From positions 1,698,620 to 1,762,619 of the forward strand of contig NZ_JYKO02000001.1 in NCBI RefSeq assembly GCF_000949385.2: 64,000 nt of DNA, read 5' to 3'. Positions 1 through 64,000 of the stretch are shown piece after piece. A model generated the notes under the pieces. That model saw nothing but the letters and a program-made list of their open reading frames with translations, did no database searches and had not been told where the DNA came from. This stretch comes from Pseudomonas sp. LFM046 (GTDB taxonomy: Bacteria; Pseudomonadota; Gammaproteobacteria; Pseudomonadales; Pseudomonadaceae). The position numbers and the translations under genes were made by a program. Positions within the stretch are counted from its first letter, which is position 1; each line of letters begins with the position of its first letter.

Positions 1-536
1 AAGGCGATGTAGTGGAAGAAGCAGCGGCGCAGGAAGGCGTCCGGCAGTTCCTTCTCGTTGTTCGAGGTGATGATGATGATCGGGCGCTGCTTGGCCTTGA
101 TGGTCTCGTTGGTCTCGTAAACGTAGAACTCCATCTTGTCGAGTTCTTGCAGCAGGTCGTTGGGGAACTCGATGTCGGCCTTGTCGATCTCGTCGATCAG
201 CAGGATGACGCGCTCATCGGACTCGAACGCCTCCCACAGCTTGCCCTTCTTGATGTAGTTGCGAACGTCGTGGACCTTGTCGGAATTCAGCTGGGAATCC
301 CGCAGGCGGCTCACTGCGTCGTACTCGTACAGACCCTGGTGGGCCTTGGTGGTGGACTTGATGTGCCAGGTGATGAGTTTGGCGCCGAAGGCTTCGGCCA
401 ACTGCTCGGCGAGCATGGTCTTGCCGGTGCCCGGTTCGCCCTTGACCAGCAGCGGACGCTGCAGGGTGATGGCGGCGTTCACCGCGAGTTTCAGGTCATC
501 GGTGGCGACGTAGGACTGTGTGCCTTCGAACTTCAT
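1..536 (-). CDS. MoxR-family AAA+ ATPase (3' end beyond window)
   Basis: MoxR-type ATPase; these proteins act as chaperone-like activators of vWA-domain partners or metal-enzyme assembly, usually encoded next to a vWA protein. The 178 visible residues begin [14 protein letters not shown]. They show Walker A (GEPGTGKT, residues 33-40), Walker B (ILLIDE, 111-116), a sensor-1 TSNN (157-160) and an arginine-finger-like AFLRRC stretch. The N-terminal half is therefore intact, and the rest runs off the left edge. The start is the only ATG in this frame near the N-terminus. It is divergent from cysK across 222 bp. The cognate vWA partner would be expected beyond the edge but is not visible. Confidence 0.9.
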
Positions 537-559
537 CAGGTAATCCTCGAACGTGGGGC

Positions 560-577
560 ACCGGTTGAAAAACCGGT
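560..577. promoter_or_regulatory. Hairpin in the moxR leader
   Basis: ACCGGTT-GAAA-AACCGGT, a perfect 7-bp stem with a four-base loop, lies 23 bases upstream of the moxR start codon. Seen directly; it could shape the moxR 5' leader. No function is claimed. Confidence 0.35.
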
Positions 578-643
578 CGGTTCAGTATTTGGGAAAGGCC
601 TGACTATAACGCGCGACTTGGTCGACTGTGAACGCAGACGTTT

Positions 644-660
644 CATTCAGTCACTGAATG
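644..660. promoter_or_regulatory. Perfect 17-bp palindrome between moxR and cysK
   Basis: CATTCAGT-C-ACTGAATG is a perfect palindrome about 100 bp upstream of both the cysK and moxR starts. Its size and symmetry fit a dimeric repressor operator. I do not recognise the regulator. Confidence 0.4.
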
Positions 661-758
661 GCAGGAATGCCCTCAAATCGCCTCCGTCGGTCGCTGGACG
701 CTCTAGCATCACCGCCTTAGGCTTGGGCTCCTTTTTCCGGCAAGACAAGGATTCCGCC

Positions 759-3050
<2,292 letters not shown>

Positions 3051-3073
3051 TGCAGGTTCTGGGGGCTTGATCC

Positions 3074-3101
3074 TGTAGGGGCGAATGAATTCACCCCTAC
3101 A
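3074..3101. repeat. Short palindromic repeat, TGTAGGGG family
   Basis: 28-bp palindrome starting TGTAGGGGCGAATGAATTC and ending CCCCTACA, between convergent genes. It is the short form of a dispersed element seen at 4155, 33188, 41142 and 43810, with a half copy at 7915. Confidence 0.7.
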
Positions 3102-3120
3102 CCAATCGCCCGACCTCCGT

Positions 3121-4029
3121 TCACCCCGCCGACTTCGCCACCGCCGGCACGGGTGCCGGCTTCACCACCAGCCATAGCGCCAGGGCGATCAGCACGCCGC
3201 CCTGCAGGTGCGCCATGGACACCGACTCGCCGAGCAACAGCACACCCCAGAACACGCCGAAGGGCGGGATCAGAAAGGTCACGGTCATGGTCTTCACCGG
3301 CCCGACGTTGGCGATCAGGCGGAAGTAGAGGATGTAGGCGAAGGACGTGCAGATGAATCCCAGGGCTGCCAGGGCCAGCCAGGTACCGGGCTCCATCAAG
3401 GGGGCGAGGGGCATGGCGGGGGCGTCCCAGGCGAACACCGGCAGCAGGCAGAGGGTGGCGCCGATCTGGCAACCGAAGGCCACCAGGCCGCTGTCCATGC
3501 CGCCCGCCTCGGTGATCCAGCGCTTGGTCATGAAGCCGGCGAAGCCATAGCAGGTGGTTGCCACCAGGCAGGCTGCGGCGCCCCAGAGCAGTTGGACGTC
3601 GAAATTCACCGGCCCGGTGCGGGTCAGCACCGCCACCCCGGCCAGGCCCAGCAGCACACCGACGGCCTTGGTCCCGGTCAGCTTCTCGCTGAAGAACAGC
3701 GCGCCGATCAGAACCCCCATCAATGGCGTCGTGGCGTTGAAGATGGCCGAATAGCCCGCCGGCAGTACCTTCGCCGCCAGGGCGTACATGGCGGCGGGAA
3801 TGCCGGAACTGACCGTGCCGATCACCAGCGTCTTGCCCAGCTTGCCGCGAAAACTCCAGTCGCTGCGGAGCATGGCGAGGATCACCGCCAGGCCGATGGC
3901 CGACAACAGCACCCGCAGGAAGGCCGTGGGCAGTGCGCCGATTTCCGGGACCAGGATGCGGATGAACAGGAAGCTGGCGCCCCAGATGGCGGCAAGGCTC
4001 AGCAGGCGGATGAGGTCGGCGGGCTTCAT
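3121..4029 (-). CDS. EamA/DMT-superfamily transporter
   Basis: Inner-membrane drug/metabolite transporter of the EamA (RhaT/YdcZ-like) type. 302 residues with about ten hydrophobic helices arranged as two five-helix EamA repeats; the N-terminus MKPADLIRLLSLAAIWGASFLFIR is the typical WGxxF start of helix 1. Such proteins usually export metabolites or amino acids; the substrate is unknown. Monocistronic, facing the preceding binding-protein gene tail to tail across 70 bp that hold a palindromic repeat. Confidence 0.9.
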   Translation of the reverse strand: MKPADLIRLLSLAAIWGASFLFIRILVPEIGALPTAFLRVLLSAIGLAVILAMLRSDWSFRGKLGKTLVIGTVSSGIPAAMYALAAKVLPAGYSAIFNATTPLMGVLIGALFFSEKLTGTKAVGVLLGLAGVAVLTRTGPVNFDVQLLWGAAACLVATTCYGFAGFMTKRWITEAGGMDSGLVAFGCQIGATLCLLPVFAWDAPAMPLAPLMEPGTWLALAALGFICTSFAYILYFRLIANVGPVKTMTVTFLIPPFGVFWGVLLLGESVSMAHLQGGVLIALALWLVVKPAPVPAVAKSAG

Positions 4030-4154
4030 GGCGGGCTCCAGGCGGTGGAGCCGGCACGATGAACCCGCCCGGAGGGCGGCGCAATCTACAACTTGCTTTC
4101 AAATTGGCGGAACAGTTGTGGGGGCAGATTCGAATTGCCTGTGGGGGCTTCTCC

Positions 4155-4251
4155 TGTAGGGGCGAATTCATTCGCCAAGCAGGCCGAAGGCCTGCCGTTC
4201 GGTATCTGCGGGAGCACTGCGTGCTCCTTGGCGATTGAAATCGCCCCTACA
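4155..4251. repeat. Long palindromic repeat, TGTAGGGG family
   Basis: Inverted-repeat element of about 97 bp. The left arm begins TGTAGGGGCGAATTCATTCG and the right arm ends ATCGCCCCTACA, enclosing two smaller hairpins. It lies between the EamA transporter start and the TorF-like gene. It is REP/BIME-like and carries no ORF of its own. Confidence 0.7.
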
Positions 4252-4279
4252 GGATTTACCACCCCAGGGGCTAAAGGGA

Positions 4280-5011
4280 TCAGAAGGTCTTGCTCACACT
4301 CGCCACCCAGGTCGCCTCGCAGACATCGGTGAAACCAAAGTTGCTGGCGCACTCCGACTCGGACAGGTCGGTGTCGATATAGGACAGGCCCCAGGTGACC
4401 CCTAGGAAGTCGCGGGTCAGCTTGGCTTCCCACTCGTGGTAGTCGTCCTCGCTCTTGCCGCTGGCGGACCAGAACATGGGGTCCTTGAAGTCATTGCGCC
4501 CATAGCGCAGCTCCAGGCCCACATCCAGGGGCAGGGTGGTGCCGTAGCCGACGTAGCTGTAGAGGATGTCCTGCTGTTCGCCGAATATGTTTTCGGCGTC
4601 GTTGGAGTAGTTGGCGCCGAGCTTGAATCCGTAGGCGGCGAGGATGGCGTAGACCTCGCTCTGGTTGAACTGGCTTTCCTTTGGGTAGGTGAACTTGAGG
4701 TAACCGATATCCAGGCTCACCTCGTCGGTGGCCTGCCAGTACCAGCCGGCGTAGTAGTCCACTTCCTGGCGCGTCTTGAGGCCGAAGCCGAAGTCGACGT
4801 TGGACGTCCAGGCCCCGGCATAGAGGCCGCTGGAGTGGATCAGGGTGGCGCCGGCCTGGGCGGCGGGGTCGTTCTGGGTCTGGGAGATGCCTCGGGTGCG
4901 GTAGTCGCTGACCAGGGCAAGGTCGACTTCCAGGGTGAAGTCGTCGTTCAGCTGGACGGCCTGGCAGGCGAGGGGAGCCAGGGTGAGGGCGAGGAGCGTG
5001 ATGCTGCGCAT
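4280..5011 (-). CDS. TorF-family putative porin, copy 1
   Basis: Outer-membrane beta-barrel protein of the TorF (TIGR02001) type, found in proteobacteria and of unproven substrate. 243 residues: signal peptide at 1-18 (MRSITLLALTLAPLACQA), then SDYRTRGISQTQNDPA, the diagnostic family N-terminal motif, alternating barrel strands, and a C-terminal aromatic (SVSKTF) as expected for BAM insertion. I chose the internal ATG giving MRSITLL because the 14 residues before it are not signal-like. It follows the amidohydrolase gene 102 bp downstream and probably shares its transcript. It is a close paralogue of 8074-8805. A role as entry channel for the amidohydrolase substrate is inferred from linkage only. 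Confidence 0.85.
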   Translation of the reverse strand: MRSITLLALTLAPLACQAVQLNDDFTLEVDLALVSDYRTRGISQTQNDPAAQAGATLIHSSGLYAGAWTSNVDFGFGLKTRQEVDYYAGWYWQATDEVSLDIGYLKFTYPKESQFNQSEVYAILAAYGFKLGANYSNDAENIFGEQQDILYSYVGYGTTLPLDVGLELRYGRNDFKDPMFWSASGKSEDDYHEWEAKLTRDFLGVTWGLSYIDTDLSESECASNFGFTDVCEATWVASVSKTF

Positions 5012-5113
5012 GATGATTCCCGTTGTTGTGATTGTTATGGCAGATGCGGGCAAGGCTCCGCCCAGCCCCCGCCTTGCGGCGGGAGCGGGGCATGGAGCGG
5101 GTAGAGCTGGGTC

Positions 5114-6859
5114 TTAGAGAGAGGCGTTGAAGACTTCCTGGCCGGCGAACCAGGTCTGCAGGACGCGGGTTTCGGGCAGGTCCTTCTCGGCGACGTTGAG
5201 TACGTCGCGGTCGAGGATGATGAAGTCGGCCTGCTTGCCGGGGGCGAGGGAGCCGATCTGCTGCTCCAGGCCGATGGTGCGGGCAGCGTTCAGGGTGTAG
5301 GCCTGCAGCATGGTCTCGCGGTCGATGCGCTCGTCGGCGTTGAGCACGCCCTTCGGCCCTTCGCGGGTCACCGCCTGGTGGATGGCCTCCCAGACGTTGG
5401 GCGAGGACACCGGCCAGTCGCTGGCCCCGGCGATGGTCGCACCCTGTTTCAGCAGCGAGTGGGCCGGGTACTGGTAGCGGAACGCATCGGCGCTGACGTA
5501 AGGCTTGACCATGTCCACCGTGTACTCGTCACTGGCGGCCCAGAGCAGCTGCATGGAGGCGATCACGCCCAGCGGCTTGAATCGGGCGAACTCCGTGGGG
5601 TTCACCAATTGCAGGTGGGTGATGGAGTGGACGACGCCGCTCTGGCGGTCCTTGCGCGCCCGCTCGATGCCATTCAGGGATTCGCGCACCGCACGGTCGC
5701 CGATGGCGTGGATGTGCACCAGCCAGCCACGGGCATCGGCTGCGCTGACCAGCTCGCCGAAGTGAGCCGGGTCAATCAACAGTTCGCCCGGCTTGTGGGA
5801 GTTCTTGTACGGCTCGATCAGTGCCGCGCTCTGCGCCGGGTATTCCAGCACCCCGTCAGCGAACACCTTGATGCCCGGCACGGTCAGGTTGGGAATGCCC
5901 TGGAACTGCTGGCGCACCTTGTCCAGGGTGTCGAGGTCGGCGGGGCGGCTCTTCGGGTTGGCCACCAGCAGGGCGGCGACGTGGGCACTGAGCTCGCCTT
6001 TCTCTGCCAGGGCCTTATAGGCCGGCAGGACGCCGACGGACTTCTCGGTGGGCTTGAGGTCGAAGATCGCCTCCCCCGGCGCGGCGTTGGCGGCCGGGTC
6101 CATCCAGGCGGTGATGCCCTGGCTGTTGTTGAACTTCACCGCGGCCTCGCCCGCGCGCAGCAGCTCCTCGGCACTGGCCGGTGGCATGGCGGCGGCGACG
6201 CGGTCCCAGCCGGCGTCCACCACAAAGCCATTGGGCTTGCCGTCCTTGCCGGTACCGACCGTTCCCCGTTGGGCTTCTGGCAGAGCGGCAATCAGCTTCG
6301 CGTCGATGCCGGCGCGTTCCAGCATGGCCTGGTTGGCCCAGCCGGTGTGGTGGTCGCTGCCGATGAATACCACCGGCACTTTCGCCCATTCACCTTGGCT
6401 GAAGATGCGCCCCAATTCCTCGGCCTTGCTCCAGTAAGTGGAGCTCACCCCGGCCACGCTCAGTACATCGCCGTGGCGGGCCGTGCCGTCGTCGCGCCAG
6501 CCACGCAGGCGCCTCTCCAGTTCCTCCAGCGCCACGTTTTCTTCGCCATCCAGGTTGGCCGAGGTCATTTCCAGGCCGCCGAAGATGGAGTGGGAGTGGG
6601 TGTCGATCAGCCCCGGCATCAGGCGCTTGCCGGCCAGGTCGATGATCTTGGTGGACGAGTCGGCCAGGGCCTTGATCTCGGCGTCGCTGCCCACCTTGAG
6701 GACCTTGCCGTCGGCTACCGCCATGGCCTGGGCCGAGGGCTGGGACGGATCGGCCGTGTACAGCTTGCCGTTGAGTAGCACCAGGTCAGCGGCCGCCATG
6801 GACTCCGTTGAGGAAAAAGCCAGCGCCATGGCCAGCAGGGTGGGGGTGAAGCCTTTCAT
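5114..6859 (-). CDS. Exported amidohydrolase family 3 (YtcJ-like), copy 1
   Basis: Metal-dependent hydrolase of the amidohydrolase superfamily, YtcJ-like branch. 581 residues with a signal peptide (about 1-22, ending STESMA), so probably periplasmic. The metal motifs are in order: HSH in DTHSHSIFGG near residue 90, HIHAIGDRAV around 390, and the catalytic Asp in GASDWPVSS. The C-terminal small beta-domain ends ADFIILDRDVLNV, as in the family. The start is the ATG giving MKGFTPTLL. It is divergent from its LysR gene by 105 bp, a typical regulator-target arrangement. Amidase or deformylase activity on an N-acyl or cyclic amide is family knowledge; the actual substrate is unknown. Confidence 0.88.
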   Translation of the reverse strand: MKGFTPTLLAMALAFSSTESMAAADLVLLNGKLYTADPSQPSAQAMAVADGKVLKVGSDAEIKALADSSTKIIDLAGKRLMPGLIDTHSHSIFGGLEMTSANLDGEENVALEELERRLRGWRDDGTARHGDVLSVAGVSSTYWSKAEELGRIFSQGEWAKVPVVFIGSDHHTGWANQAMLERAGIDAKLIAALPEAQRGTVGTGKDGKPNGFVVDAGWDRVAAAMPPASAEELLRAGEAAVKFNNSQGITAWMDPAANAAPGEAIFDLKPTEKSVGVLPAYKALAEKGELSAHVAALLVANPKSRPADLDTLDKVRQQFQGIPNLTVPGIKVFADGVLEYPAQSAALIEPYKNSHKPGELLIDPAHFGELVSAADARGWLVHIHAIGDRAVRESLNGIERARKDRQSGVVHSITHLQLVNPTEFARFKPLGVIASMQLLWAASDEYTVDMVKPYVSADAFRYQYPAHSLLKQGATIAGASDWPVSSPNVWEAIHQAVTREGPKGVLNADERIDRETMLQAYTLNAARTIGLEQQIGSLAPGKQADFIILDRDVLNVAEKDLPETRVLQTWFAGQEVFNASL

Positions 6860-6964
6860 TGCCAAACCTCTTGTTTTTATTGATCTGGCGGCGAGACTAG
6901 CGGCTGGCCCGGGCCGGCAGAACGCCCGAACTGCGCAAAACCCTTTTTCCTGAATGGAAAAACC

Positions 6965-7882
6965 ATGGACAAGCTTGGTGCTCTCAGCATGTTCGTTGCC
7001 ACGGCGGAACACGGCAGCTTCAGCCGTGCCGCGGAGCAATTGGGCAAAACCCCATCGGCCCTGACCAAGGCCGTCACCCATCTGGAAGAGGACCTGGGCG
7101 TGCGCCTGTTCGAGCGCAGTACCCGACGCACGGTGCTGACCGAGGCCGGGCGGGTCTATCTGGAAACCGCGCGCCTGGTGCTGCAACGCCTGCATGAGGT
7201 GGGGGAGGAGCTTGGCCAATTGCAGCACGGCCTCCACGGCATGCTCAGGCTGACCGCGCCACTGGCGTTTGGCCGGGCGTTTCTCGATGACGTCTGTGCC
7301 GGCTTCCTCAGCGAGTACCCGCAGATTCGTTTGCGGGTGGACCTCACCGACGCCTTCGTCGACCTGGTGGATTCCGGCTATGACCTGGCCCTGCGGGAGG
7401 GACGCGGGGACCTGCCCGGGCTGATTGCCAGACCCGTCGGAAGCAACTGTCTGACGGTCTGTGCCAGCCCGCTTTACCTGGCCCGCAACCCCGTGCCGGT
7501 CACCCCCGAAACCCTCGATCAGCATGACTGGTTGCTCTACTACCATCCCGCCCTGGACCGGACCCATTGGTGGGTGGAACGCGATGGCCAGCGCCTGAGT
7601 TTGCTGAGGCCCACGACGCCGCGCATGGAGGGCGATAACCACGACCTGCTGATGGCCAGCGCCCTGGCCGGTGCCGGTCTCTACCATGTGCCGCTGTGGA
7701 GCGCCGCGCCTTACCTGGCCGATGGCCGACTGGTGCGGGTGATGGCCGACTACGCGATCGACCCCGACGCCTTCGGTTCGCGAATCCTCGCGGTCTACCC
7801 CAGCCACCGCCGCGCCACGGGCAAGGTGCTGGCCTTCATCGACTACCTGGCCCGGCACCTGGAGGCGCGGGGGTTGGCGTGA
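6965..7882 (+). CDS. LysR-family regulator, copy 1
   Basis: LysR-type transcription regulator, 305 residues. The N-terminal winged HTH is MDKLGALSMFVATAEHGSFSRAAEQL and continues with TPSALTKAVTHLEEDLGVRLFERSTR; an effector-binding domain follows, of the CrgA-like branch (FGRAFLDDVCAGFLSEYPQIRL). Divergent from the amidohydrolase/TorF pair, which it most likely controls, and itself. The paralogue at 10754-11668 occupies the same position in the duplicated module. The effector is unknown. Confidence 0.92.
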   Translation: MDKLGALSMFVATAEHGSFSRAAEQLGKTPSALTKAVTHLEEDLGVRLFERSTRRTVLTEAGRVYLETARLVLQRLHEVGEELGQLQHGLHGMLRLTAPLAFGRAFLDDVCAGFLSEYPQIRLRVDLTDAFVDLVDSGYDLALREGRGDLPGLIARPVGSNCLTVCASPLYLARNPVPVTPETLDQHDWLLYYHPALDRTHWWVERDGQRLSLLRPTTPRMEGDNHDLLMASALAGAGLYHVPLWSAAPYLADGRLVRVMADYAIDPDAFGSRILAVYPSHRRATGKVLAFIDYLARHLEARGLA

Positions 7883-7914
7883 ATTTCTCGGTCGCGCTGA
7901 ATGTTGTAGGGGCG

Positions 7915-7930
7915 AATTCATTCGCCAAGA
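7915..7930. repeat. Half copy of the TGTAGGGG palindromic repeat
   Basis: Left arm only (TGTAGGGGCGAATTCA), abutting the next repeat element. The right arm is missing, so this copy looks truncated by the neighbouring repeat. Confidence 0.55.
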
Positions 7931-7932
7931 TC

Positions 7933-8005
7933 CGTAGGATGGGTAGAGCTTGCGAAACCCATCGATGCCGCTGATGGGTTTCGCTTCGCTCTACCGCATC
8001 CTACG
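7933..8005. repeat. GTAGGATGGG palindromic repeat
   Basis: 73-bp inverted repeat opening CGTAGGATGGGTAGAGCTTG and closing with CTCTACCGCATCCTACG. It lies between the two copies of the TorF/amidohydrolase/LysR module. The same family occurs at 14597-14676 and 15285-15359. Confidence 0.7.
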
Positions 8006-8073
8006 CAGTCAATCCGTAGGCCACGCAGCGGTCCGCGGTTTCGCGTCACGAATGAATCGCGCGCGTGCGCGGA

Positions 8074-8805
8074 TCAGAAACTCTTGCTCACGCTCGCCAC
8101 CCAGGTCGCGCTGCACACGTCGGTGAAGCCGTAGTTGCTGGCGCATTCGGAGTCGGACAGGTCGGTGTCGATGTACGACAGGCCCCAGGTGACGCCGAGG
8201 AAGTCGCGGGTCAGCTTGGCTTCCCACTCGTGGTAGTCGTCTTCGCTCTTGCCGCTGGCGGACCAGAACATCGGGTCCTTGAAGTCATTGCGCCCGTAGC
8301 GCAGCTTCAGGCCCACATCCAGGGGCAGCGCGGTTTCGTAGCTGACATAGCTGTAGAGGATGTCCTGCTGTTCGCCGAATATGTTTTCGGCGTCGTTGGA
8401 GTAGTAGGCGGCGAGCTTGAAGCCGTAGGCGCCGAGGATGGCGTAGACCTCGCTCTGGTTGAACCGGCTTTCCTTCGGGTAGGCGTACTTCACGTAGCCC
8501 GCGTCCAGGCTCACCTCGTCGGTGGCCTGCCAGTACCAGCCGGCGTAGTAGTCCACTTCCTGGCGGGTCTTGAGATCGAAGCCGAAGTCGACGTTCGAGG
8601 TCCACATCCCCGCGTAGAGGCCGCTGCTATGGAGCAGTGTGGCGCCCACCTGGGCGGCCGGGTCGTTCTGGGTCTGGGAGATGCCCCGCGTGCGGTAGTC
8701 GCTGGCGAGTGTGGTGTCGATCTGTAGCGAGAAGGTCTCGGAGAGTTCCAGGGCCTGGCAGGCGAGGGGAGCCAGGGCAAGGGCGAGGAGGGCGGTGCGT
8801 TTCAT
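8074..8805 (-). CDS. TorF-family putative porin, copy 2
   Basis: Paralogue of 4280-5011 with the same architecture: 243 residues, signal peptide MKRTALLALALAPLACQA, SDYRTRGISQTQ motif and a C-terminal SVSKSF. The N-terminal third differs clearly from copy 1 (for example LSETFSLQIDTTL against LNDDFTLEVDLAL), while a stretch of 50 residues near the C-terminus (from LRYGRNDF to YIDTDLS) is identical. This uneven divergence suggests local gene conversion. It lies 98 bp downstream of amidohydrolase copy 2. The start was chosen as for copy 1. Confidence 0.85.
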   Translation of the reverse strand: MKRTALLALALAPLACQALELSETFSLQIDTTLASDYRTRGISQTQNDPAAQVGATLLHSSGLYAGMWTSNVDFGFDLKTRQEVDYYAGWYWQATDEVSLDAGYVKYAYPKESRFNQSEVYAILGAYGFKLAAYYSNDAENIFGEQQDILYSYVSYETALPLDVGLKLRYGRNDFKDPMFWSASGKSEDDYHEWEAKLTRDFLGVTWGLSYIDTDLSDSECASNYGFTDVCSATWVASVSKSF

Positions 8806-8903
8806 CGGGTTTCCCGTTGTTGTGATTGTTCTGGCAGATGCGGGCAAGGCTTCGCCCGGCCCCCGCGCGAGGCGGGAGCTGGGGAAGCAGAATTGCGTTG
8901 TTG

Positions 8904-10646
8904 TTAGCGAGCGGCGCTGAAGACTTCCTGGCCGGCGAACCAGGTTTTCAGGACCTGGGTGTCGCGCAGGGCTTCGGGCTCCACCTGGAACACGTCGCGG
9001 TCCAGCAGGATCAGGTCGGCCTGCTTGCCGGGGGCGAGGGAGCCGATCTGCTTCTCCAGGCCGATGGTGCGGGCGGAATTGAGCGTGTAGGCCTGGAACA
9101 TGGTTTCCCGGTCGATCTCTTCATCCGGGTTCAACACACCTTTCGGCCCCTTGCGGCTGACCGCCTGGTAGATCGCTTTCCAGGGCTCGGGCGTAGTTAC
9201 CGGCCAGTCGCTGGCGCCGGAAATGGTCGCGCCGTTCTTCAGCAGCGAGCGGGCCGGGTACTGGTACTGGAAGGCCATGGCGCTGATGTAGGGCTGCACC
9301 AGGTCCAGGCTGAGCTCGTCGGCGCTGGCCCAGTAGAGCTGCATGGAGGCGATCACGTTCAGCGGCTTGAAGCGGGCGAACTCCTTGGGGTTGACCATCT
9401 GCAGATGGGTGACCGAGTGGGCGATGCCGCTCTGACGATCACGGCGCGCCTGCTCGATGCCATTGAGGGATTCACGCACCGCGCGGTCGCCGATGGCGTG
9501 GACATGCACCAGCCAGCCACGGGCGTCGGCCGCGCTGACCAGCTCACCGAAATGCGCCGGGTCGATCAGCAGTTCGCCACGCTTGTTCGAGTTCTTGTAG
9601 GGCTCCAGCATGGCGGCGGTCTGTGCCGGGATTTCCGCCACGCCATCGGCAAAGATCTTGATGCCGGGGAGGGTGAGGTTGGGCAGGCCCTGGAACTGCT
9701 GGCGCACCTTGTCGAGGGTATCCAGATCGGCCGGTGTGCTCTTCGGGTTTGCCACCAGCAGGGCGGCGACATGGGCGGTCAGCTCACCCTTCTCGGCCAG
9801 CGCCTTGTAGGCCGGGAGTACGCCCAGGGTCTGGGCGGTGGGTTTGAAGTCGAACAGCGGCTCGCCCGGTGCGGCGTTGGCCGCCGGGTCCATCCAGGCG
9901 GTGATGCCCAGGCTGAGGTTGTAGCGGAGCGCCGAACGGCCGGCTTTCAGCAGTTGCTCGTCGGTGGCGGGAGGGAGTTGCGCCATCACCGGGTCCAGCC
10001 CGGCATCGGCGAGGAAGCCATTGGGCTGGCCGTCGGGATGATGGCCGATGGTGGCCTGCGCCTCGCCCTTCAGGCTCTTCACGGTGGCGGCGTCGATGCC
10101 GGCGCGTTTCAGCATGGCCCGGTTGGCCCAGCCGGTATGGTGGTCCCAGCCGAGGAAGAAGATCGGCACCTCGGCCCATTCGCCCCGGTTGAAGCGCTGT
10201 TCGAGTTCATCCAGCTGGCCCCAGGCGGCCGATGGCACACCGCTGACGCTGAGCGCGTCGCCATGTCGTGCCTTGCCGTTATCGCGCCACTGGCGCAGAC
10301 GCTGTTCCAGCTCGGCTGCAGGAATCAACTGGCCGCCGAGGGAGGCCGAGTCCAGCTCCAGGCCGCCGAAGATGGCGTGGGAGTGGGAGTCGATGAAGCC
10401 GGGCATCAGCACCTTGCCGCCCATGTCCATCACACGGGTGCCGGCTTCCTTCAGCCGCAGTACCTCGGCGTCGCTGCCTACGGCGCGGACCTTGCCGTTC
10501 TCCACGGCGACGGCCTGCTGCAGGGCCTGGCCGGGTTCGGCGGTGTACACCTTGGCGTTGTGGAAGATGAGGTCGACGGCCGCCATGCTTTCCATCGAGG
10601 AACAGGCCAGGGCCGCCGCCATCAGGGTGGGGACGAAGGTTTTCAT
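8904..10646 (-). CDS. Exported amidohydrolase family 3 (YtcJ-like), copy 2
   Basis: Paralogue of 5114-6859: 580 residues, signal peptide ending SSMESMA, HSH in DSHSHAIFGG, HVHAIGDRAV and GASDWPVTT. The middle segment PAYKALAEKGEL through the KVRQQFQG region is nearly identical to copy 1, while loops around the active site differ (HTGWANRAMLKRAGIDAATVKS against HTGWANQAMLERAGIDAKLIAA and following). The two enzymes may therefore take different substrates. The start is the ATG giving MKTFVPTLMAAALACSSMES. Divergent from LysR copy 2 by 107 bp. Confidence 0.88.
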   Translation of the reverse strand: MKTFVPTLMAAALACSSMESMAAVDLIFHNAKVYTAEPGQALQQAVAVENGKVRAVGSDAEVLRLKEAGTRVMDMGGKVLMPGFIDSHSHAIFGGLELDSASLGGQLIPAAELEQRLRQWRDNGKARHGDALSVSGVPSAAWGQLDELEQRFNRGEWAEVPIFFLGWDHHTGWANRAMLKRAGIDAATVKSLKGEAQATIGHHPDGQPNGFLADAGLDPVMAQLPPATDEQLLKAGRSALRYNLSLGITAWMDPAANAAPGEPLFDFKPTAQTLGVLPAYKALAEKGELTAHVAALLVANPKSTPADLDTLDKVRQQFQGLPNLTLPGIKIFADGVAEIPAQTAAMLEPYKNSNKRGELLIDPAHFGELVSAADARGWLVHVHAIGDRAVRESLNGIEQARRDRQSGIAHSVTHLQMVNPKEFARFKPLNVIASMQLYWASADELSLDLVQPYISAMAFQYQYPARSLLKNGATISGASDWPVTTPEPWKAIYQAVSRKGPKGVLNPDEEIDRETMFQAYTLNSARTIGLEKQIGSLAPGKQADLILLDRDVFQVEPEALRDTQVLKTWFAGQEVFSAAR

Positions 10647-10721
10647 CGGGTATCTTCCGGTTCTTGTTGGTCTGGCGCTGAGCCTAACCAAGCCGGGCGG
10701 GCGGCAGAATGCTATGTTTTC

Positions 10722-10736
10722 GCACAACTTTTGTGC
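10722..10736. promoter_or_regulatory. Palindromic LysR-type operator candidate
   Basis: GCACAA-CTT-TTGTGC, a perfect 6+3+6 palindrome between amidohydrolase copy 2 and its divergent LysR gene, 17 bp before the GTG start. The position and symmetry fit a LysR recognition site. The copy-1 intergenic region carries only a weaker relative (GCGCAAAACC), so the two regulators may read different operators. Confidence 0.45.
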
Positions 10737-10753
10737 CGATCAGGAACAGATCA

Positions 10754-11668
10754 GTGGACAAGCTCAGCGCCCTCACCATGTTTGTCGCCACCGCCGAATT
10801 CGGCAGCTTCAGCCGTGCCGCCGAGCAACTGGGCAAGACACCGTCGGCCCTGACCAAGGCGGTGGGGCACCTGGAAACCGAGCTGGGTACCCGCCTGTTC
10901 GAGCGCACCACCCGGCGCATGGCCCTCACCGAGGCGGGGCAGATCTACCTGGAAGGTGCCCGTCAGGCCTTGATGCAGCTGCAACTGGCCGGGGAGGAAC
11001 TGGACCAGTTGCACCACGAACTGCGCGGCAGTTTGCGGCTTATCGCGCCGCCGTCGTTCGGCCCGGCGTTCCTCAACGAAGTCTGCTGCCGCTTCATGGA
11101 CGCCCACCCCCAAGTGCGCCTGGAGGTGCACCTGAACGACACCTTCCTGGACTTGATTGACGGCGGCTACGACCTCGCCCTGCGCGACGGCCCCACGGAC
11201 CTGCCGGGGTTGATCGCCCGCCCGCTGACGGAAAACCGCATCCTCCTGTGCTGCAGCCCCGCCTACCTGGAGCGCAAGGGGCTGGAGGTGTCGCTGGAGA
11301 CCTATCTGCAGCATGACTGGCTGATCTTCCGGCATCCCGTGCTCAATCGGCATTTCTGGTGGCTGCGGCTGGATGGCGAGCGTATCCGTGTGCCGCAACC
11401 CGTACCGAAACTGGCCAGTGACAACTTCGACTTCCTGCTCACCTGCCTGCTGGCCGGCCACGGGTTGCAGATCGTTCCGCAATGGAGCGCCGCGCCTTAT
11501 CTGGCCAGCGGCCAACTGGTGCGCGTACTGCCTGAATACGAGATGGAGCCTGACGCGTTCGGCCCCTGGGTGCATGTCCTCTACCTGGCCCACCGCCGGC
11601 GGACCCGCAAGGTGCGGGTGTTCATCGAGATGCTGGAGGGGTATCTGCGGGAGCGGGGGATTGCTTGA
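10754..11668 (+). CDS. LysR-family regulator, copy 2
   Basis: Paralogue of 6965-7882: 304 residues, HTH beginning VDKLSALTMFVATAEFGSFS and the same CrgA-like effector domain. The start is a GTG at 10754, chosen because the protein then aligns residue for residue with copy 1; the longer in-frame extension to 10709 would cover the promoter palindrome. It is the third gene of the second module and probably controls the divergent amidohydrolase/TorF pair. Confidence 0.9.
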   Translation: MDKLSALTMFVATAEFGSFSRAAEQLGKTPSALTKAVGHLETELGTRLFERTTRRMALTEAGQIYLEGARQALMQLQLAGEELDQLHHELRGSLRLIAPPSFGPAFLNEVCCRFMDAHPQVRLEVHLNDTFLDLIDGGYDLALRDGPTDLPGLIARPLTENRILLCCSPAYLERKGLEVSLETYLQHDWLIFRHPVLNRHFWWLRLDGERIRVPQPVPKLASDNFDFLLTCLLAGHGLQIVPQWSAAPYLASGQLVRVLPEYEMEPDAFGPWVHVLYLAHRRRTRKVRVFIEMLEGYLRERGIA

Positions 11669-11805
11669 GCATCGTCTGAAGGCGCACAGCTGTGGCGCCC
11701 CCACAGGGACCGGCCAGCCCTGGGCATGTCTACCGGCAGGAGCTTTTTTTCAAGTCAGCCTCTGGATAAGCTCGCCTTTCCCGTTTCCGCAGCCGAGACA
11801 TTCCC

Positions 11806-13542
11806 ATGGCGCAGCAATGGCCGGCCGAAGGCATCGCCCGACTGATCCTTGAAGGCTTCGACGACTACCGCGAGCATTTCCGCCGGATCACCGACGGTGC
11901 CCGCGCGCGTTTCGAGTTGGCGCAATGGCCGGCCACCCAGCAGGCCGCCGCGCAGCGGATCGCCCTGTACGAGGTGAAGGTGGCGGAAACCAGCGGGCGC
12001 CTGCATGAGGCCTATGCGTCGGAAGAGCTGCTGGACGTCCAGCTCTGGCCACTGGTCAAGAGTGCCTACATCGACCTGATCGACGTGCGCCTGGACGATG
12101 AGCTTTCCGAGACTTGGTACAACTCCGTGTTCTGCGGCCTGTTCAGCCACGACCTCATCAGCGATGGCTGCATGTTCATCCACACCACCCGGCCTTCCCT
12201 GCGCACTCACGAACGCGCGCCGCAGACTCGTAGCTACCGCCCTGAAGGCCGCCTGCACGCCGCGCTTTCGGCCATCCTCGATGACTACCGCTTCAACGTG
12301 CCCTACGACGACCGCGCCGGTGACCTGGAGCGCCTGGAGGTTCAGCTGCGCGAACACCTGCCGGACTGGGTCTGCAAGGACCCCGAGCTGTGCATCGAGC
12401 TCTTCGCCTCGCCGCTGTTCCGCAACAAGGGCGCGTACCTGGTGGGACGCCTCTACACCCGCGATGAGCAGTGGCCCCTGGTGATCCCGCTGTTGCACCG
12501 CGAGGGCAAGGGCATCCAGGCCGACGCGGTGATCACCGACGAGGCGGAAGTCTCCATCATCTTCTCCTTCACCCGCTCCTACTTCATGGTGGACGTGGCG
12601 GTGCCCGCCGAATTCGTCGGCTTCCTCAAGCGCATCCTCCCGGGCAAGCACATTGCTGAGCTGTACACCTCTATCGGCTTCTACAAGCACGGCAAGTCGG
12701 AGTTCTACCGCGCCCTGATCAACCACCTGGCCAATACCGACGATCGCTTTGTCATGGCGCCCGGTGTGCGCGGCATGGTGATGAGCGTGTTCACGCTGCC
12801 GGGCTTCAACACCGTGTTCAAGGTCATCAAGGACCGCTTCGCCCACGCCAAGACCGTGGACCGCAACACCGTGATCGAGAAGTACCGCCTGGTGAAGAAC
12901 GTCGACCGGGTAGGGCGCATGGCCGATACCCAGGAGTTTGCCGACTTCCGCTTCCCGAAATCCAAGTTCGACCCGGACTGCCTGGCGGAACTGCTGGAGG
13001 TGGCGCCGTCCACCATCGCTGTCGAAGGCGACGTGGTGTTGATCCGTCACTGCTGGACCGAGCGCCGCATGACCCCGCTGAACATCTACCTGGAAAGCGC
13101 CAGCGACGCCCAGGTACACGAGGCGCTCTACGACTACGGCCTGGCCATCAAGCAACTGGCGGCGGCGAACATCTTCCCCGGCGACATGCTGCTGAAGAAC
13201 TTCGGCGTCACCCGCCACGGCCGCGTGGTGTTCTACGACTACGACGAAATCTGCTTCCTCACCGAGGTGAATTTCCGCGTCATCCCGCCGCCGCGCTATC
13301 CGGAGGACGAGCTGTCCGCCGAGCCCTGGTATTCCGTGGCGCCCAATGACGTGTTCCCCGAGGAGTTCCCGCGCTTCCTCTTCGCCGATATCGGCCAGCG
13401 CCGGCTGTTCGCCAAGCTCCATGGCGACCTGTACGACGCCGAATACTGGAAAACCCTGCAAGCAGCCATCCGCTCCGGCAAAGTGATCGACGTCTTTCCC
13501 TACCGGCGCCAGGAACGGGAACTGACGGAAGCCATTCAGTAA
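11806..13542 (+). CDS. aceK: Isocitrate dehydrogenase kinase/phosphatase
   Basis: Bifunctional enzyme that phosphorylates isocitrate dehydrogenase to divert carbon into the glyoxylate shunt and dephosphorylates it to reopen the TCA cycle. 578 residues, the normal AceK length. The regulatory N-terminal half is followed by the kinase-like half with [18 protein letters not shown], a Gly-rich nucleotide region, and the catalytic stretch [20 protein letters not shown] followed by YDYDEICFL. It is not linked to aceA/aceB here, as is usual in pseudomonads. The AraC-type gene follows by 9 bp, so the two may be co-transcribed. Confidence 0.96.
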
Positions 13543-13551
13543 GGCGTCACC

Positions 13552-14571
13552 ATGGTCGAACACGTATTTTCCCGCGCCACCTGGCTGAACTCGCTGCACA
13601 TGTCGGCGCTGACGGTCGCCTTGCTGCAGGAGGAGGGTATCTCCGCCTGCGACGTACTGACCGGCAGCGGCATCAGCGAGCAAGACCTCGCGGAGCTGCA
13701 GCGGCTGGTCAACCCCGATCAGGAGCAGGTGGTCTACGCCAATGCGGTTCGCCTGGCACCGCGCCCGGCCCTGGGGCTCACCCTCGGCCTGCGGACGCGC
13801 ATCTCCGCCTACGGGCTGCTGGGCTACGCCATGTTGTCGGCGCCCACCTTCGGCGAGGCGCTGCGCATCGGCCTGAACTACCCGGTGCTGCTGGGCACCT
13901 ACTTCCGCCTGGCCCTGGAGCAGGACGGCGACACCGCCTGGCTCAGCGCTACCGGTTACAGCGAGGACGAGTCGCTGCGGGCGTTCAATACCGAGGTCTG
14001 CCTGGGGTCGCTCAAGGTCACCTTTGCCGACCTGCTGGGGCAACCCTTGCCGCTGCGCGCGGTGCAACTGGACTACCCGGCCAGCAGTGGCATGGCGCGG
14101 CCCTATGCACGGGGCTTCGGCTGTCCGGTGAGCTTTGGCGAGCAACGCAGCGCCATCGGTTTCGACGCCTCGTGGCTGGCACGCCGGCTACCCCTGGCTG
14201 ACCCGGTGACCCACAAGGAAATGCTCGAACAGTGCCGGCGCCAGAACGTCGAGTTCGCCGCCCGCCGCGCGTGGCTGGAGCGCGTGCGCAGCCTGATCAA
14301 TGCCCGCCTGCAAGACCCGCCGGGGCTGGAGGAACTGGCCAAGCAGATGAACTGCTCATCCCGCAGCCTGCGCCGCCACCTGGCCCAGCAGCAGACCAGC
14401 TACCAGCAACTGCTGGACGAACTGCGCTTCACCCGCGCCAAGGAAATGCTCCAGCAGGGCGACATCCCCATCTACCGCATTGCCGAAGAACTCGGCTTCA
14501 GCGAAACCGCCAGCCTGCGCCACGCCTTCCAGCGCTGGAGCGGTCAGCCGCCGAGTCATTTTCGGGGGTAA
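13552..14571 (+). CDS. AraC-family regulator with arabinose-binding-like N-terminus
   Basis: Transcription regulator of 339 residues. The N-terminal about 200 residues resemble the Arabinose_bd (PF12625) domain of OruR/ArgR-like pseudomonad regulators (GLTLGLRTRISAYGLLGYAM is characteristic). The C-terminal AraC double HTH runs from about 250 to 335 (LEELAKQMNCSSRSLRRHLA and IAEELGFSETASLRHAFQRW). It starts 9 bp after aceK. Its target is unknown; linkage suggests aceK or central carbon metabolism, but that is inference. Confidence 0.88.
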   Translation: MVEHVFSRATWLNSLHMSALTVALLQEEGISACDVLTGSGISEQDLAELQRLVNPDQEQVVYANAVRLAPRPALGLTLGLRTRISAYGLLGYAMLSAPTFGEALRIGLNYPVLLGTYFRLALEQDGDTAWLSATGYSEDESLRAFNTEVCLGSLKVTFADLLGQPLPLRAVQLDYPASSGMARPYARGFGCPVSFGEQRSAIGFDASWLARRLPLADPVTHKEMLEQCRRQNVEFAARRAWLERVRSLINARLQDPPGLEELAKQMNCSSRSLRRHLAQQQTSYQQLLDELRFTRAKEMLQQGDIPIYRIAEELGFSETASLRHAFQRWSGQPPSHFRG

Positions 14572-14596
14572 CAGACAGAGCGATTGCGACATCTGC

Positions 14597-14676
14597 ATGG
14601 GTTTCGCTCCGCTCTACCCATCCTACGGTAATGCCCCAACTTCCGACGTAGGATGGGTAGAGCCTGCGAAACCCAT
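14597..14676. repeat. GTAGGATGGG palindromic repeat, tail-to-tail copy
   Basis: Inverted repeat with an ATGGGTTTCGCTCCGCTCTA arm on the left and a GTAGGATGGGTAGAGCCTGC arm on the right. The arms are inverted relative to the copy at 7933. The right arm encodes the last residues of the gene at 14623-14970. Confidence 0.65.
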
Positions 14677-14970
14677 CGATTCGATGGCAGGGGATTCGCC
14701 CGAGGTGCCCCATGGGGCTGGAATCACCTCGTGGGTCAGCCAGCGGCGCAGGTTGCGGTTTTCCGGGTGGTAGAAGCGCCGCAGCAGCAGGTCGTAGCTG
14801 CCCGATTCGCTGATCATCATTTCCTCCTCCACCAGACCACGGCCGCACTTGAGCAGGCCGGTGCGCCATTGGTCGGCGTCGAGGCCGTCGTTCAGCCGGA
14901 CGTTGGCGGAAACGCCCAGCAGGCGGCCGTGGCGGAAGAAATGGCGGGTTTCGTAGAACGTGGTGCTCAT
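14623..14970 (-). CDS. Small conserved protein of unknown function, C-terminus runs into a repeat
   Basis: 115 residues, no signal peptide or membrane helix. The start ATG (MSTTFYETRHFFRHGR) has a clear AAGGAG ribosome site 7 bases upstream. The body contains VSANVRLNDGLDADQW, EEEMMISESGSYDLLLRRFY and NLRRWLTHEVIP and looks like a folded soluble protein. From memory a homologue sits beside aphA in P. aeruginosa, but I cannot name the family. The last roughly 17 residues (SMGFAGSTHPTSEVGALP) are read from the palindromic repeat, so the native stop seems to have been lost or the repeat inserted at the 3' end. Possible link to the polyamine genes that follow. Confidence 0.65.
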   Translation of the reverse strand: MSTTFYETRHFFRHGRLLGVSANVRLNDGLDADQWRTGLLKCGRGLVEEEMMISESGSYDLLLRRFYHPENRNLRRWLTHEVIPAPWGTSGESPAIESMGFAGSTHPTSEVGALP

Positions 14971-15026
14971 GGTGCAACTCCTTGTCGAACGATGAGGAGC
15001 CGCAACCGGGTACATCCAGAGAAGGG

Positions 15027-15100
15027 TGGCGGACTGTGCAAGGTTGGAACCACCGGTGTAGCAGCCGGCCGGGCGAATGCCCGCCTCGCACAGTCCGCCA
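15027..15100 (-). ncRNA. Structured RNA element in the leader of the 14623 gene
   Basis: A perfect 13-bp inverted repeat (TGGCGGACTGTGC / GCACAGTCCGCCA) closes a 48-base interior. The interior can itself fold a CGGGC-ATTC-GCCCG hairpin and a CCGG-CTGCTACA-CCGG hairpin, giving a multi-branched shape. It lies 56 bases upstream of the minus-strand ATG at 14970, the place of a riboswitch or leader regulator. It is not one of the riboswitch classes I can recognise. Strand is assigned from the downstream gene; the symmetrical stem would fold on either strand. Confidence 0.4.
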
Positions 15101-15284
15101 TGACTGCCGGGTAACTGAAAGAGATGCCCAGTCGACCTGCATGGCTTTCTGCGCGCTACATCCCGGAGTTCCAGTCCGGGTCGCGACCGAAGCCGCAAAG
15201 AGGCCGGATGCTGCCCAAGGGCTTTGTAGGACGGCAATGCGGTTGGGGTGTCGGATGTTTCGGATTGGCGATGCAATCCGGTTT
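15101..15284. other. Intergenic stretch with no recognised content
   Basis: Lies between the structured element and a palindromic repeat, upstream of the acetylpolyamine amidohydrolase. I see no ORF with a ribosome site and no clear promoter motif. The region must contain the start of the minus-strand leader transcript. Confidence 0.3.
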
Positions 15285-15359
15285 CGTAGGATGGGTGGAG
15301 CTTGCGATACCCATCGATCGGCGGCCGCATGGGTATCGCTCCGCTCCACCCATCCTACG
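15285..15359. repeat. GTAGGATGGG palindromic repeat
   Basis: 75-bp inverted repeat with arms CGTAGGATGGGTGGAGC and GCTCCACCCATCCTACG, a third member of the family at 7933 and 14597. It ends about 155 bp before the amidohydrolase start. Confidence 0.7.
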
Positions 15360-15515
15360 GGTCGTCATGAGAGAGTGTTTCGCATTGAGAGGGGTGTTCG
15401 GCCAGATAACTTGGCCACTTTGATCCCCTATTGGCCGCCGCCGCCACTGCGCAAACACCCCTGATCCGCCACAGAATCCCCTCACCAATAACAAGACCCG
15501 AATGAGGTGCCCTCC

Positions 15516-17638
<2,123 letters not shown>

Positions 17639-17652
17639 TTTCCGAGCACTCA

Positions 17653-17680
17653 AAAAAAGGGCCGCATTGCGGCCCTTTCT
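17653..17680. terminator. Bidirectional terminator
   Basis: A-run, then AAGGGCCGC-ATT-GCGGCCCTT with TTCT after it. The stem is symmetrical with A-tract and T-tract flanks, so it can end both the plus-strand amidohydrolase/binding-protein transcript and the minus-strand LysR transcript. Confidence 0.85.
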
Positions 17681-17706
17681 GCTTCTCGGCTGGACTGATC
17701 GGTGCG

Positions 17707-18627
17707 CTACGAGGCGACCTCGACCTTCTGGGCGAGGCGCTCCCGGCAGAAGTCCACGAACAACTGCGCCGGCTTGGTCAGTTGTCCGCGCTTGAGCCGG
17801 GCCGCCACCAGACCGGAGGTGGCCACGGGTTCGGTGATGTTGACGGTGACCACCTTCTTGCCGTCGTAGGTGCATTCGGAGTGGGGGCGGGTGACCAGCA
17901 GGGAGAAGCCGAAGCCCTGGCCAACCATGCCACGCACCATCTCGATCGATGGCGAGCTGAAGACGATGTTGGGGGTCAGGCCCATGTCGTGGAACAGGCT
18001 GACGAAGTAGGTCCGGCTCGGTTGCACGTCCAGCAGGATCATCGGTTCCAGGCAAAGATCGCGCAGGGACACCTGGGCCTGGTTGGCGAAGCGGTGGTTC
18101 TCCGGCAACAGCGCATAGGGCTTCTGCGGTGGCATCAGCGGCTCGGTCGCGATGGTGCTGTCCAGATCGTGGTCGTAGAGGAAGGCCAGGTCGAAGGTGC
18201 CGGCGGTCAGGCCCTGCACCAGCTCCTGCTGCTCGCCATCGCGGATGCGGATGTCCACCCCAGGATAGAGTTCGCGGAAGCCCGCGATCAGCTGCGGCAG
18301 GTAGAGCGGGGCGACGGTTTCGAAGCAGCCGATGTCGATCTGTCCGGCGACGATGTCGTTGTCAGCCAGGGCGTTCTGCTCGAACTCGCGGGCCACCCGC
18401 AGCAGCTCCTGGGCCTTCTGGTAGAAGCGCGTGCCGCTGGGTGTCAGGGACACGCCCTGGGCGTGGTGGCGGATGAACAGCTGCACGCCGAAGCTTTCTT
18501 CCAGGCCCTTGATGGCCGTGGAAATGGACGGCTGAGCGATGTACAGCTTGCGCGACGCTTCGGCCACGCTGCCGGCCTCCACGGTCGTCACGAAATACTT
18601 GAGTTGTCGCAAGGTATAGGTAGCCAC
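17707..18627 (-). CDS. LysR-family regulator of the amine-catabolism island
   Basis: LysR regulator of 306 residues. The HTH lies at about 4-60 (YTLRQLKYFVTTVEAGSVAE, PSISTAIKGLEESFG); a BenM/CysB-like effector domain follows. Two GTG codons could start it; I chose the second (18627, VATYTLRQ) because an AGAGG ribosome site sits 5 bases upstream and pseudomonad relatives begin MATYTLRQ. It heads the island on the opposite strand. An AT-rich sequence near its start is repeated before the dehydrogenase and the aminotransferase, which makes it the best candidate regulator of the whole island. Confidence 0.9.
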   Translation of the reverse strand: MATYTLRQLKYFVTTVEAGSVAEASRKLYIAQPSISTAIKGLEESFGVQLFIRHHAQGVSLTPSGTRFYQKAQELLRVAREFEQNALADNDIVAGQIDIGCFETVAPLYLPQLIAGFRELYPGVDIRIRDGEQQELVQGLTAGTFDLAFLYDHDLDSTIATEPLMPPQKPYALLPENHRFANQAQVSLRDLCLEPMILLDVQPSRTYFVSLFHDMGLTPNIVFSSPSIEMVRGMVGQGFGFSLLVTRPHSECTYDGKKVVTVNITEPVATSGLVAARLKRGQLTKPAQLFVDFCRERLAQKVEVAS

Positions 18628-18730
18628 GGGCACCTCTGCTGCTCGGCCGCCGGTGCGTGCGGCGGCCCATTCTGCTTGTCGTTGTGGGTTGCACCTTACC
18701 CCAGGCAGCGCCTGTTGAACCGCATGGGCT

Positions 18731-18776
18731 ACCGAGTTTTTTCATATGACTCGAGCATATTTTTCATATTTTTCCT
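18731..18776. promoter_or_regulatory. Shared AT-rich operator-like sequence, copy A
   Basis: ACCGAGTTTTTTCATATG, then CGAGCATATTTTTCATA and TTTTTCC. It shares its pattern (GAGCTTTTTC-TAT, CGAG-ACA-ATTT, ATTTTCC) with copies B (19738) and C (25434). It lies about 105 bp upstream of the LysR start on the other strand, so it could serve autoregulation. Confidence 0.5.
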
Positions 18777-18916
18777 CTGCCGGACGCTGGCGCACCACCT
18801 GTCTCGACGCTGTTCAGGCGGGTGGATTATCGCGTCATGGGGCTGTTCACCGCCGTCAATCTGCTGGGCGTCGATGTCGTCGACCTCCCGCGCCGCCTCG
18901 CCCATCACCTCGACGA

Positions 18917-18934
18917 CCCGGACCGAAGTCCGGG
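18917..18934. repeat. 18-bp hairpin repeat CCCGGACcgaaGTCCGGG
   Basis: Perfect 7-bp stem with a CGAA tetraloop, followed by CTACGGC. The same element with a TGAA loop is at 19691-19708. Both flank the GNAT gene. Confidence 0.6.
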
Positions 18935-19093
18935 CTACGGCTCTGGCATGTATGCGCCGTCGGGTGGACTTCTGCCCACCAACGCGATCCCTCCGCTCAC
19001 ACCGCCCCGGTGCGCTGCCCCGCTCAGCGCTTCAGCTCGGCAGTTCCCGGTGCTACTTTGGCCGGCCAACCCGCAAGGCCGAAGGAGCGAAGG

Positions 19094-19549
19094 ATGGCGA
19101 TCAGGAAGATGGTGCAGGCGGACATCGATGCGGTCAGCACCCTGTGCATGGCGGCGTTCAACGCTTCGGTGGCGCCTACGGTGTCCGCGCAGGGGGTCGA
19201 GACCTTCCGCAAGGTGGCATCTGCAGAGGCCTTCCAGCAGCGCATGCAGGGCGACAACTTGATGCTGGTGTTCGAGGATGCCGCCACGCTCAAGGGCATC
19301 CTCGAGCTCAGGGAAGGGCGTCATCTCGCCATGTTGTTTATCCACCCCCAGCATCAGCGCCAGGGTATCGGACAAGCCCTGGTAGCCGCGATGACCGCAC
19401 ATGCGCGAGTGGCGGCCATCACGGTCAAGGCATCGCTCACCTCGGTGCCGGCGTACCTGCGCTATGGCTTCCAGTGCACGGGCGATGCGGGCGAAGACGC
19501 AGGGCTGAGCTACCAGCCGATGGAGCTGCAAGTCGTCGCGAAGCCGTAG
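19094..19549 (+). CDS. GNAT-family N-acetyltransferase
   Basis: 151 residues. The GNAT motif A is at about 80-96 (LFIHPQHQRQGIGQALVAAM, with the acetyl-CoA pyrophosphate loop QRQGIG at 88-93), and motif B is YLRYGFQCTGDAGE. The start ATG (MAIRKMVQAD) has GGAGCGAAGG just upstream. The substrate is not evident; in this island an amine or polyamine is a reasonable guess. It is flanked on both sides by the 18-bp hairpin repeat and by related AT-rich sequences, so the gene may have arrived between duplicated flanks. Confidence 0.85.
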   Translation: MAIRKMVQADIDAVSTLCMAAFNASVAPTVSAQGVETFRKVASAEAFQQRMQGDNLMLVFEDAATLKGILELREGRHLAMLFIHPQHQRQGIGQALVAAMTAHARVAAITVKASLTSVPAYLRYGFQCTGDAGEDAGLSYQPMELQVVAKP

Positions 19550-19690
19550 GGTGGGCATCAGCCCATCAGCGATGCTTCTGTGCACGCCGGGCTATCGGCG
19601 GACGTCGAACCCTGGTGCGTTGCCTGTTCCTCGGCAATGGCGGCCTACCCCCTGCTGAGGCCTGTCCTGGCACGTCAGATACCTTCGGCC

Positions 19691-19708
19691 CCCGGACTGA
19701 AGTCCGGG
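19691..19708. repeat. 18-bp hairpin repeat CCCGGACtgaaGTCCGGG
   Basis: Second copy of the element at 18917-18934, again followed by CTACGGC, on the far side of the GNAT gene. Confidence 0.6.
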
Positions 19709-19737
19709 CTACGGCGGCGCTTTGCGCCCGCGTTCGT

Positions 19738-19785
19738 TACCGAGCTTTTTCTTATCCACCGAGCACATTTTTAATAATTTTCCTA
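19738..19785. promoter_or_regulatory. Shared AT-rich operator-like sequence, copy B
   Basis: ACCGAGCTTTTTCTTAT, then CGAGCACATTTTTAATAA and TTTTCC. It lies 75-125 bp upstream of the dehydrogenase start, the usual place for a LysR activation site plus core promoter. It is aligned with copies A and C. Confidence 0.55.
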
Positions 19786-19861
19786 AGCCGAGCTCTGGCG
19801 CACCATCTGCCTCGACCCGAATAACAACATGACCGCGCAGACGGTCGAGTGGGAGTGCAGC

Positions 19862-21352
19862 GTGTTCGATCTCGGCTATTGGCAGCAGAAGGCTGCCCGG
19901 CAAGGCTTCATTGACAAGGCTCTGATCGGTGGCCGCCAGGTGGCCGCCGCATCCGGCGCGACCTTTGACTCCATCAGCCCCGGCACCAACCAGTTGCTGG
20001 CCCGCGTGGCCGCCTGCGGCGAGTCGGAAGTGGACCTGGCGGTACGCACCGCGCGCCGTGCCTTCAACGAAGGCCCCTGGGCGCGCATGGCGCCGGTGGA
20101 GCGCAAGAAGGTACTGCTGCGCCTGTCCGAGTTGATGATGCAACACCGCGAAGAGCTGGCCCTGCTGGACTCCCTGAACATGGGCAAGCCGGTGATGGAT
20201 GCCTACAACATCGACGTGCCCGGCGCCGCCCATGTGTTCGCCTGGTACGGCGAGGCCCTGGACAAGCTCTACGACCAGGTGGCGCCTACCGCGCCCAACG
20301 CCCTGGCCACCATCACCCGCGAAGCCCTGGGCGTGATCGCCGCCGTGGTGCCCTGGAACTTCCCCCTCGACATGGCGGCCTGGAAGCTCGCTCCGGCGCT
20401 GGCCGCCGGCAACAGCGTGATCCTGAAGCCCGCCGAGCAGTCGCCGTTCTCCGCCCTGCGCCTGGCCGAACTGGCCCTGGAAGCCGGGCTGCCGGAAGGC
20501 GTGCTGAACGTGGTGCCGGGCCTGGGTGAGGCCGCCGGCAAGGCGCTGGGCCTGCACCCGGACGTGGATTGCCTGGTGTTCACCGGCTCCACCCAGGTGG
20601 GCAAGTACTTCATGGGCTACTCGGCCCAGTCCAACCTCAAGCAGGTCTGGCTGGAGTGCGGCGGCAAGAGCCCGAACCTGGTCTTCGACGACTGCCGCGA
20701 CCTGGACCTCGCCGCCGAGAAGGCTGCCTTCGGCATCTTCTTCAACCAGGGCGAAGTCTGCTCGGCGAACTCGCGTCTGTACGTCCAGCGCTCCATCCGC
20801 GATGAGTTCATCGAGCGCCTGCTGACCAAGGCGCGCAACTGGATGCCCGGCGACCCGCTGGACCCGGCCAGCCGTGCCGGCGCCATCGTCGACGCCGGGC
20901 AGACCGCGCGCATCATGGCCTTCATCGAGCAGGCGCAAGGGCAGGGCGCGAACCTGCTGGCGGGCGGCCGTCGCCTGACCTTCAACGGCTCCAGCAACTT
21001 CGTCGAACCCACCGTGTTCGCCGATGTGCACAGCGACATGGAGCTGGCGCGGGAAGAGGTGTTCGGCCCGGTGCTGGCCATCAGCACTTTCGAGTCCGAG
21101 GACGAGGCCATCCGCCTCGCCAATGACAGCGTCTACGGCCTTGCGGCCTCGGTGTGGAGCGATGACCTGCACCGCGCCCACCGTGTCGCCCGCGCGCTCA
21201 AGGCGGGCACCGTGTCGGTGAACACGGTGGACGCCCTGGACGTCACCGTGCCCTTCGGTGGCGGCAAGCAGTCCGGCTTCGGCCGCGACCTCTCGCTGCA
21301 TTCCTTCGACAAGTACAGCCAGCTGAAGACCACCTGGTTCCAGCTGCGCTGA
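19862..21352 (+). CDS. Gamma-glutamyl-gamma-aminobutyraldehyde-type dehydrogenase (PuuC/KauB-like)
   Basis: NAD(P)-dependent aldehyde dehydrogenase that oxidises aminoaldehydes from polyamine or diamine breakdown. 496 residues from a GTG at 19862 (VFDLGYWQQKAARQGF), chosen because GGGAG lies 6 bases upstream and the length matches PuuC; an ATG at 19829 has no ribosome site. The catalytic cysteine is C300 (NQGEVCSANSR), the general base E265 (LECGGKSPN), the NAD loop FTGSTQVGK, and the oxyanion Asn sits in PWNFP. It is first in the run that continues with the binding proteins. Paired with the class III aminotransferase at 25537, it gives the standard amine to aldehyde to acid route. Confidence 0.9.
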   Translation: MFDLGYWQQKAARQGFIDKALIGGRQVAAASGATFDSISPGTNQLLARVAACGESEVDLAVRTARRAFNEGPWARMAPVERKKVLLRLSELMMQHREELALLDSLNMGKPVMDAYNIDVPGAAHVFAWYGEALDKLYDQVAPTAPNALATITREALGVIAAVVPWNFPLDMAAWKLAPALAAGNSVILKPAEQSPFSALRLAELALEAGLPEGVLNVVPGLGEAAGKALGLHPDVDCLVFTGSTQVGKYFMGYSAQSNLKQVWLECGGKSPNLVFDDCRDLDLAAEKAAFGIFFNQGEVCSANSRLYVQRSIRDEFIERLLTKARNWMPGDPLDPASRAGAIVDAGQTARIMAFIEQAQGQGANLLAGGRRLTFNGSSNFVEPTVFADVHSDMELAREEVFGPVLAISTFESEDEAIRLANDSVYGLAASVWSDDLHRAHRVARALKAGTVSVNTVDALDVTVPFGGGKQSGFGRDLSLHSFDKYSQLKTTWFQLR

Positions 21353-21508
21353 GGTCGCGATGACGACCGGGCCGCACGCTCTTTCAGCGGGCGGCTCCAC
21401 CTAACAAGAAACGACTCCTGTCGCGTGGTGCCACGCGCGGGCTTACGGCTACCTGGCCGCAACTGCCTCAGCAACTGATCACAACTAACAAGTAGTGAGG
21501 GAGTTTCC

Positions 21509-22564
21509 ATGTCCAAGTCCTTGCGTCCGTGCATTTCCGCAATCCTCGGCCTGTCGGTACTGGTTGGCACCAGTGGCCCGGCGCTGGCCGAATCGTCGAA
21601 TCTCACCGTGATTTCCTTCGGTGGCGCCACCAAGGCCGCGCAGGATGCGGCCTATTTCAAACCCTTCGAACAGAGTGGCGCCGGCAAGGTGGTGGCCGGC
21701 GAGTACAACGGCGAGCTGTCCAAGGTGAAGGCCATGGTCGATATCGGCCAGGTCACCTGGGACGTGGTGGAAGTGGAAAGCCCCGAGCTGCTGCGTGGCT
21801 GCGAGGAAGGGCTGTTCGAACGCATCGACCCGGCCCTGCTCGGTGAATCGGCCAGCTACATGCCGGGCACCGTCAGCGAGTGCGGTGTGGCCAGCTACGT
21901 CTGGTCCATGGTGCTGGCCTACAACGCCGACAAACTGGCCAGCGCGCCCAGCTCCTGGGCGGACTTCTGGGACACCCAGCGCTTCCCCGGCAAGCGCGGC
22001 CTGCGCAAGGGCGCCAAGTACACCCTGGAAGCGGCGCTGCTGGCCGACGGGGTGAAGCGCGAGGACCTCTACAAGGTGCTGGAAACCGATGAGGGCGTGG
22101 CGCGCGCCTTCCGCAAGCTGGACCAGATCAAGCCCAACATCCAGTGGTGGGAAGCCGGCGCCCAGCCGCCGCAATGGCTGGTGGCCGGTGATGTGGTGAT
22201 GTCCGCCGCCTACAACGGCCGCATCGCCGCCGCGCAGAAGGAAGGCTCGAAACTGGCCATCGTCTGGAACGGCAACCTCTACGACCCGGATCACTGGGCC
22301 ATCGTCCGCGGCAGCCCGAACAAGGCCCTGGCCGAGCGCTTCATCGCCTTCGCCAGCCAGGCGGATACGCAGAAAACCTTCTCCAGCCAGATCCCCTACG
22401 GTCCGGTGCACAAGGACGCCCTGGCCGCCTTGCCCGCCGCCACCCAGGCACAACTGCCCACCGCGCCGGCCAACCTGGCCGAGGCGCAACTGGTGAGCGC
22501 CGAGTTCTGGGTGAACCACGGCGAGGAGCTGGAGGAGCGCTTCAACGCCTGGGCGGCACGCTGA
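21509..22564 (+). CDS. Periplasmic binding protein, PotD/spermidine-type (orphan)
   Basis: 351 residues. Signal peptide about 1-27 (ending GPALA); the mature part begins NLTVISFGGATKAAQDAAYFK, the start typical of the polyamine/PotD-like SBP_bac_8 family, and has WDVVEVESPELLRGCEEGLFERI-like core segments. GTGAGGGAG is the ribosome site. No permease or ATPase of the Pot type is encoded nearby; the following ABC set belongs to a different (sulfonate/taurine) class with its own binding protein. It therefore either uses a distant importer or supplies a sensing role. Ligand unknown, amine-like by context. Confidence 0.87.
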   Translation: MSKSLRPCISAILGLSVLVGTSGPALAESSNLTVISFGGATKAAQDAAYFKPFEQSGAGKVVAGEYNGELSKVKAMVDIGQVTWDVVEVESPELLRGCEEGLFERIDPALLGESASYMPGTVSECGVASYVWSMVLAYNADKLASAPSSWADFWDTQRFPGKRGLRKGAKYTLEAALLADGVKREDLYKVLETDEGVARAFRKLDQIKPNIQWWEAGAQPPQWLVAGDVVMSAAYNGRIAAAQKEGSKLAIVWNGNLYDPDHWAIVRGSPNKALAERFIAFASQADTQKTFSSQIPYGPVHKDALAALPAATQAQLPTAPANLAEAQLVSAEFWVNHGEELEERFNAWAAR

Positions 22565-22713
22565 AATTTGCGCTCCACGGGCGTCGGCGACTACGGCGAC
22601 CGCCTGGAGCGCGACTGGCGAGGCCGACGCCCGTCGCGCCTCGCACGACCAGACTCGCCGGCTCCTGCGGCCAGGCGGGCCCATAACAAGTACAAGATCG
22701 GGAGACATGCCCC

Positions 22714-23700
22714 ATGTTCAAACCCTTGCTCAATCGCATCGCCAAACCCCTGTGCTGCACTGCCCTGGCGGCCAGCATCGCCACGGGTGCGCAGGCCGGC
22801 ACCCTGTCCATCGGCCATACCACCTGGGTCGGCTACGGCACCCTGTACCTGGCCCGTGACCTCGGCTTCTTCAAGGAGCAGGGCCTGGACGTCGAGCTGA
22901 CCACCATGGAAGAAGCCTCGATGTACATGGCCGCCCAGGCGTCCGGCCAACTGTCCGGGTCGGCCTCGACCATCGACGAAGTGCTCAAGTACCGCTCCAA
23001 GGATTTCTGCTTCAAGGCCGTAGCGGCGCTGGATGACAGCCACGGCGGCGACGGCGTGCTGGTCGGCGACAAGGTCGCCAGCCTGAAGGACCTCAAGGGC
23101 CAGCAGGTGGCGGTCAACGAAGGTTCGGTGTCGCAGTTCTGGCTGTCCTACCTGCTCAAGCACGCCGGCATGACCATGGCCGACCTGGATGTGCAGAACA
23201 TGACGGCCGACGACGCCGCCACTGCCTTTATCGCCGGTCGCGTTCCCGCCGCCGTGACCTGGGAACCGCACCTCTCGATGGTGCGCCAGAAGGGCCAGGG
23301 CAAGGTGCTGATCGACAGCACCGAGACCCCCGGCGTCATCGTCGACGTGGTGGCGCTGTCCTGCGACGTGATCGAGAAGCAACCGGACGACGTGAAGGCG
23401 CTGGTCAAGGGCCTGTACAAGGCGGTGCAGTTCACCCGCGACAACCCCGACAAGGCCCACGAGATCATGGCCAAGGGCGTTGGCGGCTACCTCTCCGACC
23501 CGGCCGAGCTGGCCAATGCCGCCAAGGGCGTGCGCTTCTATGACCAGGCCATGAGCGAGGCGCTGCTGGGCACGCCGGGCAAGCCGGGGCAGATCAAGGG
23601 CGTGATCCGCCTGGCCAACGAAACCTGGAGCAGCCTGCAAGGCAAGCGCTTCGACGTCAGCTACGACGACCTGGTCGACACCCGGTTCGTCAGCCCGTAA
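22714..23700 (+). CDS. ABC substrate-binding protein, SsuA/TauA/NMT1-like
   Basis: 328 residues with a signal peptide at about 1-28 (ending GAQA). The mature protein begins LSIGHTTWVGYGTLYLARDL, followed by a FKEQGLDVEL segment and a VNEGSVSQFW ligand-loop, as in nitrate/sulfonate/taurine/thiamine-precursor binding proteins. First gene of a tight three-gene importer (12-bp gap to the permease). The class covers aliphatic sulfonates, taurine and pyrimidine precursors; the linked catabolic genes argue for an N-containing compound, but this cannot be settled by eye. Confidence 0.9.
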   Translation: MFKPLLNRIAKPLCCTALAASIATGAQAGTLSIGHTTWVGYGTLYLARDLGFFKEQGLDVELTTMEEASMYMAAQASGQLSGSASTIDEVLKYRSKDFCFKAVAALDDSHGGDGVLVGDKVASLKDLKGQQVAVNEGSVSQFWLSYLLKHAGMTMADLDVQNMTADDAATAFIAGRVPAAVTWEPHLSMVRQKGQGKVLIDSTETPGVIVDVVALSCDVIEKQPDDVKALVKGLYKAVQFTRDNPDKAHEIMAKGVGGYLSDPAELANAAKGVRFYDQAMSEALLGTPGKPGQIKGVIRLANETWSSLQGKRFDVSYDDLVDTRFVSP

Positions 23701-23712
23701 GCGGAGATCATC

Positions 23713-24516
23713 ATGGCTTCCAAACAGAACTGGCTCAGCCGCTGCCTGACCCCCAAGGTCGACCTGCCGGCGCAAATGATCCTGACCGCCAGCACCCTCG
23801 GTTGGCTCCTGGTGCTCGGCCTGTGGGCCGTGCTGTCCTACGGCGGCCTGGTGCCGGCGATGTTCCTGCCCACGCCGGGCGCGGTGCTGGAGGCGGCCGG
23901 TCGCCTGGCTGCCGACGGCACCCTGGGCAAGCATGTGCTGGCCAGCGTCGAGGTGGTGCTGATCGGCTTCATCGTGTCGTCCCTGGTGGCGGTGCCGCTG
24001 GGGCTGCTGATGGGCAGCTTCCGCATCGTCCAGGCCTTCCTCGAGCCCCTGGTCAACTTCATCCGCTACCTGCCGGTGACCTCCTTCGTGCCGCTGTTCA
24101 TCCTGTGGATCGGTATCGGCCTGGAGCAGCGGGTGACGGTGATCATCTTCGGTGTGTTCTTCCAGCAGCTGGTGATGATCGCGGACGTCTCCAAGGGTGT
24201 GTCCAAGGACCTGATCAACGCCTCCTACACCCTCGGTTCGAACCGTCGCGACGTGATCTTCCACGTGCTCGGCCCGGCGTCCTTGCCCGGTGTGCTGGAT
24301 ACCCTGCGGGTGACCATGGGCTGGGCCTGGACCTACCTGGTGGTGGCTGAGCTGGTCGCGGCCAGCAGCGGCCTGGGCTACATCAGCCTGAAGGCTATGC
24401 GCGGCTTCCAGGTGGACGTGATCTTCCTCGCGATCGCCATCATCGGCCTGCTCGGCCTGGTGACCGACCAACTGTTCCGACTGTTCCGACTGAAGGTGGC
24501 CTCATGGGCGCAGTAA
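23713..24516 (+). CDS. ABC transporter permease, SsuC/TauC-like
   Basis: 267 residues, six hydrophobic segments and the cytoplasmic EAA-type loop (DLINASYTLGSNRRDVIFHV). Ribosome site GGAG before ATG. It overlaps the ATPase gene by 13 bp, so the two are translationally coupled. Inner-membrane channel of the importer encoded with 22714 and 24504. Confidence 0.92.
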   Translation: MASKQNWLSRCLTPKVDLPAQMILTASTLGWLLVLGLWAVLSYGGLVPAMFLPTPGAVLEAAGRLAADGTLGKHVLASVEVVLIGFIVSSLVAVPLGLLMGSFRIVQAFLEPLVNFIRYLPVTSFVPLFILWIGIGLEQRVTVIIFGVFFQQLVMIADVSKGVSKDLINASYTLGSNRRDVIFHVLGPASLPGVLDTLRVTMGWAWTYLVVAELVAASSGLGYISLKAMRGFQVDVIFLAIAIIGLLGLVTDQLFRLFRLKVASWAQ

Positions 24517-25337
24517 CCGCAATGCATACACACCCGGCCGCCGGTCAGGCGGCGAGCAGCAAGCAGCCCCGCATGCGCGTGGAGCAGGTCAGCCTGCGCT
24601 ACAACACCCCGGACGGACAGACCTTCACCGCCCTGGAGAACGTCTCGCTCAGCGTGCCGGACCAGCAGTTCGCGGTCCTGGTGGGGCCCTCCGGCTGCGG
24701 CAAGTCGAGCCTGCTCTACCTCACCGCGGGGCTGTCCCAGCCCACGTCGGGCAACATCTACGTCGGCGGCCAGCGGGTGGAGGGCCCCGGCCCCGATCGC
24801 GGCATGGTGTTCCAGAGCTACACGCTGTTCCCCTGGCTCAGCGTGCGGCAGAACATCGAGTTCGGCTTGAAGCGCAAGGGCATGCCCGTCGCCGAGCGCG
24901 ATGAAATCGTCAACTTCTACCTCAATGAGGTGGGCCTGACGCAGTTCGCCGACCGTTTTCCCAAGCAACTCTCCGGCGGCATGATGCAGCGCGTTGCGAT
25001 TGCCCGGGCACTGGCGAACGATCCGCAGATCCTGCTGATGGACGAACCCTTCGGCGCCCTCGACAGCCAGACCCGCATGCAGATGCAGCAGTTGTTGCTG
25101 CGGGTGTGGGAGCACAGCAAGAAGACCGTGGTGTTCGTGACCCACGACATCGACGAAGCCATCCTGCTGGGCGACCGCGTCTATGTGATGGGCGCGCGAC
25201 CGGGACGGATCAAGCGCGAGATGGATGTGCCCATGCCGCGCCCGCGGGACATGGATATGGTGATGGACCGCCAGTTCATCGAAATGAAGCGGGAAATCCT
25301 CGGCCTGCTGCACAACGAGATGGACGAGCCCCACTGA
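24504..25337 (+). CDS. ABC transporter ATPase, SsuB/TauB-like
   Basis: 277 residues. Walker A GPSGCGKSS (61-69), Q-loop FQSYTLFPW, signature [15 protein letters not shown], Walker B ILLMDEPFGALDS and the switch His in FVTHDIDEA. The N-terminal 20 residues are extra and poorly conserved-looking; translation could instead begin at the ATG at 24522. It is the energy module of the importer, last gene of its run before the aminotransferase. Confidence 0.93.
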   Translation: MGAVTAMHTHPAAGQAASSKQPRMRVEQVSLRYNTPDGQTFTALENVSLSVPDQQFAVLVGPSGCGKSSLLYLTAGLSQPTSGNIYVGGQRVEGPGPDRGMVFQSYTLFPWLSVRQNIEFGLKRKGMPVAERDEIVNFYLNEVGLTQFADRFPKQLSGGMMQRVAIARALANDPQILLMDEPFGALDSQTRMQMQQLLLRVWEHSKKTVVFVTHDIDEAILLGDRVYVMGARPGRIKREMDVPMPRPRDMDMVMDRQFIEMKREILGLLHNEMDEPH

Positions 25338-25433
25338 GGCGGCGCCGGGCGGCGTGCAATTCGTCGCCCTCGACCCTGTCCGCCAGCCTGGCACCCGGCC
25401 AGGCATCGGGCGCCAGCGCGCTCGGCGGGCAGG

Positions 25434-25480
25434 GCAGCTTTTTCGTATAGCTCGAAGACAAATTTAATAATTTCCCTACC
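25434..25480. promoter_or_regulatory. Shared AT-rich operator-like sequence, copy C
   Basis: GGCAGCTTTTTCGTATAG, then CTCGAAGACAAATTTAATAA and TTTCCC. It lies 57-103 bp upstream of the aminotransferase start and matches copies A and B in the AGCTTTTTC-TAT and ATTT-AATAATTT-CC parts. It implies a second promoter of the same regulon inside the island. Confidence 0.55.
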
Positions 25481-25536
25481 CATCGGCTTCGGCCAGCATC
25501 AATGCAGCTGAAAACCGGGACGAGGAGAACCCACAG

Positions 25537-26919
25537 ATGAACGCTCAATTCCAGGCTCAACGCGAAACCCGTGACTACCAGGCAGCGGATGCGGCCCACC
25601 ACATCCATGCCTTCCTCGACCAGAAGGCGCTGAACGCCGAAGGCCCGCGGGTGATCGTCGGCGGCGAGCGTCTCCACCTCTGGGACAACGACGGCAATCG
25701 CTACCTCGACGGCATGTCCGGCCTGTGGTGCACCAACCTCGGCTACGGCCGCAAGGACCTCACCGCTGCCGCCACCCGCCAGCTGGAGCAGCTGCCGTAC
25801 TACAACATGTTCTTCCACACCACCCACCCGGCGGTGGTGGAACTGTCCGAGCTGCTGTTCAGCCTGCTGCCGGGCCACTACAGCCACGCCATCTACACCA
25901 ACTCCGGCTCGGAAGCGAACGAGGTGCTGATCCGCACCGTGCGCCGCTACTGGCAGATCCTCGGCAAGCCCGAGAAGAAAATCATGATCGGCCGCTGGAA
26001 CGGCTACCACGGCTCCACCCTGGGCGCCACGGCGCTCGGCGGGATGAAGTTCATGCACGAAATGGGCGGCATGCTGCCGGACATTGCCCACATCGACGAA
26101 CCCTACTACTTCGCCAACGGCGGCGACCTGACCCCCGAGGAATTCGGCCTGCGCGCCGCGCGCCAGCTGGAGGAGAAAATCCTTGAGCTGGGCGCCGACA
26201 AGGTCGCCGCGTTCGTCGCCGAACCCTTCCAGGGCGCTGGCGGCATGATCTTCCCGCCGGAGACCTACTGGCCGGAGATCCAGCGCATCTGCCGCAAGTA
26301 CGACGTGCTGCTGTGCGCCGACGAAGTGATCGGCGGCTTCGGCCGTACCGGCGAGTGGTTCGCCCACGAGCACTTCGGCTTCCAGCCGGACACCCTGTCC
26401 ATCGCCAAGGGCCTGACCTCCGGCTACATCCCCATGGGTGGCCTGATCCTCAGCAAGCGCATGGCCGAGGTCCTGGTGGAGCAGGGCGGCGTGTTCGCCC
26501 ACGGCCTGACTTACTCCGGCCACCCGGTGGCGGCGGCGGTGGCCATCGCCAACCTCAAGGCGCTGCGTGACGAAGGCGTGGTGACCCAGGTGAAGACCGA
26601 CACCGGCCCCTACCTGCAGCAGTGCCTGCGCGAAGTGTTCGGCAACCACCCGCTGGTGGGCGACATCCAGGGCGCCGGCTTCGTCGCCGCGCTGCAGCTG
26701 GCCGAGGACAAGGCCACCCGCAAGCGCTTCACCAACGAGAACGACATCGCCTGGCGCTGCCGCACCATCGGCTTCGAGGAAGGCGTGATCATCCGCTCGA
26801 CCCTGGGCCGCATGATCATGGCGCCGGCCCTGGTGGCCACCCGTGCCGAGATCGACGAGCTGGTGAGCAAGACCAAGCGCGCGCTGGACCGCACCGCCCA
26901 GGAACTGGGACGCCTCTGA
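25537..26919 (+). CDS. Class III aminotransferase (putrescine/diamine- or beta-alanine-pyruvate type)
   Basis: PLP-dependent omega-aminotransferase that moves an amino group from a primary amine or diamine to pyruvate. 460 residues. The PLP lysine is K291 (SIAKGLTSGYIPMGG), D262 (CADEVIGGFGRTG) anchors the pyridine nitrogen, and NSGSEANE (122-129) is the phosphate loop. The closest pseudomonad relatives by pattern are SpuC-like polyamine transaminases. GAGGAG ribosome site. It has its own AT-rich operator-like sequence upstream, separate from the transporter genes. The product aldehyde would be the substrate of the dehydrogenase at 19862. Confidence 0.92.
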   Translation: MNAQFQAQRETRDYQAADAAHHIHAFLDQKALNAEGPRVIVGGERLHLWDNDGNRYLDGMSGLWCTNLGYGRKDLTAAATRQLEQLPYYNMFFHTTHPAVVELSELLFSLLPGHYSHAIYTNSGSEANEVLIRTVRRYWQILGKPEKKIMIGRWNGYHGSTLGATALGGMKFMHEMGGMLPDIAHIDEPYYFANGGDLTPEEFGLRAARQLEEKILELGADKVAAFVAEPFQGAGGMIFPPETYWPEIQRICRKYDVLLCADEVIGGFGRTGEWFAHEHFGFQPDTLSIAKGLTSGYIPMGGLILSKRMAEVLVEQGGVFAHGLTYSGHPVAAAVAIANLKALRDEGVVTQVKTDTGPYLQQCLREVFGNHPLVGDIQGAGFVAALQLAEDKATRKRFTNENDIAWRCRTIGFEEGVIIRSTLGRMIMAPALVATRAEIDELVSKTKRALDRTAQELGRL

Positions 26920-27065
26920 GTCCCGGCTGGCCGCCCTGACCCCGGCCAGGGGCAGGGCGGCCACCAAGCAACCTTGCGACCTTCCGCGCGCCGGCAATGG
27001 CCGGCGCGATGGAATCCCTTTGCCTGGCGCCAGACTGCCGGGTCGTTGTCACTGCGAGACCTGAC

Positions 27066-28469
27066 ATGCACAACAAAGACAATTCGCAGGCTCCCACGCT
27101 GGAACTCAGCACCATCCAGCCGATCAGCGCCGCGGAGCGCCATGGGCGACCGCGGGACCTGTTCACCATCTGGTTCGGCTGCAACCTGATCCTGCTGACC
27201 GTGATTACCGGCGCCCTGGCGGTGACCGTGTTCAAGTTGCCGTTCTTCTCCGCCCTGGCGGCCCTGGTGCTGGGCAACCTGGTGGGCGGCGTCTTCATGG
27301 CCCTGCACTCTGCCCAGGGGCCGCAATTGGGCGTGCCGCAGATGGTGCAGACCCGTGGCCAGTTCGGCTCCTTCGGTTCCTTGCTGGTGGTGGCCCTGGT
27401 GGTGGTGATGTACCTCGGGTTCTTTGCCTCCAATCTGGTGCTGGGCGGCCAGTCCCTGCACGGCCGCTTCCCGATCATCGATACCAACGTCGGCATTCTG
27501 CTGGTGGGCGCCCTCAGCCTGGTGGCGGCCTCGGTGGGCTATCGCCTGATCCACGCCTACACCCGCGTCATGACCTACCTCTCGGGTGCGGTGTTGCTGC
27601 TGGCCTTCGTCTGGCTGGTGTTCATCCACGGCCTGCCGGCGGACTTCCTCCAGCGCAACGAGACCACCCTGGCCGGTTTCCTCGGCACGCTCTCCGTGGC
27701 GGCACTCTGGCAACTGGCGTATGCGCCCTACGTGTCCGACTACTCCCGCTACCTGCCGGAAGCCACCGGCTCGCGCAGCGCCTTCTGGTCCAGTTACTGG
27801 GGTTGCTGCCTGGGCTCGCTGCTGCCCATGTTGCTGGGGGTGATGGTGGCCCTCAGCATCGACGGCGATGACGTGGTCGGCGGCCTGATCGAGGCCACCG
27901 GCGGCCTCAGTGCGCTGCTGGTTGCGGTCCTTTCCATCGGTATCGCCGCCACCAACGCCATGAACCTGTACTGCGGCGCCCTGTCCACCATCACCGTGGG
28001 GCAGACCCTGGTGCCGTCCTGGTCGGCCGGCGCCGGCGCACGCATCCTGACCTCGCTGATCCTCTTCGGTGGATCGCTGGCCCTGGCGCTGCTGGGCCAG
28101 GACGACTTCATGGTGAACTACACCAACTTCATCCTCCTGCTGCTCTACGTGCTGGTGCCCTGGAGCGCCATCAACCTGGTGGACTATTACCTGGTGGCCC
28201 ATGGTCGTTACGACCTGCCGTCCTTCTTCCTGCGCGACGGTGGCATCTACGGCCGCTGCAATTGGACGGCGGTGAACTGCTACGTGCTGGGCATCCTGGT
28301 GCAGATTCCCTTCATGTCCACGGCCCTCTACACCGGCCCGGTGGCCGAAGCCATGGGGGGGGCCGACATCTCCTGGATCGTCGGGCTGGGCGTGATTTCG
28401 CCGGTCTATTACTTCGCCTGTCGCATTGGCGGACGCACCCATTCGCTGGTCCAGGGAGGTGCCCGATGA
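27066..28469 (+). CDS. NCS1-family permease (cytosine/purine-allantoin type)
   Basis: 467 residues with about twelve membrane helices. The N-terminal cytoplasmic tail is followed by RPRDLFTIWFGCNLILLT, the NCS1 signature of helix 1, and APYVSDYSRYLP in the helix 6 region. NCS1 carriers take up nucleobases, hydantoins, allantoin or related cyclic and acylated amines. The start ATG at 27066 (MHNKDNSQ) was chosen over in-frame codons farther upstream because family proteins begin shortly before the RPRDLF segment. The stop overlaps the deacetylase start (ATGA), so the transporter and enzyme are coupled and probably share a substrate. Confidence 0.88.
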   Translation: MHNKDNSQAPTLELSTIQPISAAERHGRPRDLFTIWFGCNLILLTVITGALAVTVFKLPFFSALAALVLGNLVGGVFMALHSAQGPQLGVPQMVQTRGQFGSFGSLLVVALVVVMYLGFFASNLVLGGQSLHGRFPIIDTNVGILLVGALSLVAASVGYRLIHAYTRVMTYLSGAVLLLAFVWLVFIHGLPADFLQRNETTLAGFLGTLSVAALWQLAYAPYVSDYSRYLPEATGSRSAFWSSYWGCCLGSLLPMLLGVMVALSIDGDDVVGGLIEATGGLSALLVAVLSIGIAATNAMNLYCGALSTITVGQTLVPSWSAGAGARILTSLILFGGSLALALLGQDDFMVNYTNFILLLLYVLVPWSAINLVDYYLVAHGRYDLPSFFLRDGGIYGRCNWTAVNCYVLGILVQIPFMSTALYTGPVAEAMGGADISWIVGLGVISPVYYFACRIGGRTHSLVQGGAR

Positions 28470-29578
28470 GCCGCCGTACCGGATTCTTCTTCGATGAGCG
28501 CTGCTTCTGGCATGCCGCCGGCCTGCACAGCCTGGTGTTGCCGGTGGGGGGCTGGCTGCAGCCGCCCAGTGGCTCCGGCCATGCCGAGTCGCCGGAAACC
28601 AAGCGTCGGCTGAAGAGCCTGATGGATGTGTCGGGGCTCAGCGATCGGCTGGTGCTGTCCAGCGCACCCATGGCCTGCGAGGAGGACCTGCTGCGGGTCC
28701 ATCCGGCCCAGTACCTGGCGCGCTTCAAGGCCATGAGCGATGTCGGCCATGGCGAACTGGGCGAAGAAGCCGCGGTGGGGCCGGGCACCTACGAGATCGC
28801 CCGGCAGTCGGCGGGGCTGGCCATCGCGGCGGTGGATGCCGTGCTGCGCGGCGAACTGGACAACGCCTACGCCCTGTCGCGGCCGCCGGGGCACCACTGC
28901 CTGGCGGATCGCGGCATGGGCTTCTGCTACCTGGCGAACATCGCCGTCGCCGTGGAAACCGCCAAGGCCCGTCACGGTGTTGGCCGCGTAGCGGTGCTGG
29001 ACTGGGACGTGCACCACGGCAACGGCACCCAGTCGATCTTCTACGAGCGCGACGACGTGCTGACGTTGTCGATCCACCAGGACAACTGCTTCCCCGTCGG
29101 TGAGGGCGCGGTGGAGGAGCGGGGCAGCGGCAAGGGGTTCGGCTACAACCTCAACGTCCCGCTCTTCCCCGGCAGCGGCGACGACGCCTATCGCTACGCC
29201 ATGGAGCGGGTGATCGTGCCGGCCCTGGAACGCTTCGAGCCGGAACTGATCGTGGTCGCCTGTGGCTTCGACGCCAACGGCGTGGACCCGCTGGCGAGGA
29301 TGCTGCTGCACAGCGAGTCCTTCCGCGCCATGACGGCCATCCTGCGCGAGGCCGCCGATCGCCTCTGCGGCGGGCGCCTGGTGCTGGTGCACGAGGGCGG
29401 CTACGCGGAAGCCTATGTGCCGTTCTGCGGCCATGCGGTGATCGAGGAGCTGTCCGGCATCCATACCGAAGTCACGGACCCCTTCCTGCCCATGCTCCAA
29501 GGTCAGCAACCGAACGAAGAATTCCGCGCCTTCCAGCGCCGGGCGATCGACCGGATCGCATCGACGCTACAGGGCTGA
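28466..29578 (+). CDS. Histone-deacetylase-family amidohydrolase (class II/HDAH-like)
   Basis: 370 residues, zinc-dependent deacetylase fold. Catalytic His pair H143/H144 (RPPGHHCL), zinc ligands D181 and H183 (LDWDVHHGNG) and D269 (CGFDANGVDPLARM). The FCGHAVIEELSGI tail is typical of the bacterial HDAH/AphB branch rather than the AphA branch at 15516. Translationally coupled to the NCS1 permease by ATGA. It probably deacetylates or deacylates an imported amine, releasing the free amine for the transaminase. From memory a permease/deacetylase pair of this kind also exists in P. aeruginosa (PA0321-PA0322). Confidence 0.9.
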   Translation: MSRRTGFFFDERCFWHAAGLHSLVLPVGGWLQPPSGSGHAESPETKRRLKSLMDVSGLSDRLVLSSAPMACEEDLLRVHPAQYLARFKAMSDVGHGELGEEAAVGPGTYEIARQSAGLAIAAVDAVLRGELDNAYALSRPPGHHCLADRGMGFCYLANIAVAVETAKARHGVGRVAVLDWDVHHGNGTQSIFYERDDVLTLSIHQDNCFPVGEGAVEERGSGKGFGYNLNVPLFPGSGDDAYRYAMERVIVPALERFEPELIVVACGFDANGVDPLARMLLHSESFRAMTAILREAADRLCGGRLVLVHEGGYAEAYVPFCGHAVIEELSGIHTEVTDPFLPMLQGQQPNEEFRAFQRRAIDRIASTLQG

Positions 29579-29687
29579 CAGACCATTGCGGTGCCCGCCA
29601 CCGCACAGGAGTCGGGGCTTATTCAGCCCCGCAACCGGGAACCGGCCCTCACCACCGGAACCCGGACCACAGCTGCAAGGCAGTTTT

Positions 29688-29727
29688 ACGGCGCACGGGG
29701 TTGCTGACCCGCGCGCCGTTCTTTTTT
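29688..29727 (+). terminator. Intrinsic terminator of the amine island
   Basis: ACGGCGC-ACGGGG pairs with CCCGCG-CGCCGT around a TTGCTGA loop and is followed by TTCTTTTTT. It ends the transcript from the deacetylase gene. Confidence 0.8.
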
Positions 29728-29738
29728 GGGGGACTCAC

Positions 29739-29760
29739 AGGGTGGGCTGAAGCCCACCCT
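29739..29760. repeat. 22-bp palindrome at the 3' end of the MFS gene
   Basis: AGGGTGGGCT-GA-AGCCCACCCT, a 10-bp perfect stem that overlaps the stop codon of the minus-strand MFS gene by two bases. It can act as the 3' end hairpin of that transcript. Confidence 0.55.
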
Positions 29761-30940
29761 AGGCGCAGGGCCGGGGGGTGAGGGCAGCGTCCTGCGGCAT
29801 GGACTCAACGTTCCCCCTGGCCAACATCAATCCACCCGCCAGCAACAAGCCGGCCCCCGCCACATACAACGCAGGTTGCAGGTCGCCGCCGAGGTGGCTG
29901 CTCACGGCTGCCAGCAGCGGGCCGGCCAGTTGGCCAAGGGCGAAGGCGGCGGTGAGCAGGCCGACGTTGCGGGTGTGGCCGTGGGGATCGAGTTCACGGG
30001 CGTGGTGCATGACCAGTTGCATGCCGGCGAGGAAAGGCCCGCCGCTGAGGATCACGCCCAACATGAGCCCGGCCATCCCCGGCAGGGTGCAGGCGAGGGT
30101 GCCCAACGCTTGCAGCCAGAGGGCGGCCACCAGCCAGCGGCGGGCGCTGCCGGGACGTTGGCGGCGCAGGCTCACCAGCACCACGCCGACGGCCGCCGCC
30201 AGACCGAAGGCCGGCCAGAACAGGTCCGCCTGCCATTGCCCGTGGAAGCGTGCAGCAGCCATCTGCGAAAGGAAGGTGGCCGGGATGATGTAGCCCAGGC
30301 CCACCAGTGCATAGGCGCCGAGCAGGGTGTACAGCGCCCTGGGCCGGGCGCGGGCCGGTGCATCTGTCTGGGGTGTGGCGGCGGAGGGGGAGGGCAGCAG
30401 CGGCTGGGTGACCAGCGTCAGCACCAGCGCCAAGGCGCCGAAGGCCAGCCAGATAGCGGCCGAGCCCTGGCCTTGCAAGTTGAGTCCCAGAGCCAGCGTG
30501 CCCGTCAGTATCACGCCGAACGCCGGTCCAGCGAACACCAGGCTGCCCAGACGCGGGCGGCCTGCTTCAGCGGCGATGCGCTGGCTGATTCCAGTCACCA
30601 TCACCAGCACCCAGGCGCTGGCGACCCCCAGCCCGAAGCGCAGCAAGGCATGGGGCCAGAAGCCTTCCGCCGGAACGGACGCCAGGGTGAGCAGGACGCA
30701 CGCCCAGAGGCCGGCCACCAGGCGCAGGCGGGCCTGGCCCGGAGAGCGGACGTTGAGGGCGTCGAGGGCGCCGACCAGATAGCCCAGGTAGTTGGCGGCG
30801 GCCACCAGTCCGGCAGCCGTCAGACTCACCTGGCCCTCGGCGATCAGGTGCGGAAGCTGCGGGGTGAGGGCGAAGCGGCCGACGCCCATGGCAACCAGCA
30901 GGGCGAGGAAGCAGGCGAGCAGTCGGATCAGTGGGAGCAT
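29759..30940 (-). CDS. MFS transporter, YbfB/YjiJ family
   Basis: 393 residues with twelve predicted membrane helices. The N-terminus MLPLIRLLACFLALLVAMGVGRFALTPQLP is the hallmark of the YbfB-type MFS (MFS_4) group, whose substrates are mostly unknown. The start ATG at 30940 precedes this directly. Divergent from a LysR gene across 109 bp that contain a near-perfect inverted repeat, so expression is probably controlled by that regulator. The last codon region overlaps a palindrome. Confidence 0.88.
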   Translation of the reverse strand: MLPLIRLLACFLALLVAMGVGRFALTPQLPHLIAEGQVSLTAAGLVAAANYLGYLVGALDALNVRSPGQARLRLVAGLWACVLLTLASVPAEGFWPHALLRFGLGVASAWVLVMVTGISQRIAAEAGRPRLGSLVFAGPAFGVILTGTLALGLNLQGQGSAAIWLAFGALALVLTLVTQPLLPSPSAATPQTDAPARARPRALYTLLGAYALVGLGYIIPATFLSQMAAARFHGQWQADLFWPAFGLAAAVGVVLVSLRRQRPGSARRWLVAALWLQALGTLACTLPGMAGLMLGVILSGGPFLAGMQLVMHHARELDPHGHTRNVGLLTAAFALGQLAGPLLAAVSSHLGGDLQPALYVAGAGLLLAGGLMLARGNVESMPQDAALTPRPCA

Positions 30941-31004
30941 GGTGGTTCTCCGGTGCTGGTCATCGGAAATCCATGCTAGGGGCTGGATGTGTTCATTAAA
31001 AACG

Positions 31005-31036
31005 AATAAAACAGAATACATTCGTTCTGATTTATT
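31005..31036. promoter_or_regulatory. Inverted-repeat operator between MFS and LysR genes
   Basis: AATAAAACAGAA, 8 bp, then TTCTGATTTATT: 12-base arms with one mismatch. It lies 14 bp upstream of the LysR start and 65 bp upstream of the MFS start, in an AT-rich patch. Fits a LysR-type autoregulatory and activation site. Confidence 0.6.
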
Positions 31037-31049
31037 GAAAGGTGTCGCC

Positions 31050-31919
31050 ATGGAACTCAGCCAGCTCCGCATCTTCCAGGCCGTGGCCGAAGAGGGCTCC
31101 ATCACCCGCGCGGCCTCGCGCATGCACCGGGTGCCCTCGAACCTGTCCACACGGCTCAAGCAACTGGAGGAAAACCTCGGAGTGGAGCTGTTCCTGCGGG
31201 AGCGCCAGCGCCTCACCCTGTCCCCGGCGGGCAAGGTGCTGCTGGGCTACGCCGAGCGGATGTTCGCCCTGCAGGCGGAAGCCGAGGCGGCCCTGCGCGG
31301 TGGTGAACCGGCAGGGGATTTCGTCATCGGGTCGATGTTCAGCACCGCCGCCATCCACCTGCCACCCATGCTGGTGGGCTACCACCGCTCCTGGCCGGCG
31401 GTGAATCTGCAGGTGCAGACGGCGCCCAGCGGCGAATTGCTGGACGGCCTGCTCAACGGCCGTCTGGACGCTGCCCTGGTGGATGGCCCGGTGGAGTTCG
31501 CCGAGCTGGACGGCCTGCCGATGTTCGAGGAAGAGATGGTGCTGATCACCGAGGCCGCCCACGGGCCGGTGCGGTCAGCCCAGGACGTCGCTGGCCTGGA
31601 GGTCTACGCCTTCCGCCAGAGCTGCTCCTACCGCCGCCGCCTGGAAGGCTGGTTCGTCGCATCGCGGGTGCCCATGTCGCCGCCCATGGAGATCGAGTCC
31701 TACCACAGCATGCTGGCCTGCGTGATCGCGGGCGGCGGCATTGCCCTGGTGCCGCGTTCCATGCTGGAAAGCCTGCCGGGACGCGATGAGGTGCGGGTCC
31801 ATCAACTGGACGCACCCTTCAATCGCGCCACCACCTGGCTGATGTGGCGCAAGGGCATGCTGGGCGCCAACCTGCGGGCCTGGATCGACCTGCAACAGGG
31901 CCGGCTTGCGGTGGCTTGA
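31050..31919 (+). CDS. LysR-family regulator of the divergent MFS transporter
   Basis: 289 residues. The HTH is MELSQLRIFQAVAEEGSITR, continuing with AASRMHRVPSNLSTRLKQLEENLGVELF; the VPSNLSTR recognition-helix form is typical of the PtxR/YtlI-like branch. An effector domain with GSMFSTAAIHLPPML follows. The start is ATG 31050 with GAAAGG upstream. It presumably controls itself and the MFS gene through the inverted repeat at 31005-31036. Effector unknown. Confidence 0.9.
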   Translation: MELSQLRIFQAVAEEGSITRAASRMHRVPSNLSTRLKQLEENLGVELFLRERQRLTLSPAGKVLLGYAERMFALQAEAEAALRGGEPAGDFVIGSMFSTAAIHLPPMLVGYHRSWPAVNLQVQTAPSGELLDGLLNGRLDAALVDGPVEFAELDGLPMFEEEMVLITEAAHGPVRSAQDVAGLEVYAFRQSCSYRRRLEGWFVASRVPMSPPMEIESYHSMLACVIAGGGIALVPRSMLESLPGRDEVRVHQLDAPFNRATTWLMWRKGMLGANLRAWIDLQQGRLAVA

Positions 31920-31986
31920 ACGGGGCAGGGCGGTGGTGGGACGGTGGATAGGACGGCGATGTTCAGCCTTGGCCATGAAGCTGAAG

Positions 31987-32055
31987 CGTAGGGTGCGCCG
32001 CGCGCACCGATCCGGCCTTGCACCCGCATCCCTGGTGCGCACGGCGAACCCTACG
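31987..32055. repeat. GTAGGGTG-type palindromic repeat
   Basis: 69-bp imperfect inverted repeat with outer arms CGTAGGGT and ACCCTACG and inner arms CGCGCACC and GGTGCGCA. One of several GTAGG-bounded intergenic elements in the window. Confidence 0.6.
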
Positions 32056-32149
32056 TTGAAACGCGTGGAGTGGGGTCGGACCGCCTTCCAGGAGTGAAGC
32101 GATACCCATCAGCATCTGCACCGGGCTTTCCCGATTACCGTTCAGCGGT

Positions 32150-32190
32150 TTGATTCAAGTCAGTCGGAAATTTCCTACTGCGCGTATTTT
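32150..32190 (+). promoter_or_regulatory. Candidate Anr-dependent promoter of the PA1414-like locus
   Basis: TTGAT-TCAA-GTCAG (32150-32163) matches the Anr/FNR box TTGAT-N4-ATCAA at 8 of 10 positions. A TATTTT -10 element lies at 32185-32190. The box centre is about 41.5 bp before the expected start at about 32198, exactly the class II spacing. In P. aeruginosa the homologous locus (SicX/PA1414) is known to be Anr-dependent. Confidence 0.6.
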
Positions 32191-32196
32191 GGAACC

Positions 32197-32420
32197 TGCC
32201 GGGAGCAACTAAGCTCCTGCCTAGGGTGGCCCAAGAAGCACGGGCCACCCGCCCAACGTCCCAGGAAAAGGGGTCAAGCATGATGAAGCGGCTAGAAGCG
32301 TGGATGTGGCATGTGGGTGTCGCGCTGGGCCTGATCAAGGCACCGCGCCTGCAACCCATTCCGGTCCGTAGTGAAGAACAGCGCCGTCTCGCGGAGCAGC
32401 GCCGTTCGAGGTAGTAACCG
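32197..32420 (+). ncRNA. SicX-like low-oxygen RNA, overlapping the small CDS
   Basis: Predicted transcript from the Anr-type promoter. The leader forms two clear stem-loops: GGAGC-AACTAA-GCTCC (32202-32217) and GGGTGGCCC-AAGAAGCAC-GGGCCACCC (32224-32250). SicX of P. aeruginosa is an oxygen-responsive small RNA from the PA1414 gene. The assignment rests on the promoter, the encoded peptide and synteny; the 3' end is a guess because I see no T-rich terminator. Confidence 0.4.
32280..32414 (+). CDS. PA1414-family small protein
   Basis: 44 residues, MMKRLEAWMWHVGVALGL then IKAPRLQPIPVRSEEQ and an Arg-rich tail. It has an amphipathic helix and a proline-rich QPIPVR motif that I recognise from the PA1414 family of pseudomonads. 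It is the only frame of the transcript with a ribosome site (AGGAAAAGGGGTC upstream). Peptide function is unknown. The locus matters mainly because the same transcript is the SicX regulatory RNA in P. aeruginosa. The downstream gene on the other strand is 8 bp away. Confidence 0.6.
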   Translation: MMKRLEAWMWHVGVALGLIKAPRLQPIPVRSEEQRRLAEQRRSR

Positions 32421-32422
32421 GC

Positions 32423-33148
32423 TTACTCGTGAGCCCTGAGCCAGTTGTCCGCCAACTCGCGCAGGCGCTCACCCGAGAAGCTGGGGAAATGGCCACCATG
32501 CACGGTTCGCACCGGCAGGTCGCGCAACCGTGCGAGGCTCTTCGCGTAGTCGTCCAGGTTTGAGTGGTAGGCATTATCGATCAGCGGGCCGTCGTAGATG
32601 ATGTCGCCGCTGAACAGCGTCTGCGTCTTCGCTTCCCATAGGCTGATGCCACCGGGCGAATGTCCGGGGGTATGCAGCACTTCCAGCACCCGATCCCCCA
32701 GATCCAGCACATCTCCCTCATCGATCAGCCGCGTCGCCGGCGCCGCTTTCACGCGGTACTCGGCGTAGCACAGCGGGCAGTCCGGGTGCGCTTCGAACAT
32801 CTCATCACCGACGTAATCCTTCGCCAGGGTGTTGTCGCCCGTCGGCATGGCCAGGATGTCCGCCTCCGCCGGGTGCACCAGGCGCTCGGGGAATTCATGG
32901 TGGCCGGCGATATGGTCGAAATGGGTGTGGCTGGCCACCGCCAGCAGCGGCCGCTGGGTGAGCCAGGGCAACTGTTCGCGCAGGCTGACGACGCCGGAAC
33001 CGGAGTCGATCAGCAGGTCGCGGTCACGTCCCTGCACATGCCAGAGGTTGCAGCGGTAGAAGGGCCGCACGAAGGGCTCGCTGATCAGGCTGATGCCGTC
33101 GTAGCAGTGCTCGACTTCGAACCATTGGTCGCGGCTGACGATTTTCAT
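32423..33148 (-). CDS. Metallo-beta-lactamase-fold hydrolase
   Basis: 241 residues. The zinc motif HTHFDH is in VASHTHFDHIAGHH, the third His in HTPGHSPGG, the bridging Asp in FSGDIIYDGP, and the last His in VHGGHFPSF. This is the glyoxalase II-like branch of the superfamily. The start is ATG 33148 (MKIVSRDQWFEVE) with AAGGAG upstream. Its physiological substrate is unknown. The 3' end converges with the PA1414-like gene, an arrangement that from memory is also found in P. aeruginosa. Confidence 0.88.
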   Translation of the reverse strand: MKIVSRDQWFEVEHCYDGISLISEPFVRPFYRCNLWHVQGRDRDLLIDSGSGVVSLREQLPWLTQRPLLAVASHTHFDHIAGHHEFPERLVHPAEADILAMPTGDNTLAKDYVGDEMFEAHPDCPLCYAEYRVKAAPATRLIDEGDVLDLGDRVLEVLHTPGHSPGGISLWEAKTQTLFSGDIIYDGPLIDNAYHSNLDDYAKSLARLRDLPVRTVHGGHFPSFSGERLRELADNWLRAHE

Positions 33149-33187
33149 GGGGTGTGCTCCTTGCGTAGGCCGCCTGCGGGCTGAACC

Positions 33188-33285
33188 TGTAGGGGCGAAT
33201 TCATTCGCCAAGGGCGGCGAAGCTGCCCCATGAGGTGTTGCAGGGCAGACCTTCGGTCTGCTTGGCGAATGAATTCGCCCCTACA
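33188..33285. repeat. Long palindromic repeat, TGTAGGGG family
   Basis: 98-bp element with perfect 25-base inverted arms. The left arm begins TGTAGGGGCGAATTCATTCG and the right arm is its exact reverse complement (33261-33285). It is the cleanest copy in the window, sitting in the leader of the hydrolase gene. Confidence 0.75.
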
Positions 33286-33325
33286 AGATTAGGTCGCCAG
33301 GGGCGGCAGCCGGTGGAATGGGCAT

Positions 33326-33359
33326 AAAAAAGCCCCGGTCGGCGGGCGCTGACCGGGGC
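33326..33359 (-). terminator. Intrinsic terminator of the gbu operon
   Basis: On the minus strand CCCCGGTC-AGC...GACCGGGG is followed by CTTTTTT. It lies 36 bp after the symporter stop and ends the long minus-strand operon. Confidence 0.85.
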
Positions 33360-33394
33360 GTAAAGCCGCCTCAGGGGAGAGGCGGCAGTGCATG

Positions 33395-34774
33395 TCAGGC
33401 CAGTTCGCCAGCGGTCTCGGTGGGACGGGACAGCAGGCTGACCACCACGAAGCTCACCAGGCCTACAGCCAGGCTGTAGTAGATCGGGGTGTTGGCTTCG
33501 AGGCCGTCGGTGAACATGAAGACCAGCGCGGTGACGCAGCCCAGGCCCATGCTGGCGATGGCGCCGGCGGTGGTGGCGCGCTTCCAGTAGATGGCGCCCA
33601 GCAGCGGGATCAGCATGCCGCCCACCAGCAGGTTGTAGGCCAGGGTCAGGGCGCCGAGCACGTCGTTGACGATCAGGGCGATGACCAGCACCACGAGGCC
33701 GGTGAGCAGGGTCAGCAGGCGGCTCATGCCGAGGGTGGATTCCTTGCCGCCACGCAGTTTGGGCAGCAGGTCTTCGGAGAGGGTGGTGGACGCGGCGAGC
33801 AGGCCGGCGCTGGCGGTGGACATCATTGCGGCCAGGGCGGCGGCGATCACCAGGCCACGGATGCCGTCCGGCAGGGAGGCCTGGACGATGGCGGCGAAGG
33901 CGTTGTTGACGTTGTCCAGGTCAGGCAGCAGCACCTTGGCGCACATGCCGATCAGGGCGCCTACCAGGCCGTAGATCACGCAGTAGACACCGGCGACGGT
34001 GCCCGCGTACTTGGCCACGCCCTCGCTGCGTGCGGTGAACACGCGCTGCCAGATGTCCTGGCCGATGAGGATGCCGAAGAAGTAGATCAGGAAGTAGGTG
34101 ATGATGGTGTCGTAGCCGATGGTGGTGAAGCTGAAGGCGGCTTCCGGCAGCTTGGCCACCAGCTCGTCCCAGCCACCCACGCGGTACAGGCAGATCGGCA
34201 GCAGCAGGAACATCAGGCCCACGGTCTTGATGATGAACTGCACGATGTCGGTCAGGGTCAGGGACCACATGCCACCGATGGTGGAGTAGACCACGACCAC
34301 ACCGCCGCCCAGCAGGACGGAGATCCAGAAGGGCAGGCCGAACAGCACCTGCATCACGGTGCCGATGGCCAGGGTGGACACCACACCGATCATCAGCGCG
34401 TAGACGAACATGATCACCGCACTGGCCTGGCGCGCCATGGGGTTGTAGCGACGCTCGAGGATCTGGGTGACGGTGAAGATGCGCAGCTTCAGCAGCGGCT
34501 TCGCCAGGAACAGGTTCAACACGATGATGCCCGCGCCCAGGGCGGCGCAGAGCCAGAAACCGGAAATGCCATGGACATAACCCAGGCGCACGGTGCCAAC
34601 GGTGGAGGCGCCGCCGAGTACGGTGGCGGCCATGGTGCCCATGTAGAAGGCCGGGCCGAGGTTGCGTCCGGCTACCAGGAACTCCTCATGGGACTTGGCG
34701 CGGCGCATGCCGTACCAGCCCAACAGCAGCATGCCGGCGGCATAGATCAGTACTACGAAAATATCCAAAGCCAT
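33395..34774 (-). CDS. Sodium:solute symporter (SSS family)
   Basis: 459 residues with about thirteen membrane helices. The SSS signatures are GRNLGPAFYMGTMAATVLGG near the N-terminus and QDIWQRVFTARSE in the middle. ATG 34774 (MALDIFVVLIYAAG) was chosen over a GTG four codons upstream because that GTG lies inside the ribosome-site region. Last gene of the gbuA operon, 111 bp after the aldolase-family gene. A sodium symporter beside gbuA is also present in P. aeruginosa (PA1418), so guanidinobutyrate or a related guanidino acid is a sensible candidate substrate, by inference. Confidence 0.9.
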   Translation of the reverse strand: MALDIFVVLIYAAGMLLLGWYGMRRAKSHEEFLVAGRNLGPAFYMGTMAATVLGGASTVGTVRLGYVHGISGFWLCAALGAGIIVLNLFLAKPLLKLRIFTVTQILERRYNPMARQASAVIMFVYALMIGVVSTLAIGTVMQVLFGLPFWISVLLGGGVVVVYSTIGGMWSLTLTDIVQFIIKTVGLMFLLLPICLYRVGGWDELVAKLPEAAFSFTTIGYDTIITYFLIYFFGILIGQDIWQRVFTARSEGVAKYAGTVAGVYCVIYGLVGALIGMCAKVLLPDLDNVNNAFAAIVQASLPDGIRGLVIAAALAAMMSTASAGLLAASTTLSEDLLPKLRGGKESTLGMSRLLTLLTGLVVLVIALIVNDVLGALTLAYNLLVGGMLIPLLGAIYWKRATTAGAIASMGLGCVTALVFMFTDGLEANTPIYYSLAVGLVSFVVVSLLSRPTETAGELA

Positions 34775-34885
34775 TTCAGATCTCACTTTCTATTGTTGTC
34801 GCCACGGTTCGTTAGGCCGTGGCAGGTGTCGCAAGGCGCGCAACGCTTCACACTGCGCCAATGTTTTCAAGCAATCCGGCTTGTC

Positions 34886-35608
34886 CTAGTCCTTGTATTC
34901 GGGGCACTCCCGGTCGAGCTTGCGTAGCCAGGCTTCCCAGACCAGCTGGCGCTGCCGTTCGCTGGCCTGGAACTGTTCGCAGGCGTGCACGCTGAGCTCG
35001 TTCGGCATCTCGCGGATACCGCGCAGGGATGAGGCGGCGACCTGGATCTCGCACGCCTTGTTCAGGTAGTACATGACGTAGAAGGCGTCGGCGACGCTGG
35101 CGCCGACGCTGAGCAGGCCGTGGTGGCGCAGGATCAGGGCGATGTTGTCGCCCAGCGACGCCACCAGGCGCTCGCGCTCGCCCAGGTCCAGGGCAATGCC
35201 TTCATAGGTGTGGTAGCCGACCCGCTGGTGGAACTCGGCGCTGATCTGGTTGAGCTGGGCCAGGCCGTTGTCCGCCGCGGCCACCGCCATGCCCGCCAGG
35301 GTATGGGTGTGGATCACGCAGTGGGCATCGGCGCGGGCCATGTGCACGGCGCTGTGGATGGTGAAGCCGGCAATGTTGTAGTCGGCGTTGCCTTCCACCA
35401 CGCGGCCGTGCATGTCGACCACGATCAGGTCGCTGGCGCGGATCTCCTCGAACATCAGCCCGAACGGGTTGATCAGAAAGCGCGGCTCCACTCCCGGCAG
35501 GCGCACCGAGAAGTGGGTGTAGAGGGTGTCGTCCCAGTCGAAGAGGGCGGCCAGCCGGTAGGCGGCCGCCAGGTCTCGGCGCAGGATGGCTTCGTTCTGT
35601 GCGTTCAT
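34886..35608 (-). CDS. Class II aldolase/adducin-family protein
   Basis: 240 residues. Zinc-site histidines H100 and H102 (CVIHTHTLAG) and H162 (LILRHHGLL) are present. The segment usually carrying the catalytic Glu of fuculose-type aldolases is NIAGFTIHSAVH, so it belongs to the adducin-like group whose chemistry is mostly unknown. Coupled to the ABC ATPase by an ATGA overlap, so it belongs to the transport operon. A lyase or decarboxylase step on a guanidino-acid-derived compound is possible but unproven; P. aeruginosa carries a different enzyme gene at this place. Confidence 0.82.
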   Translation of the reverse strand: MNAQNEAILRRDLAAAYRLAALFDWDDTLYTHFSVRLPGVEPRFLINPFGLMFEEIRASDLIVVDMHGRVVEGNADYNIAGFTIHSAVHMARADAHCVIHTHTLAGMAVAAADNGLAQLNQISAEFHQRVGYHTYEGIALDLGERERLVASLGDNIALILRHHGLLSVGASVADAFYVMYYLNKACEIQVAASSLRGIREMPNELSVHACEQFQASERQRQLVWEAWLRKLDRECPEYKD

Positions 35609-36339
35609 CAGTGACGGATTTGCGAAAGGAAGGCCCGGGTGCGCGGGTGTTTGGGGTTGTCGAAGAACTCGGCCGGGGTGGCGGTCTCCACGATCTGGCC
35701 GGCGTCCATGAACACCACGCGGTCGGCCACCTTGCGGGCGAAGCCCATCTCGTGGGTCACGCAGAGCATGGTCATGCCGTCCTGGGCCAGTTCGGTCATC
35801 ACTTCCAGCACCTCGCCGACCATTTCCGGGTCCAGCGCCGAGGTGGGCTCATCGAACAGCATCACCTTCGGGCTCATGCACAGGGCGCGGGCGATGGCGA
35901 CGCGCTGCTGCTGGCCGCCGGAAAGCTGGCCGGGCTTCTTGTGCGCCTGGGAGCCGATGTGCACGCGGTTGAGGTAACGCAGCGCCAGTTCCTCGGCTTG
36001 CTTGCGCGACAGGCCACGCACCTTCATCGGTGCCAGGGTGCAGTTCTCCAGCACCGTCAGGTGGGGGAACAGGTTGAAGTTCTGGAACACCATGCCCACT
36101 TCGCGGCGCACGTGGTCGCTGCCGGACTTGGTGGCGATGTCCTGGTCTTCCACAGTGATGGTGCCGGTGTCGTGGGGGTTGAGGCGGTTGATGCAGCGGA
36201 TCAGCGTGGATTTGCCGGAACCCGACGGGCCACAGATCACGATCTTTTCGCCCTGGCGCACGGAGAGGTTGATGCCCTGCAGCACCTGGAAATCGTCATA
36301 GTGCTTGCCGACGTTCTGCAGACGGATGATTTCGTTCAT
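35608..36339 (-). CDS. Polar amino-acid ABC transporter ATPase (HisP/GlnQ type)
   Basis: 243 residues. Walker [10 protein letters not shown] (37-45), Q-loop [10 protein letters not shown], signature [15 protein letters not shown], Walker [14 protein letters not shown] and switch VTHEMGFA. The start ATG 36339 ([14 protein letters not shown]) is the family start. It overlaps the aldolase-family gene (ATGA) and follows the permease by 10 bp. Energises the importer with the genes at 36350 and 37169. Confidence 0.94.
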
Positions 36340-36349
36340 GGCGGGTTCC

Positions 36350-37093
36350 TCAGATACGGCGCATACGAGCCAGGGTGCGCTGCACCAGGCCGACGGACTT
36401 GCTGCTGGAGCTGGTGTGGGAATCCCACGCCAGGCGCCGTTCGAGGCCACCCTGCATCCAGGTCAGGGTGTAAACCATGACGAGGTAGTAAACGAGGGCG
36501 ACGGCGTAGTACTCGGAGAACTGGAAGGTGGTGGAGACCGTCTGCGAGGTCACCGCCATCAGCTCCTGGAGGGAAATCACCGAGGCGAGGGAGGTGATCT
36601 TCAACAGGGTGATGAATTCGTTGGCCGTCGGCGGCACGGCGATGCGCGCGGCCTGGGGCAGGATCACGTAGCGGAAGATGTGCCAGCGCGACAGGCCCAG
36701 GGCGTGGCCGGCGGCGTACTGACCCTTGTCCACGGCTTTCAGCGCGGCGCGGTTGATCTCCACCTGGTAGGCAGCTTCGTTGATAGACAGCGCAATCCAG
36801 GCGGCGATGAAGGGGGTGAACCACTCTTCACGGAAGGCCGGGAAGAACTGCGGCAGGGCGTTCCACACGAACAGCAGCTGCAGCAGGGTAGGGGCGCCAC
36901 GGAACACACTGAGCACCGCGCGCAGGGTGCTGCGCCAGACCGTCGGCGGACCGTCCAGGGCCAGGGCGCAGGGAATGGAAATCAGGATGCCGACCGAGTG
37001 CGACACCAGGGCCAGGATCAGGGTGATGCAGGCACCTCGGAAAAAGTGCCAGGACGTCAGGGCGTCCCAGAAGACAGTTACATCGAAGTTCAT
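36350..37093 (-). CDS. Polar amino-acid ABC transporter permease (HisM/GlnP type)
   Basis: 247 residues with five to six membrane helices. The family EAA loop is [20 protein letters not shown], and [18 protein letters not shown] is the conserved N-terminal signature. A single permease implies a homodimeric channel. Between it and the upstream binding protein lies a strong stem-loop (37129-37152). Confidence 0.92.
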
Positions 37094-37128
37094 GTACGTG
37101 TCCTGCGTGAAAGGAAGCGAGCCGGTGA

Positions 37129-37152
37129 ACCCTCTCCCCTGGGGGAGAGGGT
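37129..37152 (-). promoter_or_regulatory. Intercistronic stem-loop between binding protein and permease
   Basis: ACCCTCTCCC-CTGG-GGGAGAGGGT, a perfect 10-bp GC-rich stem, 16 bases after the binding-protein stop. It has no T-run. Such hairpins stabilise the upstream mRNA and raise binding-protein over permease levels, as in malE-malF; here that is inferred. Confidence 0.6.
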
Positions 37153-37168
37153 CAGGTGCGGGCCTTGT

Positions 37169-37993
37169 TTACTGAGCGGCGGTTTCCAGGTTGGCTGGAT
37201 CGAGCTTCCATTTCTCGGCGATGGCCTTGAGGGTTCCATCGGCCTTCAGTGCAGACACGGCGTCCTGAACGGCCTGCTTGTCTTCCGGGTTCGGACGCAT
37301 GTAGGCGCCGAAGATGTCCTTCTCGGGGAAGGCGAAGAGGGTCTTGAACTGGCCGGGGGTCTGCAGTTCGCGGTAGGCCAGTTCGGTGTCCTGGGACAGG
37401 CCGGCGGCGGCGCGGCCTACCAGTACCTGCTGGGCGACGTCACTGCCTTTCGGATAGGTCTGCAGCACGGCCGGGGTCTTGCCGGCGGCTTTCAGGTCCT
37501 CATTGAGCTTTTCCATGATGGTCACGTAGCGGGTGCCGGACTGCACCGCCACCACCTTGCCGGACAGGTCTTCCAGGCTGTTCAGCTTGACGTCGCTCTT
37601 GCCGCTGCCGAAGACGATGGTGGCGCTGGCGAGGTAGGCCACGGCATGCAGCTTCTGGGTACGCTCGGGGGTGATGAGGGTGCCGCTGATGACCGCGTCG
37701 CAACGCTTGGCATCCAGGCCCGGCAGCAGGCCGGTGAACTCGGTGACGATGAAGCGCGGCTTCACGCCCCAGTGATTGGCCAGGGCGCGGATCAGGTCCG
37801 CGTCGAAACCGCTGGGTTCGCGGTCACCGGTCTTCTCGAAGAACTCCAGCGGCGGGAAGGTCGGGTCGGAGCAGACCTGGAAGCTTCCCGAACTCACGAA
37901 CGAGGGCTTGCTGTCGGCAGCCATGGCGCCACCAGCCAGGGTGGTGGTGAGCAGGCCGGCGAGGGCGAGCAGTTTCAGCGGACGATTGGTCAT
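37169..37993 (-). CDS. Polar amino-acid ABC transporter binding protein
   Basis: 274 residues with a signal peptide at about 1-25 (ending GGAMA). The mature part has FQVCSDPTFPPLEFF and GFDADLIRALANHWG, the SBP_bac_3 amino-acid contacts, and the KRCDAVISGTLITPERT lobe. AAGGAGTTAACG ribosome site. Follows the NCS1 permease by 73 bp. SBP_bac_3 proteins bind polar amino acids and guanidino compounds such as arginine or octopine, which fits the gbuA setting, though the ligand is not proven. Confidence 0.9.
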   Translation of the reverse strand: MTNRPLKLLALAGLLTTTLAGGAMAADSKPSFVSSGSFQVCSDPTFPPLEFFEKTGDREPSGFDADLIRALANHWGVKPRFIVTEFTGLLPGLDAKRCDAVISGTLITPERTQKLHAVAYLASATIVFGSGKSDVKLNSLEDLSGKVVAVQSGTRYVTIMEKLNEDLKAAGKTPAVLQTYPKGSDVAQQVLVGRAAAGLSQDTELAYRELQTPGQFKTLFAFPEKDIFGAYMRPNPEDKQAVQDAVSALKADGTLKAIAEKWKLDPANLETAAQ

Positions 37994-38066
37994 CGTTAAC
38001 TCCTTCAAGGCGTATTGCAGTGGTTGTTGTTGTAGGCAGTCGCAATAAAGTGGAGCTGATTCGTTC

Positions 38067-39587
38067 TTACGCCGCGTCCGGGGAGCCCTGGACGGGGGCG
38101 TGGGAGGTCTTGCCAGACGGGACCCAACGGGGACCCTTGGGACCGTAGACGGCGGCCGGTTCCGGGAAGATCGCCAGCAGTACCAGGTACAGCAGGGCGG
38201 CTGTGCCCAGAGTGACCGGCAGGCTGATATCGATGCCACCGGCCAGCTCACCCAGCGGGCCGACGAATTGGCCCGGCAGGTTTACAAAGCATAGGCCCAC
38301 CAGCGCGCTCGGGATCCAGGCGCCCATGCCGCGCCAGTTCCAGCCATTGGTGAACCAGTAGCGGCCGCCGGTCTGGCCACGGGTGAAGACCTGCAGGTCG
38401 TCCGGGCAGTAGAAGCCGCGGCGGATGATCAGGCCGAGGATCATGATCACCATCCAGGGACTGGTGCAGGTGATGATCAGCACGGCGAAGGTGGACACGC
38501 TCTGCACCAGGTTGAAGGCGAAGCGGCCGATGAAGATGAAGCCGATGGACAGCACGCCGATCATCACGGTGGCCTGCACACGGTTCAGCAGGCGCGGGAA
38601 GACCGAGGACATGTCCAGGCCGGTGCCGTAGAGCGAGGTGGTGCCGGTGGACATGCCGCCGATCACCGCGATCAGGCACACCGGCAGGAAGAACCAGGCC
38701 GGGGATACGGCCAGCAGGCCGCCGACGTAGTTGTTCTGGGCGATGTAGTCAGGGGCCTGGACGGCGACGATGGTGGCGGTGACCAGGCCGAACAGGAAGG
38801 GGATCAGGGTGGCGAACTGGGCGGCGATCACCGCCAGCATGATGCGCTTCTTCGAGGTGTCGCGCGGGATGTAGCGCGACCAGTCGCCGAGGAAGGCACC
38901 GAAGGACACCGGGTTGCTCATGGCCAGCAGGGCGGCGCCGATGAAGGCGGCCCAGAAGCCTTCCTGGCCGAGGTTCACGGAACCGGCGTAGGCGGCATCG
39001 AAGGGGCCGGCGAAGGCGAAGACGCCCAGCAGGAACATGACGCTGGCGGCCCAGACGGCGATCTTGTTCACCAGCAGCATGAAGCGGAAGCCGTAGATGC
39101 ACACCACCAGCACCAGCACGGCGAACAGGCCGTAGGCCAGGCCCAGGGTCAGGTCGGTTTCCGGCAGGTCGAACAGGCGCTTGGCGCCGCCCACCAGGGC
39201 GTCACCGGAGCTCCACACCGACAGCGAGAAGAACGCGATGGCGGTGAGCAGGGAGAGGAAGGAACCAACGATACGACCATGCACGCCGAAGTGCGCACCC
39301 GAGGACACCGCGTTGTTGGTGCCGTTCAGCGCGCCGAACACGCCCATGGGGGCGAGGATCAGCGAACCCACCAGCACGCCCAGCAGGATGGACCAGATGC
39401 CCGCTTCGAACGACAGGCCGAAGAGCACCGGGAAGCTGCCGAGTACGGCGGTTGCGAAGGTGTTGGCGCCGCCGAAGATCAGGCGGAACAGGTCCCGCGG
39501 GCTGGCATCCCGTTCGTTGTCGGGAATCTGCTCGACGCCGTGGGTTTCTATTCGGGTGACTGCGTGGTCGTTGTTGTTGTTATTCAT
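38067..39587 (-). CDS. NCS1-family permease in the gbu operon
   Basis: 506 residues, about twelve membrane helices. The polar N-terminal tail has five consecutive Asn, then ASPRDLFRLIFGGANTFATA (NCS1 helix 1 signature), GDWSRYIPRDTSKKRI in the middle, and GLDMSSVFPRLLNR. It follows the NTF2-like gene by 24 bp. From memory the P. aeruginosa gbu locus has a transporter at the same place (PA1419). A purine- or guanidino-like substrate is likely by context. It is not a close copy of the NCS1 protein at 27066. Confidence 0.9.
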   Translation of the reverse strand: MNNNNNDHAVTRIETHGVEQIPDNERDASPRDLFRLIFGGANTFATAVLGSFPVLFGLSFEAGIWSILLGVLVGSLILAPMGVFGALNGTNNAVSSGAHFGVHGRIVGSFLSLLTAIAFFSLSVWSSGDALVGGAKRLFDLPETDLTLGLAYGLFAVLVLVVCIYGFRFMLLVNKIAVWAASVMFLLGVFAFAGPFDAAYAGSVNLGQEGFWAAFIGAALLAMSNPVSFGAFLGDWSRYIPRDTSKKRIMLAVIAAQFATLIPFLFGLVTATIVAVQAPDYIAQNNYVGGLLAVSPAWFFLPVCLIAVIGGMSTGTTSLYGTGLDMSSVFPRLLNRVQATVMIGVLSIGFIFIGRFAFNLVQSVSTFAVLIITCTSPWMVIMILGLIIRRGFYCPDDLQVFTRGQTGGRYWFTNGWNWRGMGAWIPSALVGLCFVNLPGQFVGPLGELAGGIDISLPVTLGTAALLYLVLLAIFPEPAAVYGPKGPRWVPSGKTSHAPVQGSPDAA

Positions 39588-39611
39588 CGTTCTCTCTCCC
39601 AGGGAGCATTG

Positions 39612-40016
39612 TCAGGTCGGGGGCAGTTGCTCCGGCATCGCCGACAAGTGCTCGTGACAGGCCAACCAGCGGCCGCTTTCTTGTTGCCGGCGGAAAACGA
39701 TGGTTTCCCGTTCACGGCTTTCTATGTCTTCACCCTGGATGCGCAGGCGGGTGGCGACGTCGTGGTAGAAGATCGCCACGTCGCCCTGCAGGCTCACCAC
39801 GGGGTTGAGGGATTCGCACGCCAGCACCGCAAAGCCGTCGCGCTGCCAGCTCTCCCACAGCTCGCGGTAGGCCGCGCGGGTGGGCAGCGGCTGCTCGCAG
39901 GTGTGGAAGACAAAGCTGGCGTCTTCGCTGAAAGCGGCGAAGTAGGCGTCGGTATCGTTCGCGGCGAAGGCGGCCACCAGCTTGCTGGCGGCCTCCAGGA
40001 CTTGTTGTGCGCTCAT
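39612..40016 (-). CDS. NTF2/SnoaL-like small protein
   Basis: 134 residues with the cone-shaped NTF2-like pattern: an N-terminal helix (VLEAASKLVAAFAANDTDAYFAAFSEDASFVFHT) and a C-terminal curved sheet (RERETIVFRRQQESGRWLACHEHLS). It starts 8 bp after gbuA stops, so the two are co-transcribed. Members of this fold act as small isomerases, hydrolases or ligand binders; the role here is unknown. An equivalent small gene follows gbuA in P. aeruginosa (PA1420). Confidence 0.82.
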   Translation of the reverse strand: MSAQQVLEAASKLVAAFAANDTDAYFAAFSEDASFVFHTCEQPLPTRAAYRELWESWQRDGFAVLACESLNPVVSLQGDVAIFYHDVATRLRIQGEDIESRERETIVFRRQQESGRWLACHEHLSAMPEQLPPT

Positions 40017-40024
40017 GTCTGCCC

Positions 40025-40984
40025 TCAGCGACGAACCACGCCCGGCAGGATGCAGAGCATTTCGTAGAGCAGGTTGGCGCCCAGCAGCGAGGTGTTGCCG
40101 GTGGTGTCGTAGGGCGGGGAAACCTCGACCAGGTCGCAGCCGATGACGTCCAGGCCCTGGCAGCCACGGATGATTTCCATCGCCTGGATGGTGGTCAGAC
40201 CGCCGATTTCCGGGGTGCCGGTGCCGGGCGCCCAGGCCGGGTCGATGCCGTCGATGTCGAAGGACAGGTAAACCGGGCCGCCGCCGACTTTCTCGCGGAC
40301 TTCCGCCATCAGCGGCCCCAGCGACTTGTGCCAGCACTCTTCGGCCTGGACCACGCGGAAGCCCTGCTTGCGGCTCCAGTTGAAGTCTTCGGCGGTGTAG
40401 CCCTGGGCGCGCAGACCGATCTGCACCACGCGGTCGCAGTCCAGCAGGCCTTCTTCAGCGGCGCGGCGGAAGGTGGTGCCGTGGGCGATCTTCTCGCCGA
40501 ACATGTGGTCGTTGACGTCGGCGTGGGCATCGATGTGCACCAGGCCCACCTTGCCGTGCACCTTGTTGATGGCACGCAGGATCGGCAGGGTGATGGTGTG
40601 GTCGCCGCCCAGGGTCAGCGGCACGATGCCGTGGCCGAGGATGCGGTCGTATTCCTGCTCGATGATGCGCACGGCTTCCAGCAGGTTGAAGGTGTTGATG
40701 GCCACGTCGCCGATGTCGGCCACGTTCAGCGAATCGAAGGGAGCCGCGCCGGTCGCCATGTTGTACGGGCGGATCATCACCGATTCGGCGCGGATTTCAC
40801 GCGGGCCGAAGCGGGTACCGGAACGCAGGGAGGTGCCGATATCGAGCGGAACGCCGACGAAGGCGGCATCCAGGGCGTCGAGTTCAGCGGGGGTCTGGAT
40901 ATGCGGCAGGCGCATCATGGTGGCGATGCCGCCGAAGCGGGGCATTTCGTTACCACCAAGGGGCTGATGCAGTTTCTTGTCCAC
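40025..40984 (-). CDS. gbuA: 4-Guanidinobutyrase (ureohydrolase family)
   Basis: Manganese ureohydrolase that splits 4-guanidinobutyrate into urea and GABA in the arginine transaminase/decarboxylase routes. 319 residues, as in P. aeruginosa GbuA. The metal ligands are in GGDHT (126-130), DAHADVND (152-159) and SFDIDGIDP (241-249). The start is a GTG (VDKKLHQPLGGNEMPRFGG) with GAGG upstream. Identification rests on the family motifs plus the divergent GbuR-type LysR gene; agmatinase or guanidinopropionase are close relatives and cannot be fully excluded. It heads a long operon with several transporters. Confidence 0.93.
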   Translation of the reverse strand: MDKKLHQPLGGNEMPRFGGIATMMRLPHIQTPAELDALDAAFVGVPLDIGTSLRSGTRFGPREIRAESVMIRPYNMATGAAPFDSLNVADIGDVAINTFNLLEAVRIIEQEYDRILGHGIVPLTLGGDHTITLPILRAINKVHGKVGLVHIDAHADVNDHMFGEKIAHGTTFRRAAEEGLLDCDRVVQIGLRAQGYTAEDFNWSRKQGFRVVQAEECWHKSLGPLMAEVREKVGGGPVYLSFDIDGIDPAWAPGTGTPEIGGLTTIQAMEIIRGCQGLDVIGCDLVEVSPPYDTTGNTSLLGANLLYEMLCILPGVVRR

Positions 40985-41141
40985 GGGGTGGCCTCACGAT
41001 TGTTGTGGTTGTAGGAAGTGGGGCGGATTCTGGTGACAGTGCCATCACGGAAAAATCGCTGGCCGCAAATAATTACTTCAAGGATTTCTAAACTATCGGG
41101 AGCGGGTAAGATGCCGGCTTGCCGAGCGGGCGACTGCTTTC

Positions 41142-41169
41142 TGTAGGGGTGAATGAATTCGCCCCTACA
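41142..41169. repeat. Short palindromic repeat, TGTAGGGG family
   Basis: 28-bp palindrome (TGTAGGGGTGAATGAATTCG, then CCCCTACA) in the gbuA-gbuR divergent region, ending 26 bp before the gbuR start. It may overlap regulatory sequence. Confidence 0.7.
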
Positions 41170-41195
41170 TCGTTCAATCATCCTCGGAGCTATCG

Positions 41196-42089
41196 ATGTC
41201 CACCTCCATGCCCGACCTGAAACTCCTGCGCATCTTCGCCAGTGTGGTTCGCCACCAGGGCTTTGCCGCCGCCCAGCAGGAGCTGAACCTCTCCACCTCG
41301 GCCATCAGCACCTACATGAGCCAGCTGGAAGGGCAGGTGGGGCTCATCCTCTGTCACCGGGGGCGGGGCGGCTTCCGCCTGACCAGCAAGGGCGAGCTGT
41401 TCTATCAGGAGACCCTGCGTCTGTTGGGTGAACTGGAAAGCTTCGAGCGCTACTCGGCGTCGCTGAAGGGCGAACTGCGCGGAACGCTCAACCTCGGCGT
41501 GCTGGACTCCACCGTGAGCGACCCGGCCCTGCCGCTGGCGGAAGTGATCGGTGCCTACAGCCAGGAGCACGCGGCGGTGCACCTGCACCTGTCGGTGATG
41601 AGCCCATACGACCTGCAGCTGGGGGTGCTGGACAACCGCCTGGACCTGGCCATCGGCGCCTTCTCCACGCGCATGAACGGCCTGGTGTATCAGCCGCTCT
41701 ACCGCGAGCAGCACTGGCTCTACTGCAGCGAGCGCCACCCGCTGTACAGCGAGCGGCGCATCCCCGCCGAACTCATCACCCAGCAGCGCATGGTGGGGCG
41801 CGGCTACTGGAGCCAGGCGGAACTGGCGCGCCACGGCTTCAAGCACAGCGCGGCGACGGTGGAGTCCATGGAGGCGCAACTGATCCTCGTGCTGTCCGGC
41901 GCCTATATCGGCTATCTGCCGGAGCATTACGCCCACCCCTGGATCGAGCAGAAGCGCCTGCGTGCATTGCTTCCGGCCACCTTCGGCTACCAGGCGCCGT
42001 TCTCCATGATCCTGCGCCGGGGCAGGGCCAAGGAGCCGCTGATTCTGACCTTCCGCGACCTCCTGCGGGCGCAACTCAACCTGCGTTGA
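41196..42089 (+). CDS. gbuR: LysR-family regulator of guanidinobutyrate use
   Basis: 297 residues. The HTH region is PDLKLLRIFASVVRHQGFAA, continuing with LNLSTSAISTYMSQLEGQVGL; an effector domain with GVLDSTVSDPALPLAEVIGAY follows. Divergent from gbuA across 211 bp, the same arrangement as in P. aeruginosa, where GbuR activates gbuA in response to 4-guanidinobutyrate. The name depends on this linkage. The recognition helix STSAISTYMS is of the unusual branch that lacks the common QPAVS motif. Confidence 0.88.
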   Translation: MSTSMPDLKLLRIFASVVRHQGFAAAQQELNLSTSAISTYMSQLEGQVGLILCHRGRGGFRLTSKGELFYQETLRLLGELESFERYSASLKGELRGTLNLGVLDSTVSDPALPLAEVIGAYSQEHAAVHLHLSVMSPYDLQLGVLDNRLDLAIGAFSTRMNGLVYQPLYREQHWLYCSERHPLYSERRIPAELITQQRMVGRGYWSQAELARHGFKHSAATVESMEAQLILVLSGAYIGYLPEHYAHPWIEQKRLRALLPATFGYQAPFSMILRRGRAKEPLILTFRDLLRAQLNLR

Positions 42090-42217
42090 ACTCGTCTTTC
42101 TGACGACGGGCGGCGCAATCGGTGCTTTGCTGATAGTGCAGGCCGGAACTCACGCGCCAGCGGCTTGGATCGAGGGCCAGCCCCTCAAGCAACAACTCCA
42201 ACAGGGAATGATTAGCC

Positions 42218-43783
42218 ATGCGCCAGAACCTGCCCGTCACGCAGCGGGAACGCACTTTTGCGGCCGATGAAAGGCTGATCACCACCACCGATCTCAGCAG
42301 CAAGATCACCTACTGCAACGACGCCTTCGTCACCATCAGCGGCTTCTCTCGCGAAGAGCTGATCGGCCAGCCCCACAACATCGTCCGCCACCCCGATATG
42401 CCGCCCTCGGTCTTCGTCCACATGTGGGAGACCCTGAAGCAGGGCAAACCCTGGATGGGGCTGGTGAAGAACCGCTCCAAGAGCGGTGACTTCTACTGGG
42501 TCAGCGCGTATGTCACGCCGATTCTCGAGAACGGCCGCATGGTGGGTTACGAGTCGGTGCGTTCGCTGCCTACCCGCGAGCAGGTGACTCGCGCCGATGC
42601 CCTCTACACGAGCTTGCGGGACGGCAAGGCGCCATCGACGAACCTGGAATCCTGGACCCATGATCTGGTCCGCTCCTGGCCCGTGATCCTGACGGCATTG
42701 GTCCTGGTGGGCGGCAACCTGCTGCTGCAAGGCTGGCCCTTGATGGCGCTGACCCTGGTGACCCTGTTCGCCCTGGGGGGCTTCCAGCAGCAGCGCTACC
42801 ACCAGACCATTCGCCAGCTGCTGGCCCAGCACCCGAAGGCCCTTACCAGCGCCCTGGTGGCTTTGACCTACTCCGACAATCGCGGGGCACAGGGTCTGCT
42901 GGACATGGCCATGATCAGCGAGAAGGCGCGCGTACAGGCTGCCCTGACGCGCCTTGAGGATGCGGGGGTAAGCGTCAAGCAGCGCGCCGCCGAGGCCGCC
43001 CGTCTGTCCCGCTCGGAAGCGGACCTGCTGGAGCAGCAGCGCAGCGAGACGGACCAGTCGGCCACCGCCATCAATGAGATGGCCGCCACCATCCAGGAGG
43101 TGTCCCATAACGTCACCCAGACCGCCCACGCCGCTGAAGAGGCCGAGCGCCTGGCGCGCCAGGGCAGCGATCTGGCCGGCGAGAGCCTCGGCGCCATGCG
43201 TCATCTGGCCGACGCGGTGAGCGAGATCGGCCGTGCGGTGCATGACCTGGCCGAGTCCACCCAGTCCATCGGCAGCGTGGCCGACGTGATCACCGCCATC
43301 GCCGAGCAGACCAATCTGCTGGCGCTGAACGCGGCCATCGAGGCGGCGCGGGCGGGGGAGCAGGGCAGGGGATTCGCCGTGGTGGCCGATGAGGTGCGCA
43401 CCCTGGCCTCGCGGACCCGCCAGTCCACCGAACAGATCCACCAGATCATCGGCTCCCTGCGCTCCGGCGCCGAGCGCGCCGTGGCCACCGCCAGCCGAGG
43501 CGAGGACATCTCCCGCGAGAGTGTGGGCAGCGTGGAGGCGGTGCGCGAGGCCCTGGAAGGCATCAGCCAGGCGGTGACCCGCATCTCCGGCATGAGCCAG
43601 CAGATGGCTGCCGCATCTGAGCAGCAGAGCCATGTGGCGGAGGACATCAACCGGCAGATCACCCGCATCGCCCAGCTGTCCGACCACAGCGCCGGCCAGG
43701 CCCAGGAGGGCGCCGCCATCGGCCAGGACCTGGAGCGCATGGCCGATTACCTGCACAGCCTGGCGGAGCGTCTCAACCGATAG
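42218..43783 (+). CDS. aer: Aer-type energy-taxis receptor (PAS-MCP)
   Basis: 521 residues, the length of pseudomonad Aer. A PAS domain lies at about 15-115 ([24 protein letters not shown]-binding type), then two hydrophobic segments at about 150-190 ([18 protein letters not shown] and [16 protein letters not shown]) anchoring the protein without a periplasmic domain. A HAMP-like linker and the MCP signalling domain follow, whose tip is [20 protein letters not shown]. It senses redox or oxygen through bound FAD in characterised homologues. The position corresponds to bdlA of P. aeruginosa, but BdlA has two PAS domains and no membrane segment, so Aer fits better. Confidence 0.85.
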
Positions 43784-43809
43784 CCCACCGCTGGAGCGGA
43801 TGGGGGCCT

Positions 43810-43906
43810 TGTAGGGGCGAATTCATTCGCCAAGGGTGGCGAAGCCGCCCCAGGCAGGGTTCAGGGCGAACCTGCGGTTCGCTTGGCGATTGCAATCGCC
43901 CCTACA
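43810..43906. repeat. Long palindromic repeat, TGTAGGGG family
   Basis: 97-bp element between aer and the DTW gene with left arm TGTAGGGGCGAATTCATTCG and a right arm ending GCAATCGCCCCTACA. Confidence 0.7.
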
Positions 43907-43954
43907 GCATGCGGCCGGAGGGTCTGGCAGAATGCTCGCCCCAGGAGATTCGCC

Positions 43955-44551
43955 ATGCCCCGCCCACACTGCCCGCGCTGCCAGCGCCCCGAAAGCCACT
44001 GCCTGTGCCCGCTGATCCCCCATCTGCCGAGCCGCACCCGTGTGCTGTTGCTGCAGCATCCCAGCGAGGTGAACCACGCCTTGAACACCGCGCGCCTGGC
44101 GGCCTTGGGGCTGGAGAACGCCGAGCTGCGGGTGGGCGAGCGTTTCGAGGATCTGGGCGAATGCCTGGCCGATCCCCGATACCGCGCCTGCCTGCTGTTT
44201 CCGGGCGAGGAGGCCCGATCCCTGGTGCATATGGCCGCCAGCGACCCGCGCCCGCTGTTGCTGGTGGTGCCCGACGGCACCTGGCGCAAGGCGCGCAAAC
44301 TGCTGCACCTGAATCGTGAGCTCAGGGCTCTGCCCCGGGTGACCTTGCCCGCTGGATTGACCTCCCGCTACCGCCTGCGCAAGGCGCCCATGGCGGAGGC
44401 GCTGTCCACCATCGAGGCCATCGCCGCGGCGCTGGATATCCTCGAAGCGCCGGCGCGTTTCGATGAGTTGCTAAGGCCGTTCGAGGCGCTGATCCAGGGG
44501 CAGATCGAGGCGATGGGGGAGGAGACCTTCAGGAAGAACCACGGCCAATGA
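43955..44551 (+). CDS. DTW-domain tRNA-uridine aminocarboxypropyltransferase
   Basis: 198 residues. The DTW motif reads DGTW (107-110) in VVPDGTWRKARKLL, and a zinc-type cysteine set is C6, C9, C16, C18 (HCPRCQRPESHCLCP). Members such as TapT (YfiP) and DTWD1/2 form acp3U on tRNA from S-adenosylmethionine. The start ATG has AGGAGATTCGCC before it. It is monocistronic: a palindromic repeat lies upstream, and the 136-bp tandem repeat begins 15 bp after its stop. Confidence 0.88.
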   Translation: MPRPHCPRCQRPESHCLCPLIPHLPSRTRVLLLQHPSEVNHALNTARLAALGLENAELRVGERFEDLGECLADPRYRACLLFPGEEARSLVHMAASDPRPLLLVVPDGTWRKARKLLHLNRELRALPRVTLPAGLTSRYRLRKAPMAEALSTIEAIAAALDILEAPARFDELLRPFEALIQGQIEAMGEETFRKNHGQ

Positions 44552-44565
44552 CGAGCGATAGGGAC

Positions 44566-44924
44566 GTAGGGTGGATGACGCTCTTTTCATCCACCATTGG
44601 CGTCAGCCCGGGCACCGATTGGTGGAAATAAAAAGCGATTTCCACCCTACGGGGGGCGGCGCCTTACCGCTTCCACCTGGTGTTCTGGTGTGCCTTGAGA
44701 AGTAGGGTGGATGACGCTCTTTTCATCCACCATCGGCGTCAGCCCGGGCACCGAACGGTGGAAATAAAAAGCGATTTCCACCCTACGGGGGGCGGCGCCT
44801 TACCGCTTCCACCTGGTGTTCTGGTGTGCCTTGAGAAGTAGGGTGGATGACGCTCTTTTCATCCACCATTGGCGTCAGCCCCGGCACCGAACGGTGGAAA
44901 TAAAAAGCGATTTCCACCCTACGG
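44566..44924. repeat. 136-bp tandem repeat, two full copies and one partial
   Basis: Units start at 44566, 44702 and 44838. Each opens GTAGGGTGGATGACGCTCTT and has a partner arm AAAGCGATTTCCACCCTAC about 55 bases on, so each unit contains a palindromic element; the remaining 49 bp (ACGGGG...GAGAA) are spacer. The copies differ by only a few substitutions, so the amplification is recent. It fills the gap between convergent genes and has no coding frame. The element resembles the other GTAGG-bounded palindromes of the window. Confidence 0.85.
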
Positions 44925-44937
44925 GAGTATTCCCGCC

Positions 44938-46290
44938 TTACCGCTCCCGCATGGCTTCCTGGCGAGCTTTCAGCACGGGTTTGAGCAGGTAATCCAGCAC
45001 GCTTTTCTCGCCGGTGATGATGTCCACGGTGGCGACCATACCGGGGATGATCAGCAGCGGGTGGTCGTCCTTGCCCAGGTGGTTCTTCTCAGTGCGCACC
45101 TGGATCAGGTAGAAGCTCTTGCCTTCCTCGTCCGTGATGGTGTCGGCGCTGATCAGTTCCAGGGAGGCCTTGAGGCCGCCGTAGATGGTGTAGTCGTAGG
45201 CGGTGAACTTGACCATCGCCTTCTGCCCCGGATGGAGGAATGCCACGTCCTGCGGGCGGATGCGCGCTTCGATGAGCAGGCTGTCCTCAAGGGGCACCAC
45301 TTCCACCAGGTCGCTGCCGGGCTGCACCACGCCGCCGATGGTGTTGACCTTGAGTTGCTTGATCACCCCGTGCACCGGCGACACCACAGTGGTGCGGCTG
45401 ACGCGGTCGTCGATGGCCTTGCTGGTTGAGGTGATCTTCGACAGTTCGGTGCGTGTCTCGTTGAGTTCCTTGAGGGAGTCGGAGCGGAAGGACAGGCGGC
45501 TTTCCTCCATCTTCCGCTCGATTTCCGACACGGCCGCCTCGGCGCGGGGGATGGCCAGGTTGGTGGCTTCCAGCTCACCCCGGGTTTCCACGGCGCTGCG
45601 TTGCAGGCGGAGGATTTCCACCTGGGAAATGGCGCCGGCCTTCACCAGCGGCTGGGACATGTTCAGCTCCTGCTGGATCAGCCCCAGGCTGGAGCGGTAC
45701 TGCTGGCTCTTGGAGCGGAACTCGGCCAGTTCCTGCGACTTCTGCCGCAGCTGCTCACTGAGGATGTGCTGCTCACTGTCCAGGCGTTGCATGCGGGCGC
45801 CGTAGAGGGATTTCTCGTCTTCGGCCAGTTGCGGCGCTTCGCGGGTGATTTCCTCGGGCAGGTTCATCTCCCGGCCTTCGGCCTCGGCGGACAGGCGCTC
45901 GACGCGGGCCACCAGCGCCAGCCGGTCGGCTTCGGTCTCACCCTTGTTGGAGCGGAAGCGCGTGTCGTCCAGGCGCAGCAGCACCGCGCCCTTGTCCACC
46001 ACCTGCCCCTCGCGCACGAGGATTTCCGAGACGATGCCGCCCTCCAGGTTCTGGATGACCTGGACCTTGCTGGAGGGGATGGCCTTGCCTTCGCCCATGG
46101 TGACTTCTTCCAGCACCGCGAAATGCGCCCAGACCAGCGCGACCAGCAGCAGGGTGCAGGCGACCCAGACGGTGATGCGGGTGGCCCGTGGCGAATCCTC
46201 GGCCATGGCGCCGGCCACTTCGGGCATGAACTCGGTGTCGGCGCTGGGGCCGTGCCCGAAATAGGGGTTGGGGGCTTCTGCGCGGGCCAT
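44938..46290 (-). CDS. lapC: LapC-type membrane fusion protein (HlyD family)
   Basis: Periplasmic adaptor of the type I secretion system that exports the LapA adhesin. 450 residues: a cytoplasmic N-terminal tail, one membrane helix at about 45-65 (ITVWVACTLLLVALVWA), a lipoyl/barrel half, a long coiled-coil hairpin at about 130-300, and the C-terminal HlyD signature (PGMVATVDIITGEKSVLDYLLKP). The start is ATG 46290 with GAGGAG 7 bases upstream. Overlaps the region of the lapB stop (13-bp gap), so it is co-transcribed with lapB and lapE. Confidence 0.92.
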   Translation of the reverse strand: MARAEAPNPYFGHGPSADTEFMPEVAGAMAEDSPRATRITVWVACTLLLVALVWAHFAVLEEVTMGEGKAIPSSKVQVIQNLEGGIVSEILVREGQVVDKGAVLLRLDDTRFRSNKGETEADRLALVARVERLSAEAEGREMNLPEEITREAPQLAEDEKSLYGARMQRLDSEQHILSEQLRQKSQELAEFRSKSQQYRSSLGLIQQELNMSQPLVKAGAISQVEILRLQRSAVETRGELEATNLAIPRAEAAVSEIERKMEESRLSFRSDSLKELNETRTELSKITSTSKAIDDRVSRTTVVSPVHGVIKQLKVNTIGGVVQPGSDLVEVVPLEDSLLIEARIRPQDVAFLHPGQKAMVKFTAYDYTIYGGLKASLELISADTITDEEGKSFYLIQVRTEKNHLGKDDHPLLIIPGMVATVDIITGEKSVLDYLLKPVLKARQEAMRER

Positions 46291-46301
46291 GGCCGGTCTC
46301 C

Positions 46302-48461
46302 TCAAGAATTGCCTTGACCGACGCGGCCTTTGCGCAGGGCGTCGATGACGGTGTCTTTCGGCCCGTCGGCGACGATCTGGCCGTTGTCCATCACCACCAG
46401 ACGATCCACCAGCGCGAGCATCGAACTGCGGTGGGTGATGAGGATCAGGGTCTTGCCCGCCGACCAGTTGGCGAGGCGTTGGCGCAGTTGCTCCTCGCTG
46501 CTGTTGTCCATGGCGCTGGTGGGTTCGTCGAGCACCAGCAGCGTCGGGTCCAGCAGCAGTGCGCGGGCCAGCAGCACCGCCTGGCGCTGGCCGCTGGAGA
46601 GCAGCTGGCCGCGCTCGCCCACCGGGCGGTCGTAGCCTTGCGGGTGCTGGCGGGCGAGGTCGGCGACGCCGGTCATTTCCGCCACCTCCAGCATGCGTTC
46701 GTCACTGACGTAGCGCGCGCCCAGGGTCAGGTTGTCCCGCAGGCTGCCGGCCAGCAGCGGCAGGTCATGGCTGACGTAGCCGATTTGCTGGCGCAGGTCG
46801 CCGATGTCGGTCTGCCGCAGGTCGATGCCGTCCAGCAGGAGCTGGCCCTGGTCCGGTGCGTAGAAACCGAGGATCAGCCGCGCCAGGGTGCTCTTGCCCG
46901 AGCCGCTGCGGCCGATGACGCCAACCCGCTCGCCGGCCGTCACGCGCAGGCTGACTTTGTTCAGGGCCGGTGCGTTCTGCCCCGGGTAGCGGAATTCCAC
47001 CTGGCGCACTTCCAGGTTGCCCTTGAACGACTGGTGTTCCAGGGGCTGCTGACCCGCTTCGCGCTCCTGGGGCAGGGCCATCAGGGCGTCGGTGGATTTC
47101 ATGGTCAGCCGCGCTTGCTGGTAGCGGGTGATGAGGCCGGCGATCTGCCCCAGGGGCGAAAGCACCCGGCTGTTGAGCATGTAGGAGGCGACCAGGGCGC
47201 CGACGCTGAGGTCGCCGGCGATGATGCTGTAGACGCCGCAGACGATCATGCTCAGGCCGGCGAATTGCTGCATGAACATGGTGCCGTTGGTGGCCAGGGC
47301 CGAGAGGAAGCGGGCGTGGCTGTCGAGGCGGGTGAGGGCGCCGTGGGTGCGTTCCCAACGGTGCTGGCGCTCGCTTTCGGCGCCACAGGCCTTGAGGGTT
47401 TCCAGGCCGGACAGGGTCTCGATCAAAAGTGCCTGGCGTTCGGCACCGAGGGCCAGGCTGCGCTGCACCGTGTCCCGCAGGCGCGCCTGGATGATGAAGG
47501 CGAAGATCGCGGTGATGGGGAAGGCGAGGATCGGGATCACCACCAACCAGCCCCCCAGCAGGCCGATCACCAGCAGCATGATCACGGAGAACGGCAGGTC
47601 GATCAGGCTGGTGAGGGTGACGGCGGTGAGGAATTCCCGCAGGCCCTGGAAGTCGTGGATGCTCTGGGCGAAGCCGCCGATGGTGGCGGGCCGCGCCTTG
47701 AGCGACATGCCGGTAATGCGCTCGAATAGGGTGGCCGAGAGTACGACGTCGGTCTTTTTCCCGGCGTTGTCCAGCAGGTTGGCGCGCAGCACGCGCAGCA
47801 GCAGGTCGAAGCCCGTGCCGATGAGCAGGCCGATGGTCAGCACCCAGAGCGTGGAGGTGGCCTGGTTGGGCACCACGCGGTCGTAGGTCTGCATGACGAA
47901 GATCGGCACCATCATGCCCAGCAGGTTGATCAGCAGGCTGGCCAGCATGGCGTCGGCGTAGAGCCAGCGGGACAGCGAGAGCGTGTCGCGGAACCAGGAT
48001 TGCACCCTGGGCACCAGGGGGCTGTGGGCGTCCTCCAGTTCGTGGCGCGGGCGGGCGAACAAGGCCTGGCCGCTGTACTCCAGGGCCAGCATTTCACGGG
48101 GCACCCATTGTTCGCCGCCATCCGCCTCGCACGGCAGGATCAGTGCGCGGCCCTTGCCATCGAGCTGGGTCAGCACTGCGCTGCGGCCGCCCTTGAGGAG
48201 CAGCAGCAGGGGCAGGTTGAGGGGGGAGATGGCGTCCAGCTCGCGGCGCAGCAGGCGGCCCTGGAGACCGGCGCGAGCCGCCGCGCGGGGCAGCAGCTCA
48301 GCGGACAGCCGCTGGCCGGGCAGCGGCAGGCCGCTGCTCAGGCTCGCCCGGCTGGCGGGGCGACCGTGCAGGCGGCAGAGGATCAGCAGCCCGTCCAGCA
48401 GCGGGTCGTCATGACCCTGGCGCGGGTCTCGCGGTTTGTCAGCCCGCTCCATGGTGGTCAT
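46302..48461 (-). CDS. lapB: LapB-type ABC exporter with C39-like domain
   Basis: Inner-membrane ATP-driven exporter of the adhesin. 719 residues: an N-terminal C39-peptidase-like domain (about 15-140) without an evident catalytic Cys-His pair, as expected for adhesin exporters; a six-helix membrane domain at about 160-450 (MLASLLINLLGMMVPIFVMQ); and an ABC domain with Walker A GRSGSGKST, signature LSSGQRQAVLLARAL, and Walker B LLVLDEPTSAMDN. It lies 22 bp downstream of lapE. The lack of peptidase residues means the adhesin is not trimmed at a Gly-Gly leader during export. Confidence 0.93.
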   Translation of the reverse strand: MTTMERADKPRDPRQGHDDPLLDGLLILCRLHGRPASRASLSSGLPLPGQRLSAELLPRAAARAGLQGRLLRRELDAISPLNLPLLLLLKGGRSAVLTQLDGKGRALILPCEADGGEQWVPREMLALEYSGQALFARPRHELEDAHSPLVPRVQSWFRDTLSLSRWLYADAMLASLLINLLGMMVPIFVMQTYDRVVPNQATSTLWVLTIGLLIGTGFDLLLRVLRANLLDNAGKKTDVVLSATLFERITGMSLKARPATIGGFAQSIHDFQGLREFLTAVTLTSLIDLPFSVIMLLVIGLLGGWLVVIPILAFPITAIFAFIIQARLRDTVQRSLALGAERQALLIETLSGLETLKACGAESERQHRWERTHGALTRLDSHARFLSALATNGTMFMQQFAGLSMIVCGVYSIIAGDLSVGALVASYMLNSRVLSPLGQIAGLITRYQQARLTMKSTDALMALPQEREAGQQPLEHQSFKGNLEVRQVEFRYPGQNAPALNKVSLRVTAGERVGVIGRSGSGKSTLARLILGFYAPDQGQLLLDGIDLRQTDIGDLRQQIGYVSHDLPLLAGSLRDNLTLGARYVSDERMLEVAEMTGVADLARQHPQGYDRPVGERGQLLSSGQRQAVLLARALLLDPTLLVLDEPTSAMDNSSEEQLRQRLANWSAGKTLILITHRSSMLALVDRLVVMDNGQIVADGPKDTVIDALRKGRVGQGNS

Positions 48462-48483
48462 GGTTACGGTCTCCCACCTTGGC

Positions 48484-49839
48484 TCACTTCATGTCCGGCA
48501 GCTTGGCCTCGCTCTTCACTTCGGTGACAGCGACGGCTTCGGCGGGAACGACGACATTCTGATGGCGCAGCAGGTCGCCCATGGCGGAGAGCACTCGGTA
48601 CATGGAGAACTCTTCGGTGTAGCGCACGTCCACGTAGCGGCGGTTGGCGGTGAAGAGTTCGTTCTCGCTGTCCAGCAGGTCCAGCAGGGTGCGCTGGCCG
48701 AGGCCGAACTGCTGCTGGTAGGCCTCGCGGACGCGGGCGGTGTAGTCGGCGTAGGCGCGGGCTTCCGGCGTCTGCTTGCGGGCGTTCTCCATGGCGTTCC
48801 AGGCCAGGTTGAGGTTCTCGTTGAGTACCCGCAGCGCGTTGTTGCGGATGTCCATGGACTGGTTGATTTCATAGGCGGCGGCCTGCAGCCGGGCCTTGTC
48901 GCGCAGGCCGTTGAACAGGTTGTAATTCATCACCACGCCGGCCCGCCACGTGTTGTTGTGGCCTTCCTCACCCCCGATGTCATTGTCGGCGGTGGTGGCC
49001 AGTTCGGCGTCAAAGCGTGGGTAGAAAGGCGCCTTGGCGGATTCGTACTGGCTTTCGGCGGCATGCACGTCCGCCTGGGCCGATTTCAGCAGGGGGTTGG
49101 TGTCCATCACGCCCTGGCGCGCGGCGGCCAGGTCGGCGGGCATCTCACCCTTGATGGTGGAGGGCGCCACCAGCTCGTCAGCGGGGATGCCGACGGCGCT
49201 GATGAAATTGGCTTCGGCGTCGGCCAGGTTCACTTCTTCCGTGTAGAGGTTGTTCCGCGCCAGGGCCAGGCGTGCTTCGGCCTGGTCGAGGTCGGCGGTG
49301 CTGCCCACACCTCGTTGGCTGCGCAGACCAATCTGGTCATGGATGCGTTCGTGGGCCATCAGGTTGTTCTTGGCCAGCGCCACCATTTCACGGCGCTTGA
49401 GCACGTCCAGGTAGACCTCCACGGTGCGCAGCGCCAGGCTTTCGGCGGTGCCCAGGGTGAAGTAGGCGCGGGAGTTGACCACGGCCTTGGTGCGTTCCAC
49501 TTCGTTGGGCGTGTTGAAGCCGTCGAAGAGCATCTGCCGCAGGCGCAGTTCGGAGTCGCGGAAGTTGAGGGTTTCCTTGTTGTGATCGCCGAGTGCCCGG
49601 GTAGTCGGGCTGTCGGTCCCCTCGCGACCCGCACCGGCTATCAGGTCGACGGTCGGCAGGTATCCCCCTTTGGCGACTTTCGCCTCTTCGTCGGCGACGA
49701 GCCGATTCTGGCCGCTGGCCAGGAGTTCGGGGTGTTTGTCCAGGGTGCTCTGGATGGCGTCAGTCAACGTCATCGCCTGGATTTGCGTGGCCGTCAGCGC
49801 CAGCAGGAAGCCAGACAGCAGGGGGGTGGAAGTGCGCAT
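48484..49839 (-). CDS. lapE: LapE/TolC-family outer-membrane channel
   Basis: Outer-membrane exit duct of the secretion system, AggA/LapE branch of the OEP family. 451 residues with signal peptide at about 1-22 (ending TQIQA), then MTLTDAIQSTLDKHPELL, two repeats of long helices with barrel strands (TWRAGVVMNYNLFNGLRDKAR is the diagnostic second repeat), and the C-terminal VKSEAKLPDMK. First gene after the intergenic region divergent from lapA, so the channel is the most proximal gene of the lapE-lapB-lapC run. Confidence 0.92.
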   Translation of the reverse strand: MRTSTPLLSGFLLALTATQIQAMTLTDAIQSTLDKHPELLASGQNRLVADEEAKVAKGGYLPTVDLIAGAGREGTDSPTTRALGDHNKETLNFRDSELRLRQMLFDGFNTPNEVERTKAVVNSRAYFTLGTAESLALRTVEVYLDVLKRREMVALAKNNLMAHERIHDQIGLRSQRGVGSTADLDQAEARLALARNNLYTEEVNLADAEANFISAVGIPADELVAPSTIKGEMPADLAAARQGVMDTNPLLKSAQADVHAAESQYESAKAPFYPRFDAELATTADNDIGGEEGHNNTWRAGVVMNYNLFNGLRDKARLQAAAYEINQSMDIRNNALRVLNENLNLAWNAMENARKQTPEARAYADYTARVREAYQQQFGLGQRTLLDLLDSENELFTANRRYVDVRYTEEFSMYRVLSAMGDLLRHQNVVVPAEAVAVTEVKSEAKLPDMK

Positions 49840-50305
49840 TTCTAGTCGTTCTCCATGTCAGAGTTCTGATTCCTGGCGCCATTAATCTGGCGGAATTCCC
49901 TATCCAACCGTTTCAGGCCTGTAACATCAGAGCTAAGAACAACTTTTGCGCGGGCTAAGAAAAAATCGGAACAAGGCTTAGCAGGAAAAATTCTTATGCA
50001 GCCGTCGGATTTCCAAGACATCTTTTTGCCAGCACTTCGCGCGTTTTGGGGCTCGTGGCTCACGCGTGCGAATGCGTACTGTGGTCAAGCACAAATCAAG
50101 AGACTTCAGGGGCGGGGTTAAACCGGAGAAGTGGTTCGGCGCCGGATCGCGTGACGATTTATTGACTGCGTGATTTCTGTGGCGCTGTTCTTCGCCCTTT
50201 CGATGCTTCTTTTCGTACCCGTGGTTCGGTCCGGACGTGCTGTGACCCTCATTGACTGGGACTGGCGCTGTCCGGCTGACAGCACGCAGTGCGGGAGGAA
50301 GGATC
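49840..50305. promoter_or_regulatory. Divergent lapE-lapA promoter region
   Basis: 466 bp without a gene, notably more AT-rich than its surroundings. It contains a candidate FleQ box (50153-50166) and AT-rich stretches near 49930-50000 (GAAAAAATCGGAAC, GGAAAAATTCTTATG) that could hold the lapE promoter. I see no terminator and no sigma-54 -24/-12 pair. Confidence 0.5.
50153..50166 (-). promoter_or_regulatory. Candidate FleQ box
   Basis: On the minus strand GTCAATAAATCGTC matches the FleQ consensus GTCaNTAAAtTGAC at 12 of 14 positions. It is 140 bp upstream of the lapA start. FleQ is the c-di-GMP-responsive regulator known to control lapA and other matrix genes in Pseudomonas. A TTGACT that could be a -35 element overlaps it. 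Confidence 0.5.
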
Positions 50306-53300
50306 ATGGCAAGATCAATCGGGGTCGTGCGGCAGGTCGTGGGTGAAGTCTTTGCGGTGGGCGCGGACGGCTCACGCCGCATGCTTACCGAAGGCGACCG
50401 GGTATTCGCAGGCGAGCAACTGGTCACGGGCGACAACGGTGCAGTGGCCGTGGCCCTGGCCAACGGCCAGGAGCTGGTGCTCGGACGCGACAGCAGCGTG
50501 CCGCTCAACACTGCCATGCTGGCTGGCGACTCAGGCGCTGCACAGTCCAGCGCGGACCACGCGCCGGCTGCCCCCAGTCAGCAGGACCTCACCGACGTCG
50601 AGAAGCTGCAGGCCGCGATCCAGGCGGGCGCCGACCCGAGCCAGATTGGCGAAGCGACCGCAGCCGGGCCGGGCGCAGGTGGCGGCGCGGGCGGCGGCAA
50701 TGCGGGCGGCGGCCACTCCTTCGTGCTGCTGGGCGAGACTGCCGGCCGGGTTGATCCCAACATCGGTTTCCCCACCGGCCCCATCGGCTTCGTGCCGGAA
50801 TTCCCCGCACCCGAGGTGGCCGCACCTGCCGAAGAACCGGCACCCATTAATGGCGTGCCGCTGGCGCGGGACGATGCCCAGACGATCCAGGAGGGCAGCG
50901 ACGGCATACAGGGCAATGTGCTGGACAATGATGATGGCGGTCCGGACGTGCCCACCGAGTTCGTGTCGTGGCAGGCCACCGGTTCTACCGCAGGCCCCAA
51001 CGGCAGCCTGTTGGTGACGACGCCCTATGGCCAGGTGACGCTGAACCCGGACGGCACCTACAGCTTCGAGCTGGCCAACGGTACGACAGCGGTCGAGGGG
51101 CTGGCGGAAGGCGAGCGGGTCGATCTCAACTTTGGTTACACCATCCGGGACGGCAACGGCGACCAGAGCTCGGCGTCGCTGACCATCACCATCATCGGTC
51201 AGAACGACATTCCCACCATTGAGGTCAACTTCCCGGATGCCGAGGGCGGCGTGGTTCAGGTGTTCGAACGCGGCCTACCCGACGGTTCCAGCGCTGGCGA
51301 TGGCAGCAACGTGGTGCACGGCACCTTCAAGATTGCCGACCCGGACGGGCTGGATACGCTGAAGAGCCTGGCCGTGGGTGGCCTGGGCCTGCAAATCGAC
51401 TCGGCACATCCACTGGCAAGCCTTATCGGGCGGGGCTTTGATGCGGCGTTCGGCCGGGTGCAGATCACCGGGTTCGATCCCGATACAGGCACCTTCAGCT
51501 TCAGTTACACGCTGACCCGCCCCATCACCGACCTCCCCGCCGGTGCGGAGGCGGATAGTTTCCTCCTCAGTCTGAGTGATGGCCTGGGTCTGCCCGTAAC
51601 GACCAATATCCGCATTGAAATCGTCGATGACGTGCCGCAGGCCAATCCGGATAGCCAGAGCCTGACCGAGAACGGTACCCCTTCCACCGTCAGCGGCAAT
51701 GTGCTGGGCAACGATGTGGGCGGCGCGGACCAGCCGAAGGCCCTCACCAGTTGGAATGGCGTCGCAGACGCCGCCCCCGGCCCGAATGGCAGCCTGCTGG
51801 TGAACACCGCCTATGGGCAGGTGACCCTGAATGCCGATGGCAGCTACAGCTTCACCCTGGCCAACGGTTCGGCCGCGGTGGAGGCGCTGGACGACGGGCA
51901 GGTGGTGACGCTGCAGTACGCCTACACCATGCATGACGCCGACGGTGACCTTTCTGACTCCACGCTGACCATCACCATCAATGGCAGCAATGACGTTCCC
52001 ACGGTGACCGTCAGTTCCCCCAACGGCGAGGGCGGCCTGGCCCAGGTGTTCGAGAAAGGCCTGGCGCCGGACGGCAGCAGCGCCGGGGACGGCAGCACCG
52101 TGGCGACCGGCACCTTCAGTGTCGGAGACGCCGACGGGCTGGGCGACCTGAAGAGCCTGACGGTTGGCAGCCTGACCCTGAACCTCGCTGGCGGAGGCGC
52201 GTTTGCCGACCTGGTGGGCCAGAGCTTCAACACCGCTCATGGCACGGTGGCGATCACCGGCTATAGCAACGGCACCTACAGCTTCAGCTACACCCTGACC
52301 GAGGCCACCACCGATGGCGCGGGTCTGGAAACCGACGGCTTCCAGATCACCGTGAGCGATGGGACGGCTCCGCCGGTGTCGGGCTCGGTAAGTATCGAAA
52401 TCGTCGACGATGTGCCGCAGGCCCTGGCGGACAGCCAGAGCGTGACCGAAGACGTTGCCCCTTCCACCGTCAGCGGCAATGTGCTGGGCAACGATGTGGG
52501 TGGGGCGGACCAGCCGGCGGCCTTCACCAGTTGGAACGGCGTGGTCGGCGCAACCCCCGGCCCGAATGGCAGCCTGTTGGTGAATACCGCGTACGGGCAG
52601 GTGACCCTGAACGCCGATGGCAGCTACAGCTTCACCCTGGCCAACGGTTCGGCGGCGGTGGACGCGCTGGTCGATGGGCAGGTGGTAACACTGCAGTACG
52701 CCTACACCATGCACGACGCTGACAGTGATCCCAGCAATTCCGCGCTGACCATCACCATCAATGGCAGCAATGACGTTCCCACGGTGACCGTCAGTTCCCC
52801 CAATGGTGAGGGCGGGCTGGCCCAGGTGTTCGAGAAGGGCCTGGCGCCGGACGGCAGCAGCGCCGGGGACGGCAGCACCGTGACGACTGGCACTTTCAGT
52901 GTCGGTGACAAGGACGGCTTGGGCGACCTGAAGAGCCTGACGGTTGGCAGCCTGACCCTGAACCTCGCTGGCGGAGGTGCGTTTGCCGACCTGGTGGGCC
53001 AGAGCTTCAACACTGCTCACGGCACGGTGGCGATCACCGGCTATAGCAACGGCACCTACAGCTTCAGCTACACCCTGACCGGGGCCACCACCGATGGCGC
53101 GGGTCTGGAAACCGACGGCTTCCAGATCACCGTGAGCGACGGTCTGGCTCCGCCGGTGTCGGCTTCGGTGAGCATCGAGATCGTCGACGATGTGCCGCAG
53201 GCCCAGGCGGACAGCCAGAGCGTGACCGAAGACGTTGCCCCCTCCACCGTCAGCGGCAATGTGCTGAACAACGATGTCGGCGGGGCGGACCAACCGAAGG

Positions 53301-56300
53301 CCTTTACCAGTTGGAACGGCGTCGCAGACGCCACCCCTGGCCCGAATGGCAGCCTGCTGGTGAATACCGCGTACGGGCAGGTGACCCTGAACGCCGATGG
53401 CAGCTACAGCTTCACCCTGGCCAATGGTTCGGCGGCGGTGGACGCGCTGAACGATGGGCAGGTGGTGACGCTGCAGTACGCCTACACCATGCATGACGCC
53501 GACAGTGATCCCTCTGACTCCACGCTGACCATCACCATCAATGGCAGCAATGACACCCCCACGGTGACCGTCAGTTCCCCCAATGGCGAGGGCGGCCTGG
53601 CCCAGGTGTTCGAGAAGGGCCTGTCGCCGGACGGCAGCAGCGCCGGGGACGGCAGTACCGTGACGACCGGCACCTTCAGTGTCGGTGACCCGGACGGGCT
53701 GGGCGATCTGAAGAGCCTGACGGTTGGCAGCCTGACCCTGAACCTCGCTGGTGGAGGCGCGTTTGCCGACCTGGTGGGCCAGAGCTTCAACACCGCCCAC
53801 GGCACGGTGGCGATCACCGGCTATAGCAATGGCACCTACAGCTTCAGCTACACCCTGACCGAGGCCACCACCGATGGTGTGGGGCTGGAAACCGACGGCT
53901 TCCAGATCACCGTGAGCGACGGCCTGGCTCCGCCGGTGTCGGCCTCGGTGAGCATCGAGATCGTCGACGATGTGCCGCAGGCCAACGCAGACAGCCAGAG
54001 CGTGACCGAAGACGCTGCCCCCTCCACCGTCAGCGGCAATGTGCTGAACAACGATGTCGGCGGGGCGGACCAGCCGGCGGCCTTCAGCAGCTGGAACGGC
54101 GTGGTCGGCGCAACCCCCGGCCCGAACGGCAGCCTGCTGGTGAATACCGCCTATGGGCAGGTAACCCTGAACGCCAACGGCAGCTACAGCTTCACCCTGG
54201 CCAACGGTTCGGCGGCGGTGGACGCGCTGGACGACGGGCAGGTGGTGACACTGCAGTACGCCTACACCATGCACGACGCCGACAATGATCCCAGCAGTTC
54301 CACGCTGACCATCACCATCAATGGCAGCAATGACGTTCCCACGGTGACCGTCAGTTCCCCCAACGGCCAGGGCGGGTTGGCCCAGGTGTTCGAGAAAGGC
54401 CTGTCGCCGGACGGCAGCAGTGCCGGGGACGGCAGCACCGAGACGACCGGCACCTTCAGTGTCGGTGACAAGGATGGCCTGGATGACCTGGCTTCCCTCA
54501 ACGTCGGCAGCCTGACCCTGAACCTCGCTGGCGGAGGCGCGTTTGCCGACCTGGTGGGCCAGAGCTTCAACACTGCTCATGGCACGGTGGCGATCACCGG
54601 CTATAGCAACGGCACCTACAGCTTCAGCTACACCCTGACCGAGGCCACCACCGATGGCGCGGGTCCGGAAACCGACGGCTTCCAGATCACCGTGAGCGAC
54701 GGGACGGCGCCGCCGGTATCGGCCTCGGTGAGCATCGAGATCGTCGACGATGTGCCGCAGGCCCATTCGGACAGCCAGAGCGTGACCGAAGACGCTGTTC
54801 CCTCCACCGTCAGCGGCAATGTGCTGGACAACGACGTGGGCGGGGCGGACCAGCCGGCGGCCTTCTCCAGCTGGAACGGTGTGGCCGGTGCTATCCCCGG
54901 CCCGAATGGCAGCCTGTTGGTGAATACCGCGTACGGGCAGGTGACCCTGAACGCCGATGGCAGCTACAGCTTTGCCCTGGACAACAGTGCGGCGGCGGTG
55001 AACGCGCTGAATGAAGGGCAGGAAGTGTCGCTGCACTACGCCTACACCATGCACGACGCCGACAATGATCCCAGCAGTTCCACGCTGACCATCACCATCA
55101 TCGGCAGCAACGACGGCCCCACGGTGGAGGCCAGCTTCCCGGACGCCGAAGGTGGCCTGGCCAAGGTGTACGAAAAAGGGCTGGAACCGGACGGCAGCAG
55201 CGCTGGCGATGGCAGCACCGTGGTCCACGGTATCTTTACCGTTGCCGATTCGGATGGGCTGAACGACCTGACGTCCATCAGCTTTGACGGCCTGAGCTTT
55301 GACCTGACCAGCCGCAGCCTCAACAGCCTGGTGGGTGAGATCTTCACAACTGACCATGGCACGGTGGAAATCACCTCGTACAACGGCAGCGGCACTTTCG
55401 GTTTCAGCTACACCCTGACCGAGGCCACCACCGATGGTGCGGGGCTGGAGACCGATGGCTTCCAGATCACCGTGAGCGACGGGACGGGCAGTGACTCGGT
55501 CAACGTCAGCATCGAAATCATCGATGACCTGCCGCAGGCCCAGGCGGACAGCCGCAGCCTGACCGAAGACGGCAGCCCCTCCAGCGTCAATGGCAACGTG
55601 CTGGGCAATGACGTGAGCGGGGCGGACCTGCCGAAAGCGTTCACCAGCTGGAATGGCGTCGCAGACGCCACCCCTGGCCCGAATGGCAGCCTGCTGGTGA
55701 ATACCCCCTATGGACAGGTGACCCTGGGCGCCAATGGCAGCTACAGCTTCACCCTGGCCAACGGCGCGTCGGCCGTACAGTCGCTGGACGATGGGCAGGT
55801 GGTGACGCTGCAGTACGCCTACACCATGCACGACGGCGACAATGATCCCAGCGACTCCACCCTGACCATCACCATCAATGGCAGCAATGACGGCCCCTCG
55901 GTGACGGTCAGCTCCCCGGATGCCGAGGGCGATCGGGCTCTGGTGTACGAGAAGGGCTTGCCGAATGGCAGCAGCGCCGGGGACGGCAGCAACGTGGTCA
56001 GCGGCAGCTTCACCGTCGCCGATGCGGACGGGCTGGACGATCTGGTTTCCCTCAAGGTTGGCAGCCTGGCGACTGTTGATCTCACCACCAGCGGCTTCGC
56101 CAGTCTGGTGGGCGAGACCTTCAACACCGCCCACGGCACGGTGGAGATCACCGGCTATAACAACGGCACCTACAGCTTCAGCTACACGCTGACCGGGGCT
56201 ACCACCGATGGTGCGGGTCCGGAAACCGACGGCTTCCAGATCACCGTGAGCGATGGGACAGCGCCGCCGGTGTCAGGCTCGGTGAGCATCGAGATCGTCG

Positions 56301-59300
56301 ACGATGTGCCGCAGGCCAAGGCCGACACCGCCTCGGTCACGGAAGGCACCAGTGTCAATGGCAACGTGGTCACCGGCGTCGGAGCCGGTTCGGTGGCTGA
56401 CGTCTTCGGCGCTGATAACGCTCCGCCGGCCTCGATCGGTGTGGTGGGCGTGCGGGTCGGTGGAAATACCGCCACTCCGGCGTCGGGCAACGTGGGCGTG
56501 GCGATCAACACGGCCCTGGGCACCCTGACGCTGCATGCCGACGGCAGCTACACCTACGTCAGCAATGACGACAGCGTCACCCAGGGCGCGGTGGACACCT
56601 TCACCTACACGATCCGCGACGCCGACGGTGATCTCAGCACCACCACGCTGACCATCAACGTGGCCAACGTCACGGTAACCGGCAGCGTGGAGGCCGGTTC
56701 CGACCAAGGGGTACGCGAGGCCGCCCTGAGCTTCGGCAGCGACCCGGGCAGCAATGACGAGATTGCCGAGGGCAACCTGCAGGGCAACGGCGGCTCCGGG
56801 CCGTACAGCTTCAGCCTGGCCAATGGCGCCGGGCAGTACGGGACGCTGACCGTCGACAGCGATGGCCACTACCAGTACACGCTGACCTCGGCACCCAAGG
56901 TGAACCCGGGCGATAACGGCAACAACCTGCAGTTCACCGAGACGTTCACCTTCCAGGTGACCGACGCCAATGGCAACACAGGGACCGGCACCCTGACCGT
57001 CGACATTACCGACGATGTGCCCGAGGCCCGTGCCGACACCGCCTCGGTCACGGAAGGCACCAGTGTCAACGGCAACGTGGTCACCGGCGCCGGGGCGGGT
57101 TCGGTGGCCGACGTGTTCGGCGCTGATGGCCGGCCGACCCCCACCACGGGTGTGGTGGGCGTGCGGGTCGGTGGAAATACCGCCACTCCGGCGTCGGGCA
57201 ACGTGGGCGTGGCGATCAACACGGCCCTGGGCACCCTGACGCTGCATGCCGACGGCAGCTACACCTACGTCAGCAACGACGACAGCGTCACCCAGGGCGC
57301 GGTGGACACCTTCACCTACACGATCCGCGACGCCGACGGCGATCTCAGCACCACCACGCTGACCATCAACGTGGCCAACGTCACGGTGACCGGTAGTGTG
57401 CAGGCCGGTTCCGACCAGGGCGTGCGCGAGGCCGCCCTGAGCTTCGGCAGCGACCCGGGCAGCAATGACGAAATTGCCCAGGGCAACCTGCAGGGCAACG
57501 GCGGCTCAGGGCCGTACAGCTTCAGCCTGGCCAATGGCGCAGGGCAGTACGGGACACTGACTGTCGACAGCAATGGCCACTACCAGTACACCCTGACCTC
57601 GGCACCCAAGGTGAACCCGGGCAATAACGGCAACAACGTGCAGTTCACCGAGACGTTCACCTTCCAGGTGACGGACGCCAATGGCAACACGGGGACCGGC
57701 ACCCTGACCGTCGACATTACCGACGACGTGCCCGAGGCCCATGCCGATACTGCCCTGGTCGTCGAAGGCGCCAGCGTCAACGGTAACGTGGTCACGGGCG
57801 CCGGAGCCGGTTCGGTGGCCGACGTGTTCGGCGCCGATGGCCCGACTACCCCCACCACGGGTGTGGTGGGCGTGCGGGTTGGCGGGGATACCAGCACCCC
57901 GGTGCTGAGCGGCGTGGGCGTGGCGATCAGCACGGCCCTGGGCACCCTGACGCTGCATGCCGACGGCAGCTACACCTACGCCAGCAACGGCGCCAGCGTC
58001 ACTCAGGACGCGGTGGACACCTTCACCTACACGATCCGGGATGCGGACGGTGATTTCAGCACCACGACGCTGACCATCAGCATCGAGGATTCCTCGCCGG
58101 TCATCGGCAGCGTGGATGAGGATGAACTGCCAGGCGGTATCACCGATGGCGATGCCCAGACCACCGTGGTGAGCGGCAGTCTCGGCGAGCTTCTGGTGGG
58201 TACGCCTGCGGCGCCACAGTTCGGCATCGCCGCGACGCCGCTGGCCATGCCGGCGCTCACCTCGGACGGGGTGACGGTCACCTATACGCGGGAGGGCGAT
58301 ACCCTGGTGGCCAAGGCCGGCAGCGATACCGTCTTCACCCTGAAGGTGGAAAGCAACGGCAATTACACCTTCACCCTGCTCGGCCCGCTGGATCACCCCG
58401 CTGGCGTGGGCAACGACGAACAGCTCCTCACCCTGAACCTCACTGGCGCGCTGCAGGCCAGCAATGGCTCGGGCAACTTGCCACTGGCGGGGGACCTGCT
58501 GATCCAGGTCGAGGATGATGTGCCGGCGATCGTCGCGGCCTCCAACCTCGTCTACTCCAACGGCGCCAATCCGGGCGGCGGGACGGGGATATTCCTCTAC
58601 AGCACCGGTGCCGATACCCGGGGCAGCGGGCCGTACTCGGCCTCCGACTCGGACTTCACGCCGATCGGCCTCAGCGGCAGCGTGGGTGGGAACGCGATCT
58701 CGGCGTCTTCGGTGATCTGGGTATCGGAGTCCGCGACCACGGCGACCTTCGACATCACCTTCAGCTATGCCCCCAATCCGGCCAACCCCAACACGCTGGC
58801 AGAGGCCAATGGCACCCTGGTGTTCGACAAGGTCAACGGCACCTACTCGGTGTCGCTGGACCAGCCCATCCAGAGTTTCACCATCTTCCAGACCAGCAAC
58901 TCGATCAGCATTACCGGCTACGAGGCGAACGGTACGGTGCCGGACAGTAGCCAGCCGGATGTGTCGGTGGTGAAACTGGATAACGACTTCTTCGTCCAGT
59001 ACACCAGCTCTGCCGAACCCGGCGGCGGTACCGGTAACAACAATCTCCGCGCCGGCAACGTCGACCCCACGGAGTTCAGCGACGGTGAGCTGTTCAGCCA
59101 GTCGCCTTCCTGGGTCAGCGTGAGCAACACGGCCAACGGCGTGGGCGGCGACACCATTGGCAAGGGTGAGGTGCTGGACCTCAACTTCTACACCTCCGAT
59201 CCCAAGGGCGCGCTGGGCGTCACGCCCGATGCCCGTGCCGCCGGGATGTTCCTCAAGTTCGACAATATCGGTAATACCGAGGACATCGTGGTGGTGCTCA

Positions 59301-60421
59301 AGCTGATCGGCCCCGGTGGGGTCCCGACCACCCGGGCACTGGTGGTGAACAGCGCAGACATCATCACCGCCAACAGCGTGGCGCTGGCCGCCTATGGCAT
59401 CACCCTGGACAACAATGACGGGGCCATCATCATCGAGGGCAACGACTTCAACGCCCCCGGAGAGAACTGGCAGATCTACGGCGCGCAGATTCTCACCAGC
59501 GTCGAGGGCATCACCACCTCCAGCGCCATCAACTTCAACTCGGGACTCGGTGAGAGTGGCGCCTCGGATGTTTCCAATGGCATCAGCTTCACGGCCGGTG
59601 AGACGGATAACGATGTCATCAAGGTGTCGGATATCGGTTTCATCACCACCGAGAGCAACACGGTGGACACCGATCTGGACTTCCAGGTAGGCGTTCGCGA
59701 TGCCGACGGCGATACGGCGCCGACCCAGGTGCTGCATGTGACGATGGAGGCGGGCAGCACCTTCATCGGCACCGCCACCGCCGACGTGATCCATGGCACC
59801 ACCGGCAATGACACCCTCCAGGGCAATGGAGGGAACGATGTGCTGGTGGGCGGATTGGGGAACGACACGCTGGATGGCGGCGCGGGCATCGACACCGCGT
59901 CCTACGAAGGGGCCACGGCGGGTGTCACGGTCAACCTCTCGCTGCTTGGCCAGCAGAACACCGTCGGCGCCGGTTTGGATACGTTGGTGAATATCGAGAA
60001 CCTGAAGGGTTCGGGGCTGGATGACACACTGATCGGCAACAGCAACGACAACCTGCTTGTGGGTAATGGCGGCTCTGACCACCTGACCGGCGGTGCCGGG
60101 GCGGACACCTTCAAGTGGCTGCTGGGCGACACGGGCACCACCACCATCACCGACTTCACGCCGGGTGTGGACAAGCTGGACCTGTCGCAGCTGCTGACCG
60201 GTGAACACAGCAATGCGGGCAGTCTGGACGATTTCCTGACGATGTCGTTCGGCACCAACACCACCATCACGGTGGACAGCAACTCGACCGCCAATCCGGG
60301 GGGAACCGGGCAGAGTGTCGTCCTGGAAGGGGTGAACCTGCAGGCCGCCTATTCGGCGCCGGACACGGCCTCGGTGATCACGCATATGCTCAATGACGGT
60401 ACTTTGAAAGTGGACGCCTAG
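50306..60421 (+). CDS. lapA: LapA-type giant biofilm adhesin (RTX, type I secreted)
   Basis: 3371 residues; it tethers cells to surfaces and is held in the outer membrane until LapG cuts it. The start ATG (MARSIGVVRQVVGEVFAVGA) has GGAGGAAGGATC upstream. Order: retention module at about 1-117; LapG site T118-A119-A120-G121 (GEATAAGPG); a glycine-rich linker (about 121-150); seven repeats of about 260 residues at about 180-2000 with VCBS-like GSND-PTV and DADGD calcium motifs; two and a half repeats of 237 residues to about 2595; a distal domain of unknown type at about 2747-3082; RTX nonapeptides at about 3175-3200 and 3253-3271; and a type I secretion C-terminus. No vWA or Calx-beta domain was seen. 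It is shorter than classic LapA but the layout is diagnostic. Confidence 0.95.
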   Translation: MARSIGVVRQVVGEVFAVGADGSRRMLTEGDRVFAGEQLVTGDNGAVAVALANGQELVLGRDSSVPLNTAMLAGDSGAAQSSADHAPAAPSQQDLTDVEKLQAAIQAGADPSQIGEATAAGPGAGGGAGGGNAGGGHSFVLLGETAGRVDPNIGFPTGPIGFVPEFPAPEVAAPAEEPAPINGVPLARDDAQTIQEGSDGIQGNVLDNDDGGPDVPTEFVSWQATGSTAGPNGSLLVTTPYGQVTLNPDGTYSFELANGTTAVEGLAEGERVDLNFGYTIRDGNGDQSSASLTITIIGQNDIPTIEVNFPDAEGGVVQVFERGLPDGSSAGDGSNVVHGTFKIADPDGLDTLKSLAVGGLGLQIDSAHPLASLIGRGFDAAFGRVQITGFDPDTGTFSFSYTLTRPITDLPAGAEADSFLLSLSDGLGLPVTTNIRIEIVDDVPQANPDSQSLTENGTPSTVSGNVLGNDVGGADQPKALTSWNGVADAAPGPNGSLLVNTAYGQVTLNADGSYSFTLANGSAAVEALDDGQVVTLQYAYTMHDADGDLSDSTLTITINGSNDVPTVTVSSPNGEGGLAQVFEKGLAPDGSSAGDGSTVATGTFSVGDADGLGDLKSLTVGSLTLNLAGGGAFADLVGQSFNTAHGTVAITGYSNGTYSFSYTLTEATTDGAGLETDGFQITVSDGTAPPVSGSVSIEIVDDVPQALADSQSVTEDVAPSTVSGNVLGNDVGGADQPAAFTSWNGVVGATPGPNGSLLVNTAYGQVTLNADGSYSFTLANGSAAVDALVDGQVVTLQYAYTMHDADSDPSNSALTITINGSNDVPTVTVSSPNGEGGLAQVFEKGLAPDGSSAGDGSTVTTGTFSVGDKDGLGDLKSLTVGSLTLNLAGGGAFADLVGQSFNTAHGTVAITGYSNGTYSFSYTLTGATTDGAGLETDGFQITVSDGLAPPVSASVSIEIVDDVPQAQADSQSVTEDVAPSTVSGNVLNNDVGGADQPKAFTSWNGVADATPGPNGSLLVNTAYGQVTLNADGSYSFTLANGSAAVDALNDGQVVTLQYAYTMHDADSDPSDSTLTITINGSNDTPTVTVSSPNGEGGLAQVFEKGLSPDGSSAGDGSTVTTGTFSVGDPDGLGDLKSLTVGSLTLNLAGGGAFADLVGQSFNTAHGTVAITGYSNGTYSFSYTLTEATTDGVGLETDGFQITVSDGLAPPVSASVSIEIVDDVPQANADSQSVTEDAAPSTVSGNVLNNDVGGADQPAAFSSWNGVVGATPGPNGSLLVNTAYGQVTLNANGSYSFTLANGSAAVDALDDGQVVTLQYAYTMHDADNDPSSSTLTITINGSNDVPTVTVSSPNGQGGLAQVFEKGLSPDGSSAGDGSTETTGTFSVGDKDGLDDLASLNVGSLTLNLAGGGAFADLVGQSFNTAHGTVAITGYSNGTYSFSYTLTEATTDGAGPETDGFQITVSDGTAPPVSASVSIEIVDDVPQAHSDSQSVTEDAVPSTVSGNVLDNDVGGADQPAAFSSWNGVAGAIPGPNGSLLVNTAYGQVTLNADGSYSFALDNSAAAVNALNEGQEVSLHYAYTMHDADNDPSSSTLTITIIGSNDGPTVEASFPDAEGGLAKVYEKGLEPDGSSAGDGSTVVHGIFTVADSDGLNDLTSISFDGLSFDLTSRSLNSLVGEIFTTDHGTVEITSYNGSGTFGFSYTLTEATTDGAGLETDGFQITVSDGTGSDSVNVSIEIIDDLPQAQADSRSLTEDGSPSSVNGNVLGNDVSGADLPKAFTSWNGVADATPGPNGSLLVNTPYGQVTLGANGSYSFTLANGASAVQSLDDGQVVTLQYAYTMHDGDNDPSDSTLTITINGSNDGPSVTVSSPDAEGDRALVYEKGLPNGSSAGDGSNVVSGSFTVADADGLDDLVSLKVGSLATVDLTTSGFASLVGETFNTAHGTVEITGYNNGTYSFSYTLTGATTDGAGPETDGFQITVSDGTAPPVSGSVSIEIVDDVPQAKADTASVTEGTSVNGNVVTGVGAGSVADVFGADNAPPASIGVVGVRVGGNTATPASGNVGVAINTALGTLTLHADGSYTYVSNDDSVTQGAVDTFTYTIRDADGDLSTTTLTINVANVTVTGSVEAGSDQGVREAALSFGSDPGSNDEIAEGNLQGNGGSGPYSFSLANGAGQYGTLTVDSDGHYQYTLTSAPKVNPGDNGNNLQFTETFTFQVTDANGNTGTGTLTVDITDDVPEARADTASVTEGTSVNGNVVTGAGAGSVADVFGADGRPTPTTGVVGVRVGGNTATPASGNVGVAINTALGTLTLHADGSYTYVSNDDSVTQGAVDTFTYTIRDADGDLSTTTLTINVANVTVTGSVQAGSDQGVREAALSFGSDPGSNDEIAQGNLQGNGGSGPYSFSLANGAGQYGTLTVDSNGHYQYTLTSAPKVNPGNNGNNVQFTETFTFQVTDANGNTGTGTLTVDITDDVPEAHADTALVVEGASVNGNVVTGAGAGSVADVFGADGPTTPTTGVVGVRVGGDTSTPVLSGVGVAISTALGTLTLHADGSYTYASNGASVTQDAVDTFTYTIRDADGDFSTTTLTISIEDSSPVIGSVDEDELPGGITDGDAQTTVVSGSLGELLVGTPAAPQFGIAATPLAMPALTSDGVTVTYTREGDTLVAKAGSDTVFTLKVESNGNYTFTLLGPLDHPAGVGNDEQLLTLNLTGALQASNGSGNLPLAGDLLIQVEDDVPAIVAASNLVYSNGANPGGGTGIFLYSTGADTRGSGPYSASDSDFTPIGLSGSVGGNAISASSVIWVSESATTATFDITFSYAPNPANPNTLAEANGTLVFDKVNGTYSVSLDQPIQSFTIFQTSNSISITGYEANGTVPDSSQPDVSVVKLDNDFFVQYTSSAEPGGGTGNNNLRAGNVDPTEFSDGELFSQSPSWVSVSNTANGVGGDTIGKGEVLDLNFYTSDPKGALGVTPDARAAGMFLKFDNIGNTEDIVVVLKLIGPGGVPTTRALVVNSADIITANSVALAAYGITLDNNDGAIIIEGNDFNAPGENWQIYGAQILTSVEGITTSSAINFNSGLGESGASDVSNGISFTAGETDNDVIKVSDIGFITTESNTVDTDLDFQVGVRDADGDTAPTQVLHVTMEAGSTFIGTATADVIHGTTGNDTLQGNGGNDVLVGGLGNDTLDGGAGIDTASYEGATAGVTVNLSLLGQQNTVGAGLDTLVNIENLKGSGLDDTLIGNSNDNLLVGNGGSDHLTGGAGADTFKWLLGDTGTTTITDFTPGVDKLDLSQLLTGEHSNAGSLDDFLTMSFGTNTTITVDSNSTANPGGTGQSVVLEGVNLQAAYSAPDTASVITHMLNDGTLKVDA
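50847..56302 (+). repeat. 780-bp tandem repeat array inside lapA (seven copies)
   Basis: Copies begin near 50847, 51629, 52409, 53189, 53969, 54749 and 55526, judged from the recurring GTGCCGCAG at 51632, 52412, 53192, 53972 and 54752 (period 780; then 777). The central copies (52.4-54.7 kb) are almost identical at the DNA level, while the first, sixth and seventh differ more. This is the pattern expected of unequal recombination, with copy number likely to vary between strains. Confidence 0.9.
56303..58090 (+). repeat. 711-bp tandem repeats inside lapA (two and a half copies)
   Basis: Units start near 56303 and 57014; a third begins near 57725 and stops about halfway. The marker GCCGACACC occurs at 56321 and 57032, and its variant GCCGATACT at 57743. 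They encode 237-residue repeats with DADGD and TFTYTIRD motifs, a different type from the 260-residue array before it. Confidence 0.85.
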
Positions 60422-60436
60422 CGAAAGCTGCGAGAC

Positions 60437-60462
60437 GGCCCGCTCCTCCTTGGGAGCGGGCC
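60437..60462 (+). terminator. Hairpin after lapA
   Basis: GGCCCGCTCC-TCCTTG-GGAGCGGGCC, a 10-bp stem 16 bp after the lapA stop, with no T-run. It is probably a transcript-end or mRNA-protecting hairpin before the small gene at 60496. Confidence 0.55.
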
Positions 60463-60495
60463 TGGCGCCAGATAGGAGAGGGGAGGGAGGGAACC

Positions 60496-60834
60496 ATGGT
60501 TTATGTGCAACGCGACGAGAAAGGCAGGGTTCTGCGGGTGGAGCACGAACCCTTCGAGAGCATGACCCAGAGCATGTCTTCCAACGACCCGGAGGTGCGG
60601 ACCTGGTTTGCCAGCCGCAGCCTCCATGACCACCTGATGTCGTTGCAGCATTCAGACCTGGAGCTGATTCGAGTGATCGAGGATCTGGTTCAGGTGCTGG
60701 TGAGCAAGGGGGTGATGAACTACACCGACCTGCCGGGTGCCGCCCGCAACAAGCTTCAGCACCGTGCCGTCACCCGCGCCAAGGTGGGTGACCTGGATGG
60801 CCTGGTCACGGATGAGTCGCGGCTGCCGTACTGA
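60496..60834 (+). CDS. Small conserved protein between lapA and lapD
   Basis: 112 residues, acidic, soluble, no signal peptide. It contains SDLELIRVIEDLVQVLVSKGVMNYTDLPGAARNKLQHR, a pattern I know from short pseudomonad proteins that databases often mislabel as tryptophan synthase beta-like. GAGGGAGG ribosome site. It follows lapA by 74 bp and is convergent with lapD. It has no known role in the Lap system; the position between adhesin and protease genes may be coincidental. Confidence 0.75.
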   Translation: MVYVQRDEKGRVLRVEHEPFESMTQSMSSNDPEVRTWFASRSLHDHLMSLQHSDLELIRVIEDLVQVLVSKGVMNYTDLPGAARNKLQHRAVTRAKVGDLDGLVTDESRLPY

Positions 60835-60997
60835 ATCTGTTCGCTTCGCTCCGGCATGAGCGTGGCCGTGCCGGTCAATGTCCTGCCGGGGATGCGTTCC
60901 TGGCGGGGGAGGCCCAACGATTCCCCGTGCGTTGTCAGGCCTCGCAGGCTCTAACCCGACCGGGACGGCTCGCCTCCAGGCGCTCCGCAGGTCTCCA

Positions 60998-62947
60998 TCA
61001 CTCGCCACTCCACGGCGCCGGTGCTCCGATCAGGCGGCCCATCGCGCCTTTGATTCCCAGCTCTCGCAGCACATCCAGTTCTCCCTGGGTCTCCACCATT
61101 TCGGCGATCAGGGGCAGGTCGATGCTGTTGGTGGCGCGGAACAGGGCTTCGATGAACAGGCGCTTGTCACTCTCCTGGTCGATGGCGCGGATATAGGTGG
61201 CGTCGATCTTCAGGTAAGCCAGGCCCAGGTGGGCGAGGTTGCCGATCAGGCTGAAGCGTCCACCGAAGTGCTGCAGGCCGAGGCTGTAGCCGGTTTCACG
61301 GATGGCCTGGCAGACCTGCCCCAGTTCAGCAGCCGGCGGCAGGTGGCGTTCGTCCAGTTCCAGGGTGAGCAAGGGTGCCTGCTGCGGATGGGATTTGAGC
61401 AGGGCCAGCAGGCGTTCGCGGTTGCTGGTTTCGCGCAGGCTGGCGGCCGACAGGCTGAGGGCGATGGGCGCAGGGTGCTGTTCCAGGTGCGCCAGGCAGT
61501 GTTCGAGCATGGCCAGGTCAAAGCGCGGGCCCCAGCCCAGGCGTTCGATCCAGGGCAGGAAGCGACCGGCGGCCACGGCTTCGCCCTGGGGATCGAGCAG
61601 GCGAGCCAGTACCTTCTGGTGCAGGGCTTCGGCGGGGTTGGTGCACAGGCCCACCGGCTGGAAATACAGGCGCAGCTTGCCCTTGTTCAGCGCGTCGTCG
61701 ATCCAGTCGCGCCAGTCGTGCAGGCTCTGGCCCGGCGCCGCGTCGTAGTCGTCCAGGCGCAGCCACGGCTGATCGGGGTTCTGCGAAGCCTGGGCCAGGG
61801 CCTGGTCCGCCCGGCTCATCACCTGCTGGGCCGCCTCTCCGGGGCGGTAGGCGGAGATGCCGAGGAAGCCAACCGGGCTGCGGTCGCTGGCTCCGGTGCT
61901 GTAGAGGTTTTCCAGCTGGTCGGAGAGTTCCCGGGCCAGTTGCTCGGCGTCGTCGCCGGTCAGGCCGGGGGTGAGCAGCGAGAATTCGCCACCGCGGCTG
62001 CGGGAGGCCAGCCAGTCGGCGGTGCCGCGTTGATGCATCAGGCCGCCGAGGATTTCGCCGACGTCGCGGATCAGGGCGTCGGTGCGCTGGCCGCCGAGGC
62101 GTTGGTTGAGGCCGCCGAGGTCATTGACCCGCAGGAGGAGGAGGTAGCCAGCGGCGTTCTGCTCGTTGGGCACCAGCTGGTTGGCCAGGCGGATATCGAA
62201 TTGCCGGCGGTTGGCGAGGCCGGTGAGGCTGTCCTGGTAGGCCTCCTCCCGCAGGCGTTCGCTGCGTGCGGCTTCTTCGGCGAAGAGGTTGCGCAGCTTG
62301 TCCACCATCTGGTTCATGGCCAGCACCACGCGGCGCAGCTCGGGTGTGCGCGGCACCTTGGGCAGGGCGAGGAATTCCCGCCGGCTGATGGCTTCCGCCT
62401 GTTGCACCATGTTGTCCAGCGGGCGCAGCTGGGTGCGCAGCAGCCAGGCGCCCACCAGGGCGCTGATGACCCCGCAAAGCATCAGCCAGGCGAGGCTGCC
62501 GATGGCGCTGTCCCACAGCTTGGCGAGGGCGAACTGGGGATGGCTGAACACTTCCACCCGCGCGGCCTGTTGCCAGCCGCGCATGATCAGGGCATCCCCG
62601 CCCTGGGGGCGCAGGTTCACGAGGTGGGCGAACCAGGCCGGCACGTTCTCGGTGCTGGCGGTGGTGCGACGCTCGGCGATCAGGCTGCCATCGGGAATGC
62701 TTACCACGCGGATACTGGCGAAGTAGCCACTGTCGAAGATGGAGCTGACCATCAGCTCGATCATCGCCGGGTCGTCCACGTGCGGCGTCATCGACAGGCC
62801 GAGGGCGGTGGCGGCGTCCTGGGCATGGGAGCGCAGCTGGCTGAGCAACTGCTCGCGTGAGCTTTCCACCCCCGCGAGGAAGCTGCCGGCAAAGGCCAGT
62901 GCGAGCAACAGGCAGATGGCCAGGAACAGTTGCTTGAGTAACGACAT
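60998..62947 (-). CDS. lapD: LapD-type c-di-GMP receptor controlling LapG
   Basis: Inner-membrane receptor that holds LapG inactive when c-di-GMP is bound and releases it when levels fall. 649 residues: helix 1 at about 6-26, a periplasmic output domain with the LapG-contact residue W125 in RGWQQ, helix 2 at about 152-170, HAMP at about 170-225, and degenerate cyclase and phosphodiesterase domains. The GGDEF site is RGGEF (318-322) and the EAL site KVLAR (445-449), so both are enzymatically inactive but able to bind ligand, exactly as in characterised LapD. Downstream of lapG by 3 bp in the same transcript. Confidence 0.93.
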   Translation of the reverse strand: MSLLKQLFLAICLLLALAFAGSFLAGVESSREQLLSQLRSHAQDAATALGLSMTPHVDDPAMIELMVSSIFDSGYFASIRVVSIPDGSLIAERRTTASTENVPAWFAHLVNLRPQGGDALIMRGWQQAARVEVFSHPQFALAKLWDSAIGSLAWLMLCGVISALVGAWLLRTQLRPLDNMVQQAEAISRREFLALPKVPRTPELRRVVLAMNQMVDKLRNLFAEEAARSERLREEAYQDSLTGLANRRQFDIRLANQLVPNEQNAAGYLLLLRVNDLGGLNQRLGGQRTDALIRDVGEILGGLMHQRGTADWLASRSRGGEFSLLTPGLTGDDAEQLARELSDQLENLYSTGASDRSPVGFLGISAYRPGEAAQQVMSRADQALAQASQNPDQPWLRLDDYDAAPGQSLHDWRDWIDDALNKGKLRLYFQPVGLCTNPAEALHQKVLARLLDPQGEAVAAGRFLPWIERLGWGPRFDLAMLEHCLAHLEQHPAPIALSLSAASLRETSNRERLLALLKSHPQQAPLLTLELDERHLPPAAELGQVCQAIRETGYSLGLQHFGGRFSLIGNLAHLGLAYLKIDATYIRAIDQESDKRLFIEALFRATNSIDLPLIAEMVETQGELDVLRELGIKGAMGRLIGAPAPWSGE

Positions 62948-62950
62948 GGG

Positions 62951-63646
62951 CTAACCCTCTCCAATGGCGAAGCCTTCGGCTCTCATCTTTTTCAGCAGGT
63001 CCTGCCAGCGCGACAGTTTCTTGGTGTCACCCGCCCGCTTGCTGCCGGTATAGAGCCCCTCGGCGTTGAAGGCGTAAACCGGCAGCAGGTCGGTGCGCTG
63101 GGAGGCGGGGCGGATTTCGCCGATCAGGTTGTCCAGCACCAGGGGATCGGCGGTGGGGCTCTTGTAGTAGGTGAGCACCATGTGGGCCTGGTTCTGGCGC
63201 AGGGCCTTGACGTAGGTGATGCGCAGCTTTTCGGCGGGAATGCCGAGGCGGCGCAGGGTGAAGTATTTGGCGATGGCGTAGTCTTCGCAGTCACCCGCCC
63301 CCTTGATCAGCGCTTCCACCGGGGTGGCCCAGTAGTCGTTATCGCGCCAGGTGCGGATGTCGTCGGTAAAGCGGATCTGGCGATTGAAGAAGCGGTTCAC
63401 CGCGCTCAGCTTCTCGGCTTCGGGGAGTTCGATGCTGGCCTGGATCAGTTCGCTCCAGGCGAGGATGCGCGCCTTGGCGGGGCCCAGGTTGCCGTAGCGC
63501 TGCTCGGCATTCTGGATGATCAGGTCGAAGTCCCAGTTGGCCAGGACACTGGCGAGGCACAGCAGCAGGCCGACGAGCAGGCAGCCGCCTCGCCAAGCCA
63601 GCCACGAGGGGCGTCGCAGTCCCTTTGCCAACCTCCCTTGCCCCAT
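62951..63646 (-). CDS. lapG: LapG-type periplasmic cysteine protease
   Basis: Transglutaminase-like calcium-dependent protease that cleaves LapA at its TAAG site and frees the biofilm. 231 residues with an N-terminal membrane/signal segment at about 19-38. The catalytic triad is C120 (GAGDCEDYAIAKY), H155 (QNQAHMVLTY) and D172 (LVLDNLIG). ATG 63646 was chosen because GGAGAGAAGG lies just upstream; a TTG six codons earlier would fall ahead of it. It forms an operon with lapD, which starts 3 bp after the lapG stop. Confidence 0.93.
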   Translation of the reverse strand: MGQGRLAKGLRRPSWLAWRGGCLLVGLLLCLASVLANWDFDLIIQNAEQRYGNLGPAKARILAWSELIQASIELPEAEKLSAVNRFFNRQIRFTDDIRTWRDNDYWATPVEALIKGAGDCEDYAIAKYFTLRRLGIPAEKLRITYVKALRQNQAHMVLTYYKSPTADPLVLDNLIGEIRPASQRTDLLPVYAFNAEGLYTGSKRAGDTKKLSRWQDLLKKMRAEGFAIGEG

Positions 63647-63718
63647 CAGCCTTCTCTCCCCCAAGGATGCACAGAGTCTAGGCAGGACTTGGCGGATTTG
63701 CCGGGGGTTTTCCCGGTT

Positions 63719-64000
63719 TCAGTGGGTGCGCAGGGTCTTCTGGCGAAGGATGTAGATGCTGACCAGCACGGCACTGGTGAGCATGAAGCCGCGCGCCCAG
63801 GGTAGGGGCACGAGGAAGCAGGAGAGGGTGATGCTGGCCCACATCAGCACCAGGGCGTACACCTTGCCCTTGAGCGGGATGCCCTGGCCTTCCAGGTAGT
63901 CGCGGATCCAGGGGCCGAGCCTGGGGTGCTCCACCAGCCAGACATAGAAACGTCGCGAGCTGCGCACGAAGCAGGCCGCGGCGAGCAGCAGGAAGGGCGT
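63719..64000 (-). CDS. DUF454 (YbaN-like) membrane protein, 5' end beyond window
   Basis: The visible 93 residues include LLLAAACFVRSSRRFYVWL, HPRLGPWIRDYLEGQGIPLKGK and two hydrophobic segments, the C-terminal part of the DUF454/YbaN inner-membrane family (small proteins of unknown function). The reading frame stays open through the right edge, so the true start lies outside. Not part of the Lap operon by spacing (72 bp from lapG). Confidence 0.85.
   Translation of the reverse strand, partial: TPFLLLAAACFVRSSRRFYVWLVEHPRLGPWIRDYLEGQGIPLKGKVYALVLMWASITLSCFLVPLPWARGFMLTSAVLVSIYILRQKTLRTH

Follow-up and report, generated by a model that had tools for sequence, protein, structure and literature searches.

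What does the run of genes at positions 17707 to 29578 of the window do? The window is the whole 64,000-nucleotide stretch of Pseudomonas sp. LFM046 DNA analyzed here. A preliminary description of this 12-kb part of it listed a LysR regulator, a GNAT acetyltransferase, a PuuC-type dehydrogenase, a PotD-like binding protein, an Ssu/Tau-type ABC importer, a SpuC-like transaminase, an NCS1 permease and an HDAH-like deacetylase. Together they were read as a possibly undescribed pathway in which an acylated amine is imported, deacylated, transaminated and oxidized. The inventory is confirmed. All of the genes named are intact open reading frames with family matches, at approximately the coordinates given for them. 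The order of the steps also fits. However, the amine is most probably histamine rather than a polyamine or beta-alanine, and the LysR, dehydrogenase, transaminase and PotD-like genes correspond to a known locus. In other words, what appeared to be a polyamine island almost certainly has the hin1 histamine locus of Pseudomonas as its core. What looks undescribed is limited to the accessory genes, those for the NCS1 carrier, the deacetylase, the ABC importer and GNAT.

The hin core

The LysR protein (17707..18633, reverse strand) is 87% identical to the LysR of locus L169. The L169 protein is 100% identical over 302 amino acids to PDB entry 6m5f, which we take to be P. aeruginosa HinK. When gene order was tested, the L169 regulator was found to head a run in the PAO1 order, hinK-hinD-hinA-hinC-PA0222. 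In the window the HinK orthologue shares one run with three forward-strand genes. These encode a HinD orthologue (aldehyde dehydrogenase, 19829..21352, 84% to the protein in the HinD position of L169), a PotD-like binding protein in the PA0222 position (21509..22564, 74% to L169) and a HinC orthologue (class-III aminotransferase, 25537..26919, 87% to L169; PF00202). The hinFLHG genes are present in the same genome (L145), approximately 120 kb from the block. The hinF, L, H, and G genes of L145 match those of L045 at 84, 93, 76, and 71%, respectively. According to a review, the HinCD and HinFLHG reactions are known from PAO1 or P. putida U, and so is sensing by HinK. An AlphaFold model of the LysR protein was poor (pLDDT 43.8) and was left unused.

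The block therefore resembles hin1 of P. aeruginosa PAO1 (PA0218-PA0222) and P. putida U in its HinK, HinD, HinC and PA0222-position proteins (74-87% to L169), and hin1 plus hin2 in having hinFLHG in the same genome under a common motif. In contrast to those loci, it has moved to a new site, has gained NCS1, HDAH, GNAT, and NMT1-type ABC importer genes and has lost hinA. The hinA permease gene is absent from the run, and the nearest HinA-like protein in the genome is only 33% alike. A scar is left at 22565..22713 (forward strand), where the hinA leader is kept and joined to the start of the ABC binder gene. The absence of hinA makes the block a hin1 variant rather than a standard member.

A motif common to the hin promoters

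The units of the block are connected by a 24-base operator-like motif, which has four exact matches in the 5.97-Mb genome, whereas the reversed pattern has none. The matches precede GNAT (18736..18759), hinD (19744..19767), the transaminase-NCS1-deacetylase unit (25437..25460, about 100 bp before hinC) and the distant hinF; the three in the window are on the forward strand. Because the motif was built from the hinD and hinF promoters, which have it in common, its matches at those two genes are by construction. The hinC site played no part in building the motif and was found with it. Across 18 genomes, all 45 matches are at hin genes and the reversed control gave 0. Exact matches are missing from 17 of the 53 Pseudomonadaceae hin stretches and from all 58 NCS1 loci outside the Pseudomonadaceae. 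The motif is presumably the HinK operator. T-N11-A palindromes were also considered as HinK sites and rejected, being scattered and with none common to the hinD promoters. The preliminary description would have been undermined if the importer and the enzymes had different regulators. As far as sequence can tell they do not, since the units are headed by one motif.

Insertion and neighbors

Four relatives (L206-L209) have an empty site. In each, the sequence corresponding to window base 17636 is followed by the right flank after 146-161 nt. The right flank resumes at window positions 29821-29825 in three of them and at 30936 in L206, from which most of the MFS gene is also missing. This indicates that approximately 12.2 kb (17637..29820) was inserted here, between aphA-potF and the MFS/PtrR side, which makes the block more than a set of genes adjacent by chance. 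The window from 17707 to about 29728 is matched by other hin loci of the genus, and the gene set of the block recurs in other genomes. The edges of the insert have no common 10-mer, direct or inverted.

Immediately to the left of the block (15507-17638) are genes for another HDAC-family protein (AphA) and for a PotF-like binder, and a PtrR-type regulator also flanks the block. An AphA-type gene adjoins hin genes in L072 and L204, a point in favor of the route proposed below. AphA copies that are 90-98% identical occur in the 17 other genomes of the genus, and none of them lies in the hin stretches obtained for 16 of these genomes. AphA-PotF was rejected as an island member because it is joined to the MFS/PtrR side in relatives and because all three motif matches of the window fall inside the block.

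The GNAT gene (19094..19549, forward strand; Pfam Acetyltransf_10, 109 bits) is surrounded by an 89-nt direct repeat, 78% alike, which hinted that it might be an unrelated insertion. In L161 and L162, however, an 81% homologue sits between hinG and hinD, and the motif before hinD in the window (resembling those of G008, G009, and G017) is like the motifs of those genomes. The idea was given up for these two reasons.

The carrier and the importer

The ABC importer (22714..25337, forward strand) consists of an NMT1/SsuA-like binder (22714-23700), a permease (23713-24516) and an ATPase (24504-25337). It is of the NMT1 type, with scores short of the family cut-offs for SsuA (136.7 of 163.5 bits) and TauA (53 of 304.25 bits). 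Importers of this type are also found in hin loci of other genomes.

The NCS1-family carrier (26997..28469, forward strand) scores 183.7 bits against PF02133, for which the gathering score is 23.5, and 108 of the 353.1 bits set as the cut-off for NCBIfam TIGR00800 (ncs1). It has no sequence match in the PDB. A fold search with its model is led by Mhp1 (hydantoin) and CodB (cytosine), with TM scores of 0.72 and 0.70 by query length. The carrier is like both in having PF02133 and the NCS1 fold. However, it is only 17-18% identical to them and its genomic context is imidazole-acetate catabolism. In 80 loci with such carriers, HinA occurs in 2, a hinD-like gene in 60 and two or more of hinF/L/H/G in 36. 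The literature searched names no substrate for this NCS1 group, and no title or abstract among the matches listed from the open-access literature concerns an NCS1 histamine carrier. The carrier is inferred to transport N-acetylhistamine and/or histamine.

The deacetylase

The carrier gene overlaps the deacetylase gene (28466..29578, forward strand) in the ATGA noted earlier, at 28466-28469. The product belongs to cluster 1b, with a PF00850 score of 290 bits and all catalytic residues (His-His, Asp-His-Asp, and Tyr) conserved. It scores approximately 600 bits to 5li3 and 9glb, and so resembles the classical deacylases of the cluster (KpHdaH, 9glb; HDAH, 5g0x/5li3; DmhA; PrpH). It differs from them in forming a separate hin-linked group and in four positions at the tunnel rim, 95, 150, 343, and 346, where the hin-type enzyme has H95, G150, M343, and G346. 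The RPP and EGGY motifs are kept, and these are tied to robust deacetylases in one study (PMC11532494).

In all 26 loci with a gene of this group, hinK is no more than 25 kb away, a count inflated by the relatedness of the loci. The next-closest group shows this linkage in none of 22 loci, and another group in none of 5. Two of the 26 (G128 and G200) have no NCS1 gene in the fetched region, and many NCS1 loci are without the deacetylase. In a tree of 27 rows that includes L166 (76.9%), support for the hin-linked group is moderate (94/70); it is 97/75 without L166, and the comparison group lacks support as a clade (47/36). L053, at a contig end and with 240 aligned columns, was left out. The deacetylase is missing from 12 of the 17 hin1 genomes of the genus, and from the P. 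aeruginosa-type hin1 loci L169, L172, and L174. Recruitment of HDAC genes beside hinF across the phylum was also considered and found no support. Counted by eye, such a gene lies within 10 kb of hinF in 1 of 31 sampled genomes, against a hand estimate of about 0.3-0.4 cases by chance.

A possible route for N-acetylhistamine

Judged from genes and their neighbors, N-acetylhistamine has an even chance of being the substrate of the deacetylase. No title or abstract among the matches listed from the open-access literature concerns bacterial acetylhistamine deacetylation, although older biochemistry may exist. The block is probably a variant hin1 locus in which uptake and deacetylation of N-acetylhistamine feed HinC, HinD, and HinFLHG. 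HinK would sense imidazole-4-acetate and activate GNAT as one unit, hinD together with the genes for the PotD-like protein and the ABC importer as a second, and hinC-NCS1-HDAH as a third. The lost HinA permease would be replaced by the NCS1 carrier, which, perhaps with the ABC importer, would bring in N-acetylhistamine and/or histamine. HDAH would strip N-acetylhistamine of its acetyl group, leaving histamine and acetate. HinC would transaminate histamine to imidazole acetaldehyde, and HinD would oxidize this to imidazole-4-acetate. HinFLHG, encoded at a distance under the same motif, would then convert imidazole-4-acetate to aspartate.

A broader reading is more tentative, and its three parts are proposed jointly. 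Perhaps the NCS1 carrier and the HDAC-superfamily deacetylase form a dedicated N-acetylhistamine branch under HinK, imidazole-ethyl compounds (histamine, acetylhistamine, histaminol) are carried widely in Proteobacteria and Actinobacteria by the NCS1 group, which can replace HinA, and GNAT closes an acetylation-deacetylation cycle in some strains. The N-acetylhistamine route as such would assign a physiological substrate to a group of bacterial histone-deacetylase-like enzymes about whose natural roles little is known, account for the use of acetylated histamine by some bacteria and make a testable claim about an NCS1 group.

Other explanations

Might the block be a polyamine (spu/puu-like) or acetylpolyamine island after all? 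The PuuC-like, SpuC-like, and PotD-like similarities would suit this, as would AphA-PotF and the PtrR-type regulator on its flanks. However, both flanks are outside the insert and joined in relatives, and cut-offs are missed for PuuC (629 of 850 bits) and PotD (33 of 582 bits). With these scores, and with a regulator, gene order and motif that are those of hin, the polyamine and beta-alanine readings were rejected; the chance that the island is a polyamine one is close to negligible.

One alternative is that HDAH acts as a protein lysine deacetylase which, with or without GNAT, tunes HinC/HinD or an acetyl-CoA synthetase in the manner of the acuA-acuC pair and takes no part in the entry of substrate. 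KpHdaH, about as close as the PA3774-type enzymes, deacetylates peptides, and another GNAT gene lies 3' of the hin-linked deacetylase gene in L166. Acetyl-lysine peptides are also the substrates of the closest characterized deacetylases (PMC11532494), which speaks against N-acetylhistamine as the substrate here. Nevertheless, this explanation is unlikely. GNAT and deacetylase are not co-distributed; among the loci examined, the GNAT type of the window is otherwise confined to L161 and L162, and G008 and G009 have no hin-type deacetylase. Moreover, the rim residues are unlike those of the peptide-deacetylase-like group, and two cluster 1b enzymes act on small amides (PMC11532494). What if the substrate is a small amide of another kind, such as a longer-chain N-acylhistamine or imidazoleacetamide, whose breakdown gives an imidazole compound, and NCS1 carries that compound or histaminol? 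Dimethoate and propanil hydrolases share the cluster with HDAH, according to the same source. In many of the 80 loci the NCS1 gene is beside GMC oxidoreductase genes without an aminotransferase gene, and nitrilase-type hydrolases occur in 14. This is nonetheless quite improbable, because the motif kept in the foot pocket, RPP, is one linked to deacetylases in PMC11532494.

Identity of the core genes

The LysR regulator of the block matches PDB entries 6m5f and 3fzv, both of which we take to be P. aeruginosa HinK, and the LysR of the P. aeruginosa-type reference locus L169 shares 100% identity with 6m5f across 302 aa. In L169 the regulator is followed by a dehydrogenase, an amino-acid-type permease, an aminotransferase and a PotD-like protein. 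The hin1 genes of PAO1 are PA0218 (hinK), PA0219 (hinD), PA0220 (hinA), PA0221 (hinC) and PA0222 (a solute-binding protein), and histamine raises the expression of all five (PMC8231116). Identities between the block and L169 are 87% for HinK, 84% for HinD, 87% for HinC and 74% for the binder. The preliminary description proposed a possibly undescribed acyl-amine pathway. Judged by these identities the core is instead a hin1 histamine locus, a pathway already known, and what looks new is the combination of accessory genes. The gene set itself was described correctly, with the ORFs intact and placed as stated.

The hin2 genes hinF, hinL, hinH and hinG, which are PA5393-PA5390 in PAO1 (PMC8231116), are also present in this genome (5.97 Mb), with 84, 93, 76 and 71% identity to their counterparts in another compared locus (L045). 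HinF is described as an FAD-monooxygenase, HinL as an enamine deaminase, and HinG and HinH as amidases (PMC6467879). Pfam places three of the hin2 proteins in the flavin-type oxidoreductase, RidA and M20 families, and the HinH of L158 in DUF1028. In three genomes (G008, G009 and G017) hin2 genes adjoin hinK and hinD. Among the 18 genomes of the genus-level comparison, the window-type LysR and hinF each occur in 17; the exception, G013, has neither.

An inserted block

In four relatives (L206-L209) similarity to the window ends at 17636, just past aphA-potF, and the right flank restarts after 146-161 nt. The restart point is window 29821-29825 in L207, L208 and L209. In L206 it is 30936, and most of the MFS gene is missing as well. 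The hin loci L152, L153 and L149, also from this genus, align, with gaps, from window 17707 or 17725 through to about 29727-29736. The proposed island thus corresponds to a 12.2-kb block (17637..29820) set between aphA-potF and the MFS gene. In L207-L209 an inverted repeat resembling a REP element occupies the gap.

Immediately to the left (15507-17638) lie an AphA-type acetylpolyamine amidohydrolase and, after it, a PotF-like binder. The closest solved structure to the amidohydrolase is 9gkz, and the genome has four HDAC-family genes, this one included. To the right (29759-31919) is an MFS_4/YbfB-type transporter with a divergent LysR alongside that scores above the cut-off for PtrR, the putrescine utilization regulator (449 vs 400 bits). 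Further away, 11806-13542 encodes isocitrate dehydrogenase kinase/phosphatase, scoring 821 bits against NF002804, for which the cut-off is 488.

A shared motif

HinK is described as recognising a conserved motif present at both hinD and hinF, and imidazole-4-acetate is the compound to which it responds (PMC8231116). A pattern picked by eye from the hinD and hinF promoters, GYTTTTTCNTANNNNNCGANNAYA, is a putative HinK operator. It has 45 exact matches in the 18 genus genomes (four in the window's own). Of these, 16 lie no more than 250 bp from hinF and 13 equally close to hinK, and the other 16 are at most 12 kb from hinK; none lies away from hin genes, and the reversed pattern has no match in the same genomes. 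The matches at hinD and hinF follow in part from how the pattern was chosen; neither the hinC sites nor the lack of matches elsewhere does. The window holds three sites against 0.02 expected (up to two mismatches), including an additional one about 100 bp upstream of hinC. The match is not universal. No exact match occurs in G004, which does carry hin genes, and of 53 Pseudomonadaceae hin stretches, some from one genome, 36 carry the exact motif and 17 do not. None of 58 other NCS1 loci has it.

The NCS1 carrier (26997-28469, + strand) starts 77 bp after hinC and, as proposed, overlaps the deacetylase through ATGA. Therefore, hinC, NCS1 and the deacetylase most likely share one unit headed by the hinC-upstream motif.

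The carrier and the loss of hinA

All 16 other genus hin1 loci examined contain hinA (one truncated at the stretch edge). The block does not, and the nearest protein anywhere in the genome is only 33% identical. The hinA leader is retained and joins the start of the ABC binder directly. NCS1 (E <= 1e-150) occurs in 25 of 298 family genomes, five of them from this genus, and the other four of these five keep hinA. A predicted structure of the carrier (pLDDT 74.4) resembles Mhp1 and CodB.

Among 80 named NCS1-group loci, with flanks of up to 10 kb and some shorter, a hinD-like dehydrogenase occurs in 60, at least two of hinF/L/H/G in 36, a GMC oxidoreductase in 35, a hinC-like aminotransferase in 32, HDAH in 15, a nitrilase-type hydrolase in 14 and hinA in two. 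Where GMC is present and the aminotransferase absent, the pathway may start from an alcohol, for example histaminol. Thirteen loci (L057-L060, L068, L070, L103, L105-L107 and L111-L113) combine NCS1 and GMC with hinF, hinL and hinH homologues and have no hinC-like aminotransferase at threshold; perhaps they encode an imidazole-ethanol (histaminol) pathway. The hosts of these thirteen loci include Enterobacterales and Acetobacter. In P. nitroreducens-type hin runs (L037-L043, L046 and L056) a nitrilase-family carbon-nitrogen hydrolase lies between LysR and the dehydrogenase, perhaps for entry from imidazoleacetamide or the nitrile. The NCS1 match at G003:C1:1887567-1889021 contains one internal TAA.

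The deacetylase

Homologues of HDAH (28466-29578, + strand) in the 298 family genomes were binned by identity. All 26 loci at 77% or above lie within 25 kb of hinK, as against 0 of 22 at 67-72% (six genomes without hinK at threshold, six with it on another contig) and 0 of 5 at 47-52%; 14 matches of 38-42% were left out, and since the genomes are related the p-value of this comparison should not be read at face value. The 67-72% group includes a protein from G130, the genome of L169, which is presumably PA3774. A branch with the hin-linked group on one side is supported at 94/70 when L166 is included (27 rows) and at 97/75 without L166. The 67-72% group was not recovered as a supported clade (47/36). 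The association is not universal either: the P. aeruginosa-type loci L169, L172 and L174 lack HDAH, and in a phylum sample an HDAC-family gene lies within 10 kb of hinF in 1 of 31 genomes. In G128 and G200 the deacetylase adjoins hinC, with NCS1 absent from the examined stretch.

Eight of eight checked catalytic positions are invariant across the 27 hin-type and 22 comparison (67-72%) rows. Other positions differ: 95 (H in 27/27 vs G in 22/22), 150 (G in 26/27 vs A in 22/22), 343 (M in 27/27 vs F in 20 and L in 2 of 22) and 346 (G in 25/27 vs L in 18/22). The specificity of cluster 1b is described as shaped by the L1 loop, residues ~99-102 and the C-terminal helix ~343-347; two members act on small amides, KpHdaH has peptide deacetylase activity, and the RPP and XGGY motifs are characteristic of robust deacetylases (PMC11532494). 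The word histamine is absent from the text of that source.

A candidate route

What might such a locus do? The observed gene identities, linkage and motif are consistent with a route in which N-acetylhistamine would enter via NCS1 and/or the ABC importer and be cleaved by HDAH to acetate and histamine, the substrates of NCS1, the importer, HDAH and GNAT being predicted. HinC and HinD would then convert histamine to imidazole-4-acetate, which would activate HinK and be taken to aspartate by HinFLHG.

Among the loci compared, GNAT has 81% homologues in L161 and L162 only, where its position relative to hinD is kept. L166 has a GNAT of a different type 3' of the deacetylase. AphA-type genes also occur beside hin-type genes. 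In G525 (L204:6049-18581) an operon of an aminotransferase, AphA (56%) and a PotF-like binder is back to back with hinF-hinL-hinH-hinD-LysR homologues. In Paraburkholderia tropica (L072:8719-21411) an AphA-type gene (62%) adjoins hin-type genes for NCS1, aminotransferase, DUF1028, GMC, RidA and M20 proteins.
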